Assembly: GCA_023105745.1 (NCBI GenBank)
Contig: JALGQZ010000017.1
Location: 716,001 to 780,000 of the forward strand
Origin: Austropuccinia psidii
Taxonomy: Eukaryota > Basidiomycota > Pucciniomycetes > Pucciniales > Sphaerophragmiaceae
DNA length: 64,000 bases
Reading direction: 5' to 3'
Of this stretch, positions 1-64,000 are shown one piece after another; positions within the stretch are counted from its first letter, which is position 1; each line of letters opens with the position of its first letter. The notes below the pieces were generated by a model. It was not told where the DNA came from. It made no database searches and worked only from the letters and a program-made list of their open reading frames with translations. Position numbers and translations under genes: made by a program.

Positions 1-2
1 AT

Positions 3-188
3 CTTTCTCTCATGGCTTGCAAATATCTTGCAATTCCAGCTACCAGTGCCCCCTGTGAGCAGGTTTTCTCTTGTGGGAGAAAAATACTAACCTATCAACG
101 AGCTTCTCTATCTTCTACCCATGTTGAACAGCTATCATGTCTCAAAGATTGGGTCCGTACATGTGGTCGCATCTACACAAATGATTAA
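3..188 (+). pseudogene. hAT transposase, C-terminal dimerisation fragment
   Basis: Frame 3 is open from the window edge to TAA at 186-188 (61 codons). It carries the typical hAT C-terminal dimerisation signature: KYLAIPATSAPCEQVFS, then a C-G-R-K-I-L stretch, R-A-S-L-S and VEQLSCLKDW. In this family the domain mediates transposase multimerisation. The rest of the gene lies left of the window, so whether the copy is intact cannot be judged; this tail has no internal stop. An overlapping open frame starting at 121 lacks these motifs and is a shadow. The family call is secure from the motif order. Confidence 0.85.
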
Positions 189-448
189 TTCGTATTTTTT
201 ATTCATTTTTATTTTTAGCTTATCAATTGTAATTATGTGTGCATTTGAATTGAAATTACATCTCAATTCATGCCTTCATGAGTCTATTGCCCCTTCAGGG
301 GTTTGCACTCTACCCTGGCCACTGTGAGAGTTTGACGCCCCGAATAAAATAAGAAAAATCACCATCTCCAACCCCGTCCCCAAAAGGGGTCTCCGTGGGG
401 ATTCCTCGAAAACCCGGGGTCAGGCGGAAGGCTTAGTTGGGCTCAGTC
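189..448. other. 3' flank of the hAT fragment, no gene seen
   Basis: No coding signal was found. It holds a GC-richer stretch (about 370-440) with C and G runs unlike the AT-rich surroundings, perhaps the subterminal part of the hAT element. No hAT terminal repeat could be delimited. Confidence 0.4.
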
Positions 449-451
449 ATT

Positions 452-477
452 AGGGGTTCTCAAACATTGCCGCAAAT
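452..477 (+). repeat. H1 left terminal inverted repeat
   Basis: This is the 26-bp TIR whose inverted partner is at 43185-43210. The ATT target duplication lies at 449-451. Confidence 0.85.
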
Positions 478-493
478 GGCCGTGTGATAGCAC

Positions 494-537
494 CAAATAC
501 GGCTGCCGGATTTGGTTATCTACCCACGCCGTATTTG
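494..537. repeat. H1 subterminal inverted repeat
   Basis: A perfect 10-bp inverted repeat, CAAATACGGC (494-503) and GCCGTATTTG (528-537), lies just inside the left TIR. Such subterminal repeats are often transposase binding sites; that role is an inference here. Confidence 0.6.
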
Positions 538-812
538 CCATAACACTCAAGATCCCCAAAGGTAATCCTGTTTCTATTTTTTAACATTATTTTCATCCAA
601 GTCTTTTCTCTCTCTCATCAATTTTTTCGGCCCTCAGGCCCTCGGTCTTTCATCCAAAGATCCTGTTCTTTTTTTACAATTAAATTTCCAATTTTCATCA
701 TCAACCAAACTCATCTTTTCAAACAATCGTTGCCAGCAACCATGCCACAGCAATTTCTGGAATACCTTCTCTGGAAAAAAAGAAATCACAAAAATAAACA
801 TTACTAACATGG

Positions 813-2033
813 ATGCAAATTTTGGTGACACCAGATGTACCAAGCATTGGAATGATGATATCTGATAATAAACCGATGTTGGCGATGATGGTTGAGTGGA
901 TGATAAGTCAGGAGGATTCATTGAATCAATTTCTGAGGAGGTTTACAAGTAGTCGGTATGTTCATATTTTCTAATGATTTTGCTTTAACTGCTTGCACTT
1001 ACTGTTTTTGATGTTTTGCAGTTATCTTTCTTTGCGTGATGTATACACTACACGTGAGGATTTTAGTTTGGCTTGTTTGTTGGATATGTCTGAAAGAGAC
1101 TTCAAGGAGTTGATACGGATGAGCCGACATAGCTTTTTTCAGATTTATGACATGATCAAGACTAGTCATCTCTTTCAAAACAGCAGTCATTGTCCTCAAC
1201 TTGACTTGTGCCACCAATTGGCAATGACCCTGGAGTGTCTTGGAAGCAATGGGAATGGGGCATCCATTGGTTGTCTTGCAAGGACATATCAGATTAGTCA
1301 GGGTGCTGTGGAAAATGTCAGCAGAAGGGTAATCGGAGAATTGTTTGCATTGGGTTGTCAGTTTCTTCAATGGCCCAATCAGGCAATGCGGGAAGAAATT
1401 TCAAATGATATGGCCAGTGAAGGATTCCTTGGGTGTGTTGGTTTTTTGGATGGGACTACTATCCCATTGTTTCAATGACCTGGGATAGATGGGGAGGTCT
1501 TTCTGATCAAAAGAAAAAAATACTCTTTGAATGTACAATTGGTTTGTGATTCACGAAAGCGAATTATTGGCCTTTTGAGTTGTTGGCCAGGATCCTGTGG
1601 TGATAGCGGGGTCTACAAGAGAATGGGCCTTTATTTGTGCCCACATGACTTCTTCGACAGAGGTATGTATGCATAAATTAATCTCATCTCAAATTTGAAT
1701 TGGTACTTAGTCTGATGTGATATTTTAGATCAATACTTACTTAGCCACTTGGCCTACCCATTAGGTCCCAACTTAATCCCTTGTTATAAGGGCACAGCGG
1801 CGGAAGGACATGATAATCAACTCTTCAACTACTACATTGCTCACTCAAGAGTTTGAATTGAACATTGTGTTGGTATCCTTAAGGCTCGATGGGCTTGACT
1901 TAGGAACCTGCGATTGTTATGCAATAGACCTGAGCATATGGTTGATATCAATAGGTGAATATACGTTTGTGCTGTCTTGCACAACATCTTAATTGATAAG
2001 GGGGACCGGTGGGATTTAGCTGATGGTCCAAAC
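813..2033 (+). pseudogene. Harbinger transposase of H1, first three exons
   Basis: A DDE_Tnp_4-type transposase would cut and paste the H1 ends. Exon 1 runs from an ATG at 813 to 955 (start inferred from frame continuity). A 66-nt intron (956-1021) leads to exon 2 (1022-1662), and a second intron (1663-1728) leads to exon 3 (1729 onwards). Visible family features are LECLGSNGNGASIGCLART (helix-turn-helix region), GFLDGTTIPLF with the first catalytic Asp, SCWPGSCGDSGVY with the second Asp, and the HCVGILKARW and VCAVLHNILI C-terminal blocks. Four in-frame stops, all TGA (1476, 1854, 1896, 1956), make it inactive. Exon 3 is cut at 2033 by the copia element and resumes at 7099. Confidence 0.85.
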
Positions 2034-2417
2034 TGAGAAGTTTTGGGTAAAGAGAAAGTGATACGTCGATAAGATAAGATGGATTGCGCAAGAGAGAGAA
2101 AAATAGAAAACACATACCTGAGAAGTTTTGGGTAAAGAGAAAGTGATACGTTGATAAGATAAGATAGAGATCACAGAAATGGAGGAATGATCTCTATTTA
2201 TAATAACAACGTATAACCCCCAAACACTACTCAGGAGTGGCAGTAGTTACAACGTAGTTAAAATAGGTAATTGACTAGATACAAGAAAAAGAAAAAGATA
2301 CATAGAATAATCTGGACTGGGAGAAACAAGACAGACTGGAAGAACCAGACCAGGAGAAGTAAAGCCTTAGGATTATTTTCCTAAAGTAGCGACTGACTTA
2401 GTTGTAATATTTCAATA
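2034..2417 (-). repeat. copia 3' LTR
   Basis: 384 bp. In sense direction it starts TATTGAAATATTACAACTAA and ends ..CTTCTCA. The terminal TG is changed to TA relative to the partner LTR at 6710-7093. It also contains an internal near-duplicate of its GAGAAGTTTTGGGTAAAGAG segment about 80 bp apart. Confidence 0.9.
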
Positions 2418-4367
2418 CACCCCATCGCTCGAATGCGCAATAAGTTGAATAGCGGAGCAAAAGTCATAATGTTTGATCTTACCAAGACTTTTGGTGAACA
2501 GGTCCGCCCACATAAGATTGGTGGAGATGTAGGAGATATTAGCAAACTTGCTGTTGATAAGATCTCTGATCCAATTAACACGAATGTTGATATGTCGAGT
2601 TCTGTGTTGATACAAAGGATTTAAGCATAGAGCAATAGCTCCCTGGTTATCACATTTTAAGTAAATACTTGGTTCAAGATTAAAATCGTAGAGTAGTTTC
2701 TTGATCCATAAAGTGTCCTGAGTAACCTCTGTTAAAGCTCGTAGCTCAGCTTCAGTGGTAGAAAGAGCTACAATTGGTTGTTTTTTAGTTTTCCAAATGA
2801 TAAGACCACCGCATAATACACCATATCCAGAAAAAGATCTACCATCATAATTGCTTCCCCAATCAGAGTCGGAATAGCCAATTATTTCAGAATTTTTAGA
2901 AGTTCCACCTAATGTTAATTCGTAGTTCTTAGTACCTTGAAGATATCGAAGAATTCTTTTGAAGGCGGATACATGACAACCTGAAGGTTTATCGAGGAAT
3001 TGAGATAAAACAGAAGTGGCATAGGCCAAATCTGGTCGAGAACAAGAAGTTAGATAATTTAGGAGACCGACAGCTTTTCGGTAGCTGAAAGTCAGGTCTT
3101 GATTAGCCTCATTGGATAAAATTAATTTGGCGCCAGGATCCATTGGAGTAGTGACAGGTTTACAATTTTCCATCCCGAATTCTTTTAGAATTTTGTCGAT
3201 GTAGAGTTTTTGAGAAAGAGTAATGATTTTTCTGCCTCGATTTCGATTAATCTTAATTCCTAAGATAAATTGTACTTGAATCATATCATCCATGCGAAAA
3301 ACGTTTTTTATATCATTTTTGAATTTTTCAACAATTTCTATTTTCCCTCCAATGAGCATGTCATCAACATTGACAAAAACAGTGCAGAAGCCACCTCCTG
3401 TGCTAATAAAAAGACATGGATCTGCTTGACATTGCTTAAACTTAAGAGTTTCAAATACATCTTTGAGTTGTTTATACCAACACCTTGGACTTTGCTTAAG
3501 CCCATAAAGTGATTTAATAAGTTGTAGACAAGTACCAAGTTTAATGACATGAGGATACCCCTCTGGGTATTTCATAAAAACTTTTTCCTCGGTTATGCCA
3601 TATAGAAAAGCAGTGCGAACATCCATTTGGTGAAGTTCAAGGTCATTAATAGCACAGTAGGAAAGCAAAAAACGAAGAGAAGCAAGTCTTCCAGTAGGTG
3701 CATAGGTTTCATTGTAATCTATTCCTTCAATTTGTGAGAATCCTTGAATGCAGAGTCTTGCCTTGTATCTAACAACCTTGCCAGTGTGATCTTCTTTTTC
3801 ACGAAAAACCCAAGTAGAACCAAGGAGATTAGCTTCTTGTGGCAGCGAAACAACTTGCCAAACTTCATTTTCCTCGATGCTGGATATTTCCTCGATAATC
3901 ACCGATTTCCATTTGTCAGCCTGTAAGTGATTCATGGCCTGGGAGTAGGTTTTGGGAGTACTTGAATTGAAGTAAGTAGCCGCTTCAGCAAACCTTCATC
4001 AGCCTTCTGGCAGGATGTTGGATGTATCAAGTTTGCTTGATATGTCTTTTGGTGCCTTATCAAGTACATCATCCATTAGCCATCCCTTCGGAAGATCTTT
4101 GGTGAGCAGGGTAGTTTGTGAGGGGTGAGTAGAACAATCTTCTGGACTGAAAGATTCTTGTAAATCATCAAATGATTCATGGTCGAATTCTGCAGCAGTC
4201 TGAAAAGATGACGAAGGGATAGAGTTATCAATATCAGGAGGAGGATCTGTTTCTCTGAAGGGACTGGAATGATCCGGATTTGATGGTTCTGAAAAAGAAT
4301 TGTTTATAGGAGCAAAAGAGGTAGATCCAGGACATAAACTGTCTTCTTCCGAGTGAGTGGAGGCCTC
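2412..4367 (-). pseudogene. copia reverse transcriptase and RNase H
   Basis: The same frame as 4922-4368 continues through an acidic, Ser/Pro-rich linker (4367-3936, with two adjacent TGA codons) into the RT domain (3935-2412). Motifs include WVFREKEDHTGKVVRYKARL, FLYGITEEKVFMKYPEGY, SLYGLKQSPRCWY and FVNVDDMLIGG; the catalytic box reads NVDD rather than YVDD. RNase H follows with GYSDSDWGS, TEAELRAL, CDNQGAIAL and the typical end MWADLFTKSL. The 507-codon segment itself has no stop and ends inside the 3' LTR. Confidence 0.88.
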
Positions 4368-4922
4368 CTAAGATTCTTCATCGAAAAGGAAGTCGTGTGT
4401 GATTTGGATTTTGTTGGTAACTAAGTTATAAACGCGAAAGTTCTTGTGCCCTTCAGAGTAACCAAGAAAGAAACCCTTTTCGGCACGAGGGTGAAGTTTT
4501 GATTTTAAACTTGCCTTATTTACGTGGATGTATACTGGACATCCAAAGGGATGTAGATGATCCATCTTAGGAGCATAGTTGAAAATTGTCTCAAAAGGAG
4601 TTTTGAATGATAATGAGGATATTGGTGTTCTATTTAGCAAGTAAGTTGCAGTAGACACAGCTTCTCCCCACCAATCGAAGGAGAGCTTAGAGTCCAACAG
4701 GAGACAACAAAATCTTTCCATAAGGGTTTGATTGGCCCTCTCAGCGAAGGGATTTTGCTGAGGTGTATGTGGAGCAGTAAGTAGGGATTCTATTCCTTCG
4801 TTCAGCAGATATTGACGAAAAGATCCTTCAATGAATTCTCCACCATTATCAGATACGGCCTTCTTAATCCAGAAATTAGTTTTGTTTTTCAATAAATGCT
4901 TTGAATGACCTGAATGCTTCAA
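4368..4922 (-). pseudogene. copia integrase C-terminal half
   Basis: The integrase core continues with KKAVSDNGGEF (second catalytic Asp) and APHTPQQNPFAERANQTLME (catalytic Glu). It is followed by the copia-type GCPVYIHVNK and EKGFFLGYSEGHKNFRVYN block. The frame is shared with the downstream RT region, with a TAG at the end of this open stretch (4368-4370). The Asp, Asp and Glu are all present across the two halves. Confidence 0.85.
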
Positions 4923-5868
4923 AACATTTGGATTTGTTCGAGATAGATGTGGTGAAACAATACCTAGAGTAACTGTCGATTATTTGGAAAATAAAGCAAC
5001 TTCCCCCTTTAGAGACAGGAGTAATTGGGCCACAGACGTCCATGTGGACTATTTGTAGTGGCTGGGAAGTGCTCGGAAAGGTGCCATTAAAGGGTAGACG
5101 ATGAGATTTAGAACTTAAACATGCTTCACATTTCAAACCCGAAAAGTCCAAAGATGGGAAAAGATAGGAAGCATATTTATTGCTTGGATGTCCCAAGGCT
5201 CAGTGAACAATAGATACATCTGTACTTTTTGTCGTTAAATGCGAGACTGGAGTGCCAAGAAGGATTGAGATGACATTTTCTATCAACTTTCCTTCAAGTA
5301 TAATTTCGTTGTTTTTGTCAAAAAGGTGAATACTTTCTCCTTTTCCAGAGAGAGAACATCCTTTTTGCAGGAAGGGTGATAAGGAAATCAAAGGAGTAGT
5401 GATGTTAGGAACAATGAGTGAGTTTTTAAGGTGGATTATAGAACCCTTATAGCCTGTGATGGCAGCAGTGCCAAATCCTTCAGCATAGATTGCAGTGCCA
5501 TCGGCCTGGTTCAAGGCCACTCTAGTCTTTGTGAATGAGACGAATCTCTCTGAGTCTTTGAACAGAGAATGAGAGGCGCCGCTGTCAAGAATAGCACGTT
5601 CTTCCTTAATAAATGCTATCGTTTTAGATTCAGTACTGATGCAGTAGACCCTAGGAGAAGAAATTGGCTTTGATCCAGTACGTTCAGTAGCGCTTGTCTT
5701 GATTTCTTCTTTCTCTAAACTCCTTAAGGAGGTGTGGATGAAGCTGAAAGAATTGGTCTTCTGAATGAGAAGCTTCAGGAGAATGCTTCCCATTTTTACA
5801 TTTAACCTTTCTTTCACCGATACGGAGGGCCTGTCCATTGGATATAGATAACTCTTGATTTCTTGCAA
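4876..5868 (-). pseudogene. copia protease and integrase N-terminal half
   Basis: The protease active site is visible as AILDSGASHSLF (about 5590). Then come the GAG-pre-integrase region with LGHPSNKYAS, the zinc-binding-like CEACLSSKSHRLPF, and the start of the integrase core with HMDVCGPITP (first catalytic Asp) and DSYSRYCF. A TGA at 5199-5197 interrupts the frame just before LGHPS. Near 4900 the reading passes to another frame (4922-4368), so there is a frameshift inside integrase. Confidence 0.85.
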
Positions 5869-5947
5869 GAGCCAGTTCTATATCTGATAGCAGGCTTTCA
5901 AGAGTGGGAACACATTTTGATATTTTAATCTCTTGATATATATTTTT

Positions 5948-6634
5948 CTACACAAAGGATAAAGACGTAGGAAGGTTTCTAAGATAGTAAAAAGCCAGCA
6001 TACGAGACATAGTTTTTTCTTCAAATAGATCCTGTCCCATAGATTTAAGGAGCTTAGACTGATGCCGAATATCTATAATGGAGTTTGAAATGATTCCATC
6101 TTCTATCTTCATTCCAAAAAATTTGGTCATAACTGTAGCACAGTTTTCAACAGATGAAGCAGCATAGAAATCGCAAATATTGATCCAGAGAGCGGCTGGA
6201 TTGTAGTTCTCTTGATCATCGTCAAAGAACTTGTCATAGTTCTCTTGGTCAAGGGTGTTGCCTAGCCAGAAATAAATTTGTCGTCAACTGTTCTGGAAGA
6301 ATTCTGCTTCTTCCTCTGGTGCATCATTAGGCAGAGAACTTATCCAGTCAGGCTTTAAGAATATGTCAATATTTTTCATTGTGAGTGCCATTTTAACCTT
6401 ATTACTCCACTTGGCATAATTCTTGGAAGTTAATGGATCAATATTTGTTTTGTCTAGAGTTTCCGCAAGACTTTTGGTAGTAAGATCTCTTAGAAGGTTA
6501 GATTTTAGTAGTTTATATGAGGGAGTTGGAGTTCTCAAACAAAGATGATTGGAGGATTCTTGTCGTATTGGGCTTGAGGGTGCCTGAAGGATAGGTGACT
6601 CATTTCGAGTGGATTCTGAGTCAATTTGATTCAT
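5948..6634 (-). pseudogene. copia Gag
   Basis: The frame begins at an ATG at 6634 just inside the 5' LTR (MNQIDSESTRNES..). It includes a copia Gag-like segment with SKNYAKWSNKVKMALTMK, and the frame continues after a stop at 6286-6284. Further stops follow at 5950-5948. Downstream in the same frame is a Cys/His-poor remnant (KVKCKNGKHSPEASH, about 5790) where the zinc knuckle would be. Gag forms the virus-like particle. This copy is broken by at least two stops. Confidence 0.75.
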
Positions 6635-6709
6635 GATGATAATATTGGTAAGAATAAAAGTGAATAAGAATTTTATGTGAGATTCCAGCAGAACGCTGGG
6701 CCCATAACC

Positions 6710-7093
6710 TGAGAAGTTTTGGGTAAAGAGAAAGTGATACGTCAATAAGATAAGATGAATTGCGCAAGAGAGAGAAAAATAGAAAACACATACCTGAGAA
6801 GTTTTGGGTAAAAAGAAAGTGATACGTCGATAAGATAAGATAGAGATCACAGAAATGGAGGAATGATCTCTATTTATAATAAGAACGTATAACCCCCAAA
6901 CACTACTCAGGAGTGGCAGTAGTTACAACATAGTTAAAATAAGTAATTGACTAGATACAAGAAAAAGAAAAAGATACATAGAATAATCTGGAATGGGAGA
7001 AACAAGACAGACTGGAAGAACCAGACCAGGAGAAGTAAAGCCTTAGGATTATTTTCCTAAAGTAACGACTGACTTAGTTGTAATATTTCAACA
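6710..7093 (-). repeat. copia 5' LTR
   Basis: 384 bp, with sense ends TGTTGAAATATT and ..AACTTCTCA. It is the partner of 2034-2417, with only scattered substitutions seen. The element promoter should lie here; no TATA box was singled out. Confidence 0.9.
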
Positions 7094-7098
7094 CAAAC

Positions 7099-7206
7099 AT
7101 TCCCAATGACGAGGTCCGATGTGATCTAAGAGCTGATAGCTTAGAGGCTTTAGATCATTGCCAAGATGTGCAAATGGCTTGCTTGCAGTTCCATGGTGAT
7201 ATTTGA
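7099..7206 (+). pseudogene. Harbinger transposase of H1, C-terminal piece
   Basis: This piece continues exon 3 of the transposase after the copia insertion and its second TSD copy (7094-7098). The frame carries straight over the junction (..LADGPN then IPNDEV..) and ends with FHGDI and TGA at 7204-7206. The exact frame match is what fixes the copia boundaries and shows that H1 is the older element. Confidence 0.85.
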
Positions 7207-7754
7207 AAATATATATTTTCATTTCCAAAATTTATTTCAATCTCTGTATTTATATGAATTACAAAATGCAATGATAACCGTTTTTTGAAGTTAGCTGAAA
7301 TTTATTGATTAGCATCACAAATCCCCCAGTGAGAGTTGGCTTCATTTCCTTTTTAAATGAAATAAAGACATAAAAAGTATTTGAAATTGTTTGCGAAAAA
7401 ACTTAAGAACGACAAAAAAAAATTAAAGACTTTTGTTTGTCATGATGCCGTTTGTGGTAAACATTACAAAAGGTCAATTTAACTCTTTCAATTTTTAGCA
7501 TGAATGGCCTTAGGTTCCATTATCAGTATGGATTGAGGGTTTTACTCATCAAAATAGTCTTAATGAACGAAAAAATTCAAAATGATTCATTCATTGTAAA
7601 TTAGCAAAAAAAAGAACAAAGTTCATTCTTGCTATTTATGATTATATGTCGTTTTGCGCTTGTTAGCTTTAAAATGTTAACTATTTGTATATTTCTAGAG
7701 CATAGCATAATGACATGGCTGAGAGCAACATACACAACACGTCAGAAAACAGGC
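7207..7754. other. H1 intergenic spacer between convergent genes
   Basis: AT-rich sequence between the ends of the two convergent H1 genes. No ORF, RNA gene or repeat was recognised; it presumably holds both 3' untranslated regions. Confidence 0.5.
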
Positions 7755-8793
7755 TCAAGCTAATTTCAGTGACACTTCAATATCAGCATTTGACTTCCCA
7801 GCCATCAACAATTTTTCTACTAATGCCAATTTTGCTTGTTTTTCCCTTGCAGCTGCATCACGCTCTGCTTGCTGTTGTTTCAAGAGAAGCTCACGTTCCA
7901 TCTTTTCGTGTTCAACACTAATTCACTCCTGCTCTAACTTTTAGTCGTGTTCTTGTTTCTGATTTAATAATTCTTTCTTTTCCTGGAATTTGTTTTTCTG
8001 TAACACAACACATTCTTCCATTAACTTCCATTGCCTCTGTAGTTCAGCACATTCCTCTTCATCATGCAATTGTTTCAAGTTTTTGCGCCCTCAATTGGTG
8101 ACATTAGACATTGATGGGGTGGAGTCCGAGTCCACCTTAAGATTTGGACTACCTTTAACCAGTTTAATGTTTTTGTGCCCTCCTTTTCTGACTTCCGAGA
8201 ATGATGGCTTGGAATCTGATTCAGCCTTGATTTTTGGATCTTCTGTAATCAGCTCATCTGCCTTTTGTTTTTGTTGGGCTTTTGCAGCCTTTCTTTGTTG
8301 AACCTTGTATGCTGAATAGTCAGATTCCAAACCACTCATCAAATCGGCATCAAAGACATCTTCAGTGGGTTCATCTGGACTGGCTGTGAGCTCAATTACA
8401 TAGTTTTTGATGTTTCTTGCATCCAATTAATCTAAACAAACCACATTTGCCTTTCTACCAAATACATGATCCATCCGTTCAAAAAATGGGCACATTTCTT
8501 CTAGCTTTTTCATAAGTGTCATACCCATTTCTTTCTTGGTTAAGCCTGCACCAGTATTATTTGCCCAATCTTGGGTGGCCATATACTTCCTCTTGTAAGT
8601 AGTAAAGCGTTGTGAACAATGACGCCCTGTAAGGGAAAGACCTGGATTGAGTGAATTGAGATAAGCCGCAAAAGCATTGTAAGCTGCTGCCCTAGCTATG
8701 AGTCACTCCCCCAAATTGGTTTTGCTTGTCTTTCCAAAGAGGTGAGTGTAATTCCCTTCATCTTCTATGAATGTACAAATATTGCTGCAGTCC
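7755..8793 (-). pseudogene. Harbinger ORF1 (Myb/SANT-like plus coiled coil) of H1, downstream part
   Basis: This is the second Harbinger protein, which in this superfamily binds DNA and helps the transposase. In frame after the Ty3-A insertion it reads DCSNICTFIEDEGN, THLFGKTSKTN, ARAAAYNAFAAYLNSLNP, RHCSQRFTTYKRKY and AGLTKKEMGM. This is a Myb/SANT-like trihelix segment whose homologue is H2 ORF1. An acidic linker (8426-8091) and a Lys/Glu/Gln-rich coiled coil (8090-7770) follow. Stops include TGA 8705-8703, TAA 8429-8427 and one at 8093-8091. The end is TGA at 7757-7755. Confidence 0.78.
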
Positions 8794-8798
8794 TTTTG

Positions 8799-10623
8799 TG
8801 TGAGCCTTAGAGGTAATTTCATATACCCAAAAGACCACAGATACAAAATTAACATATTAATATAAATAAAATAAATTTATTTATATTATTAAAATAAAAA
8901 TCAAAATATAAATATAAAATTATATTCAAAAAAAAAATAATAATTACAATTTAAAAATAAAATTATATTAAATTTTGGAATTATAAAATTACATTTATAC
9001 TTGAAAAAATTAAGTAAAAATGAAATTTTAACAAAATTGTAAATAAATAAATAAATTTGGAAAAAAGTTAAATAAAAATTATTATAACTTTTTATCCAAT
9101 AAATAAACATATAAAAATTATTTCACCATTGGATTCCTCATAAAAAATCAGGAGGGGTCACCTCTGAGTGAAATTCTTGTAACTCAACTCTAAATAAGCT
9201 TAAATTAAGTTTTTAGTATTTTCAATACAAAAGTTGAAAATCCTCAAAACATTAATTTAATTCACACCACATGTGGTGTTAACCATCAATTTTTGTGTTA
9301 AAATTGAGGTGTTGTGTTTAGTTTAGAAGTTATGAGGAATTGAAGTATTTTCAATTGAATTCAATTGAAATGTCAAAATGTGCGCGTGTATTACATAAGT
9401 GAACTTTGATTTACATATGAGGTATCAATTATTACTGTATTGTACTGTACAATTCAATTGAATTACATATGTAAATTATAAGTATAATACATGATGAGGA
9501 ATTAAAGGAAAAATAAATTGGAAAGATTAAATTTGGGGGGGAAAAGGAACTCCAGCTCTAAGGGGGAGCTAGACCCCCAAAATCCTTGCTGACAGGCGTG
9601 GGATGTCAAAATTCACACAAACGTTCATCACATTTGGCCTGGAATTGAGTTACAGGGTCTGTGGACTCAATTGATGATGAGGTTTTGATACCAACTGGGG
9701 TAGTTTTAGCTGCTGCCAAGAGGGTGAAACTACCCTTAAGATAAAACCATCATAGTAAAAACAGTTTTAACTGGTTTCTACATCTCGTACACACATTATG
9801 ACTTGTTTTGAAGGCTCTAGACCAGGTATTACTATAGTAATGGCTGATTTAAGGGTCTAAAATGGCTAAAAATGGCTTAAACCAGCCCTTTTTGGTCTAA
9901 ACCAGGGTTCAATGATGCCATAATTGGCTTTTCTGTTGTCAGACTGTTTTTCACGACTTACAAGAGTAAGTTTTACTTTTGGAGTAGGAAAATTGATGGC
10001 TATAAAGGTATGTCTTCTTTGCCCCACTTTTCTCTTCATGTTAGAATCTTTTCCTTTTATAATTAGTTTAAACATTGTTAAACCAATCAATAAAAGATTC
10101 CAACAACCTTTTTTAAATCATTTTTAACCTTTTAATCACGTGAAAAAATCATTATAATCATTGTTTGTAACTTTAATAATCATTTTTACCCCTGAACCAC
10201 CCCAAAAGTGAATTAAAGCATCTTTCATCACTGTAAGCTTTGTCACTCTGTTTCCAAATTCACTCTGGTCACTTTTGGGCGTGTTTTCTCTTTAATATTC
10301 TTTCCAAAGACTTTCTTCTTTAATTAATTGCTTGCAGTTCTTTGCTCAATTAATTCCAATTGAAATTGCTCTTGAAGAAATTTCTTTTGTAGCCTGAAAT
10401 ATCTCTTGTAAAGTATTTTTGGATAAATTTTTATTGTTGGTAAAACAATAAATCTTTATAATATTATTGTTTTATACTAATAAAGTTATAAAAAATCAAT
10501 TTGGCGTGTTATCTCTTAAAAATAATATCCTTTACTATTTTTAATTGATTTTTACCTTATACAAATTTTGAGGACAGGAAAAGTACTTGATTTTTAATCA
10601 AAGTTTCATATGCACACCTTACA
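8799..10623 (+). repeat. Ty3-A 5' LTR
   Basis: 1825 bp, TGTGAGCCTTAG..CACACCTTACA. It is very AT-rich at 8825-9110. It contains the hairpin-prone CTCTAAGGGGGAGCTAGACC at about 9556 and the inverted-repeat pair GTAGTTTTA and AAACTACCC at about 9700-9737. A minus-strand open frame at 9866-10090 recurs only because the LTR recurs (41339-41563) and is not taken as a gene. Confidence 0.92.
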
Positions 10624-10848
10624 TTTGGGGGCCCAGCCGTTATATTTTACCTGTGACATATTTTTTTTACTCTTTTTAAATCTTTTTTCTTATATTGAAA
10701 AATTTAAAAACATATAAAAAATACTTATAATTCAAAAAACCCATAAAAAATAATTTTTTTTCATATTATAAGTGAGGCTTATATTTTTATTTCTTTTTTG
10801 AAATGACCTTTTTTTTACTTAATTAATTGGCTTTTTCATTAATTTTAG

Positions 10849-11046
10849 TGTCTGAAAACGTGGTAAGACAAGAAAACATTGAAACAGCCTCAACAGTAAC
10901 CAGCATTATCCCTGCGAGTACTGTTAATTCTGATCATAATAGTGCTATTATTGTGACTCAGAATATTCAACCAGAGCCAATTTCTTCTGAATTAGTCAAC
11001 TTGGAAATAAGTAATACTCTTCAGAAAGCCAAAGATTTGGCCAATA
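10849..11046 (+). CDS. Ty3-A leader exon of spliced accessory protein
   Basis: This short upstream exon has a polypyrimidine stretch and TTTTAG ahead of it (acceptor AG 10847-10848). It begins with TG in frame. An upstream exon ending in A, for example at donor GTGAGG (10772, exon end 10771 A, 77-nt intron), would create the AUG across the junction. It encodes about 65 residues rich in Ser, Thr, Glu and Asn, with no recognised domain. It ends in phase 1 at the donor A|GTAAGT (11046/11047). Elements B and C have an exon of the same design at the same place. The splicing is inferred from sequence alone. Confidence 0.6.
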
Positions 11047-11096
11047 GTAAGTTTTTTGACGTAAAATTACTATTTTAAGCCTTTTTAACCATAATT

Positions 11097-12347
11097 ATGC
11101 CTTCAACCAGGTCAGGAGCCAGCTATAACCCCTCAAGCAGCTCCCAGAAAGGTAATAGACGTGATTATGGCAGAGGCCAATCAGGTACAGAAGGAAAAGG
11201 GTCAGTTGATGACTTCCAAACGACTAAAATGGGTCATTCTGAAGCTTATAATACCATTTTACCTTCAAAAAGAGCTGACACCGCCACAAGAAGCCTCTGT
11301 GGACATATACAAAGCCAGCCACAGTGCATACAACAATGCACTCCAGTTCAAGGAGTACCAGATCCTTTCAGACCTGTGGAAGCATTGCATGAATTCTTAC
11401 CTGACAGTGAGAAAGTTCCTGGGCCATCCCAATACTTGCAAATTGCTCAATGGATGGCATCCATTGATGGAGAAGAAAAACATGATGCTTTTGACACTAG
11501 AATGGAGGAAAAACAACCCTCCACCACTCAAACCAGTGCCAAAAACAGCCCCAGTGGCCAGTAGCAGCAATTCCAACATGAAAAAGCAGCCACAAACTCC
11601 AAACAAGGGCAAAGGGAAGGCACCAGCCCCAAAAACTTACAGCCAGGGCTACAGAATCCCAAAGATTCAACAGGATGCCATGGAAAATATATTTCAGATG
11701 GCCAGAACCATGATGGAATTACAAAAGAAGGAGGAAGCAAGATTAAAATATCAAAAATGATTTTTGCTACTTTTGATTGTATCCCAGAGTTGTATAAAGC
11801 CATTTCTGATGTAAAAAGTCATCTTTCTGATAAAAATACATCAATTTGTGACAATTGTAAAACAAATAACTTGAGTCTGAGTCAAATAAATGATACACTT
11901 AAATGCTTTGAAAGAGCTTTAAGAACAATAAAAGCTTCCAATAATGATAATTCTTTTGGCATTAAGATAAATGAACAATCTGCCATTATTAAAGAATTAA
12001 CAGACAAATATTCTAAATTCAATATTGATGACATAATTGAAACAAGAATAAAACAAGCCATAAACACTATCAAAAAAGATAATAAAAAAGCTCTTGATGA
12101 TATTTCAAAATCATTTGCAGAAGTAAAGACAAATACAGTTTCCTTGAAAAAGCATTTTGATACCTCAAGAGAGGAATTATCAAAATGAACAATAAAGATA
12201 AATGAAGTTATATCTGATAATACTAAGCAAACAGAATTATGGAATGAGCTTACATATAAAGAGGATGATCATAAAAAGAATGTCATAGACTCTATAAAAA
12301 TATTACAACATGAATTAAGAAATTCACAAAGGTGCAACAACAGTAAA
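11097..12347 (+). pseudogene. Ty3-A Gag N-terminal region
   Basis: ATG 11097 (MPSTRSGASYNPSSSSQ) opens a low-complexity Ser/Gln/Pro-rich stretch that overlaps the +1 accessory ORF to 11760. A Lys/Asn/Ile-rich, probably coiled-coil region follows (11757-12188). Stops TAG 11562-11564 and TGA 12186-12188 lie in the same frame, which otherwise runs on into the capsid and pol part. B has the same region fully open. This section begins only 14 nt before the splice acceptor used by the accessory reading. Confidence 0.75.
11111..11760 (+). CDS. Ty3-A accessory ORF in the +1 frame over gag
   Basis: Splicing from 11046 to acceptor ACCAG|GT (11110/11111; intron 11047-11110, 64 nt) enters the frame one base ahead of Gag. 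That frame is open without any stop to TGA 11758-11760 (216 codons). With the leader it would make a protein of about 282 residues. Features: SVDIYKASHSAYNN, LTVRKFL, NGWHPL, a Pro/Lys-rich linker with PNKGKGKAPAPK, and a helical C-terminus YRIPKIQQDAMENIFQMART. Element B encodes a clear homologue in the same relative frame. The Gag frame here carries a TAG (11562) while this one is intact. No known family was recognised. Alternatively it could be a Gag N-terminal domain reached by splicing. Confidence 0.6.
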
Positions 12348-15295
12348 ATGAATGATATTGAACAACTGCTAAACACCTTGCCAAGAATGTCTACACCTCT
12401 GAACCAAAATGAGGGAGCGAGAATTCCTAATCCACAAGTATTAGATATTGAAAATTCACAGTTAAAAGATGAATTTTCTACTTCTTTTCATAACTTGGAA
12501 CCATCAACGGGCCAAGCACTCTTGAAAGAAGTTCCAAAACTTAAAGAATGGCCTCACTTCAGTGGTGAAGGAGAATATGACCATATCGAATTAATTGAAG
12601 GTATTGACATGATAAAAGAGGATTTTGAATTACCAGACAGATTGGTAACAGCCATATTTAACACCTTGTTTACCAGATCAGCTCACAGATGGTACATAAA
12701 AATCAGACAAGCACATGGACACCAGAGTTGGACTTGGTGGAAAACCCAAATCATTAACAAATGGGCAAATGATTCTTGGAGGTTTAAAGTTGAAACAGCC
12801 TTTGAATCCGCCAAATTCAATTCTGATAAAGACAAAGATTTACCATGGTTTTGCCAAAAAAAAGACAGACTAACAGCATTATATGCTGACATGTCAGAAT
12901 TTATGATCCATAGAAAAATTCTGAGACAATGTGGAGGTGACTTAGAGCATGCTATCAAAAGCAGGACTACTGAACAATCTTCAGCAGAGGATATTATCAA
13001 TATATTAGAAGAAGTAACCACCAGAACCAAAATTGGTTCTAGTAGGGTGAATCTCAAAACAAGGTTTAATACACCTTGGAAAGATTCTGTGGACAAAAAC
13101 CCCAAAGAAACTTTTAATAATATGAAGTATAAATCTGCAGATACAGTTAGAAAGTGCCATATTTGCCAAAGCACCACCCATTTAGCCAATACATGTCCAA
13201 AGAAGGGAAAAATCAATGAAATTGATATTGAAAAGGAACCTGATGTTGAAAAGGATGACATAATTGAAGACAATTCAGATGATAAGTCATCAATATTTTC
13301 TGAATCTTCAAAGGATATAGAAAATCTCAATTCCACTTTTGACATCATGGAATCTTATTCCCACTTGCCACAATTGAGCAATGGCCAACTTGACTTATCA
13401 AAAGTTCAAGAGGCACAACTTATAAAAACAAAAACAAACAGAGGAAAAGGTTATACAGCTGGTAACTCCTGTATAACAGAAGTGGTGATTGACAACAAGC
13501 CCACCAAACGTTTTCTTGACCCAGGAGCCTTCTGCTCTTGTGTTGGAAAATCTTTTCTTAAGACTTGTGTACCAAACTTTGAAGACCAATTGTTACCAAT
13601 TGATGGTATAAAATTCAACAGTGAAAGTAATCCAATGAAAGCATTAGGAATCTTTAAGACCAATTTCATATTCCCACACATAAATAGGAATTTAAGAATC
13701 ACAGTTGAATTTGTTGTTATGGAAAATTGCTCTAGTACCCATTTTATATTGGGAAATGACTATTTAATCATGTATGGGATCGATTTGCATAACAACAAAG
13801 ACAGATACTTTACTATTGGAGACAATAAGCGCCAAAAATTCGCCTTTTTACCATTTAAAAGAAAAATTACAGTAATAAAAGTATCACCAGTCAACTTAGA
13901 GTTAGAGAAATTCAAGTCTGAACAGTTAAATGAGGCTGAAATAAGCGTTCATCTGACTGATAAACAGGAAAATGAACTTTCTTCCCTTTTGTATGACCAC
14001 AGAGAAGCATTTTCTTCAGACAAAGAACCTCTAGGAGCAATTATTGGTCATGAAGTTGACATAATTCTTAATATTGAGAGACCTTATCCACCACTCTTAA
14101 GAAGACCTGAATATCCAGCAAGTCCAAAATCAGGAGAAGCTCTAGAGATTCATATCAAAGAACTTCTGGACCTTGGTGTAATAAGAAAGGTAGGCCACAA
14201 TGAAGAAGTAGAAATAACTACACCAGTCATAGTGGCATGGCATGATGGAAAATCCAGAATGGTTGGGGACTTTAGAGCTCTAAACACTTACACTGTTCCA
14301 GACAGATACCCAATACCAAAAATCCAAATTTCCCTTACTCAAATATCTCAAGCAGTGTATATAACCACTATGGATGACCTTAAAGGATTCCATCAAAATG
14401 TGGTGACACCAAGAGCAAGAAAATACTTGAGAATTATTGTTCATTGTGGAGTGTATGAATACTTGAGGATGCCCTTTGGTATCAAAAATGCACCTTCACA
14501 CTTCCAAAGAATGATGAATGAAATCTTCCCTGAAGAACTCTCAGAGGGATGGTTAATCATTTACATTGATGACATTATTGTCTGTTCCAAGGCTTGGGAG
14601 GAGCACATGTACAGATTGTCCAGAGTTTTGACAAAAATTCAATCAGTAAACATGAAAATCTCCTTGAAGAAATGTCATTTTGGATTTAAAGAACTTAAAG
14701 CACTAGGACATGTTGTATCTGGTTTGTCCATTGGAATTGACAAAAACAAAGTTGCAGAAGTATTGGTAAAACCCATGCCTCAGAATAAGAAGGAAATTCA
14801 GTCATCCTTAGGTTTTGCAGGATATTAAAGGCAACACATTAAAGATTTTGCATCCATAGCAAGACCACTTTATAAATTGTGTGACAAAGACACAGTATTT
14901 CAAATGACTGTTGACAGAGTCAAAGCTTTTGAGTCTCTAAGAGAAGCCTTGACCACTGCTCCACTCTTACTGATGCCAGACTTTAAATTACCTTTCAAAC
15001 TGTATATTGATGCATAAGGGGATGGACTGGGTGCTGCACTTCACCAAGTTCAGATCATAAATGATAAACCTGTAGAAGGACCCATATGTTTCATATCTAG
15101 GCAAATCAAACCAACTGAAGCCAGATATGGAGCAAGTCAAATAAAATGTCTATGCCTTGTCTGGGCCTGGGAAAAATTAAACTACTTCTTGGAGGGATGT
15201 GTTTTTGAGGTGATAACAGATTGTACAGCTGTCAAATCACTTTTAAACATGAAAACACCCAACAGACATATGCTCAGATGGCAAATAGCCATACA
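12348..15295 (+). pseudogene. Ty3-A Gag-Pol: capsid, zinc knuckle, protease, RT, RNase H start
   Basis: 826 codons are open from 12348 to TAA 14826. In order: a retrotransposon Gag capsid domain (LKEWPHFSGEGEYDH, WTWWKTQIINKWAND), the CCHC knuckle CHICQSTTHLANTC (about residue 270), and a protease site altered to FLDPGAFCS, where B has DTGA. RT follows with [49 protein letters not shown] and YIDDIIVCS. After TAA 14826 and TAA 15015 the frame continues into RNase H ([43 protein letters not shown]), where the CACTA-like element interrupts it. The DTGA to DPGA change would itself disable the protease. Confidence 0.9.
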
Positions 15296-15314
15296 CACCA
15301 GGGCAATTTTCATG

Positions 15315-15332
15315 TGACTGGTTAGCCAGTCA
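15315..15332. repeat. Subterminal palindrome of the CACTA-like element
   Basis: TGACTGG-TTAG-CCAGTCA is a perfect 7-bp stem 19 bp inside the left end. The right end has the related TGACTGGCCAGCA at about 19802-19815. It may be a transposase binding site (inference). Confidence 0.5.
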
Positions 15333-17160
15333 TTTAATGTGTCCTGTCTATGACTTGGAAATGGCGATTAATGTGAAATTAATATAAACAAGATATAATT
15401 ACAAGATGACCTAAGAAAAGCCCAAATATTACCTGCATGAACTTCAGTATTAGATTTTTCTTTCACACCTGGGTTAGCTCAATATATGATTAAAAGAACC
15501 TTTCATAATATAACAATCATATTTGCAAAGAAAATTACATGGAACAGAAATGGGTTATTTCAGTATTTTGAGCAGTATCCTTTTCTTCTCAAGCACCTAT
15601 TATTCAAAATTTCCCCCCTTTTGAAATGTTTGAGAGATCAATAAATATTGTATAATTTGTGTTCATAGAGTCAAAAAGATAAAGTTTCACTTGCACTTTG
15701 AATATGCATATTCATTTTAATGAGCTATTTTATCACTTAATGGTCTTCCAAATTAGGCTATCAATTACTCAGTAATTCTGTGTGAGCTGTGTGATATGGG
15801 CAAAATATCTGTCAATTTAGGGATGAAAAAAATGGGAATTTCATCAATTAAGAATTAATATATATTGTTTAAGAGCACAATTTATTGCAGAAAAAAAGTT
15901 CATCATGTCTTGATATGAGCCCTAAATGTTCCATTGAGAGCACAGAATAAAAATTGATCAATATCCAAATATCAGAAATTATGAAATGGTTTTTGAAACT
16001 AATATCAAGAAAGCTCAGCCATACCCATATATTCCAAATTCAAACATCTTCATCATTTGAACCTTTTATACACTTCCCTCTGAAATGAAACACACCACCA
16101 ACAATTTCTGAAAGAAGCTCTGTGGACAAGAATTAATCTTTTTCTGACAGATAAGCAATGGAAATCCTTGAAGGTTTTAAACAGTATTTGATAAGATACA
16201 CCTTTCACATGCAGAAATCATCATAATTAAAGAAATATACTTAAATTTCATCTTTCAGGTAAATAGAAGCTTCTTCATTGTATTGAAATTTCCAAAAAGT
16301 CAGAACATATGTTTGGTAAAAGCATTTTTCCTACATTAGTATTTTCAATATACAAAGATTTGTGTCCACAGTAATATGTTTTGGTGGCGGTTGTTTTTAT
16401 AAAAGTGTTTTTGGTTTTTGGTTTAAATTTTACATAATCTACCTCAATATCCAATTATTTTTGAATAATATAAGAAATGTAGTAGTAATCCAAAGATGTT
16501 CAACCAAAAAATGTAAATTTAAGCTCAAAGATGAGGAATTTGGGCATTTTTTTAATTAGAAATTCATCTTCACAAGTATGTTGGCTACTCCATCATTATA
16601 ACACTATTTTCATTCTTTGCCAAAGTTTAGATCTTATAAAAAGTATGCCACTAGAACTTAAAGTTTTGCATTCTAATTACTGGGAAAAAATGAAATCATG
16701 AAGTTTATTCCCTCCTGTAAGGTTTATATTGAACCCCACTTTTTTCAAAAGTAATATGTGAACTACGAGTTTTCTTTAGGCAGGAAAAAGTGACAGGTTA
16801 CTCAGATGCTATAGAGTGGTGTGCACATGAATTATATTAACTGCTTGAAAGTACATCTTTAATTACAATTTCTGTTTCCCCACTCACTAAGCACTACTAC
16901 TAATGATAAATTTCAAGCCATTAACCATTAAAAAATTGGAAAATGTGAGTGTTTTTGAATAGTTAATATTGCAAAAAATATCAAATGACAACTGAGGTTC
17001 TCCATCAGTTTCTTTCATTTCCTCTCATGATGAACCTCCCTCCAAAGATGATTAAAATTATTTCACAATTATGTTCAAATGCATGAAATCACTCAGCTTG
17101 TTCCCATTGGCTTTCAGGGATAGATAATCAAAATAATATGTTCCTATACTAAAAAGGTTG
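15333..17160. other. CACTA-like element, left interior without genes
   Basis: AT-rich and non-coding by inspection: no long ORF, RNA gene or repeat unit was recognised, and stops are dense in all frames. Confidence 0.5.
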
Positions 17161-17164
17161 GGGG

Positions 17165-17690
17165 TTTGTTTATATCACCTTGTGCAGACAGCCCCCACAA
17201 GGTAGCTTTAAAATACAGAGGTCATTCATATGAGGTATTGTAAACAACCCCCCAGAACCAGATTCAAATGGCTGGGGGTGGTTTGATCCCACTAGTGTGA
17301 AAGGCCTTATAGCACCACCTCCAAGACTGTGGATTTGGTTAAAAAAAGGTTTTGTGAAAAACCCCCTAAAACCAAATAGAAATTGGAGGGGTGCTGTTTC
17401 CAACAACCCCCCAAAGCCAGATGGTAAAGGCCATGAGGTTGCTTGCATCAGCTGGCTCAAACAACCCCCTCAAAAGAGTGGCAAAAGTACAGGGGTTTCT
17501 TGCATTAGCTAGTGAAAACAACCACCCAAAACTGGTTGCAAAAGGCGGGGGATGGTTTGCATCAGCTCCTGCAAACAACCCCCTGAAACAAGCAGTAAAA
17601 GGCCAGGGGGTTGTTTTCATCAGCTAGCGCGAACAACCCCCCGAAACCGGCTGTAAAATACCAGGGGGTTGTGAACACCAGCCTCTGCAG
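17165..17690. repeat. Minisatellite of about 58-bp units
   Basis: About nine degenerate units are recognised by a CAACCCCC(C)(G/A)AA start, a GGTNAAAGGC-type middle, and a GGGGTTGTTTGCATCAGCT-type end. The last five (about 17400-17690) are the clearest and are spaced near 58 bp. Several short open frames cross the array on both strands only because the unit length rarely gives a stop; none is taken as a gene. Confidence 0.75.
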
Positions 17691-17917
17691 TGTTAGGATA
17701 TTGCAGGTGGGCCCTGGCAGCACCAGTCAAGCAAAACACTGAGGCATAATGGGTGGTTTCTCTCTACAATAGGAGAGACCCCCATGGATCTTAGCAAGGA
17801 ATGCCTCATTGCCTGCCACATGGGTGATTTGAGCCCATGGCAAAGTGAGCAAGTAGTGCAGACGCAAGGCTTACCAGCTAAGAGAGTAAAAATTGGATGT
17901 TGCCAGTTCATCCACAA

Positions 17918-18330
17918 TTTTGTATTAGTTTTTTTGAAAAAAAAAAATTTGTACTAGTTTTTTTCAAAAAACTATTTTTGTACTAGTTTTTTTCAAATAA
18001 ACTATTTTTGTACTAGTTTTTTTTTTAAAAAACTATTTTTGTACTAGTTTTTTTTTCAAAAAACTATTTGGCACCAGTGTTTTTTCAAAAAAATATTTTT
18101 GTACTGGTTTTTTGCAAAAAATCTTTTTTGCACTTGTTTTTTTCGAAAAACCATTGTATTATTTTTTTAGAAAAGCTGCTTTTTTGATTGGTTTTTTCCA
18201 ATTAACTGTTTGTTTAGTAGTATTTTCAAAAAAGTGTTTTTTTCCTACCTTTTACTATTCTTCCAAGGGTCTTTTAAAAAAACTATTTTCAAATAGTTTT
18301 TCAAAAACAAAGTTTAACTAATTTTTTCAT
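17918..18330. repeat. T-rich tandem repeat, about 31-35-bp unit
   Basis: Units of the form TTTTTGTACTAGTTTTTTTC plus AAAAAACTA repeat about seven times at 17918-18120 and then decay into a longer T/A-run region to about 18980. No coding potential is seen. Confidence 0.7.
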
Positions 18331-19839
18331 AAATGACTTTTTTGAAAGAATGTAGCTTTGTGGAAAAAAGAAGAATTTTTTCAATGTTACTCTTTTTTTT
18401 GTCAAAGAAAACAGCTAAATTTTTAACATAAAAACACTTTTTTGTAATTTTAGAAGCAAAATTTATCTTTCTAGGAAAGCTTTCCCAAGTAACTTTTTAT
18501 TTTGAAAATGCTGTTTTTTCCTCAAAAATATAGATTTTTTTCCAAAGAAACTTTTTTCAAAAAAAACTAAGAATTCCACAAGAACTATTGTTTCAACAAG
18601 AAAATATTTTTCTGTTCAAAGATGTTATTTTTTTTGAATAGAACTACATTTTTCAGAAAATCTATTCTTTTTTTCAAAAAAAACTCTAACTGAATCATTT
18701 GATTTAAAACTCCAACTTTGAAACAAGAAACCAATCTTTTTGCAGAAAAAAACCCATGGAATTCAACTTAAGAAAACAAGATTTTTCTGCTAAGCAAAGT
18801 GTTCTTTCAGAAAACTCTGATTTTTGTAGAAAAGAAAAAATAATGTTTTCATCAAAAATACTTTTGAAAAATGATTCTCATCATTACCCAAAGTAAAAGA
18901 CCTTTCTTATCCAAAAATTAACTTCAAAAACCCTTTTTTGAGCTCAAAAAAATATGAAAATCCATAAGGAATCCTAGACTATCACTGACTTTATAAAATT
19001 TCAAAATTATGATGGGATTATTCAACAATAAAGCTTGTAGTTCTGATAGAAAAACTAACTTGGAATTTCTTTGGATCACACGTAAATGAAAAGAATTTAT
19101 CAATATTTCATAAAGACATTAATTCACATGCATGGAGAACATTATACTTTGGATCAGAAAATTCCTAATTTATAACTTCTTTTATTTATACAATTCACCA
19201 AAAATCAGAAGAGTATTAAATTTATAGCATCTATATAATTATCTTGCTTTAAACTATTTTTGACATTCAAAACTATGTTATTCTCCTCCATTCCTTGAGC
19301 ATATCACTTAATTTACTTTCAGTGATCTTAATAAGTACTCTTCTCTTCTATAGATTCAATTTGGTTCTCTTAAGAGGTTGGGAATTTCTTTTTTTTCAGT
19401 TTCCTGGAAAAAATATAAATACTAGCTTCAGTATATTGCAAGAACACAAAGGGGATTAACATTTATTATCTGATGGATAATTTCTTCATTTATGTCAGAT
19501 ACTCTTGTAAATTATTCTCATTGAAAATCCTTGACCATTCTGTAAATTAAATGAAGTGAGAGTGTACTTGTGGCAAGTCTAAACCTCTAGAATAAAGGTA
19601 AGTGAAATTTGTATTTTTGGCAATTTTTAATGTTGCATGCTTTTATTATTATAATAAAGTCCTTCTCTTGAGAAAAATTAAAACACTGTATTTTTAACTC
19701 ATAAGAATACAAAAGGAATATTTAAGTGATATCAGGGTAAAAATAAAGTAACATATTAAGAATAAACAAAGTATTCCAAAGCTCTCTCCTGGTCATAATG
19801 TGTGACTGGCCAGCAAGTTACTCCAAAAATGGCCTGGTG
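18331..19839. other. CACTA-like element, right interior without genes
   Basis: Poly-T and poly-A rich sequence, non-coding by inspection, running to the right terminal repeat that ends in CCTGGTG at 19839. Confidence 0.5.
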
Positions 19840-19842
19840 ACA

Positions 19843-21568
19843 ATAATACAGAGGAAATATGACTATTGTTCATAAGGATGGGAATATTCATAAGAATGCA
19901 GATGGACTAAGTAGAGGGCCATTAACAAATAATCTTGATAATCCTGCTTATGTGCCAGAAGAAGCTTCACCACAAATTCCAATAGAAGGAATAAGTGTTA
20001 CAGACTTGAACACCACCTTCTTTGAAGAAGTCAGAAGTAGTTACACTCAAGATAAGAATTGTAGCATCTTATGCCAATTACTTAACAAAGACTGTAAAGA
20101 CAACTCTCTAATACATGCCTTGGATGAATTATGGAGAAAATCTTGTGATAAAGGGAGATTTCACCTACTGGATGGTATAATTTACCACAGAACCAAGAAC
20201 ACATGTGTCATGACAGTTGTAGACAGGTCATTAATCAATCTTGTACTGAAAGAATGCCATGATAGTCCCTTTTCAGGACATTTGTCTGAAGACAGAACAA
20301 GAGAGAAAGTAAAGACCTGCATATGGTGGCCAATGTGGCAGAAAGATGTTGCAGAGTATTTCAAAACCTGTGACAGATGCCAAATGGCAAATAAATCCAC
20401 TGGCAAGAGACTTGGAAATATGATAAAAATCCAAGAACCAAACAGACCTTGGCAAATTGTCCATATGGATTGGGTAACTGGCCTACCACCAGGAGGTGAC
20501 AGAACCTATAATGCTTGCCTAGTAATTGTGTACAGATTCAGTAAAACTCCAATCTTTTTACCGTGTCACAAGGATGATACCGCCATGGATACAGCTCTTC
20601 TGATATGGAATAGAGTAGTATCATGGACTGGGATATTTACAAATATCATTACTGATAGGGATCCCAAATTCACTTCAGCACTATGGACAAATCTTCACCA
20701 ATTATTTGGCACTAAACTGTCTTTCTCTACAGCCTACCACCCACAAACTGATGGCCTGAGTGAAAGGATGATCCAAACCTTGGAGGACATGGTGAGAAGA
20801 TTTTGTGCATACGGCCTTGAATTTAAAGATTGTGATGGATTTACCCGTGATTGGTGTACTCTGTTGCCAGCACTGGAATTAGCATATAAAACATCAATCC
20901 ATGCCAGTACCAATCAGACTCCTGCTATTCTAGAAAAAGGATGGAACCCCAAGTTACCCCAAGATTCCTTGAGGAAAGATTTAATTGAAATACATCCCAC
21001 AGCTGCTAGCTTCAAAGGAATGCTAGACAAAGCTAGAAAGCATGCAGTAAGGTGCATGGAGGACTCTTTTGCATATGCTAAAGACAAATGGGATAAATAA
21101 CATGCAACTCCAGATTTCAAAGTGGGGGACCTAGTTCTTGTATCCACCACTAACTTCAATAACATCAAAGGATGTAAAAAGTTGAAAGACTCCTTTGCAG
21201 GACCTTTTGTGATTAACGCCCTCCATGGAGAAAATGCTGTTGAAGTAGAGTCATCTGAAGAACTTAGCAACAAGCATCCTACATTTCCAGTGAGCTTGAT
21301 AAAGCCATATAAATCTAGTGATGCCGAGAAATTTCCCTTGAGGAATAAGATTCCCCAAGTTATACCTCCCATTGAGACATCTGGTACTAAGAAAATTACC
21401 AAAGTTCTTAAAGAAAGGAAATAAAGAACCAAGAAAGTGAGGGAATACCTTGTTAGGTACAGTGACCCAACTTGTGAAGATGAATGGTTAGAAGAAAAAG
21501 ATATACCAGAAGCTACCAAACTCCTCAGGAGATTCAGAAACACTAGAAACACCAATATTAAAGAGTAA
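19843..21568 (+). pseudogene. Ty3-A integrase and chromodomain-like tail
   Basis: Pol resumes after the CACTA-like insert with [20 protein letters not shown] (RNase H end). Then come the HHCC zinc-binding domain (KECHDSPFSGHLSEDRTREK, CDRCQMANK) and the integrase core [23 protein letters not shown] and [17 protein letters not shown], with Asp, Asp and Glu present. A normally conserved VDR after the first Asp reads VYR. TAA stops occur at 19844, 21098 and 21422. The tail EYLVRYSDPTCEDEWLEE is chromodomain-like, and the frame ends at TAA 21566-21568, 23 nt before the 3' LTR. Confidence 0.9.
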
Positions 21569-21591
21569 TATTCTTTTTTAGGGGGAGGGAA

Positions 21592-22554
21592 TGTGAGCCT
21601 TAGAGGTAATTTCATATACCCAAAAGACCACAAATACAAAATTAACATATTAATATAAATAAAATAAATTTATTTATTTTATTAAAATGGAAATCAAATT
21701 ATAAATATAAAATTATATTCAAAATAAAAAAAATTAATTACAATTTAAAAATAAAATTACATTAAATTTTGGAATTATAAAATTACATTTATACTTGAAA
21801 AAATTAAGTAAAAATGAAATTTTAACAAAATTGTAAAAAAATAAATAAATTTGGAAAAAAGTTAAATAAAAATTATGATAGCTTTTTATCCAATAAATAA
21901 ACATATAAAAATTATTTCACCATTGGATTCCTCATAAAAAATCAGGTGGGGTCACCTCTGAGTGAAATTCTTGTAACTCTACTCTAAATAAGGTTAAATT
22001 AAGTTTGTAGTATTTTCAATACAAAAGTTGAAAATCCTCAAAACTTTAATTTAATTCACACCACATGTGGTGTCAACCATCAATTTATGTGTTAAAATTG
22101 AGGTGTTGTGTTGAGTTTGGAAGTTATGAGGAATTGAAGTATTTTCAATTGAATTCAATTGAAATGTCAAAATGTGCGCGTGTATTACATAAGTGAACTT
22201 TGATTTACATATGAGGTATCAATTATTACTGTATTGTACTGTACAATTCAATTGAATTACATACCTAAATTATAAGTATAATACATGATGAGGAATAAAA
22301 GGAAAAATAAATTGGAAAGATTAAATTTGGGGGGGAAAAGGAACTCCAGCTCTAAGGGGGAGCTAGACCCCCAAAATCCTTGCTGACAGGCGTGGGATGT
22401 CAAACTTCACGCAAACATTCATCACTTTTGGCCTGGAATTGAGTTACAGGGTCTGTGGACTCAATTGATGATGAGGTTTTGATACCAAATGGGGTAGTTT
22501 TAGCTGTTGCGAAGAGGGTAAAACTACCCTTAAGATAAAACCATCATAGTAAAA
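21592..22554 (+). repeat. Ty3-A 3' LTR, left part
   Basis: It begins TGTGAGCCTTAG after the purine tract and matches 8799-9760 closely. It is broken at 22554 by transposon X, with TSD TAGTAAAA at 22547-22554. Confidence 0.92.
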
Positions 22555-22668
22555 GGGCAGTGATATTTCCACGCCTTAACCTAAAATTTACGCCTACGCC
22601 TATGCATAAAATTGTGGATTCAGATACGCCTTCACGCCTTTCATGGATGTAGTTTGCTAAATCCACGC
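22555..22668 (+). repeat. Transposon X left terminal inverted repeat
   Basis: The 114-bp TIR holds six ACGC(C) motifs within 114 bp. These are candidate transposase contacts. Several have become ATGCC or AGGCC in the right copy. Confidence 0.85.
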
Positions 22669-22789
22669 ATCCAAGTGATTACTAAATCCACGCCAAATAA
22701 GATGTTGATAAGATTTTTATCTCAGAAATTTGACAAAAAACTCCAAAATGAAAAAATGCTATGTACAAGTGATCTGTCTACATTTGCGG

Positions 22790-24076
22790 AATAATTTTAT
22801 TGATGAGGAATATACGCTTCTCCAATTTGAAGCTGATTGATGTGAATGTGCCCCGGGCCACTGCAGTGGCAATTTGGCAAGAGGTAATTTGCCTATCTCA
22901 TGTTCATTGAAAATGATGAGTATCAAATGATTACCATTTATGTGACCTAGGGAGATTGGATGCATAATTGAAACTCCACATGGACTGCATAGGGTTGGAA
23001 GGAATGTCTGTGGTGGGAAGTTCTGCCAATCTGAATGGAAAAATAAGGAAAGAGTGGCTTGAAGAGATCCATGCAATTGGTAAACAGGGTTTCAGACATA
23101 TCTATATTGGCTATCTCACTAATCTCATCTTTTTGACATAGGCTTGGATCTGTTTTCACCAATATCTGAGGAGCCATTAATCTATGAGACAATTTGGAAT
23201 ATGTCATTATTTCAAAGTGACATGTCCATACTGGTGGGTTTACCCAAGAGGCTCCATGCACTCTATCCATTGGTGCACAATCTTGTTCAACCAAGTCAAC
23301 ATTAAAAGCAGAGAGTTGCCAACATTTTATTTGAAGCCATTGCAATTTATATGGATGATCAGAACCCTCCGGTTAAATTCAATATTTCTGATTCAGCTTC
23401 CAGTGATTCTTTGTCAGTGGAAATTAGTGTTATGCAATATTTGGGCTCATGTTTGAGTGTCAACAAGGTTCAACTTGTTTCAAAAAGAAATGAAAGTCAA
23501 GAAGGTACTAGTATCACATCAAAGAGAATTTTAACACCAACTTTGACTGGCTTGGTCAATAATATCCTCCAGCTAATGATTGCATTTAATTGGGTACGGG
23601 CACATTCTAAGGTTGATTCAAAAACTACTCAGAAAATTGGAAAGCAATTGGTCAAGAGAGGAGTGGATCCTTTGCAAGCATTGGTGACCATTCAAGATCA
23701 GATGAAGGCTGGAAGGCCATGCTAAAATATGATTGCAGCATTCCTTACAGGGGGTGTATGTGGACTTCTGGTATGCTCAGCTGATTACCGCATTAGTTCA
23801 GCAAAAGGGACCCTTCAGCTTCTGGAAATTACATCAATGCTCAAGAGAAAAGAATCCTTGCCAGATGAGGATATTTGGAAGCACACAAACAAGTATATAT
23901 GTGAAATCCTTCATGAAAGCTTTTTCTCAAATCCTTCATCTTCACCAATTTGCCCAAGCAAATACTGCCTTGCAGAATATTTAGCATTGGATTTTAGTGA
24001 GGCATGGCAAAAAAAACACCCTTTGGAGTCTAATTTAATCATGAACTTACCTAAAAAGGTTGGTATTGACAAATAA
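22790..24076 (+). pseudogene. Unrecognised ORF cluster of transposon X, broken
   Basis: Several plus-strand stretches read like exons. One near 22800-22882 (KLIDVNVPRATAVAIWQE) ends at GAG|GTAATT. The longest begins after ACATAG at 23142 (GLDLFSPISEEPLIYETIWN), has a TAA near 23305, and runs to TAA at 23723-23725 (ending ..VTIQDQMKAGRPC). Further pieces at 23733-23984 and about 23830-24076 lie in two other frames. Repeated frame changes and stops suggest a decayed gene, possibly the transposase or accessory gene of X. No catalytic triad, zinc finger or named domain was recognised, so no function is given. Confidence 0.45.
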
Positions 24077-24369
24077 ATTCAAAAGGTGTAGTAGAGTGTG
24101 TGTGTGTCATATTACTTATTATTACCTCTGACCGGAATTTCATCACTATTGAGTGTAGAATACACTTACTGTGCGGAGTCATGACTTCGAACAGCTTTGT
24201 GCCAAGCGGCTTATAAGATTATCCAGTGTGCTTTTTTCAACTGAGTGCAAAAAAAGTCACGGGTAACAAGTTGATGCCACAATTATCACAATAGAGAATA
24301 ATTGTGCTTATGGGAATTTAGTGTAAAAAGAGAAAGATATGAGAGAAGTGAGGCCAGGAACCTTCTGAG

Positions 24370-24566
24370 GGGCTTGAACCCACAGTGCCTACCTGTTCCA
24401 CCAAGGAAGAATGAGTTGGATTTGGTTTGCCAAAGCTATTGTCACCAACCACCCAGATTCACAACCCAGGTGCCCCTGGGTGAGTCTGGCCAGTGCCCAG
24501 GATTGAACATGCTACCTCTCAACCAGTTTGAGAGGCAGATGCTCTAACCATTAGGTCATTCACATC
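24370..24566 (-). repeat. tRNA-derived SINE candidate
   Basis: On the minus strand, ACCTAATGGTTAGAGCATCTG resembles a Pol III A box within a tRNA D arm, and 35 nt on GTTCAATCC matches a B box (GTTCRANNC). Between them a CCTCTCAA..TTGAGAGG stem stands where the anticodon arm would be. A second GGGTTCAAGCCCC B-box-like stretch lies at 24369-24381, hinting at a dimeric arrangement. No poly-A end or target duplication was found. A degenerate tRNA pseudogene is the alternative. Confidence 0.5.
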
Positions 24567-24790
24567 ACATTGATTTCAATTGATCCTTTCAAAGCAAAAT
24601 CCCTCGCATCCAGACTTTTTTTCATGATTAATTTAATCACTCAAACCTAACCTTTTCCAAATTAATAATATGTTTCTCTCAAATATAAAATAATCCTCTG
24701 AACCAGAAACTTGTAATCAATACATACTGATGTACGTTTTTTCTTTAATTTTCAATTTAACAATATTTTCTTTTTATTTTATTGTTTTTT
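24567..24790. other. Spacer within transposon X
   Basis: AT-rich sequence between the tRNA-like segment and the hairpin array; nothing recognised. Confidence 0.4.
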
Positions 24791-24797
24791 ATTTAAA

Positions 24798-26580
24798 TTG
24801 ATTACTGGGGCTCTTACAGCCCCAGCGATCAATTTTTTTTTTTAAAAAAAACATTTTTTTTTTATTTTTTAAAATTTTATTTTTTAACATTGAAGTTTTA
24901 TTTCATATTTTTTTATTTAAATTGATTGCTGGGGCTCTTACAGCCCCAGCAATCAAAAAATATTAAAAAAAAAAACTTTTTTTTTTTTTGAAAAAATTTA
25001 TTTTTTAATATTTAAATTTTATTTTATTTTTTTTATATGAATTGATCGCTGGGGCTCTTACAGCCCCAGCAATCAAAATTTTTTAAAAAAAAATCTTTTT
25101 TTTTTTTTTAAAAAAATTTATTTTTTAACCTTTTATTTTTATTTTTTTATTTTTTATTTAAATTGATTGCTGGGACTCTTACAGCCCCAGCAATCAGAAA
25201 TTATTAAAAAAAAAAAATATTTTTTTTTTTTTACAATTTTATTTTTTGATATTTGAATTTTCTTTTATATTTTTTTATTTAAAGTGATTGCTGAGGCTCT
25301 TACAGCCCCAGCGATCAAAAAGTTTTTAAAAAAAAAAACATTTCTTTTTTTTTTTGAAAAAATTTTATTTTTTAAAATTTTCTTTTTATTTTTTTTTATT
25401 TAAATTGATTGCTGGGGCTCTTACAGCCCCAGCAATCAAAAATTAATAAAAAAAACATTTTTTTTTAATTTTTTAATATTTAATTGTTTTTTTTTTTTTG
25501 AAAAATTTTATTTTTTAAAATTTTCTTTTTATTTTTTATTTATTGAAATGGATTGCTGGGGCTCTTACAGCCCCAGCAATCAAAAATTAATAAAAAAAAA
25601 AAACATTTTTTTTTAATTTTTTAATATTTTATTTTTTTTTTCAAATTTTTTTTTATTTAATTTGATTGCTGTGGCTCTTACAGCCCCAGCAATCAAAAAG
25701 TTTTTTAAAAAAAAATGTTGTTTTTTAAAATTTTATTTTTATTTTATTTTTTTTCAATTTAAATTGGATGCTGGGGCTCTTACAGCCCCAGCAATCAAAA
25801 ATTATTAAAAAAAAAAAACATTTTTTTTTATTTAATTTGATTGCTGGGGCTTTTACAGCCCCAGCGATCAAAAAGTTTCAAAAAAAAAACATTTTTTTTT
25901 TTTTAAAATTTTATTTTTATTTTTTATTTATATTTAAATTGGTCGCTGGGGCTCTTACAGCCCCAGTGATCAAGAATCATTAAAAAAAAAAATTTTTTTT
26001 TTTTTTGAAATTTTTTTTTTTAATTCTTAATTTTTATTTTATGTTATTTTAGCAATCAAAAATTTTTTTTAAAAAAAAAAAAACTTATTTTTTTAATATT
26101 TTATTTTCAGCAATCCATTTTTTTTAAATTGATTGCTGGGGCTCTTACAGCCCCAGCAATCAAAATTTTTTAAAAAAAACCTTTTTTTTTTTTTTTAAAA
26201 AAATTAATTTTTAATTATTTTATTTAATTTTTTTTAATTTAAATTGAGCACTGGGGCTATTACACCCCCAGCAATCACAATGTTTTTTCAATTTTTTCGA
26301 AAAACATTTTTATTTTTATTTTTATTTCTTTTTAATTCAAATTGACTGCTGGGCCCCTTAAAGCCCCAGCAATCAAAATGTTTCTATTTTTTTTTAAAAT
26401 TTTAATTTTTACTTTATTTTTTATTTTTTTAAAAAAACATTTCCAATTTTTGAATTTTTTTTTTTAATTTGAATTGATCACTGGGGCCAGCCCCAGCAAT
26501 CAAAATGTTTTTTTATTTTTTTTAAAAACATTTTCAATTTTTTAATTTTTTTTTTAATTTAAATTGATTGCTGCCAGTGA
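24798..26580. repeat. Array of GC hairpins separated by poly-A/poly-T linkers
   Basis: About 15-16 copies of GATTGCTGGGGCT-cttac-AGCCCCAGCAATC occur, each a 13-bp inverted repeat with a 5-nt loop. They sit about 75-190 bp apart (most at 100-145), at about 24798, 24924, 25044, 25165, 25286, 25407, 25551, 25663, 25765, 25839, 25941, 26131, 26245, 26344, 26475 and a half copy near 26560. The first twelve are nearly perfect and all have the same loop orientation; the last ones decay. The linkers are A and T runs of varying length. Open frames across the array are artefacts. It is not a CRISPR array: the spacers are low-complexity and the context is eukaryotic. Confidence 0.88.
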
Positions 26581-26990
26581 GCACAATTTTTTTTCAAAAA
26601 AAAATGTGTTGTTTTTTTTTGAAAAAGATTTTTAAGTTTTTTTTTTTTTTGGAAATTTTAACTTCATTATTTTTTTCAATAATTTAAGCCACAGCAACAA
26701 TGATTTTTATTTTATTATTATTTTTTTGATTTAATGTCAAAAAAAAACTATTTTTTGTTTTTTTTTTGTTAAATTTTATTTTTTTGGTTGTTTTTGCGTT
26801 AATTCAATTGTAAACTCCGATGTTTTTAAAAGAAAAAATTTAAATTTATATTTAATAATTTTTTTCAATTTCATTACAACAATTATTTTTACAAAAAAAA
26901 CTTATTCTTTTTTTTTAATAAAATTTAAGCAACCATGATTTTTATTTACTTATTTTACTTTTTTTTTAATAAAAATCATTTTAGGGGAAA
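26581..26990. other. T/A-rich tail of the hairpin array
   Basis: Poly-T and poly-A sequence continues without hairpin units. It holds no gene. Confidence 0.5.
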
Positions 26991-27023
26991 GCCTCACCTG
27001 TCGCTTCTTGCTTTTTCAACAAT

Positions 27024-27129
27024 CATGAATCAACAGTCACCATACCAGCTCATTGAGCTCCCAAAATGTATGGAGTCACTTAATGATGAAGAAAAACATT
27101 TCATGGAAGGACTATTTCACCAGTTGTAA
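27024..27129 (+). CDS. Small hypothetical ORF in transposon X
   Basis: ATG 27024 opens 34 codons (MNQQSPYQLIELPKCMESLN..) to TAA 27127-27129. A TTTTAG acceptor-like site precedes it at about 26983. Its composition is protein-like, unlike its surroundings, and it could be an exon of a larger X gene. No homology is recognised. Confidence 0.25.
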
Positions 27130-27331
27130 ATGATTTTTCTTCATCAATTAGTGACTCAATGCATCCAAAAACCCTTCAAAACTCAAGCTTACACAGCACA
27201 AACAGAAAGGATGAGTCATTTTTGCATTTAAATTCCTTCTAATTTTACATTTCTTTTGATGTAGCTTTTCAACCTTAGACTAGGATACTTATGCATGAAA
27301 TGGGATGGTTGATGCAAACTTGAGTACATAT

Positions 27332-27387
27332 TTTCCTTTGATGACTTTCTTGAAATATATTTCCTTTGATGACTTTCTTGAAATATA
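27332..27387 (+). repeat. Tandem duplication of 28 bp
   Basis: TTTCCTTTGATGACTTTCTT plus GAAATATA occurs twice in direct succession within X, upstream of the helicase gene. It is a recent local duplication. Confidence 0.7.
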
Positions 27388-27712
27388 AGTCCTTAAGTAT
27401 CCTCAGGAATTTGCTTCATGTATTCTGTTCAAAGTCAGGACTTTGAATAGAAAGATTTTTCTCATTCAGAGCTTGATACAATTATATTGACATATCAAAG
27501 AATAAATTTCCTTTCCTCTCTAAATTGAGCTGTTTTTTTCAAACAATCTTTTATTGAACCTCACATGTTTCTATTTATAATACAAATAGTAACTGCAAAC
27601 CACAAGCCGGCCTGATTAGTATTAAATTTACTTTAGTATATATTCTTACTCTCCAGTTCATTGCATTTACCATTTATTCCTGTCAAGATCAAACTGAATC
27701 TTTTTTCAAAAT

Positions 27713-27873
27713 ATGGATTCTTCCAAGCCATATTGCCTTGGTATATTGAAAACCCATGTCTGCCTCACTAATCCCATTCAGAAACCTTTTCCACCGAATG
27801 ATTGGATTTTCTTATGTCATACAAGTCATAATTTATTCTTGTATACACAACATCAAAGAGAAGCTTGGGGTAG
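27713..27873 (+). CDS. SNF2-like helicase of transposon X, first exon up to the Ty3-B insertion
   Basis: ATG 27713 (MDSSKPYCLGILKTHVCLTN..) is preceded in frame by TGA a few codons upstream, supporting this start unless an intron precedes it. The 161-nt piece ends in TSD GGTAG (27869-27873) and joins 38566 in frame (GAAGCTTGGGGTAG|C). Its N-terminal residues belong to no domain I can name. The 10.7-kb insertion of Ty3-B makes the present gene non-functional unless the insert is removed. Confidence 0.75.
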
Positions 27874-29898
27874 TGTAAGGTTTGACTATGAAACAATAAG
27901 TAAAAATTACTAATTTATTACTTATTGTACTCTGAATGTCCTTATAAATTGAATAAATAAGATTAAAAATATAATAATAATAAATAATTATTATTATTAT
28001 GGCGTAAAATAATTATATTATTAAATAAATATAATAATATAATTTATATTATGAAAATATAATATAATAAATAAATATATTAATATAAAATAATTAATAT
28101 ATTAAAAAGCTCTTTATTATTGTTACCAACAAATAATAAAGGCGTAAAAAATTGTTTTTATTAATAAAAAACAATTAATAACAATAATATTACTAATATT
28201 AAAGTTATGAATTAATATAAATACTATTTATATTAATTAAAGAGTTATTAAGAGAGTAATAATAGAGAAATTATTATAATAAGAGAGAATAACCTACTTT
28301 TAACACTTAATATAATAATTTTGAAGTATTTTACGCCAAAAAATATAAATACAACTTTTTCAAATTGTATTTACAATAAAAATAAAGAAAATTACAAATT
28401 ATTCTGGGTTTTCACGTGGAAATGAGTTTTAGAGAGATTTTTAACAAAAACAATTAAATAAATGATTTAATCACGTCAAAATAGATGATTATAGCAAGGT
28501 GGTATTTGGTCTTTAATAATATAATGCTTTTATATATAAAGAATAAAGAAAATTACCTTTTGATTTAATTGATTTAATGTTTTTGATGCGTCTGAGGGGA
28601 AAATAGAGTAAAAAGAGCTCTATTTATAGTAAATACCTCCCTCCTAGAGTCCAACAGGCTTCTAGTAGACGTGTACTGATCATATCCACTGGAATTGATC
28701 AATATTTTTAAGGTTTGAGGGTGATTACATCATGATCAAACCATCTTACATCATTATTGCACCATTATTTAAAGTTATCACTGTAACTTTAAATTTGATG
28801 ACATCAGAGGCTTGGCAGAACCCCAAATTTCGTGGATTTTATTAGTTTTAATCATAAACTAATAGTATTCACCAATTTTATCACTCTTGTGACTGTTAAA
28901 CTCAATTTAAGGTTACAGTAGGTGATCATAACTGCTCAATTTAAGCTCAAACTTTGATCTTCAATAACTTTTAAGATTTACACGCTACAGCAATTCAGAG
29001 CGTGAATTCTGATAGCCTGGCATAACCTTATTATGCTGCCAAGAGCTTATCATTACATCATCAAAACTCTAATTTTGATGATTTTTCTTGTAACTCATCT
29101 TTTCTGTCGAAATTCAATATTTTAAACTTCAAACCTTGATTTCAGGGGGTTATACCCTGAATTTAATAATAAAAATTACATCAATCTTCACGAATGAACT
29201 AGTAGAATCCAACTGTATACTTTTCTTTAAGTTTGGACCACTTTCACAACAAAGTGGTCAACAGCTCTGTTGATTTTTATCAATATTTCATCATAGGTTT
29301 TAACCTTGTTTATAATTTGTAAAATAAAGTTCATATCTGTGTTCCTACAGTAATTACGTGGTGACTTTATTTTTGGTTCATCATTCTATCATGTATAGTT
29401 TAGAAGATATTAGCTATGATCCTTGAATATATGCATTGACCAAAAAAGTGCATATATTCAGGATAATTCCTTAAGTATTGATTTTGAGAATTAGCTTATT
29501 AATTGTTTTATGTGTGGCTTTTTATGGGGAACCCACTGGTACAATTTATTTCACATGTTGTTTCATTGGTTTCTGAGATAAATAGGATTTTATGGTTTTT
29601 ATAAGGTATTATACCTTATAATTCATTAAATATTGACTTTACAGATATGCCATAAAAATGGTATATGTGTATTTTTCCATGAGGAATCCAATGGTACAAT
29701 TTATTTTACATGTTTATTCATTGGTTTTTAAGTTAAACCAATTTTTGTGTTAATTTATGGTATTTTTTGTATATTTAAGTAATTAATTTTAATGTATAAT
29801 TATTCTAAGTAATTTTAGTATAATTATATTAAAGGTATAATTATTCTTAATCTTTTTGTGACCTTATTGGGTATGTGGTCATATCTCAAAGGCTCACA
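27874..29898 (-). repeat. Ty3-B 3' LTR
   Basis: 2025 bp. The plus-strand left edge TGTAAGGTTTGACTATG contains the inverted repeat CAATAAGTAA and TTACTTATTG within the first 60 bp. It is the partner of 36535-38560. Confidence 0.93.
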
Positions 29899-30016
29899 TT
29901 CCCTACCACCAAAAAAGATTGTACCACAATCTGATATGTATGATAAGGGTATCATCCACTGTCCTACCTCTTCAATAGACTTTGCTAGTCTTGAAGCTCA
30001 ATAATGCTTAACTTTT

Positions 30017-33000
30017 TTATTTCTCAGGTTTTCTTTCATGTCTGAACCTTCTTAGTAGTTTATCAGCATTTGTTATATCTTTCTCAAGTAGCCATTCATC
30101 TTCTTGAGTTGAATTTCTATACCTTACAAGGTATTCTTTTTCTTTTTTGTTTCTTGTCCTTCTTTCTTTAAGGACTTTTGCTATTTTCTTTTCCTCTCCT
30201 TCTTCCAAGGGGGGAATCTCAAGTGGGGGTTTATTTCTTAGTGGAAATAACTCTTTGTCACTTGAACTGTAAGGTTTTATCAGACTTACAGGGAAAGTTG
30301 GGTGTTTGTTCATTAGTTCACCTGTGAGTTCCAATTGCACAGCATTGGGTCCATGAAGTGCTTTTATCATAAATGGTCCTGCAAAGGAATCTTTCAATTT
30401 GTTTGGGCCTTTTATGTTATTGAAATTAAGGGTTGATACTAAAACCAAGTCCCCTATTTTGAAATCAGGTGGCTTATGATTTTTATCCCATCTTTCTTTT
30501 GCATATTTAAAAGAATCTTGCATGCATCTGTTTGCATGGTGTCTTGCTTTGTCAAGCATTATCTTGAAACTGCTTGCTGTTGGATGTATATCCACTAAGT
30601 CCTTTTTGAGGGTATCATAAGGAACTCTTGGATTCCAACCTTTCTCTAGCATTGCTGGTGTTTTGCCAGTGGAAGAATGGATTGATGTCTTGTATGCCAG
30701 TTCAAGTGCTGGTATTAGTGTACACCAATCATGGGTAAAACCATCAGAATCTTTGAATTCTAGCCCATAAGCACAGAATCTTCTGATCATATCCTCTAGA
30801 GTCTGTATCATTCTTTCTGCTAAACCATCAGTTTGGGGATGATAAGCTGTTGAGAATGATAATTTTGTCCCAAACAAGTTATGGAGATTTGTCCATAATG
30901 CTGAAGTGAACTTTGGGTCTCTGTCACTTATAATATTTTGGAATAAGCCTGTGTGGCTAATGACTTTATTCCATATCATTATGGCTGTATCCATAGCTGT
31001 GTCATCTTTATGACATGGTTAGAACATGGGAGTTTTGCTGTATCTGTCAACTAGCACTAGGCATGCATTATAACTCCTGTCTCCTCCTGGAGGTAAGGCT
31101 GTTACCCAATCCATATGAACTATTTCCCATGGGGATTTTGGTTCTTGGATTTGGATCATCATTCCAAATTTCTTTCCTGTGGCTCTGTTGGCTTTTTGAC
31201 ATCTGTCACAGGTCTGGCAGTACTCTGCAACATCTTTCTTCCAATTTGGCCACCAAGAACAGGTTTTCACCCTCTCTAGTGTCCTATCTTCTGAGAGATG
31301 TACAGATGCAACACTATCATGACACTCATGTAAAATGGTGTTTATTAGTGTTCTGTCTGTTAAGGCCATAACACATGTATGTTTTGTTCTATGGTAAAGG
31401 ATTCCATCAAGGAGGTGAAATCTTCCTTCATCATATGCCTTTTTCCATATTTCATCTAGTTTTGATGAAAGTGATGGATCTTTGCAGTCTTTCATTAGAA
31501 GTTGGCTTAAGATATGGCAATTTTTGTCTGTCTTATAGCTTTCTTTAACTTGGTTAAAGAATTCTGTGCCAATGTCTGTAACACATATTCCTTCTATATG
31601 GTGCTCTTCTTGTGGTACCCATGCTGGATTGTCAGGGGTATTTGCTAGAGCCCATCTGCTGAGACCATCTGCATTTTTGTGAATATTTCCAGATTTATGA
31701 ACAATAGTCATATTTCCTCTATATTCCTGGATAGCAATTTGCCATCTTAGCATATGTCTGTTTGGAGTCTTCATATTTAATAGTGATTTCACAGCATTAC
31801 AGTCTGTGATTACATCAAATACTGTGCCATCCAAATAATAATGCAATTTTTCTAAAGCCCACACTAGGCATAAGCATTCCATTTGGCTTGCTCCATACCT
31901 TGCTTCTATTTGCCTTGAAATGAAACAAATTGGTCCTTCCACTGGTTTATCATTGATAATTTGTGTTTGGTGAAGTGCAGCACCTAGTCCTTCTCCACAA
32001 GCATCAATGTACAGTTTGAAGGGTAGTTTCCAATCTGGCATTAGGAGAAATGGGGCATTTGTTAAGGAATTTTTCAATTCTTTATATGCCTTGACTCTTT
32101 CTTCTGTCATCTCATAGACTGTTTGTTGGTCACATAGCTTATACAAGGATTTAGCAATCTTTGCAAAGTCCTTTATATGCTGTCTATAGTAACCAGCAAA
32201 TCCTAGAAATGATTGCATTTCTTTTTTGGTTTGAGGCATTGGTTTAAGTAGTACTGCTGCTACTTTATTTTTGTCTATGCCTAGACTAAGTCCAGATACC
32301 ACATGTCCTAGTGCTTTTAATTCACTATATGCAAAATGACACTTTTTCAAGGAAATTTTCATATTCACTTGAACTATTTTCTGTAGTACCCTTTCTAGTC
32401 TTGTAAGGTGATTTTCCCAAGTCTCTGAGCAAACTATAATATCATCAATATAGATAATTAACCATCCTTCTGATAATTCTTCAGGAAATATGGTATTCAT
32501 CATTCTTTGATAATGGGAAGGTGCATTTTTTATCCCAAATGGCATTCTTAAGTATTCAAAAATTCCACAATGGACTATTATTCTTAGTAGTTTCTTGGCA
32601 TTGTCTGTTAAGACATTTTGATGAAAACCTTTAAGAGCATCCATAGCTGTGATGAACTTAGCTTGTGACAATTGGGTCAATGTCTCATGGATTCTGGGTA
32701 TTGGATATCTGTCTGGAATGGTATAGGTATTCAGGGCTCTGAAGTCTCCTACCATCCTTGACTTTCCATTATGCCAAGTTATAATGACAGGTGTAGTAAC
32801 TTCTACTTGTTCATTATGTCCAACCTTTCTTAATACTCCAAGGTCCATTAATTCTTTAATGTGTACCTCTAAGGCTTCTCTAGCTCTTGGACTGGCTGGA
32901 TAAGCAGGTCTTCTTAATAAAGGTGGGTAAGACTTTTCTACATTAAGAATTATATCCACTTCATGTCCAATTATGGCACCTAGTGGCTCTTTGTCAGTTG

Positions 33001-35806
33001 CAAAGGCATTTTTATACTTAAATAAGAGGTCAATCAATTTTTCTTTCATTTTTTCTGTTAATTCTTGATTGAATTCTGCCTCTTTAAGTTGTTCAGATAT
33101 AAAAATTTCTTTTTCTGGAATTTTTTCTTCCTTCTTAATAACTGTGATTTGTTTTTTGTTATTTAAGAAGCCAAACTTTTGTCTTTTCTTATCTCCTATG
33201 GTAAAATATCTGTCTTTTTGGTTGGAGATATCTATACCATAGATTGATAAGTAGTCATTCCCAAGTATGAAATGATTACTAGTACAGTTGTCCATTACTA
33301 CAAACTCTACTTTAATTCTAACACATTGTGAGGGATGAGGAAAAATTAGTGTTAAATCAATTATTCCAAGGGGCTTCATGCTCTCACTTGCACTACTAAA
33401 TTTGACACCTTGTATTGGCATAAGTTTTTCTTGCCAATTTGGGACAATGGTTTTTAAATAACTTTTGCCAACACAAGTGCAATATGCTCCTGTATCCAAG
33501 TTAACTTTTCCTTCCTGGTTATCAACCATAACAATACTTATACTTGATTTTCCAGCTGTATATCCCATTCCTCTTGCAGGTTTGGTTCTATACATTTTGG
33601 CATCTTGTATGTTTGTCAGGTTTGTGTCAGATGTTCCAACTTGTGGTAAGTTTGAATTAACATCCAGTACTTCATAAATTAAGTCAATATTATTAATTTG
33701 TGCATTAATTATATTGATTTCATCACTTTCAGAGCTTTCTGACTCTTCTGTCTCTTTTTCAGAGTCAGATTCCTCTTCTTTGTAATTGTGGCTTTCTGTT
33801 TCCACAATTTCATTAATTTTTGCTTTTTTAAGGCAATTATTGGCTAAGTGTCCAATACCTCCACATTTATGGCATTTTCTTTGCTCATTATTGTTGGATG
33901 TATTGGGCTTAAAGGATTCTTTTGATTTATCTTTTCTGATAAATGGTTTATTTGGGCTTTTAATGTCCAATTTTTTCCAAGTCCTGCCAATTTTTGTTCT
34001 TGTCACTATATCTTCTAGTGCATTTATATACTCTTCTGTGGAGCATGGTTCTATACATCTGCTTCTTAGGGCATGTTCTAGTTCCCCTCCACATTTTTTA
34101 AGTATTTTCATATGCACCATCTTCTGTGACATTTCTGGGTATAGTGCATTAAGTCTTTCAACTTGTTTTAAGAACCAAGTTAAAGGTTTGTCTTTCTCTG
34201 GGTCAAAGAAAGAGTTTTCAAATGCATTTTCTATCTTATACCTCCAGGCATCATTTGCCCACTTGGTGATTATTTCTTGTTTCCACCAAGACCAGGTATT
34301 TTTACCATTTGTTTGTCTTATGCCATAATACCATCTTTTTGCAGATTTCTCAAACAAAGAATGTAATCTTGCAGTGATTAATTCATCTGGTATGGCATAA
34401 TCTTCTTGTAACATGTCAATTGTTTTAATGAATGACATGTGGTCATATTCACCTTCTCCTGTGAATGTTGGCCATTCTTTCAGTTGAGGTGCTTCCTTCA
34501 TTAAGACTTGGTTATTATCTTGGTGACTCAAGTCTGTTATGAAAGGATTTGACAATTCCTCTTTTGTTTTAACAGGGCTTCTTATATGAGAAAATGGTGT
34601 TGATAACTTTGGCATATTTAAATTAGCCTCATTAATTTTATCCATTTTTTCAGTGATAAGTCTTATTTCACTCTGAATATCATCTTTCAGATGCATTCTT
34701 GCTTCATCACTTTTTTCCACATGGTCCAAAAGTAATTTTTGGTGTGATGAAGTCTTTTCTTCAAATTTTTCTACAGAAATACTTAATTTATTCAATTTTT
34801 CTGTAAGATTGTCAATACTCACATCATAATTGATTGTCAAAGTTTTGTCTTTGATATCTTTTATGTATTTATACAATTCTTGTTGTCCTTGTATTAATTT
34901 TTGAGTATTGTCAATTAAATTCTTTGGTTTATTATTTTCAACAATAAACTTAATGTTGTCAATTTCTTTCTTGTTTTGCACAACAATTTTTGTTAAAGAA
35001 GATAAATTGTTATTTATTTCTTGTAGTGATAATAAACTTTCTTTAATTTCTTTTAGAGGTAATATACTATTTTTAATTTCTGTTAAAGTATTTACAACAT
35101 CTTTGGACAAGGTTATTTCTTTGGGAAATGAGGTTGTCTCATTCTTTGCTCTTCCTTGTCCTTGAATTCCATCAAGGTTCTGGCCATGTTGAAAACATTG
35201 TCCATGGCATCCTTTTGGATTCTTGGGATTCTGTAGCTTGGGGAATATGGTTTCCTCCAATGCTTTTTCTTGTTCTTCTTCCCTTCTTGGGGAAGTGGGT
35301 TGGCTTGGGGCTTGCTGGTAGAAGCTACTGGGGCTTCTTCCTTGGTTGCCTTCCTCTTTTTGGCATGGTAATCCTTGATTTTTTTGATTTGAGGTTTGGA
35401 TGACAGTGGATTCCATCCATTGGAGTATTTCACTATCTCCTCCTCTTTGAGGAACTTTTTCAGGATGTGCCAGGAGTTCATCACTCCTTGGTGTATTTGA
35501 GGCAACATTTCCCAATCTTTGTCCTTGTACACTGTGCAATACTGCTTGTACTGGCTCATGTAGATGTCTATTTGAGCCCTCTGAATGTGATTTGTACCTG
35601 TTTGAGTTACTCATACTTAGTTCTAATTCAGGCTCAGATATCATGGGCATTTCTGGGACTTGCCTTTGGGATAAGGCACTTCCTTGTGTGGATTCTGTTC
35701 CACTGGGGATATTGCCCTTTCTTTTCCCTTTTGAGGGATCAATTCTACCTCTGAGTCCAGCTCCATCTGATTGGATGGAGTATTGGGAACCTCTTCTGGT
35801 AGTCAT
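30017..35806 (-). CDS. Ty3-B Gag-Pol polyprotein, one in-frame stop
   Basis: ATG 35806 opens a single 1930-codon frame, broken only by TAA at 31021-31019 inside integrase (TPMF*PCHKDD; A has Leu there). In order: a low-complexity Gag N-terminus (residues 1-225, overlapping a second frame), coiled coil (about 225-400), capsid ([15 protein letters not shown]), knuckle [14 protein letters not shown] (about 645), protease [11 protein letters not shown] (about 770), RT with FHQNVLTD and YIDDIIVCS (about 1120), and RNase H ([15 protein letters not shown]). Integrase carries the HHCC motif, [22 protein letters not shown] and [12 protein letters not shown], and a chromodomain-like tail ([20 protein letters not shown]). 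All catalytic residues are present, so apart from the stop the copy looks competent. Confidence 0.93.
35113..35795 (-). pseudogene. Ty3-B accessory ORF in the +1 frame over gag
   Basis: From the acceptor at 35795 the +1 frame is open for about 50 codons ([20 protein letters not shown]..). It then meets four stops within 33 nt (35643-35611) and is open again to TAA at 35115-35113. The second open part is clearly homologous to [58 protein letters not shown]. The stop cluster may mark a second intron, since candidate GT and AG sites flank it, or decay of this frame in B. The protein is unrecognised; the [10 protein letters not shown] stretch is a possible nuclear signal. Confidence 0.55.
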
Positions 35807-35882
35807 AATTAAAGAATAAGAAAAAATAAAAGTATTTTAGAATAAAAATTCTTTTATGGCAATTATAAAAAGAGGTGCTCAC

Positions 35883-36032
35883 CTTCAGAGTCTTGAATGG
35901 TGGGTCCTGGAAAGTCTAATTTCTTAGCTTTCTTTATTTTGGTGATAACTGGTGTTGGAGAACTTTGACAAGTTTCTTCCACCAACCTCTCAACAGTAGC
36001 TTGGTTATCTTCTGTTGGGTTATCTTCAAACA
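35883..36032 (-). CDS. Ty3-B leader exon of spliced accessory protein
   Basis: After TTTTTTTAG the exon starts with TG in frame at 36032 and encodes an acidic then basic peptide of about 49 residues (FEDNPTEDNQATVERLVEE, ..KIKKAKKLDFPG). It ends in phase 1 at GAAG|GTGAGC (35883/35882). An 87-nt intron (35882-35796) ends at ACTACCAG, 11 nt past the Gag ATG. The layout is the same as in A and C. Only weak upstream donor candidates ending in A were found here. Confidence 0.55.
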
Positions 36033-36534
36033 CTAAAAAAGACAAATAAATATAAGTCTTTATATAAGAAGTGTTATTTTTGGCAAGATATGGCAATTTT
36101 CCACGTAGAAATTGCTTTATATCTTAAAAAATTGAAATAAAATAAAGAAATGAATAAAAATGAATAAAAATAACTTTTTTTATTGGTTTTTAATATTTTT
36201 TAATATTTTTTATGTATTTTTTATTTTTTAAAGAATAAAATAAAAAAGAATATGATTCTTATAAAATTAAATTATAATAAAATTATTTTTAATTTATAAA
36301 ATATCTTTTTTAATCACTAGAGTCACTCAAAGAAAGTTCTTGCAAGTCTAAGGATGTGAAAAACCACGTGTAAGACAGTACAATAGCTTTCCAAATGCCT
36401 CAATAGCTTTTAAAATCAATAAAATATAAATTTATTATATAATTTATGATTATAAATATAATTTATTATTGGATAAACCCAAATAGAATCTTTTTAAAGG
36501 TCTTTTAAGTAAATATCACGGCCAGGCCGCCAAA

Positions 36535-38560
36535 TGTAAGGTTTGACTATGAAACAATAAGTAAAAATTACTAATTTATTACTTATTGTACTCTGAATGT
36601 CCTTATAAATTGAATAAATAAGATTAAAAATATAATAATAATAAATAATTATTATTATTATGGCGTAAAATAATTATATTATTAAATAAATATAATAATA
36701 TAATTTATATTATGAAAATATAATATAATAAATAAATATATTAATATAAAATAATTAATATATTAAAAAGCTCTTTATTATTGTTACCAACAAATAATAA
36801 AGGCGTAAAAAATTGTTTTTTATTAATAAAAAACAATTAATAACAATAATATTACTAATATTAAAGTTATGAATTAATATAAATACTATTTATATTAATT
36901 AAAGAGTTATTAAGAGAGTAATAATAGAGAAATTATTATAATAAGAGAGAATAATCTACTTTTAACACTTAATATAATAATTTTGAAGTATTTTACGCCA
37001 AAAAATATAAATACAACTTTTTCAAATTGTATTTACAATAAAAATAAAGAAAATTACAAATTATTCTGGATTTTTACGTGGAAATGAGTTTTAGAGAGAT
37101 TTTTAACAAAAACAATTAAATAAATGATTTAATCACGTCAAAATAGATGATTATAGCAAGGTGGTCTTTGGTCTTTAATAATATAATGCTTTTATATATA
37201 AAGAATAAAGAAAATTACCTTTTGATTTAATTGATTTAATGTTTTTGATGCGTCTGAGGGGAAAATAGAGTAAAAAGAGCTCTATTTATAGTAAATACCT
37301 CCCTCCTAGAGTCCAACAGGCTTCTAGTAGCCGTGTACTGATCATATCCACTGGAATTGATCAATATTTTTAAGGTTTGAGGGTGATTACATCATGATCA
37401 AACCATCTTACATCATTATTGCACCATTATTTAAAGTTATCACTGTAACTTTAAATTTGATGACATCAGAGGCTTGGCAGAACCCCAAATTTCGTGGATT
37501 TTATTAGTTTTAATCATAAACTAATAGTATTCACCAATTTTATCACTCTTGTGACTGTTAAACTCAATTTAAGGTTACAGTAGGTGATCATAACTGCTCA
37601 ATTTAAGCTCAAACTTTGATCTTCAATAACTTTTAAGATTTACACGCTACAGCAATTCAGAGCGTGAATTCTGATAGCCTGGCATAACCTTATTATGCTG
37701 CCAAGAGCTTATCATTACATCATCAAAACTCTAATTTTGATGATTTTTCTTGTAACTCATCTTTTCTGTCGAAATTCAATATTTTAAACTTCAAACCTTG
37801 ATTTCAGGGGGTTATACCCTGAATTTAATAATAAAAATTACATCAATCTTCACGAATGAACTAGTAGAGTCCAACTGTATACTTTTTTTTAAGTTTGGAC
37901 CACTTTCACAACAAAGTGGTCAACAGCTCTGTTGATTTTTATCAATATTTCATCATAGGTTTTAACCTTGCTTATGATTTGTAAAATAAAGTTCATATCT
38001 GTGTTCTTACAGTAATTACGTGGTGACTTTATTTTTGGTTCATCATTCTATCATGTATAGTTTAGAAGATATTAGCTATGATCCTTGAATATATGCGTTG
38101 ACCAAAAAAGTGCATATATTCAGGATAATTCCTTAAGTATTGATTTTGAGAATTAACTTATTAATTGTTTTATGTGTGGACTTTTATGGGGAATCCACTG
38201 GTACAATTTATTTCACATGTTGTTTCATTGGTTTCTGAGATAAATAGGATTTTATGGTTTTTATAAGGTATTATACCTTATAATTCATTAAATATTGACT
38301 TTACAGATATGCCATAAAAATGGTATATGTGTATTTTTCCATGAGGAATCCAATGGTACAATTTATTTTACATGTTTATTCATTGGTTTTTAAGTTAAAC
38401 CAATTTTTGTGTTAATTTATGGTATTTTTTGTATATTTAAGTAATTAATTTTAATGTATAATTATTCTAAGTAATTTTAGTATAATTATATTAAAGGTAT
38501 AATTATTCTTAATCTTTTTGTGACCTTATTGGGTATGTGGTCATATCTCAAAGGCTCACA
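36535..38560 (-). repeat. Ty3-B 5' LTR
   Basis: 2026 bp, nearly identical to 27874-29898, with differences such as one extra T in a T run and isolated substitutions. The element promoter should lie here. Confidence 0.93.
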
Positions 38561-38565
38561 GGTAG

Positions 38566-41072
38566 CCTTCCTCCGGATGTCACCTCTGCACTCGTACCAT
38601 TATTGGGTGACCCCAATTTCTTCATATCCTGTGGTCCTTCTGGAATGTGGCACACCAATCTAGAGAAAAACCCCAACCAGAAATTACTCATTGAAAGCTT
38701 TCTCAAGTTTAACCTTTACAACAAGAAAAACATCACTCTTCCACTAGTAATGTTTATTTTTTTGTTTTCCTCAGCAAGCATTGATATATTTGACCTCATT
38801 AGGCAGAATTCAATATTAATTCACCAACCAGCCACATACAACATCCCTGAACATTGTGGGTGTTCACTTATCTCACACCTGGAGCCCCAGCCTGTTATCT
38901 CTTCTCAGAATGTATTGTTGTCAGCTGAGCTGCACTCACAGCTCCTGAAGATTCCAAGTGGAAATGACCTTCCACAAATTGAATCCCTAATACCATTCCT
39001 AAAATCATCACTCAAGCCTCATCAAAAGCAAGGATTAGCATTTCTCCTAGATAGAGAAGCCCCAAATGGAAAATCGGCAAGATATCTGTGGTTAAATAAA
39101 CCATCATCCTCATCTACAAGAATAAAATTGATACATAGCATCACAAAGAAGCAAGTAAATAACCTTGAAGACTACTTCAGCCATACTCCCTTGGGCTGTC
39201 TGCTTGCAGATGACATGGGACTAGGAAAATCAATTCAGTGCATATCACTCATATGTATGACTCTTGAAGATTCCAAAAGAGATATTCCACCGTCCATTCA
39301 CTTTCTTAGTAAAAAACAAAAACACTCCACACTCATAATATGCTTACCTCGTTTGATAAAGAATTGGGAAGATGAATTAAAATTACATACAGACATATCC
39401 CAACTAAAGATTGTCACCTATCATGGGAAGAAAAGAAAGGAGATTGGACTGAAAAAATGGTCTGAAGCTGATATTGTAATATCTAGCTATCATTTGTTAG
39501 CCCATGAGTTTGGTCAGTCTGATAATATAGAAAGCTCTTGGATTTACCATAGTGAATGGTACTGAGTTGTCTTAGATGAGGCCCAGTGAGTTTTTCAACA
39601 TATTATTTATAAATTGTGGAATTCTGATGAAATTTATATCAATTAAATTGACATACCTAGTCAGATAAGAAGTCAGGAGTCAACTTTCTTCAAAGCACTT
39701 GGGGCAATACAAACATCCAGACGCATTTGCCTGACAGGAACCCCTATTCAAAACAGTATAAATGACTTAATTAGCCTAATCACCTTCATTACAGCACCTC
39801 AAAGTGAAAAACAAGAGAATTGGGTACCAAATATATTGGAAGAGCTCAAAAAAGGAAATTATAGCCCCCTTCAGTTATGCCTAAGGCATCTTTGTCTACA
39901 AAGAAACAAGGACTGCATTTTAAATGATCTACGTGAAATTAATCATGATTATATCCATGAACCTCTCTCAGATTGGACTTTAGATAGATATAATTATATT
40001 TACAAAGAGTTCATATCATCATCTAATCAAGGCTCAGAAATTTTCTTCAAGTATATAAACAAGCTTCGCCTTTGTTGCAATCATCACTTGCTGAGTGAAA
40101 GTATATATGACATTGAAGGTATGATCTCACCATATGGGACACAGATAGAAGGGAGGTTTTTCAATAGTACCATAACAGAACATGTTGATGTCAAAAAATG
40201 TCTACAAAGCACTAAAATTCAGAGGCTCCTGAAAATTCTTTTATCATGCCGAAACATTAAAAATTCAACCCCAAAATCAGTGATTTTTTCACAGTTTACA
40301 ACATTTCTTGATTTGTAAGTTGGGTTATTTCCCTTATTTTGTCTATTAAAATTCTGCTTTTTACCTCTCCTTTGATAATTATGAAGCTTTTGATTGACAA
40401 TTATTTGTGATAAACTGGTAGGATTGGAATTGTCTTAGAAAACAATAAGATCATTTTTACATGTGTTGATGGAACAATAGGCCAAGCTACACAGGAAGCA
40501 GAACTTAAGAAATTCAAGGAAAACAGCAATGTAGAAGTACTTGTGGCTTCAATAGGGGCTGCAGGGGTTGGTCTGAATATAACTTGTGCAGACGTGGTAT
40601 TTATAATGGTATGAATTATGATTACATGACCATGAGGCGATATTTTAATATAATCTATATATCTAATATATGTCTAGGAGCCTCATTGGAATCCAGCTGC
40701 TGAAGATCAAGCTATTGATTGTCTACATTGCATTGGACAAAGGAAAAATGTAATGGCATACCATTTTATATCACCTGATACAGTGGAGATAAACATGCAA
40801 AGGGTATGTTAATTAATAAGAAGTTTTGTTTAATGAAAAAGTTAGAACCACTTATTTTATATTTATGAATTACAGGTACAACAGAGGAAGCGTACTTTGG
40901 CAAGGTGTGTACATTTTTGATCATTCAAATCACTTATTGGATTTTATTTTCCTGTCCTTATGGTGGTTATTTTTTTCATGTAAGAACAACTTTAGCAAGT
41001 ACTTTGACATATGCTGAGCTATCAAAACTTTTCTTAGATACTCATATGAACATCAAAATTGAAAGTGGGTAA
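38566..41072 (+). pseudogene. SNF2/RAD5-like helicase of transposon X, main part
   Basis: Exons 38566-39585, 39661-40314, 40422-40608, 40678-40803, 40876-40904 and 41000-41072, with 27713-27873, total exactly 750 codons. Motifs: LADDMGLGKSIQCISLI (Walker A), WY*VVLDEAH with DEAH completed across the first intron, RRICLTGTPIQN (motif III), KLRLCCNHHLL, and VLVASIGAAGVGLNITCAD with EPHWNPAAEDQAID and IGQRKNV (motifs V and VI). SNF2 proteins are DNA translocases; RAD5, RAD16 and HLTF are the closest in style, but no RING finger or HIRAN domain is evident. One TGA (39563-39565, Arg in the family) and the Ty3-B insertion break it. The stop lies 40 bp from the X TIR, so it belongs to X. Confidence 0.87.
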
Positions 41073-41111
41073 ATGTGAAATTATAATTCTTTTGGATTAA
41101 AAAGAATTGGG

Positions 41112-41225
41112 GCGTGGATTTAGCAAACTACATTCATGAAAGGCATGAAGGCGTATCTGAATCCACAATTTTATGCATAGGCATAGGCCTAAAGCTTAGG
41201 TTAAGGCGTGGAAATATCACTCCCC
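41112..41225 (-). repeat. Transposon X right terminal inverted repeat
   Basis: This is the inverted partner of 22555-22668, ending TATCACTCCCC at 41225 and followed by the TAGTAAAA duplication. The helicase stop codon is only 40 bp inside it. Confidence 0.85.
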
Positions 41226-41233
41226 TAGTAAAA

Positions 41234-42096
41234 ACAGTTTTAACTGGTTTCTACGTCTCTTACACACATTCTGACGTGTTTTGAAGGCTCTAGACCAGGT
41301 ATTACTATAGTAATGGCTGATTTAAGGGTCTAAAATGGCTAAAAATGGCTTAAACCAGCCCTTTTTGGTCTAAATAAGGGTTCAATGATGCCATAATTGG
41401 CTTTTCTGTTGTCAGACTGTTTTTCACGACTGACAAGAGTAAATTTTACTTTTGGAGTAAGAAAATTGATGGCTATAAAAGTATGTCTTCTTTGCCCCAC
41501 TTTTCTCTTCATGTTAGAATCTTTTCCTTTTATAATTAGTTTAAAAATTGTTAAACCAATCAAATAAAGATTCCAACCACCTTTTTTAAATCATTTTAAA
41601 CCTCTTAACCACGTGAAAAAATCATTATAATCATTGTTTGTAACTCTTATAATCATTTTTACCCCTGAACCACCCCAAAAGTGAATTAAAGCATCTTTCA
41701 TCACTGTAAACTTTGTCACTTTGTTTCCAAATTCACTCTGGTCACTTTTGGGCGTGTTTTCTCTTTAATATTCTTCTTAAAGACTTTGTTCTTTAATTAA
41801 TTGCTTGCAGTTCTTTTCTCAATTAATTCCAATTGAAATTGCTCTTGAAGAAATTTCTTTTGTGGCCTTAAATATCTCTTGTAGAGTATTTTTGGATAAA
41901 TTTTTATTGTTGGTAAAACAATAAATCTTTATAATATTATTTTTTTATACTAATAAAGTTATAAAAAATAAATTTGGCGTGTTATCTCTTAAAAATAATA
42001 TCCTTTACTATTTTTAATTGATTTTTACCTTATACAAATTTTGAGGACAGGAAAAGTACTTGATTTTTAATCAAAGTTTCATATCCACACCTTACA
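41234..42096 (+). repeat. Ty3-A 3' LTR, right part
   Basis: It resumes the LTR after X (second TSD copy 41226-41233) with ACAGTTTTAACTGG and ends CACACCTTACA at 42096. Together the two parts make 1826 bp against 1825 bp for the 5' LTR. Confidence 0.92.
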
Positions 42097-42692
42097 TTTT
42101 GAGTAAATTTTGAATTTGAATATTTTTCTTTTCTTGATTTATAGCGCCTGCGCTTCTTCTCCTTCACTTGTTTTGCACTGGGTTGTATAGGAGCATTGTC
42201 AGTCATTGTCCAGCTTATTGCATTTGCTGATTGCGATGAAGCCAAGTTCATCCTTTCCACGGATTGAATAATTGGGCCTGGACTATATGTACAACCCAAT
42301 TGATTTCTGGCTGGCGCAAGATCCAAAAAGACCCTCAAGGGGCTATGTGTGCAAGGTGTATAGACTACAGGCCTATCGTGGTAGTGATTCGGAAATTAAT
42401 GGTTTGTTGCCGATGTGCCATAAATGTGTGGCATTGGTGGGGGGAGTGTGTGTTGTATGTTTCCCCGAATTAATGGCATCATAAATTGACATTGGGATGG
42501 ACTGGGTGCTGACATAATCATTGATGATCTCATTGGGGGTTGCCCATGAGTAAAAGATGCCCAATTGTGATTGTTTTCTTCAGTCGACCATCTTTCAATG
42601 TCTTCTCCTGGCGTAGTTAATGGTATTTGGGTGGGCCTTTCTTGTAGATATGTATCTCTTGTTGGTAAATTGTTTGATTGATTTGGCATCAT
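42097..42692 (-). pseudogene. Harbinger ORF1 of H1, N-terminal part
   Basis: It starts at ATG 42692 (MMPNQSNNLPTRDTYLQERP). One TAA (42398-42396) interrupts an otherwise open frame. The piece continues with SVERMNLASSQSANAISWTM and a basic KEKKRRRYKSRKEKY stretch (possible nuclear signal), then meets the Ty3-A 3' LTR at 42097. With one TSD copy removed, the codon AA|G joins 8793 and the frame continues KFTQ|KDCSNIC, matching NFTLKDYDNIC in H2. Confidence 0.8.
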
Positions 42693-43184
42693 CTGAAATC
42701 TCCCAATTTAATAACATCAGCATCGGTTAATGAATAATATCAATATCGTGCTCACCGTGTTGACCTCCTAAAACACATTCAACACAATCAGACAAAATCA
42801 AATCAATGAGTCAAATACCCAAGATAGTGAGCCGTAAGTGATCATTGATAGCCAAAACAATGAATCAAAGGGTTAAATACCAGAAATAATGAGCCGTAAC
42901 TGATTGTTGATAAATTGAAGAAAGAGAAAATCAAGAAATAGAGGATTTGAAGATAAATCAAAGAAGGAGCAAATCAAGAAATAGAGGATTTGAAGTGAGG
43001 AAAATTAGAAAAATAATTGTAAGAGGTGGGAAAAAAGATTAATCACATTGATGGGTCCCAGGTTAGACCTGTGGTAAGAAAAACCCAAAGAAAATTGGGG
43101 ACTTCTGGAAAAGGCTTCTGGCTTGCCTGATTCAGCCTTTCCCATGCTCATTTCCTTCAGTAAATCCAGAATTTTTTTTGACTC
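42693..43184. other. H1 right subterminal region
   Basis: Upstream of ORF1 (minus strand) and inside the right TIR. Two near-copies of AAGAAATAGAGGATTTGAAG occur at about 42910-43000. No gene was seen; the ORF1 promoter probably lies here. Confidence 0.45.
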
Positions 43185-43210
43185 ATTTGCGGCAATGTTT
43201 GAGCACCCCT
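43185..43210 (-). repeat. H1 right terminal inverted repeat
   Basis: Inverted partner of 452-477, followed by the ATT duplication at 43211-43213. Confidence 0.85.
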
Positions 43211-43213
43211 ATT

Positions 43214-44200
43214 GCCAAAAATAGTGGGGCTCACAGTCTTTGCCTGATTTGGCCCTGGGAAACAAGAAAATCAGACTGACTGATTTCAAAATCAGTCATG
43301 CCATATTTTCAGGTGTCCCAATTTCATACAGGCCACCAATGGGCTTTTTCTTATGGCTTTTTGGAACCGTACCCTACTTTGTTTGATATCACTTTTTTTT
43401 AATTTCTGCTCTACTAATTTTCTTTAACATAACAACGTGATTTTTTTGTAGAAAAAACATTGAAAAACAAATAGAGGAAAGGTTCAAAACTGAATGGAGG
43501 TCCCATGGTGTTTGGGGTGCTTGCTCAAGTTGGCCCGTTCTGCATCTGATTTGGGCCTTTCTCACGTGGATTTTGCCTTGGAAATCAGAAAGTCCAAAAT
43601 CATCAAATATGGCAATGACTGAGCCCACTAATGATGAATTTTGGCTTGCTGATTCTCGACAACACAAAACCCTGAGAAAGCACAACATCAGACAAAGAAA
43701 ATCCCAAACCAGGAAAACCCCTGAGAATATTGACTTAGCATGGGAGGGTCTGTTGTCTGAGGTTTGTTTTTTTGCATTCCCTTTTTTTGTCTAAATTTTT
43801 TTTTAAAATCATCTAATACTGCAAAGATAATTCTTGTTCAAAAGAGTTGAATTGTTTCTTGAAAAATTTATTCCAACAAGGGAATTGTTTCAAACCTGTT
43901 TCACCTGGCTTTTTGCTAAATCTTCCCTTTTTTTCCTTGTTAAAAACTTTGATATAAACATCATCCCTGATTTCATGAATTTTTGATTATGCTTAGATAT
44001 TCCAAAAGCTTCATACTTCAAGCTAGACATTTTTTTGAGGGGGTTAACACAGATGGTTTCTTTTACTGTTTTGTTTTTTGAAGGTGTGGTAACCTATATT
44101 TGATATCTGAAGAGCTGGGCATAGGCTATTAATATGATTTCTTTAAATCAATAAGATTACCTCCAACATCAAATTGAATTACATGAGCCAATTTTAAAGG
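43214..44200. other. Flank between H1 and H2, with a hypothetical ORF at 43609
   Basis: An ATG at 43609 opens MAMTEPTNDEFWLADSRQHK and further coding-like residues on the plus strand up to GAG|GTTTGT near 43760; the open frame ends at 43794. No family is recognised. A GACTGATTT..AATCAGTC palindrome lies at about 43275. The left end of H2 should be in this stretch, but no TIR could be paired. Confidence 0.35.
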
Positions 44201-45881
44201 GATATCACAGATCAGTCACCGTTAGGAAGACTACCAGAGGAATGTGGGCAAGATTTAAGTCACTTACGACACCACTGGAATTCAGTAGTGGCCCAAGGTT
44301 CTGATATGAGCCACTGGTCAAATGGAGGTCTTGAAGGTACCACAAAAAATTGGACCGGCCAAGGGACCATGTTAATGCCTTCACAAAGGCTGATTCATAC
44401 ACCACTACCACCTTCAACAATGTATGGTTCATTTGGGCTCATTCAAAATTGTGAGGTGATTAATGGCTCACATCAATCATCTCATAATGTTGAAGATAAA
44501 TTAAAATACATTTCCATGAGGCCAACCACCCTACAGAAAATCCATAATCAACCACCTTTGAGTGATCACTCCAGTCAATAAGTCAGTGCACTAGGGCTCA
44601 GTCAACCACCTTTGAGTGATAACTCCAATTGATCAGTCAGTGCGCTATGGCTCAGTAAATTAGTGGAGAATATGCATATCACACCATCTAGATCAATCAG
44701 TGGAGTCAGTTTGGAAAAAACTGAGGCTAGTGGTGGTGATTCTGAAAAGAAAAATAAAAGGTGCAAGAAAAGAAAAAAGAAGGCTACTGGAGATAGTAAA
44801 CCCAACTTTACTCTTAAGGATTATGATAATATCTGTTATTACATTGAAGAGGAAGAAAATCAGGATTGCCTCTTTGGTAAAAGAACTAAAACAAATATTG
44901 GCAAGAAGCTTATGACAAGAAAAGCAGCATATGAACTATTTGTGGGATATCTCAATGAATTGAATCCATCTCTTGAGATCAGTGGTTGTTACTGTGCACA
45001 ACGGTTTAGTAGATATAATAAAAACCTTACTGATTGCCTATGGGTTAAGAAAACTGGTTCTGGATTGACTTAGACCGACTTGGGAACAACAATGGAAAAA
45101 AAACTGGAATCTATGTGCCCATTTTACACTTTCATGGAGAACATCTTTGGGAAAAAAGCAAATGTGGAAGAATCTCATGAGAGAGACTCAACTCAATCAA
45201 TGGAAGTTATGGAGATGAGTGAGGGAAGAAGGTAATCCAATATTGAGATCTCTAGTAGCAGTGATTTGGGGTTTTCAGAATACAAGTTGAAAGAAAGCTT
45301 GGCCAAGTACAAGGTCCCCATTTCCAGGCATCAAGATATGGAAAACAAAACAAACCCAACTACACCAGTAAGTGACACCCATAGTCACTTTGGTGAAATT
45401 AGTGGGGTCACCAATGCAAAGAGTCAGTCAGAGATGGCTAAGGGGAAGGGGAAAAATCTTAAAGATATCAATGACCAAAAAGACAGAGACATGAAAGATT
45501 TTCACATGAAACTTTTTGAAAATTTCATTACATTTCAGCAAGGCAAGTGGATGGAAGAAGAATCCATACTGAAGGAAAAAGGTAAACATGAATTTAATTT
45601 AAAGAAGGAAAAATTTGAGCAACAGTTGCATATATATGCAGAGCCCAAAGAGAAGGAAAAGGTGAATAATGAAAGGGAATATAATTTGGAGAGAGAGAAA
45701 TTTGAAAGACAACTTCATATACATTTTGAAGAAAAGGATAGGCCACAATGTGAATTTGAATTAGAAAAACAACACATGGATTTTCAGCTTCAATTCAAAA
45801 AGGAACATTTTGACAGGGAGGAAATGATGAGGAAGAGGGAAAGTTCGCTAAGAATTACATGTGAATTGATGTTATCAAGTA
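44201..45881 (+). pseudogene. Harbinger ORF1 of H2
   Basis: One frame runs through stops TAA 44579, TGA 44630, TAG 45071 and TAA 45233. A basic stretch KKNKRCKKRKKKATGD precedes the Myb/SANT-like segment NFTLKDYDNICYYIEEEEN, KAAYELFVGYLNELNPSLEI, CYCAQRFSRYNKNL. After a Ser-rich linker there is a long Lys/Glu coiled coil with two internal repeats (FNLKKEKFEQQLHI and YNLEREKFERQLHI). The start is uncertain. Ty3-C interrupts the frame at 45881. Confidence 0.78.
44547..44654 (+). repeat. Tandem duplication of about 54 bp in H2 ORF1
   Basis: The block starting CAACCACCTTTGAGTGAT and ending GGCTCAGT is present twice in tandem with a few differences. Each copy carries one of the in-frame stops (44579 and 44630). 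Confidence 0.75.
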
Positions 45882-47318
45882 TGTCAGCCTGTGACTCAAA
45901 ACCAGAGCACAAGCATGACAACCAAAATACCATAAACCAATGGTATAGCCAAGATACCACCAAAACATGGAGCTGAGCCAAATCAGCTCAAAAGGTATCA
46001 AAAGAGAGAGGAAACTCACCTCTTTCTGAAAACATAATTCCCATTAACATAGGACAAGAAATAACAAAGTTATTCCTGCTCAAAGTTATTGCTGAGCATA
46101 AACCTTAATTTTCACCACTCATCTAGAATCGCGAAGGAGAGGCTTAACCCCATCAAATGGGTACTCAAAATGAAGCTCTAAGCCAGGGCTATCCAATGGT
46201 ACCAGCCAAACTGAGCTAGCACCAGTATTACTTGAGTTATGGTCAAATTCAGGCCAAATAAGGGTGAACAAAACATTCACCTCCCATCTAACTTCTACAG
46301 TTTTAGTGTGGGATATTTGAAGTGGGGTCTTTTTGGAAATAGCACAATCAGGGATATCTGATGGTGCCATCCACTTCTTCATATCTCACCTATAACAGAA
46401 GTTAAGAGGCAAACAAGCTCAATACAGCTTTTTGCCCAAACCACGCCTATGTACAAAAACCTTGTACATGGGATAACTTTGTCATATTTAAAGATAACCA
46501 TACCAAATTGGGTATCATTGTGTAGAGCTCATATAGGGCTATCCAATGAGCCAACTCTGAGCATTATATCTCAAGCACTGACAGAGTTATGGCCATTTGA
46601 AGGCTATAATCCCACAATATGACCAATAAAACTGTATTATGACAGGATACAGTTGTACTCTGATTATGAGGTTTCAAACAGACAAAGAAGCATGTTAATA
46701 CTTCCATACCTCATAAGTAAGTCAATACTGGGGTCCCATACAGTTTCTGTACAGCATTCTACGCATCATACACGTCAGAATCAGGCTGTGAGGTCCCCAG
46801 ATGAAAATCTTCACCCTGTATTGGTGAGAACTGCCCAGATGTGGTTTCAAAACCACATCTGAGCCCAATACAGGGAATACAGGCTGTTTGCAAACCACAA
46901 GTCAGTCCTAGAGAGTGAAAAATCTTCACTTCCTCTACGTGGAAAGGTCTAGCACCCTTTCCACCCCATTTCAGGATAAAAAGGAGGCTTTTCACAGCCA
47001 GAATTGTCTCCTCATCCTGCTCTTGAATACCCTACGTAGTAAACTGTCAAAAACAGTTTTACTCTTGGGTAATAATCAGGTATACTCTTAATTTGAAGTA
47101 TTGTAGTCTTTATTATTGTAACCCAACAGGTAAAGCTGCACCCAGGGCTTTCAACAGCACTCACCACCACTATATTCCTTATAGTAAAGCCCTCTTATTA
47201 TTAAATTAAAACATCTTTAACCCTTATAAAAGTATTTTAAACTATTTTCTACGTGTCACAGTCATAGCTTTAGTTGTAAATAGCGTTATTACCACTTCAA
47301 CATAGACTCAGCCTGACA
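45882..47318 (+). repeat. Ty3-C 5' LTR
   Basis: 1437 bp, with TGTCAGCCTGTGACTC at the start and ACTCAGCCTGACA at the end. It contains CCAGATGTGGTTTCAAAACC and ACATCTGAG, a hairpin-prone stretch at about 46834. Confidence 0.93.
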
Positions 47319-47916
47319 TTTTGGGGGTGTGGCCGTGTTTTAAAACCCTTTCTGGACTTATTACAAGTAAGATTTTCTCTTTTTTTATCATTTTATTGAC
47401 ACTTGTTTTATCTTTTTAGGCATCATTATCTCTAAAAAAATATATATTTTTATATATTTTTATTTATTTTTTAAAAAAAATACTGATATCTTAAAGAGTA
47501 TCTGTCACATGGCTAATAACCACAAGAGCAGTTTTTTTGGTGTGTTTTGTATATAAAAACACTTTTAAGCCACTAATACAGTCTTAATTCTTAATTGAAT
47601 CAAGACAGCTCAAAAGAATAAAGCAACAGTTGAGGCGTGTTTGGGCACATTGTTAACTCAATTGTCCTGTAATACACCATCTTTGACAGATTATACTTGC
47701 TAATTACAAGTATTCTGTAAGATATTGGTATACAAACAGTATACCACATATCAGTAAGCTGTATTTTTGACGTGGAATTGTTAATTCAATTACACTGTCA
47801 TAATACAAGGGCATATTGTAATAATATACAAGCCCAGAGGCCATTCTTAGACGTGAAAAACCAGCCTTTTAGGAAGTCTTAACTGACATAAGCCCTCTTT
47901 TTCCTGTTTAATTCAG

Positions 47917-48216
47917 TGGAAGAAAATTTCATACCACTTGAGACCCAGTCACAGGCCAACACCCCAGTGACACCCTCAGAACCAGAGGGCAGCAAGGGCA
48001 AAGGAAAAAGACTTAGTGAAGGCCTCATTACAGCCAAAGAGTGGACACCAATAGCCACTCAGAGGAGTAGAAAACCACGAAACTTTGCTTCAATACAAGG
48101 TAAACCAACCTTAACCACTTGTACAGGGAAGATTACAATTATTAACCCAGTTGTAACCTCCAAAGGCAAACTGCCCAAATCAGCAGATAAAAAATTTGTA
48201 CAAGGCACAGTCAAAG
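47917..48216 (+). CDS. Ty3-C leader exon of spliced accessory protein
   Basis: The exon follows TTTAATTCAG and begins with TG in frame. A strong donor upstream, TTACAA|GTAAGA (exon end A at 47366), would complete the AUG (A|TG GAA GAA). It encodes about 99 residues (EENFIPLETQSQANTPVTPS..) rich in Thr, Pro and Lys, and ends in phase 1 at CAAAG|GTAAAT (48216/48217). A 68-nt intron leads to acceptor TCTCAG at 48284, 20 nt past the Gag ATG at 48265. An earlier GT at about 48098 is an alternative donor. Confidence 0.58.
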
Positions 48217-48264
48217 GTAAATACCCTAAGAACATAAAGTTTTTGACTGCTTGAAAACACTGAT

Positions 48265-50580
48265 ATGTCCCCTGCATATCTCAGAGACTTTGGCTTCCAA
48301 AGGAACCAACCAGAGGACAGAGAAGGCTTGTCCAGCACCAGAAGACCTGGAAGAAGACACCTTGGACACAGTGGTGGATGGCAAAACAATGAGGGAGATA
48401 ATATCAACCTTGCCATTCACAATCCAATTCAACAGGAACCTCAAACCAGAGGACTGGAAGGATATGGATCAAGTTCTTCAGCTCCACCAACTCCTCAAAA
48501 ACTTATTTCAATGGAGCATGGACAACAAGAGGTTCAACCTGGCAAGTCACTGGGCAGAACTTGGAGCAAGTTGGCAGAAGATCTGTCTCAAAGAGATAGA
48601 CTTCAAAGACCTGATGGTAATCACCAAAGATTGGAATCCTACCAGGTAGTTCAGACTCCTGGAGGCAAGGGCACAGAGGATAAGGGAGAACCAAGCCACT
48701 ATCCAAGCTATAGAAGAACAGTTAACCCAGACAGGGCCTACTCAGATTCCTTCAGGCTCACAAGGAGCAGGCCAAATCAGCTCTCCAGTGGCTTCACACC
48801 ATTCAGAAACCAGCAGATCAGTGGCCAAGAGTCACCATTCTTCACAATTCCAGGAAGTTTCCAGGAGAAGACAAGGAAACAAGGGTAAGAACAAAACCTC
48901 CTTCAACCAGAGGAGAAAAGAGTCAGACCCTATGATTCAGAAGCTGTTGGATTTGGTAAAAGAAGTGCACAAGAACCAGAAGTAGTTGTAAACCACTCTA
49001 GAGTAAGTAGTCCTAGTAATAGAAACATTACCCCCACTCAGACTGAACATAACATTGTCACATCTGAGAGTAACATCAACAGTCATACACTGTGGTTACA
49101 AATGTCCCAATATGCTCAACAATCTGCAAAGCAGTTTGTAGAAATTGAAGCTGGCCAAGAGAGGATGAGAAAAACTCAAGCCTCCTTGGAACAGATAGTT
49201 AAGAATCTTCAAGAAGGATATTCTCAGCTGAGCAAAGCCTCTGAAGAAACCAACAAAAGACTGAATATAGTCTTTGAAGAACAACACCACAGCATAAGGG
49301 ACAGGGATTGTCTGGACCAAGACATAAAGAAATTGTTTAATGTCTACCATAACTTGAATCCCCAACCACAAGGCCAAGTTATGGAGAATCCATATCAACC
49401 AGATGAAATCAAACCAGATGCCATGTTGATGAATAAAGCAAGATCCCCATCACAATACCAGGATGGACATGGCATGTCTTATTCAGAGAAGGAAGCCTTG
49501 AAACAGCTTCCTGAGGCCTCAAATTGGCCCAAATTCTCTGGATCAGGAGAATATAATCATATGGAACTCATATATTATATTGATGGACTCTTCATTGATG
49601 TACCAAGCATAACAGACTACTGCATCACTGCTAGATTGAATACTGCATTTAAAGGTCATACTAGTATATGGTACACAGAAATGAAAGAAATCCATGGCAG
49701 AAGAAACTGGCCATGGTGGAAGAGTCAAATCATCCAAAAGTACAGTAATGGAACTTGGATATGGCAAAAGACAATGTCATTTGAAAATGACAAATACTCT
49801 GTGGACAAAGATCCATATGAGTGGTGTCTTAGACAGTCTAAAAGACTTAAAGCCATTGATCCTGAGATGAACATCCAAATGAGGAATCACAAACTTCTGA
49901 CACAATTTCCAGGAGAGCTAGAGCATGCAGTAAAATGCACATGCAACCAAAATTGCACTCTAGATGACATTACCAACACCTTACAAGACATAAGGAAAAG
50001 GACTAATATAGGGAAATTCACCCCATATAAGAGCAGTAGTTTCAAAGAGAAACAACCTGTCAGGGTAGAGTTTAAAGACAAACCCAAAGAAAGGGTGGCA
50101 GAAGTGGCAAAGAAGAGGAATTCTTGTCACAATTGTGGTTCAACAGACCACTATGCCAACAACTGTCCAAAGGCAAAGAAAAAAGTCTATGCCATAGAGA
50201 ACGTCCCTGAGGAAGAACCTCCGACAGAGGATTCTGAATCAGACTCCATGGGTGATGCCATCAGAGAACCATCTGATGATGATCAAGACCCAAGAGAGGA
50301 ATTTCTAGTGGAATACCAAGAGGAAACCCCACTAGAAATCCAGGACAGACAGTTGGAAGCAGGCATGCCACAGGACACTGCTGACAAGAGCTTGTGCAAA
50401 CACACACAAGATGCACAAACATTCCTGGCTACACCAACCAAAGGAATGGCAATTATACATGGGATAGCCACAAAAATGACTGTTTGTATTGACAATGCTC
50501 AGCACCCACTGATAATTGATAGTGGAGCACACTGCTCCATAGTGGCCAGAAACTATCTGGATACCCACTTCCCAAACTGA
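48265..50580 (+). pseudogene. Ty3-C Gag and protease
   Basis: ATG 48265 opens the Gag frame (low-complexity N-terminus), with TAA 48886-48888, then open from before 49102. A coiled-coil segment (QTQASLEQIVKN-like) precedes the capsid domain (ASNWPKFSGSGEYNHMELIY, NWPWWKSQIIQKYSNG). Then come the knuckle CHNCGSTDHYANNC and the protease LIIDSGAHCSIVARNYL. It stops at TGA 50578-50580 where A and B suggest Trp (PNW). Gag builds the particle; the protease would process the polyprotein. Confidence 0.88.
48285..48985 (+). pseudogene. Ty3-C accessory ORF in the +1 frame over gag
   Basis: The join GAG|ACT continues in the +1 frame relative to Gag: ETLASKGTNQRTEKACPAPE, a helical part with FNLASHWAELGASWQ, KDWNPTR at the place of NGWHP/NGWNP in A and B, and a Lys-rich C-terminus ending MIQKLLDLVKEVHKNQK and TAG at 48983-48985. 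One internal TAG (48647-48649) follows KDWNPTR; the frame beyond it is still protein-like (FRLLEARAQRIRENQATIQA). Unrecognised family. Confidence 0.55.
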
Positions 50581-52400
50581 GAAAAACAGCTCTTGCCCAC
50601 TAAGGCAAAGAACTTTAAAAGTGCATCAGGGAAGATGACTTCCATTGGAACAATTATCAAAGAGATAATTATACCCCACAAGAGGGGTAATATCAGACTC
50701 AACCCAGAGTTTGTAGTGCTTGATGATGCCCACATCCAAGGGTTTTTACTGGGAACAGATTACCAGAGGATGTATGGAATAGACATTTACAACAGTAAAA
50801 ATAGGCACATCACCATTGGTACTAACAAGGAAAAGAAATTTTCACTTGATATATACCAGATATCTTCTCAAGACCCACTAGAAGTACTTCTGAAGGAATT
50901 CAGAGAGGGACAGTTTAGCACTACCCTCACCAGTAAACAAAAACTAATTTTACTGAAGATGCTGAGAAAGAACAGACCAGCATTTGCCATTCGTGAAGAA
51001 CCATTAGGCAAGATCAAAGGCCATGATATAGAGCTATATCTGGATGTGGAAAGGCCTTATCCACCCATTCTTAGGAGACCTCCTTATCCAGAAAGCCTGG
51101 AAACCGGGAAAGAAATTGAGAAACATATCAATGAACTCCTGGATATGGATGTCATCAGGAAGATTGGACATAATGAAATAGTGGAAATCACCACCCCTGT
51201 CCTAATCACTTGGCATGATGGAAAGTCTAGAATGTGTGGAGATTTCAGAGCTCTGAATAACTACACAAAAGCAGACAGGTACCCTATATCCAGGATACCT
51301 CATGCCTTGGATAAACTGGCTAAAGCCAAATACATAACCAAAATGGATTGTATGAAAGGTTTCCAGCAGAATTGAGTTAAACCAAACTCCATGAAATTAC
51401 TCAGAATAATATGCCATATGGGCGTATATGAGTATACCAGAATGCCATTTGGTATCAAGAATGCACCAGCCCACTTCCAAAGGATGATGGACACAATATT
51501 TCAAGATGAAATATTGGAAGGCTGGATGGTAGTATATATTGATGATATCATTATATACTCAGAGAAATGGGAGAACCATGTGCAATACATAGACAGAGGT
51601 ACTAAGTAAATGCACACCCATAAATTTCAAAATTTCACTTAAAAAATGCAATTTTGGCCAACAAGAGTTACTGGCTCTATGACATAAAGTCTCAGGTCTT
51701 AGTCTGGAAATTGATCAGAATAAAGTAGCAGCAGTACTGCAAAAGCCAGTACAAAAGAGCCTCAAAGAGATGCAATCTTTCCTTGGGTTTGCTAGCTACT
51801 ATAGAAACCACATTAAAGACTTTGCACACATAACTACTAGTTTATACAATTTATGTTCAAAAGATGTAGTTTTTGAAATAACCAAGGAAAGGAGAGATGC
51901 ATATGAGAGGATCAAATATGAACTCACTAATGCACCTGTGCTCATCTTACCCGACTTTGAACTACCATTCAAGTTATATATAGATGCAGCATGCAGTCAA
52001 GGCCTAGGAGCATCCCTTCACCAAAGACAAATTATGGATGGTGAACCAAGAGAAGGAGTGATTTGCTACATCTCAAGGCAGCTGAAAGATTCAGAAGCCA
52101 GGTATGGGGCCACCCAGACTGAGTGTCTATTTCTAGTCTGGGCTCTAAAAAACTCCATTATTATCTGGAGGGTGCAGTCTTTGAAGTCTACACAGACTGC
52201 ACAACCTTGAAGTCTTTACTGAACATGAAGACTACAAATAGACACATGCTGAGATGGCAAATAGCCATTCAGGAGTATAGAGGGAACATGAACATCATAT
52301 AAAAAGAAGGTAAAAGTCATACCAATGCAGATGGCCACTGGAGAATGTCAAAAGCAATCCAGCTTATGACCCTGAAGTTGCAGCCAAGATTCCTATCCAT
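50581..52400 (+). pseudogene. Ty3-C reverse transcriptase and RNase H
   Basis: Same frame after the TGA: TWHDGKSRMCGDFRALNNYT, KMDCMKGFQQN, then TGA 51373-51375, [18 protein letters not shown] and VVYIDDIIIYS. A frameshift near 51595 moves the reading to another frame (NFKISLKKCNFGQQELLA, a TGA near 51680, [36 protein letters not shown]). A second shift near 52145 precedes the RNase H end ([23 protein letters not shown]). RT catalytic YIDD is intact. Confidence 0.87.
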
Positions 52401-52403
52401 TTC

Positions 52404-53636
52404 ATGGAAGTAGATAGGAAGAAGAACTTCAGATTTTCTGAATGGGCACCAGAACGTGGCACCCTTGACAGTGGGAACACTGATTCAAAAGGAACAGAAA
52501 CTCCCATACTGGGAATAAGTTCCTCAGAACTACACCATGAATTTTTCAGTGCAGTACTGAAGTCTTATGCCAAGCACAAACAGTGTGGCATATTACTACT
52601 ACTCCTTCAACAAAAGTACAGGAGTCCAGAACTGGAATCCCAGCTGGAAGAACCCTTGTTGAGGGCCTATAAGGAAAACAAGTTTTTCCTTATAGATGGC
52701 CTGCTCTACCACAGAGAAAAACACACAAGTGCACTCACAGTGGTAGAAAGGGACCACATCTCCCTGATCCTGCAGGATTGCCATGACTGCCCCTATATGG
52801 GACACATGATTGAAGACAGGACCAAGGAGAGGGTAGCAAGCACAGCTTGGTGGCCCAAGTGGGAACAAGAGTTGAGTGAATACATCAACACTTGTGAGAG
52901 ATGCCAGAGGGCAAATAGGAAACATGGGAAGAAGTATGGGCTAATTCAACATATAGAAGAACCCAAGCACCCATGGGAAACCATCAACATGGACTGGGTT
53001 ACAGGAATTGTCCCAGGAGGCAAAGAAAACTACAATGCCTGTTTGATCATAGTTGATAGGTTCAGCAAGAGTATGAGGTGTCTACCATGCCATAAAGAGG
53101 ACACAGCAATGGATACTGCCCTGTTATTTTGGAATAACATCATATCCACCTGTGGAGTCCCTAGGATCATCATTAGTGATAGGGACCCAAAATTCACATC
53201 TGAATTCGGGACCAACTTATATGACATGCTTGGTACCAAGCTTGCTTTTTCCACAGCTTACCATCCACAAACAGATGGCCTAACTGAGAGGATGATCCAA
53301 ACAATGGAGGACATCCTCAGGAGATTCTGTGCCTATGGCATGGAATACAAGGACCATGAAGGATACACCCATGATTGGGTTACCCTCTTACCAGCAGTCC
53401 AACTGGCTTATAATACAAGCCAGCACTCCACCACAAGGAAAACACCTGCAGTGGTAGAGAAAGGCTGGAATCCCCTGTTGCCTGTGGATCACTCAAAGAA
53501 GAATCTTCTAACCATCCACCCCACAGCCAAAGACTTCCATGATATGTGGAAGAGGGCCTGTGACACAGATGCCAAATGCATAGCTGAGGCAAAAGAGTAC
53601 AATAAGCAGAGGTGGGAAAAATCACATGAAACCTGA
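52404..53636 (+). pseudogene. Ty3-C integrase
   Basis: 410 codons without a stop. The HHCC domain is [18 protein letters not shown] with [10 protein letters not shown]. The core is [34 protein letters not shown] and [17 protein letters not shown], with Asp, Asp and Glu in place. The C-terminal part of the core is intact up to RWEKSHET. A 1-base shift at its end passes to the next open frame. This is the best-preserved part of the C polyprotein. Confidence 0.9.
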
Positions 53637-54105
53637 CTTCAAGGAAGGAGACAAGGTGCTAGTGTCTACACTGAACTTTAATAATCTTAAAGGACCCAAG
53701 AAGATGAGGGACTCATTTGTAGGGCCTTTCACTATCATTAAGCTGATAGGAAAGAATGCAGTGGAAGTCAAACTTACAGAAGAATTTTCCAGGAAGCACC
53801 CAGTCTTCCCAGTGAGTTTGGTCAAACCATACTTCCAAACAGGAGAGAATAATTTTCCCTCCAGGAGAAAGAACCCCACACCACCTGATATAGTGGAAGT
53901 GGAGGACTCCACAGGACCTGTGAGTAAAATCATCAGTGCCAGGAAGATCAGACTTAATGGAAAGGATCAAAGACAATACTTAGTCAGATTCAAGCACCAG
54001 ACAGGTGATAAAGACAAATGGTTGGCAGAAGATGCCATACCAGATGGGAACCTTCATCTAAGGAGATTCAGGGCCTCTAGGAGGACTGAAAAGTCTCATC
54101 AATGA
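53626..54105 (+). pseudogene. Ty3-C integrase C-terminus and chromodomain-like tail
   Basis: [19 protein letters not shown] is the integrase C-terminal beta barrel. The tail QRQYLVRFKHQTGDKDKWLA is chromodomain-like and presumably targets integration to chromatin. TGA lies at 54103-54105, just before the polypurine tract. It overlaps the previous frame by about ten bases, showing a frameshift. Confidence 0.85.
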
Positions 54106-54129
54106 TGAGCCTTTTTTGGAGGGAGGGTA

Positions 54130-55565
54130 TGTCAGCCTGTGACTCAAAACCAGAGCACAAGCATGACAACAAAATACCATAAACCAATGGTATAGCCAAG
54201 ATACCACCAAAACATGGAGCTGAGCCAAATCAGCTCAAAAGGTATCAAAAGAGAGAGGAAAATAACCTCTTTCTAAAAACATAAGTCCCATCACCATAGG
54301 ACAAGAAATAACAAAGTTATTCCTGCTCAAAGTTATTGCTGAGCATAAACCTTAATTTTCACCTCTCATCTAAAATGTAGAAGGAGAGGCTTAACCCCAT
54401 CAAATGGGTACTCAAAATGAAGCTCTAAGCCAGGGCTATCCAATGGTACCAGCCAAATTGAGCTAGCACCAGTATTACTTGAGTTATGGTTAAATTCAGC
54501 CCAGATAAGGGTGAACAAAACATTCACCTCTCATCTAACTTCTACAGTTTTAGTGTGGGATATTTAAAGTCGGGTCTTTTTTGAAAGAGCACAATCAGGG
54601 CTATCTGATGGTGCCATCCACTTCTTCATATCTCACCTATAACAGAAGTTAAGAGGCAAACAAGCTCAATACAGCTTTTTGCCCAAACCATGCCTATGTA
54701 CAAAAACCTTGTACATGGGATAACTTTGTCATATTTAAAGATAACCATACCAGATTGGGTATTATTGTGGAGAGCTCATATAGGGCTATCCAATGAACCA
54801 AATTTGAGCATGATATTTCAAACACTGACAGAGGTATGGCCACTTGAAGGTTATAATCCCACAATATGACCAATACAACTGTATTATGATAGGATACAGT
54901 TGTACTCTGATTATGAGGTTTCAAACAGACAAAAAAGCATGTTAATACTTCCATACCTCATAAGTAAGTCAATACTGGGGTCCCATACAGTTTCTGTACA
55001 GAATTCTACATATCATACATGTCAGAATCAGGCTGTGAGGTCCCCAGCTGAACGTTTTCACCATGTATTGGTGAAAACTGCCCAGATGTGGTTTCAAAAC
55101 CACATCTGAGCGCAATACAGGGAATACAGGCTGTTTGCAAACCACAAGTCAGTCCTAGAAAGTGAAAAATCTTCACTTCCTCTACATGGAAAGGTCTAGC
55201 ACCCTTTCCACCCCATTTCAGGATAAAAAGGAGGCTTTTCACAGCCAGAATTGTCTCCTCATCCTGCTCTTGAATACCCTACATAGTAAAATGTCAAAAA
55301 CAGTTTTACTCTTGGGTAATGATCAGGTATACTCTTAATCTAAAGTATTGTAGTCTTTATTATTGTAACCCAACAGGTAAAGCTGCACCCAGGGCTTTCA
55401 ACAGCGCTCACCACCACTATATTCCTTATAGTGAAGCCCTCTTATTATTTAATTAAAACAATCTTAACCCTTTTAAAAGTATTTTAAACTATTTTCTATG
55501 TGTCACAGTCATAGGTTTAGTTGTAAATAGCCTTATTACCACTTCAACATAGACTCAGCCTGACA
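54130..55565 (+). repeat. Ty3-C 3' LTR
   Basis: 1436 bp, partner of 45882-47318 with visible scattered substitutions, many of them C/T at ACG and ATG sites. This is an older pair than Ty3-B. Confidence 0.93.
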
Positions 55566-55570
55566 AAGTA

Positions 55571-55611
55571 GAAGTAGTAACGAAATTGCAGCAATCATGA
55601 AGGCCTTATAG
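55571..55611 (+). pseudogene. Harbinger ORF1 of H2, C-terminal end
   Basis: After Ty3-C and its second TSD copy (55566-55570) the ORF1 frame continues SSNEIAAIMKAL and stops at TAG 55609-55611. The in-frame join (LSS|RSSNE) supports the Ty3-C boundaries. Confidence 0.75.
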
Positions 55612-55755
55612 AAATTTTTAATAAGGCCTTAATCACCACCACATTCAGAACAGCTTATCATTTATCACTAGAAAGTTTTAGAATTCCTTGCCAAAATATC
55701 ATCATCACATGTTTTGGTTAAAATTGTTTAAGATGTGATTTTTTAGAGCTCAGAA

Positions 55756-57678
55756 TGTGAACCTTGAGGTATATTTTACATACCAAAATAGGCCACAATT
55801 ATCTTAAAAAGAAATTTTGAATTATGCATAACTCATAAGTCATGCATATATCCAAAATTCATCATTTTTGATTTCAGAAAAGATGAATAACTTTTTGTTG
55901 AGTAAGTAAATCCATGGATTTAAGACCAGATTTGGATTCTAAACAAAAATCCACCCAGGGTAGCTCCATAGAGTGAATAAGCTCAAACTAACTGTTTGAG
56001 GTGGTAAAATGGAAAATACTTCAATACCACATCATCAGCACCACATAAAAGATCCATGAAAATTTTTGTTTTTCTTAATTTCACGCCAAAATAATGGGAA
56101 TGTGAGAAATCCCATGTTACATATACACTCAGAATAGTGTTATGCATGTTTTGAGCACTTAATATCATGGTATTCTTACATGGATGTTTGGTACACCCAT
56201 AGTGGATATCTCACTTGAAGCTTAAATTTCTATTTTGACATGAAAAATAAGCAAGGGGACAAAAGACATCAAAGACAGCCAGGGTACCCAACTTCTGAGG
56301 CCTCAGAGGCCTGGACAGCTCCAAAGCTTGGATTCATGGCTGATCTTGGCCTACTTGGTAAACTAAAACCTTGTGGGAACTTGGTTACCATGTTACAACT
56401 ACTGTAAATCTTAAGAAAATAGCAAATAACCTGCTATTTTGACCCGCCAAGGAGGTAAAGAGCTACTTAGACTCCTGTAACCATCTCAATTCTTAATGAT
56501 TTTCCATGGATAACCCCCAAAAGAGTAATTAAAACCCTTTTTGGACTTGTATCCATTGATTTACCTCATAGCAACCAGTGAAACACTGATATTTGCAACT
56601 CTATGTAGAAATGAGGTAAAACCTTCAAAAATTCATTAAAAATACAATTCTTAATGAATCTTTCTGAAGCTTTCAGGACTAATAGAGAACTGTATTATCC
56701 ATTATACAACCAAAAATAATTCCAGTTTTACTAGTAAAATTAAAGGTTTTAATTACTGTCCATTTTTGACTATTCTATGTGAAACACAGAATCTTCAAAA
56801 ATTTACAGTAATTATAAACTGTGATGGAATTGGCAATAACATTGATAAATTTGAGAAATAAATGATTATTTTGGAATAAAATAAGATTTACAGATGTTAC
56901 TTCTTTTATTCTTAACCATATTGGGGTTGGTAGTCAATAAAAGCATTGATTAAGTAATTATGATAATCTTTTGTGACAACAGATGATGCAATCAATAATC
57001 CAAAAGGGTTTATTGTTTTCTCACTCACTGGTTTTTCAGTTTGCTCCATGGAATGCCGCTGTGAGCTGTTGTTGACTTAAAAGAGGCCTCTTCTTGCTGT
57101 TTTTTCCACATCATCATCATCTTATTATATTTTAAACCATTATTACCAACAAGTAAGTATTAGTTATAGCTATTCTTAAGTGTTTTAAATCTTTCAAAAT
57201 CAATAAGAAAGACGTGAAATCATAAAATACAACTATATATTGTTGTAATACTTTTATAAATTCATTTTGATCCTTAAAATCCACAATTCTACATCAAATC
57301 TCTCTATCTTATCTTTCAATAAGTTCTTTGGAATATTAGTGAGTGATTTACTTTTAATTCTTAAAGTTTTTCTCTAAAATTAGTTTTCTTCAAGAATTAT
57401 CATTATAATTATTCTTGTAAAAGATAATTATATATTAAAATAATTTTATTATTTTAATAAAAGAAGTTTTATTATTAAAATCTTCTTGTAATTGATTCTT
57501 GTAGACAATTACTTGCTCACTGTTAAGATCACTAGTAGTGTTTAACACGTGACAGAAATAATTCTTTAATTATTTAATTGTGGTTATAATAACATTTTGT
57601 TATTATATTTCATAAGAACAGTCATAGTACTGTTGATTAATAGTAATATTATCATCAGTTTCATAGACACATCTTACA
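55756..57678 (+). mobile_element. Solo LTR of a Ty3-type element, in H2
   Basis: The 1923-bp LTR TGTGAACCTTGAGG..ATCTTACA is flanked by CAGAA on both sides (55751-55755 and 57679-57683) with no internal region, so it is a solo LTR from recombination. Its ends match the TGTGAGCC..CTTACA type of A and B. A close relative starts at 62943. Confidence 0.88.
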
Positions 57679-57683
57679 CAGAA

Positions 57684-57845
57684 TAACCTGGGCATTAATA
57701 TGAATCAGTCAGCTTATTTGACAATGAAAACTTATCCATACTTAAATTTTATATCAATATGTAATTAGAATATCAATTCACTTCAAAATAAGTGATAACA
57801 CAATTTAATGCCCAAGACACAAAGCAACAGCCTTATTTTCACCCT
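57684..57845. other. H2 spacer
   Basis: Sequence between the solo LTR and the H2 transposase relic; nothing recognised. Confidence 0.4.
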
Positions 57846-58930
57846 ACCTAGCTACATTTTCCCATGAAAGCATAAGCAATTATCCTGAATGTGAGAGCAA
57901 TTTGCTAGAGGCACATTACCCTCTAGCCCATCAAAAGCATTCCTTTCAAATACAATCTCATTGCCATGTTCTTCATTCCAATTGTCTCCATCCTCTAGCA
58001 GAATACTATGTAGTACTGCACAAACATAGATCCAGTTTTTGATGTGGATCATATCACTGGGCTTATTGCACAACAATCACAAATTCTGCAATGAACCCCA
58101 CCTCCCTTTCCAAACCCCAAGGCAGTATTAAATCGAAACTCTGGATGGAGAAATATAGTAAATCAATGATTGATTTAGGTTGTGATTGGCTGCCAAACCT
58201 TTGTAGTAAGGTATACAATGTAATCCTCAGGAATAAGTGGAGTCAGTGAGGATATAATGCCCTAAATTGACATAGCATCAAAGACATGAACTCTCAAAAA
58301 AATGAAATGATTCTTACTCACCCAAACCAAAAAAATCTTGTTCCAATTCAAACAAGCCCATGTGCTTCTACATTGTACTATCCCCACAAGATCCTGGCCA
58401 ACCACTTAGTATGGCAGTGATCATTTTGCAATGATCACAAGCCACCTGTACATTTAACAAATATCACTTCTTGCAATTATATAATACCTCACTATCCACT
58501 CCAGATATTTGAAACAGCGGGACTGTGGTTCCATCCAAAAATCCAACACACCCCAGAAAGCCTTTGTGTGCTAAATGCCTCAAAATTTCACCACATTGCT
58601 CTTTGTTTGGCAGAAAAGGTACTGAGGACCAAAATCACATAGTACCTGGATTTCCCTTTGCAAAGCCATCACTATACTCCCCTGACTGACTTTGTAAGTT
58701 TGTGAAAATCACCCTAGTGAGGCACCATTTCCATTTCTCCCAAGGTGCTCCGAAGTGCTGGATAATTGTTGGAACAAATACATCTGGCCACAATAGCTGT
58801 TATTTGTAAATTGAGAACTTTCTTTCATACGAATATATATGTGATGTAAGCCATGATTGCTTGTGAAAACAGCTTGCTTAAAGTCAATTTTGTGGATGGT
58901 CATCAGCTCCATGATATTGAATTCTTACCT
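57846..58930 (-). pseudogene. Harbinger transposase relic of H2
   Basis: Minus-strand remnants align to the H1 transposase: a block with HLGRNGNGASLG (H1: CLGSNGNGASIG) at 58912-58709, a VSQGSI helix, a degenerate first-Asp region near 58540, and IHIKNWIYVCAVLHSILLED (H1: VDINR.IYVCAVLHNILI) at 58076-57852. Many stops and frameshifts separate them. It is clearly inactive and older than the H1 copy. Confidence 0.72.
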
Positions 58931-58973
58931 TTGCATTTGTAGGTGATGTAAGATAAAGTAGCTTCTACCTCCA

Positions 58974-61803
58974 GTTGGTGTTATCTATTCTTTATCAAAT
59001 AATGAGTCAGAAACACTACAGGCCTACATTTCAGAGAAGGTGTAGAAAGGTTCCATCATGTCAAGCCCCTCTTCAACAGGAGCACCTGTCCTTTTTCTCA
59101 TAAGAAAAGACGGTGGCCTCCTTTTGTGTGTTTCCTACCACAAAATCAATGCTGTCTCTAGGAAGAACAGGTATCCTGTTCCTCCTATGAACCACCTTCT
59201 TACCCTATTCAACAGTTCCACTTTTCTCTCCAAGTTAGCTCTGCATGGTGCTTAGCATCTTCTGAGAAATGAAGAGGGGGATGAGAATTTAACTGCCTTT
59301 AGAACCAATCATGGTATTTATGAGTAACTGATAATTCCATTTGGACTGACCAATGCTTTTTCTTAATTCCAAAATCTTATGAATAATATTTGTTCAGATT
59401 TTTTTGGGTATTTTTGTTGTAGTTTATTTAGATTATATTATGGTCTTCTCAAGCTCTGAAGAGGAACATGTAAAACATGTGGTCTCTGTCCACCAAAGAC
59501 TCCGGGAAAATATTCTGTTTGCTAAAGGTTCAAAGTGTGTATTCCATGCCTCAAGTGTGGAATACCTTGGCTATGGTGTTTTGAGTGATTGCCTCAAGAT
59601 GTATTCTTGAAAAGCTTAACAAATCTTCAATTGGCATCAGGCAAAGAACATCAAATCTCTCAAATCATTTCTTGGCTTTGCTAATTTCTATCATTGTTTC
59701 ATTAAAAATTATCCCAAAAACATCACTCCCCTCACTTCCCTTCTTAAGAAATATTCTCCTTTTATCTTCTATGAGAAAGCTCTTAGTCAGTTTCAATTAC
59801 TCAAAGACACATTCACCACTGCTCCTATCCTTTCTCATTTCAATATGTCTCTACCAACTATTGTGGATACTGATGCTTCCAATTATGGCTTGGGTTCTGT
59901 ACTGAGTCAGGTGAATGACTCAGGAAAGCATCCCAGTGAATTTGATAGTTGCAAGCTTCTTCTGGCTGAGCTCAAGTATCAAATTAATGACAAGGAACTC
60001 CTTGGAATAGTTTGGGCTCCCATGCACTGGAGAGCTTTTCTTCTTTCCCTGTCTTACCCCTTTGAAGTTTTGACAGACCATTCTTCCCTTAAATACTTTA
60101 TGTCTTCCAAATTCCTTACTCATATTCAATCCCACTGGACAGAATTTCTCTCTGAGTTTCATTTCACTATCACTTATGGCCCAGGAAGGCTGGCCACTTT
60201 ACCAGATGCCTTTTCAAATTGGGACAGCATGTACTGAGAGAGGGGAGTGGACTTCATCAGCAAGAATCCTCAAAATGTTCATCAAGTTCTTAATTAAGAT
60301 GAAATTAAAGAATAAAGATTCTTCACAATCAAGGTAGAAATGTTCTCACACTTGGTTGACCAAATTAAAAAAGAAGTATGGCAGGAAAAAGATTAGAAAG
60401 AAGTACTCAAGAAACTAGCAAGAGGTGAATCAGTACCAGATTATTCTCTTGAACCTCAAGCCAAGGCATTATTATTCAAAGATAGAGTAGTTATTCCAAT
60501 TAATAAAGAAATTCAATTGGATATTCTTCAAAACCATCATGACTCACCATTGGCTGGCCACCCTGGCCAGGAGAAGACTGTCAAGCTCATCAAGAGGGAT
60601 TTTTATTGGGCTGGCATGAATCAAATCATCAAGGACTATGTGTCCTCATGTCAGAAATTCTCAAGAAATAAGAGCATTCATCATAAGAAGCTGGATTACT
60701 CAAGCCTCCTCAGCTTCCATCTGGTCCATTGAATTCCTTATCAATAAAATTTATCAATCAAGTGCCACTGTCCAAAAGCCTTGATTCAATTTTAGTAGTT
60801 GTGGACAGAGACTCAAAAATGGAAATATTCATTCCAAATCATTTAACAATTATTTCCCTTGAGATATCTCAAATTTTCATCAATCAGGTCTTTTCCAAAC
60901 ATGGCCTTCCAATCAGTATTGTTACTGATAGAGGATCCTTCTTTGTGTCATCATTATGGCCCAAATTATTTCGGAATCTCAAGATATCAAGAGATATTTG
61001 AACTTCTTTCCATCCTAAAGCAGATGGACAGAAAGAAAGGGTAAATAATATTCTAGAACAGTATCTTCAGATGTATGTCAGTTACCATCAAGACAAATGG
61101 CACACCTGGCTTCCCCAGGATGAATTTGCGTATAATAATGCAGAACTTTTGTCAACAAAGCAATAACCTTTTTTCACCATTTATGGAATAAATACCAGCT
61201 TTGGTTCAATTCAAAGTTTTCAAGACACATCTGCTGAAAATTTATGAACAAAACTCCAATCAGTACAGCAAGTGGTCAAAGAAGAATTACAGTCACAACA
61301 AGGCAATTTCAGAAGTATGCAGATGGAAATAGGATAATTGCACCCAATTTCCAGCCTGGGGACAAAGTATGGCTACCTTCAAAGAACTTAAAGACCACAA
61401 GACACACCACCAAGCCCTCAGAAAGCTGTATGGGGCCCTTTGAAGTCTTGAAGAAGATTTGCTTCCATGCATATCACCTTAAGTTGCCTCAACAATGGTA
61501 GTAAGTTCACCCTGTATTCCATGTGTCCTTATTAGAACCATTCAAAAAATAAACTATGCCAAAAAAACATTGATTCCCATCACCACCAGTCCTAGTGGAG
61601 GAGCAAGATTAATGGAAAGCCACTCAGGTTCTGGACTAAAAACTCAAGAGAGGTAAATTATGGTATCTTGTAGAGCGGAAAGGATTCAGTGAAGACCCAG
61701 AAAGAACAACTTAAGAACCAGCGTCCAACCTTACCAAATCACCAGACCTTTCCAAGGATTTCCACAATTTTTACCCTGACAAGCCTGGCCCAAATACCTC
61801 AAG
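58974..61803 (+). pseudogene. Degenerate Ty3-type pol of another lineage (element D)
   Basis: Broken pol in the order RT, RNase H, integrase, chromodomain. PVGVIYSLSNNESETLQAYI opens the RT at 58974. Then SSTGAPVLFLIRKDGGLLLC (RT palm), VVYLDYIMVFS (YLDD changed to YLDY), VEYLGYGVLS, DASNYGLGSVLSQ with KELLGIV (RNase H), HDSPLAGHPGQEKTVKLIKR with FYWAGM (zinc domain), IVTDRGSFFVSSLW (integrase Asp), QPGDKVWLPSKNL, and a chromodomain (KLWYLVERKGFSEDPERTT). Frames change often and stops are common. It lacks Gag and recognisable LTRs. It resembles chromovirus pol proteins typical of basidiomycetes rather than A-C. Confidence 0.82.
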
Positions 61804-62495
61804 AGTTTGATTTTATGGTGCTTCATGGGAAGTAGAAGTTATGACAGTAATTTCATTCCCTGGAATGCACCTTTAAGGGGGTATTCTACCCAAATTTTCT
61901 GTAAGCATAAGCTTTTCCACTTTGTGAGCCCTTTTCCATTCTTTGGGCAGATTCAGAAGGACTTGCAACATCAATACCCTCATATTTGTACCTTTCATCA
62001 AGATACAGCCAGATTTTCTTTTCTTTCTTAAATTATGGAATTTATAATTATTAAAGAAATTCCTTGAATAAAGTAAATTATGGCAAACGTTTTTCTGTTC
62101 CTTTTTGGTATTTGGTGGGGAGTGAAAGTTATGAAAGTAGATTCTATCTACTGGTATGCATCTCTGGGGGTTCTACTTCTTGTAAAATGGCACCTTGGCC
62201 AGTCTGTGAGAATCAAATGCTTGGTTTTATTTTTCAGGAAAATTTATGGCCAAAGTAAAGCAGCTCACCCCAAGACGTTTATCCCTCATAAGTTTCTTTA
62301 TTTTCCTTTTTCTTTACTCTATTTTTCTCTTAATGATTATTTTTTTTTCTTTTCTTCACTTGTATAATTCTCCTTTCTTCCTATTTCTTTTATAAAGCAG
62401 CAGCATCCCCTCCCATATCATGTATTAGGAGGTTTAATTTATTTTTCAATTTTATTATCTATGAGAGTGGGTCCAAAATATAAAACAAAAAAACA
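61804..62495. repeat. Non-coding flank of element D with two related segments
   Basis: Segments near 61823-61895 and 62094-62175 share GGGAG(T)GAAAGTTATGA-like and GGGGG..TTCTAC-like patterns about 270 bp apart. They may be remnants of a D LTR. No gene; a T/C-rich run follows at about 62290-62400. Confidence 0.35.
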
Positions 62496-62507
62496 AGGAC
62501 AATAATA

Positions 62508-62699
62508 TTAGTTATCTCTACCCAAGTCATCAAAAGTTCTTTTAAAATCATCAATCAACTCATATTCATACCATAAAAACTTAGCAGCCATCTCCTCAGA
62601 AGCAGTATCAGGAATCATTCTATGATTATAATAAGAAATAACTTGCCCAATATTTCTATCAACTCTTCTAAAAAACCTGGCCACTGAATATTGGCCTTC
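62508..62699 (-). pseudogene. Unrecognised coding fragment
   Basis: The minus-strand frame is open for 63 codons to TAA (62510-62508) with well-formed protein character: GQYSVARFFRRVDRNIGQVI, SYYNHRMIPDTASEEMAAKF and YEYELIDDFKRTFDDLGRDN. In frame a TAA lies just upstream, so the piece is either an exon or the end of a decayed gene. A second frame on the same strand (62800-62615) overlaps and looks less protein-like. No family is recognised. Confidence 0.4.
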
Positions 62700-62942
62700 A
62701 TTTTACATATGCAAATCTTTTCTTGTGACCCAGACAGGCCAACACTCCCTCCTGTGGAATACTTGAGTAGCAGGGAACCCAAAAGGAAATTGATCCTCAC
62801 TTCTTGGGCTGTAGCTGGCCACAGGTTGTAATTGTTGAAAGGTGACCATTGGAGATTGTCTGGGATGTTGAATGGGGGATGGCTTAATTGGTCAATCCAG
62901 GGCAGGCCTGGCAGTGGATGGGTTGGGTGAGGAGTAGGAATT
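62700..62942. other. Spacer before the edge LTR
   Basis: No gene recognised. The last 25 bases are G-rich (GGTTGGGTGAGGAGTAGG) and could be a polypurine tract if the following LTR is a 3' LTR, or plain flank if it is solo or 5'. Confidence 0.35.
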
Positions 62943-64000
62943 TGTGAGCCTTGAGGTATATTTTACATACCCAAATAGGCGACAATTATCTTAAAAAGAG
63001 ATTTTGAATTATGCATAACTCATAAGTCATGCATATATCCAAAATTCATCATTTTTGATTTCAGAAAAGATGAATAACTTTTTGTTGAGTAAGTAAATCC
63101 ATGGATTTAAGACCAGATTTGGATTCTACACCAAAATTCACCTAGGGTAGCTCCATAGAGTGAATAAGCTCAAACTAACTGTTTGAGGTGGTAAAATGGA
63201 AAATACTTCAATACCACATCATCAACACCACATAAAACATCCATGAAATTTTTTTTTCTTAATTTCACGCCAAAATAATGGGAATGTGAGAAATCCCATG
63301 TTACATATACACTAATAATAGTGTTATGCATGTTTTGAGCACCTAATATCATGGCATTCTTACATGAAGTTTTGGTACACCCATGGTGGATATCTCACTT
63401 TGAGCTTAAATTTCTATTTTGACGTAAAAAATAAGCAAGGGGGACAAAAGACATCAAAGAGAGCCAGGGTACCCAACTTCTGAGGCCTCAGAGGCATGGA
63501 CAGCTCCAAAGCTTGGATCCATGGCGGATCTTGGCCTAATTGGTAAACTAAAACCTTGTGGGAACTTGGTTACCATGTTACAACTACTGTAGATCTTAAG
63601 AAAATAGCAAATAACCTGCTATTTTGACGTGCCAAGGAGGTAAAAAGCTACTTAGACTCCTGTAGCCATGTCAATTCTTAATGATTTTCCATGGATAAAG
63701 CCCAAAGGAGTAATTAAAACCCTTTTTGGACTTTTATCTATTGATTTACCTCATAGCAGCCAGTTAAACACTGATATTTGCAATTCGACAAAGAAATGAG
63801 GTAAAAACTTCAAAAATTCATTAAAAATACAATTCTTAATGAATATTTCTGAAACCTTCAGGACCAATGTAGAACTGTATCATCTATTGTAAAACCAAAA
63901 ATAATCACAGATTTACTAGTAAAATAAAAGGTTTACTTATAGTCCATTTTTGACTATTCTACGTGAAACACTGAATCTTCAAAAATTTACAGTAATTACA
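62943..64000 (+). repeat. LTR related to the solo LTR, cut by the window end
   Basis: TGTGAGCCTTGAGGTATATT matches the start of the LTR at 55756, and the match continues through the last base of the window (about 1058 of an expected 1923 bp). Whether it is solo, 5' or 3' cannot be decided inside the window. Confidence 0.85.

What the first reader, a model, noticed from the sequence alone, without database searches (positions are those of the whole stretch)
10849..11760. Spliced second reading frame inside the gag of Ty3 element A
Seen: a leader exon (10849-11046) ends in phase 1 at A|GTAAGT, and an AG acceptor at 11109-11110 lies 14 nt after the Gag ATG. Joining them reads straight into the +1 frame, open for 216 codons to TGA 11760. 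The Gag frame over the same bases carries a TAG (11562) but the +1 frame has none. Inference: unspliced RNA makes Gag-Pol, spliced RNA makes a separate protein of about 282 residues of unknown function. I know of no description of such a protein for these elements.
Basis: partly seen in the sequence, partly recalled or inferred. Interest (0 to 1): 0.92.

Follow-up and report, generated by a model that had tools for sequence, protein, structure and literature searches.

The report
Spliced overlapping gene inside retrotransposon gag
In a gigabase fungal genome rich in mobile elements, several related Ty3 retrotransposon families appear to use RNA splicing to make a second, separate protein from the same DNA that encodes the start of their Gag protein, much as complex retroviruses make regulatory proteins; no RNA was examined.

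Summary
Two other Ty3 elements in the window (B, C) and a family from sampled genome stretches (D, L039) share the anatomy: a leader exon starting AG|TG, a phase-1 donor, an intron of 62-87 nt containing the Gag start codon, an acceptor inside the first Gag codons, then a frame +1 to Gag. The A, B and D proteins are homologous (30-44% identity); C shares the layout, but its homology to A is not significant. In the overlap, changes follow the +1 frame (pN/pS 0.20-0.44; Gag frame 0.64-2.24), except a short B exon with six changes. The leader exon also evolves as coding DNA (0.08-0.28). B and D carry a predicted extra 66-nt intron at the same place and phase; removing it restores the frame that A has uninterrupted. 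The start codon is probably assembled by splicing (A|TG). Best role guess: a CERV/Rev-like regulator of unspliced RNA (about 40%). There is no RNA evidence, and the search for intron-less copies did not complete. The window copy has two stops in its Gag frame.

The parts
8799..10623 (+). 5' LTR of element A (end approximate; the shared match runs to 10626)
   Evidence: 8799-9760 matches 21592-22554 (96.7%) and 9753-10626 matches 41226-42099 (96.3%), i.e. a 3' LTR that looks split by a later insertion.
10772..10848 (+). predicted intron 1 (TATAA|GTGAGG ... TTTTAG|TG); its removal would make the start codon A|TG
   Evidence: Only A|GT donor candidate within 220 nt of the acceptor; donor string in 30 of 30 and acceptor+TG string in 29 of 30 top-scoring copies. 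Inferred, no RNA evidence.
10849..11046 (+). leader coding exon of the overlapping gene, 198 nt (TG, 65 whole codons, one base)
   Evidence: Open in 118 of 20000 shuffles; pN/pS 0.08-0.28 in this frame, 1.02 or more (or no synonymous change) in the other two; open and of right length in 28 of 30 copies.
11047..11110 (+). predicted intron 2, 64 nt, GTAAGT...ACCAG, contains the Gag start codon
   Evidence: donor in 30 of 30, ATG-acceptor string in 29 of 30 copies; equivalents in B, C and D.
11097..11099 (+). Gag start codon, inside intron 2
   Evidence: Sequence; same arrangement in B (35806), C (48265) and D (L039).
11111..11760 (+). main exon of the overlapping gene, frame +1 to Gag, ends TGA
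   Evidence: Homologous to B (58 identical of 152 aligned codons) and D; pN/pS 0.21-0.44 in +1, 0.68-2.24 in Gag frame.
11097..14828 (+). Gag-Pol frame of A; in this copy stopped by TAG 11562 and TGA 12186; RT match 14244-14714
36033..36174 (-). element B predicted intron 1 (AAAAA|GTTATT ... TTTTTTAG|TG)
   Evidence: position inferred.
35883..36032 (-). element B leader exon, 150 nt
   Evidence: pN/pS 0.09 against copy L048.
35796..35882 (-). element B intron 2, 87 nt, contains Gag ATG (35806-35804)
   Evidence: 17 of 88 alignment columns differ from L048.
35664..35795 (-). element B exon 2 (132 nt) in +1 frame
   Evidence: but its six changes against L048 fit the Gag frame better.
35598..35663 (-). 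element B predicted intron 3, 66 nt, AAG|GCAAGT...AAACAG|GT; read as Gag in unspliced RNA
   Evidence: same length, phase and place as intron 3 of D; one of 10 donor-acceptor pairs of 138 that restore the frame, not the top scorer against A.
35113..35597 (-). element B exon 3 in +1 frame, ends TAA
   Evidence: tblastn to A 36% over 154 aa, E 9e-24; pN/pS 0.20 in +1 against L048.
47917..48216 (+). element C leader exon, 300 nt, after TTCAG|TG
48217..48284 (+). element C intron 2, 68 nt, contains Gag ATG (48265)
48285..48985 (+). element C main exon in +1 frame (one internal TAG at 48647-48649 in this copy)
   Evidence: 90% to L034 over 114 aa, 31% to L040 over 75 aa.

Best explanation
Element A belongs to a group of Ty3 LTR retrotransposons that carry an additional, intron-containing gene overlapping the 5' part of gag in the +1 frame. 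SHOWN by sequence and comparison: leader exon, phase-1 donor, intron-like stretch holding the Gag ATG, acceptor within the first Gag codons, coding-type evolution of leader exon and +1 frame, equivalents in other families, and in B and D one more phase-matched intron-like stretch. INFERRED: unspliced RNA keeps the Gag start codon and makes Gag-Pol; spliced RNA loses it and instead gains a start codon (A|TG across intron 1), making a protein of about 282 residues: acidic leader, helical domain, Lys/Pro-rich linker and C-terminal helix. MOST LIKELY ROLE (about 40%): a regulator of the element's own RNA, comparable in action to CERV of Cer1 or Rev of HIV-1, made from spliced RNA and needed to bring intron-containing genomic RNA out of the nucleus or to limit its splicing. 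The confidence given is for the spliced overlapping gene, not for the role.
For: Coordinates confirmed. +1 homolog in B, E 9e-24; D and further copies in sampled stretches. A-B differences in the overlap at Gag positions 1/2/3 are 91/71/55, but 52/35/83 in a Gag-only control. pN/pS: A overlap 0.21-0.44 in +1 against 0.68-2.24 in Gag (7 pairs, not independent); B exon 3 0.20 against 0.64; leader exons 0.08-0.28 (A, 3 pairs) and 0.09 (B). Third-position excess, one A and one B pair pooled: leader 24 of 35, overlap 41 of 72 (p 2e-5 and 3e-5). After removal of 66-nt introns B and D read through to homologous proteins (106 identical of 239). The Gag frame is also kept open: 0 of 4000 (L005, window copy, C) and 0.08% (B, second part) of +1-synonymous shuffles have as few Gag-frame stops. 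TG directly follows the acceptor AG in A, B, C and D, and none of those four leader exons has another ATG in frame.
Against: No RNA, cDNA or peptide was seen. The scan for copies that lost intron 2 did not complete. A against C homology is not significant (hhalign E 0.42), and A-C and B-C differences show no third-position excess (130/94/128 and 132/119/133 at +1 positions 1/2/3). In L040 the Gag frame is open through the overlap while the +1 frame has three internal stops and the leader is broken. B exon 2 evolves like Gag (pN/pS 0.16 Gag, 1.43 +1), on 6 changes. Intron 3 of B has competing boundaries. Among 30 copies one lacks the TG after the acceptor (L015), one has a frameshifted leader (L004) and one lacks the exact ATG-acceptor string (L018). 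The A model is weak (mean pLDDT 62.8) with no significant fold or family match; nothing links it to RNA export except gene layout.
Confidence: 0.87

Rival explanations
1. The gene is real but structural: the spliced product is a particle component (matrix- or Gag-like helper), with splicing used to set its amount relative to Gag.
For: Basic, mainly helical main-exon product with a linker and C-terminal helix; it overlaps gag and would be made beside it.
Against: No Pfam match and no significant fold match; the Gag-Pol frame itself continues into a conserved region with a zinc-knuckle-like match (at or below Pfam cut-offs); a Gag start codon placed inside the intron looks more like a switch.
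Confidence: 0.22
2. The gene is real but counters host defence, for example as a suppressor of RNA silencing or of DNA-methylation-based silencing, as small overlapping viral genes often do (recalled).
For: Overprinted gene with no known domain. PMC8063080 (passages) infers deamination of methylated cytosines in TEs of a rust fungus with a genome of similar size, so silencing pressure is plausible.
Against: No direct evidence; any accessory protein could be argued this way.
Confidence: 0.2
3. The +1 frame is a by-product: Gag codon usage and low stop density leave it open, and the splice sites are chance or cryptic.
For: Open +1 alone is not rare given Gag (4-11% of shuffles); AT-rich DNA offers many GT/AG; 10 of 138 pairs in B and 3 of 92 in D restore a frame.
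Against: Between A and B, and between close copies, the +1 frame is better conserved than the Gag frame in the overlap (B exon 2 excepted); the leader exon, which Gag does not cover, evolves as coding; same anatomy in A-D.
Confidence: 0.05
4. The +1 product reaches Gag-Pol: the +1 stop overlaps an ATG (ATGA at 11757-11760), so spliced RNA may be bicistronic with termination-reinitiation into a short Gag-Pol.
For: ATGA in the window copy and in the plus-strand copies shown.
Against: The ATGA is absent in B (TAA), C (TAG) and D (TAG); the upstream Gag frame is kept open.
Confidence: 0.05

Closest known systems
CERV of Cer1, a C. elegans Ty3/Gypsy element (PMC10309623; abstract, passages and section 15 read)
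   Same: Ty3-type element; separate protein from a spliced mRNA whose first exons lie in gag; splice sites kept in the genomic RNA; a protein without known relatives in the libraries searched here.
   Different: CERV is 517 residues from 5 exons; [quoted passage not shown] Here the whole main exon overlaps the start of gag in another frame.
Rev and similar regulators of complex retroviruses (named in PMC10309623 section 15; rest recalled)
   Same: Regulatory protein from spliced RNA overlapping other frames; would act on unspliced RNA.
   Different: No significant family or fold match found; no export role tested.
sORF1/sORF2 of MDG1-group Drosophila elements (PMC11952523; passages)
   Same: Accessory frames at the 5' side of gag in Ty3 elements, with signs of coding constraint.
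   Different: They lie upstream of gag and are short (sORF2-like 63-107 residues); sORF2 is a transmembrane, fusogen-like protein, whereas the A main-exon product has no strongly hydrophobic 19-residue stretch (highest mean 0.86).
Spliced subgenomic RNAs of plant elements: short GAG of EVD, Ogre intron and ORF1 (recalled; only search listings seen)
   Same: Use of splicing, or of an extra ORF before gag, in LTR retrotransposons.
   Different: EVD splicing makes GAG itself; Ogre ORF1 is not an overprint of gag (both recalled).

Membership tests
Ty3/Gypsy LTR retrotransposon | gag-pol with reverse transcriptase, RNase H, integrase in that order | tested here: met
   RT in A; RT, RNase H and integrase zinc-binding domain in B in that order; integrase domains in 19847-21097, taken as the continuation of A.
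Ty3/Gypsy LTR retrotransposon | flanking LTRs | tested here: met
   A: 96-97% identical LTR pieces.
Spliced accessory gene of an LTR element (CERV-like in layout) | splice sites and exons conserved between related elements | tested here: met
   A, B, C, D; 28 of 30 top-scoring A copies with open 198-nt leader.
Spliced accessory gene of an LTR element (CERV-like in layout) | coding constraint in the accessory frame | tested here: met
   A and B families: (B exon 2, 6 changes, does not show it). Not shown for C.
Spliced accessory gene of an LTR element (CERV-like in layout) | spliced RNA observed | not testable with these tools
   No RNA data; the pattern scan for intron-less genomic copies did not complete (first try, last).
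CERV homolog | sequence or fold similarity to CERV | not tested
   CERV sequence not fetched; no significant Pfam or PDB match for this protein.
Rev/CERV functional class | nuclear protein required for export of unspliced RNA | not testable with these tools
   Needs cell experiments.
MDG1 sORF2 / FAST-like | transmembrane segment | tested here: not met
   Highest 19-residue mean hydropathy 0.86 in the A main exon; the leader was not scanned this way.

The most novel reading that the evidence does not exclude
A whole clade of Ty3 elements in a gigabase fungal genome has its own retrovirus-style early/late switch: splicing destroys the Gag start codon and at the same time builds the start codon (A|TG) of an overprinted regulator that controls the fate of unspliced genomic RNA; in some families part of gag is itself an intron of that regulator.
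Probability: 0.4. Interest if true: 0.86.

Novelty: new variant of a known kind. Interest (0 to 1): 0.74.

Why it matters
Overprinted, splice-expressed accessory genes are typical of complex retroviruses. Here one is conserved across diverged families of fungal Ty3 elements, with an unusually tight layout: one splice removes the Gag start and another probably makes the new start. It would give fungi a system for asking how elements export intron-containing genomes, how an overlapping gene gains or loses introns inside another frame, and what allows Gypsy elements to expand in rust-type genomes. It also warns that automated gene and TE annotation may miss or misname such products. In the listings of my literature searches (at most 20 papers listed each) I saw no description of it; the library holds only open-licence papers.

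Tried and rejected
Protein database search: switched off. Fold search of the A main-exon model: no match at E 0.001 or better, best PDB match an MIT domain at E 0.36, not used. Pfam and PDB sequence searches: nothing convincing. Reinitiation at ATGA: rejected as general, absent in B, C and D. Frame openness as main evidence: rejected as too weak. Copies whose leader/5' gag region appears replaced by other DNA (L031, L041) were looked at and left out as uninformative. L032, L033, L035 and L049 hold pol matches at their edge without the 5' gag region; L036 and L037 hold only distant pol matches whose gag was not examined; L038, L043 and L044 had no hit. In one search the A Gag-only control was read in the wrong frame; one search repeats it correctly (e.g. 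17/20/34). One search failed on a script error and was repeated.

Bias: L001-L030 are the best-scoring copies for the +1 frame (150 scored of 40,229 candidates) and L001 is the window copy itself, so intactness of +1 there is expected; only leader, splice-site and Gag counts are informative. L031-L045 and L047-L049 were taken at arbitrary fixed positions; L046 extends L042.

Full report
What was checked. The finding's coordinates are exact. In the window copy the leader exon 10849-11046 is open in one frame, ends in phase 1 at A|GTAAGT, and the acceptor AG at 11109-11110 ends on the 14th base of the Gag frame (ATG 11097). Joined, the frame runs to TGA 11758-11760: 282 residues if started at A|TG. 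The Gag frame of this copy has TAG at 11562 and TGA at 12186, so it is a Gag-defective copy. Of the 30 top-scoring copies (the window copy is one of them), 25 have no stop in their first 366 Gag codons.

Where it lies. The window is C17:716001-780000 of a 1,015,390,075-base, 84-contig genome. Size and Gypsy content resemble the myrtle-rust fungus Austropuccinia psidii (1.02 Gb, 66 contigs, over 90% TE, mostly Gypsy: PMC8063080, passages), but the assembly is unnamed, so that is an inference. The +1 protein has at least 150 relatives there (150 scored of 40,229 first-look candidates).

Is the open frame alone evidence? Hardly. With Gag codons shuffled synonymously, 4.1% (window) and 7.2% (L005) of 5,000 shuffles also leave +1 open; B read without removing intron 3 (five +1 stops) and C (one) are matched by 10.7% and 11.2%. 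The leader exon is stronger: 118, 828 and 167 of 20,000 dinucleotide shuffles of the A, B and C leaders stay open in the A|TG frame.

Other elements in the window. Element B (minus strand) is 56% identical to A over 872 aligned columns of its gag-pol frame, and element C (plus) 42% over 742. Both show the same plan. Leader exon lengths are 198 (A), 150 (B) and 300 (C), all multiples of three; each begins with TG right after the acceptor and ends in phase 1. Introns of 64, 87 and 68 nt follow, each containing the Gag ATG and ending inside the first Gag codons (ATG...ACCAG, ATG...TACCAG, ATG...CTCAG).

Sampling. Fifteen 10-kb stretches at arbitrary positions, and later three more plus one 1.5-kb extension, were examined. 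Relatives of the +1 frame were found in L034 (C type), L039 (new family D), L040 (C-like, E), L042 with its extension L046, L045, L047 (A types) and L048 (B type). In L031 and L041 the region appears replaced by other DNA. So 7 of 7 stretches in which I could recognise the 5' part of gag of this group have it; more distant Ty3 elements in these stretches were not examined. Copy condition: D is open in +1 (after splicing) and in Gag until about codon 270. L045 has leader and +1 open but a Gag stop; L047 and L042 have stops in both frames; L048 has stops in the leader and in exon 3, and a Gag stop. L034 has stops in both frames, and L040 has a broken leader and three internal +1 stops with an open Gag frame.

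The extra intron. In B and D the +1 frame is interrupted just before the conserved IDIY/VEIY motif. Both have a 66-nt segment there with splice-like ends and matching phase: B AAG|GCAAGT...AAACAG, D AAG|GTTAGC...TGTTAG. Removing it gives continuous proteins with 106 identities in 239 aligned positions between B and D, 92 of 246 between A and D, and 68 of 226 between A and B. A has no such interruption. In D the chosen pair is the best of 3 that restore the frame (of 92 tried); in B it is one of 10 (of 138) and not the top scorer against A (225 against 228), chosen because its donor fits the AAG|G(T/C)AAGT consensus (recalled) and because it matches D in length, phase and place. In unspliced RNA the same 66 nt are read as 22 Gag codons. 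The donor is kept in L048 and its acceptor still ends in AG.

Which frame is constrained? Between A and B the overlap differs at Gag codon positions 1/2/3 by 91/71/55, the pattern expected if the +1 frame is protected. A Gag-only control further on differs by 52/35/83, the normal Gag pattern. A-C and B-C, much more diverged, show no third-position excess in +1 (130/94/128 and 132/119/133). Between copies: A overlap +1 pN/pS 0.21-0.44 and Gag 0.68-2.24 in seven pairs (not independent); B exon 3 0.20 and 0.64. Leader exon in its own frame 0.28, 0.28, 0.08 (A) and 0.09 (B), other frames 1.02 or more, or without synonymous change. Pooled third-position excess (one A pair, one B pair) is 24 of 35 (leader) and 41 of 72 (overlap), p 2e-5 and 3e-5. 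Against: B exon 2 shows the Gag pattern (0.16 against 1.43), on six changes. Conversely, the Gag frame is kept open beyond chance given +1: 0 of 4,000 shuffles for L005, the window copy and C have as few Gag stops, 0.08% for the second part of B. I conclude that both frames are real.

The start codon. None of the four leader exons (A-D) contains another ATG in frame, yet those tested (A, B) evolve as coding sequence, so translation must start upstream or at the junction. TG follows the acceptor AG in A, B, C and D and in 29 of 30 top A copies. A|GT donor candidates exist 41-207 nt upstream within the 220 nt scanned (a single one in A and in B). A start codon split by an intron fits best. It is inferred.

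The product. The A main exon encodes a basic protein (pI 9.9) and the leader an acidic one (pI 4.4). AlphaFold2 with six sequences gives mean pLDDT 62.8, with residues 61-140 of the main exon at block means of 70-85, mainly helices, then a low-confidence Lys/Pro-rich linker and a C-terminal helix. Single-sequence confidence was 43.6. There is no convincing fold or family match. A/B/D against C/E is not significant by profile comparison (E 0.42); C is linked to A by layout, and to E by sequence (31%, E 9e-10).

Mechanism. Because the Gag ATG sits in the intron, an RNA is either genomic/Gag-Pol (unspliced) or accessory (spliced). Such elements must get intron-containing RNA out of the nucleus. 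In Cer1 this needs CERV, itself made from a spliced mRNA whose first exons lie in gag (PMC10309623; abstract, passages, section 15). By analogy I give about 40% to a regulator of the element's RNA, about 22% to a structural helper, about 20% to a counter-defence protein, and the rest to unforeseen roles or to no gene.

Limits. The claim of a spliced gene rests on comparative sequence evidence only.

Noticed in passing
22555-41225: An about 18.7-kb segment, containing element B, splits the 3' LTR of element A. Its ends are 115-nt inverted repeats (93.9% alike), and 8 LTR bases (9753-9760) are matched on both sides like a target-site duplication: a large DNA-transposon-like insertion.
   Followed up: partly
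15296-19844: The pol match of element A is interrupted by about 4.5 kb of other DNA between 15295 and 19845.
   Followed up: no
17929-18252: Run of about 30-nt T-rich imperfect tandem repeats within that interruption.
   Followed up: no
11760-12179: The window copy differs from three other A copies by 71-72 of 420 bases just after the overlap but only by 26-40 of 645 inside it; dual-coding constraint or a recombinant copy.
   Followed up: partly
L039 (-), 7109-7048 and 6912-6847: Family D: overlapping gene with predicted introns of 62 and 66 nt; the latter is coding for Gag when retained.
   Followed up: yes
L040:7966-8700: C-like element with open Gag frame but three internal stops in the +1 frame; the accessory gene may be decaying or be arranged otherwise there.
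   Followed up: partly
58986-59688: Fragmented, more distant Ty3 pol (about 25% to A) with several stops.
   Followed up: no
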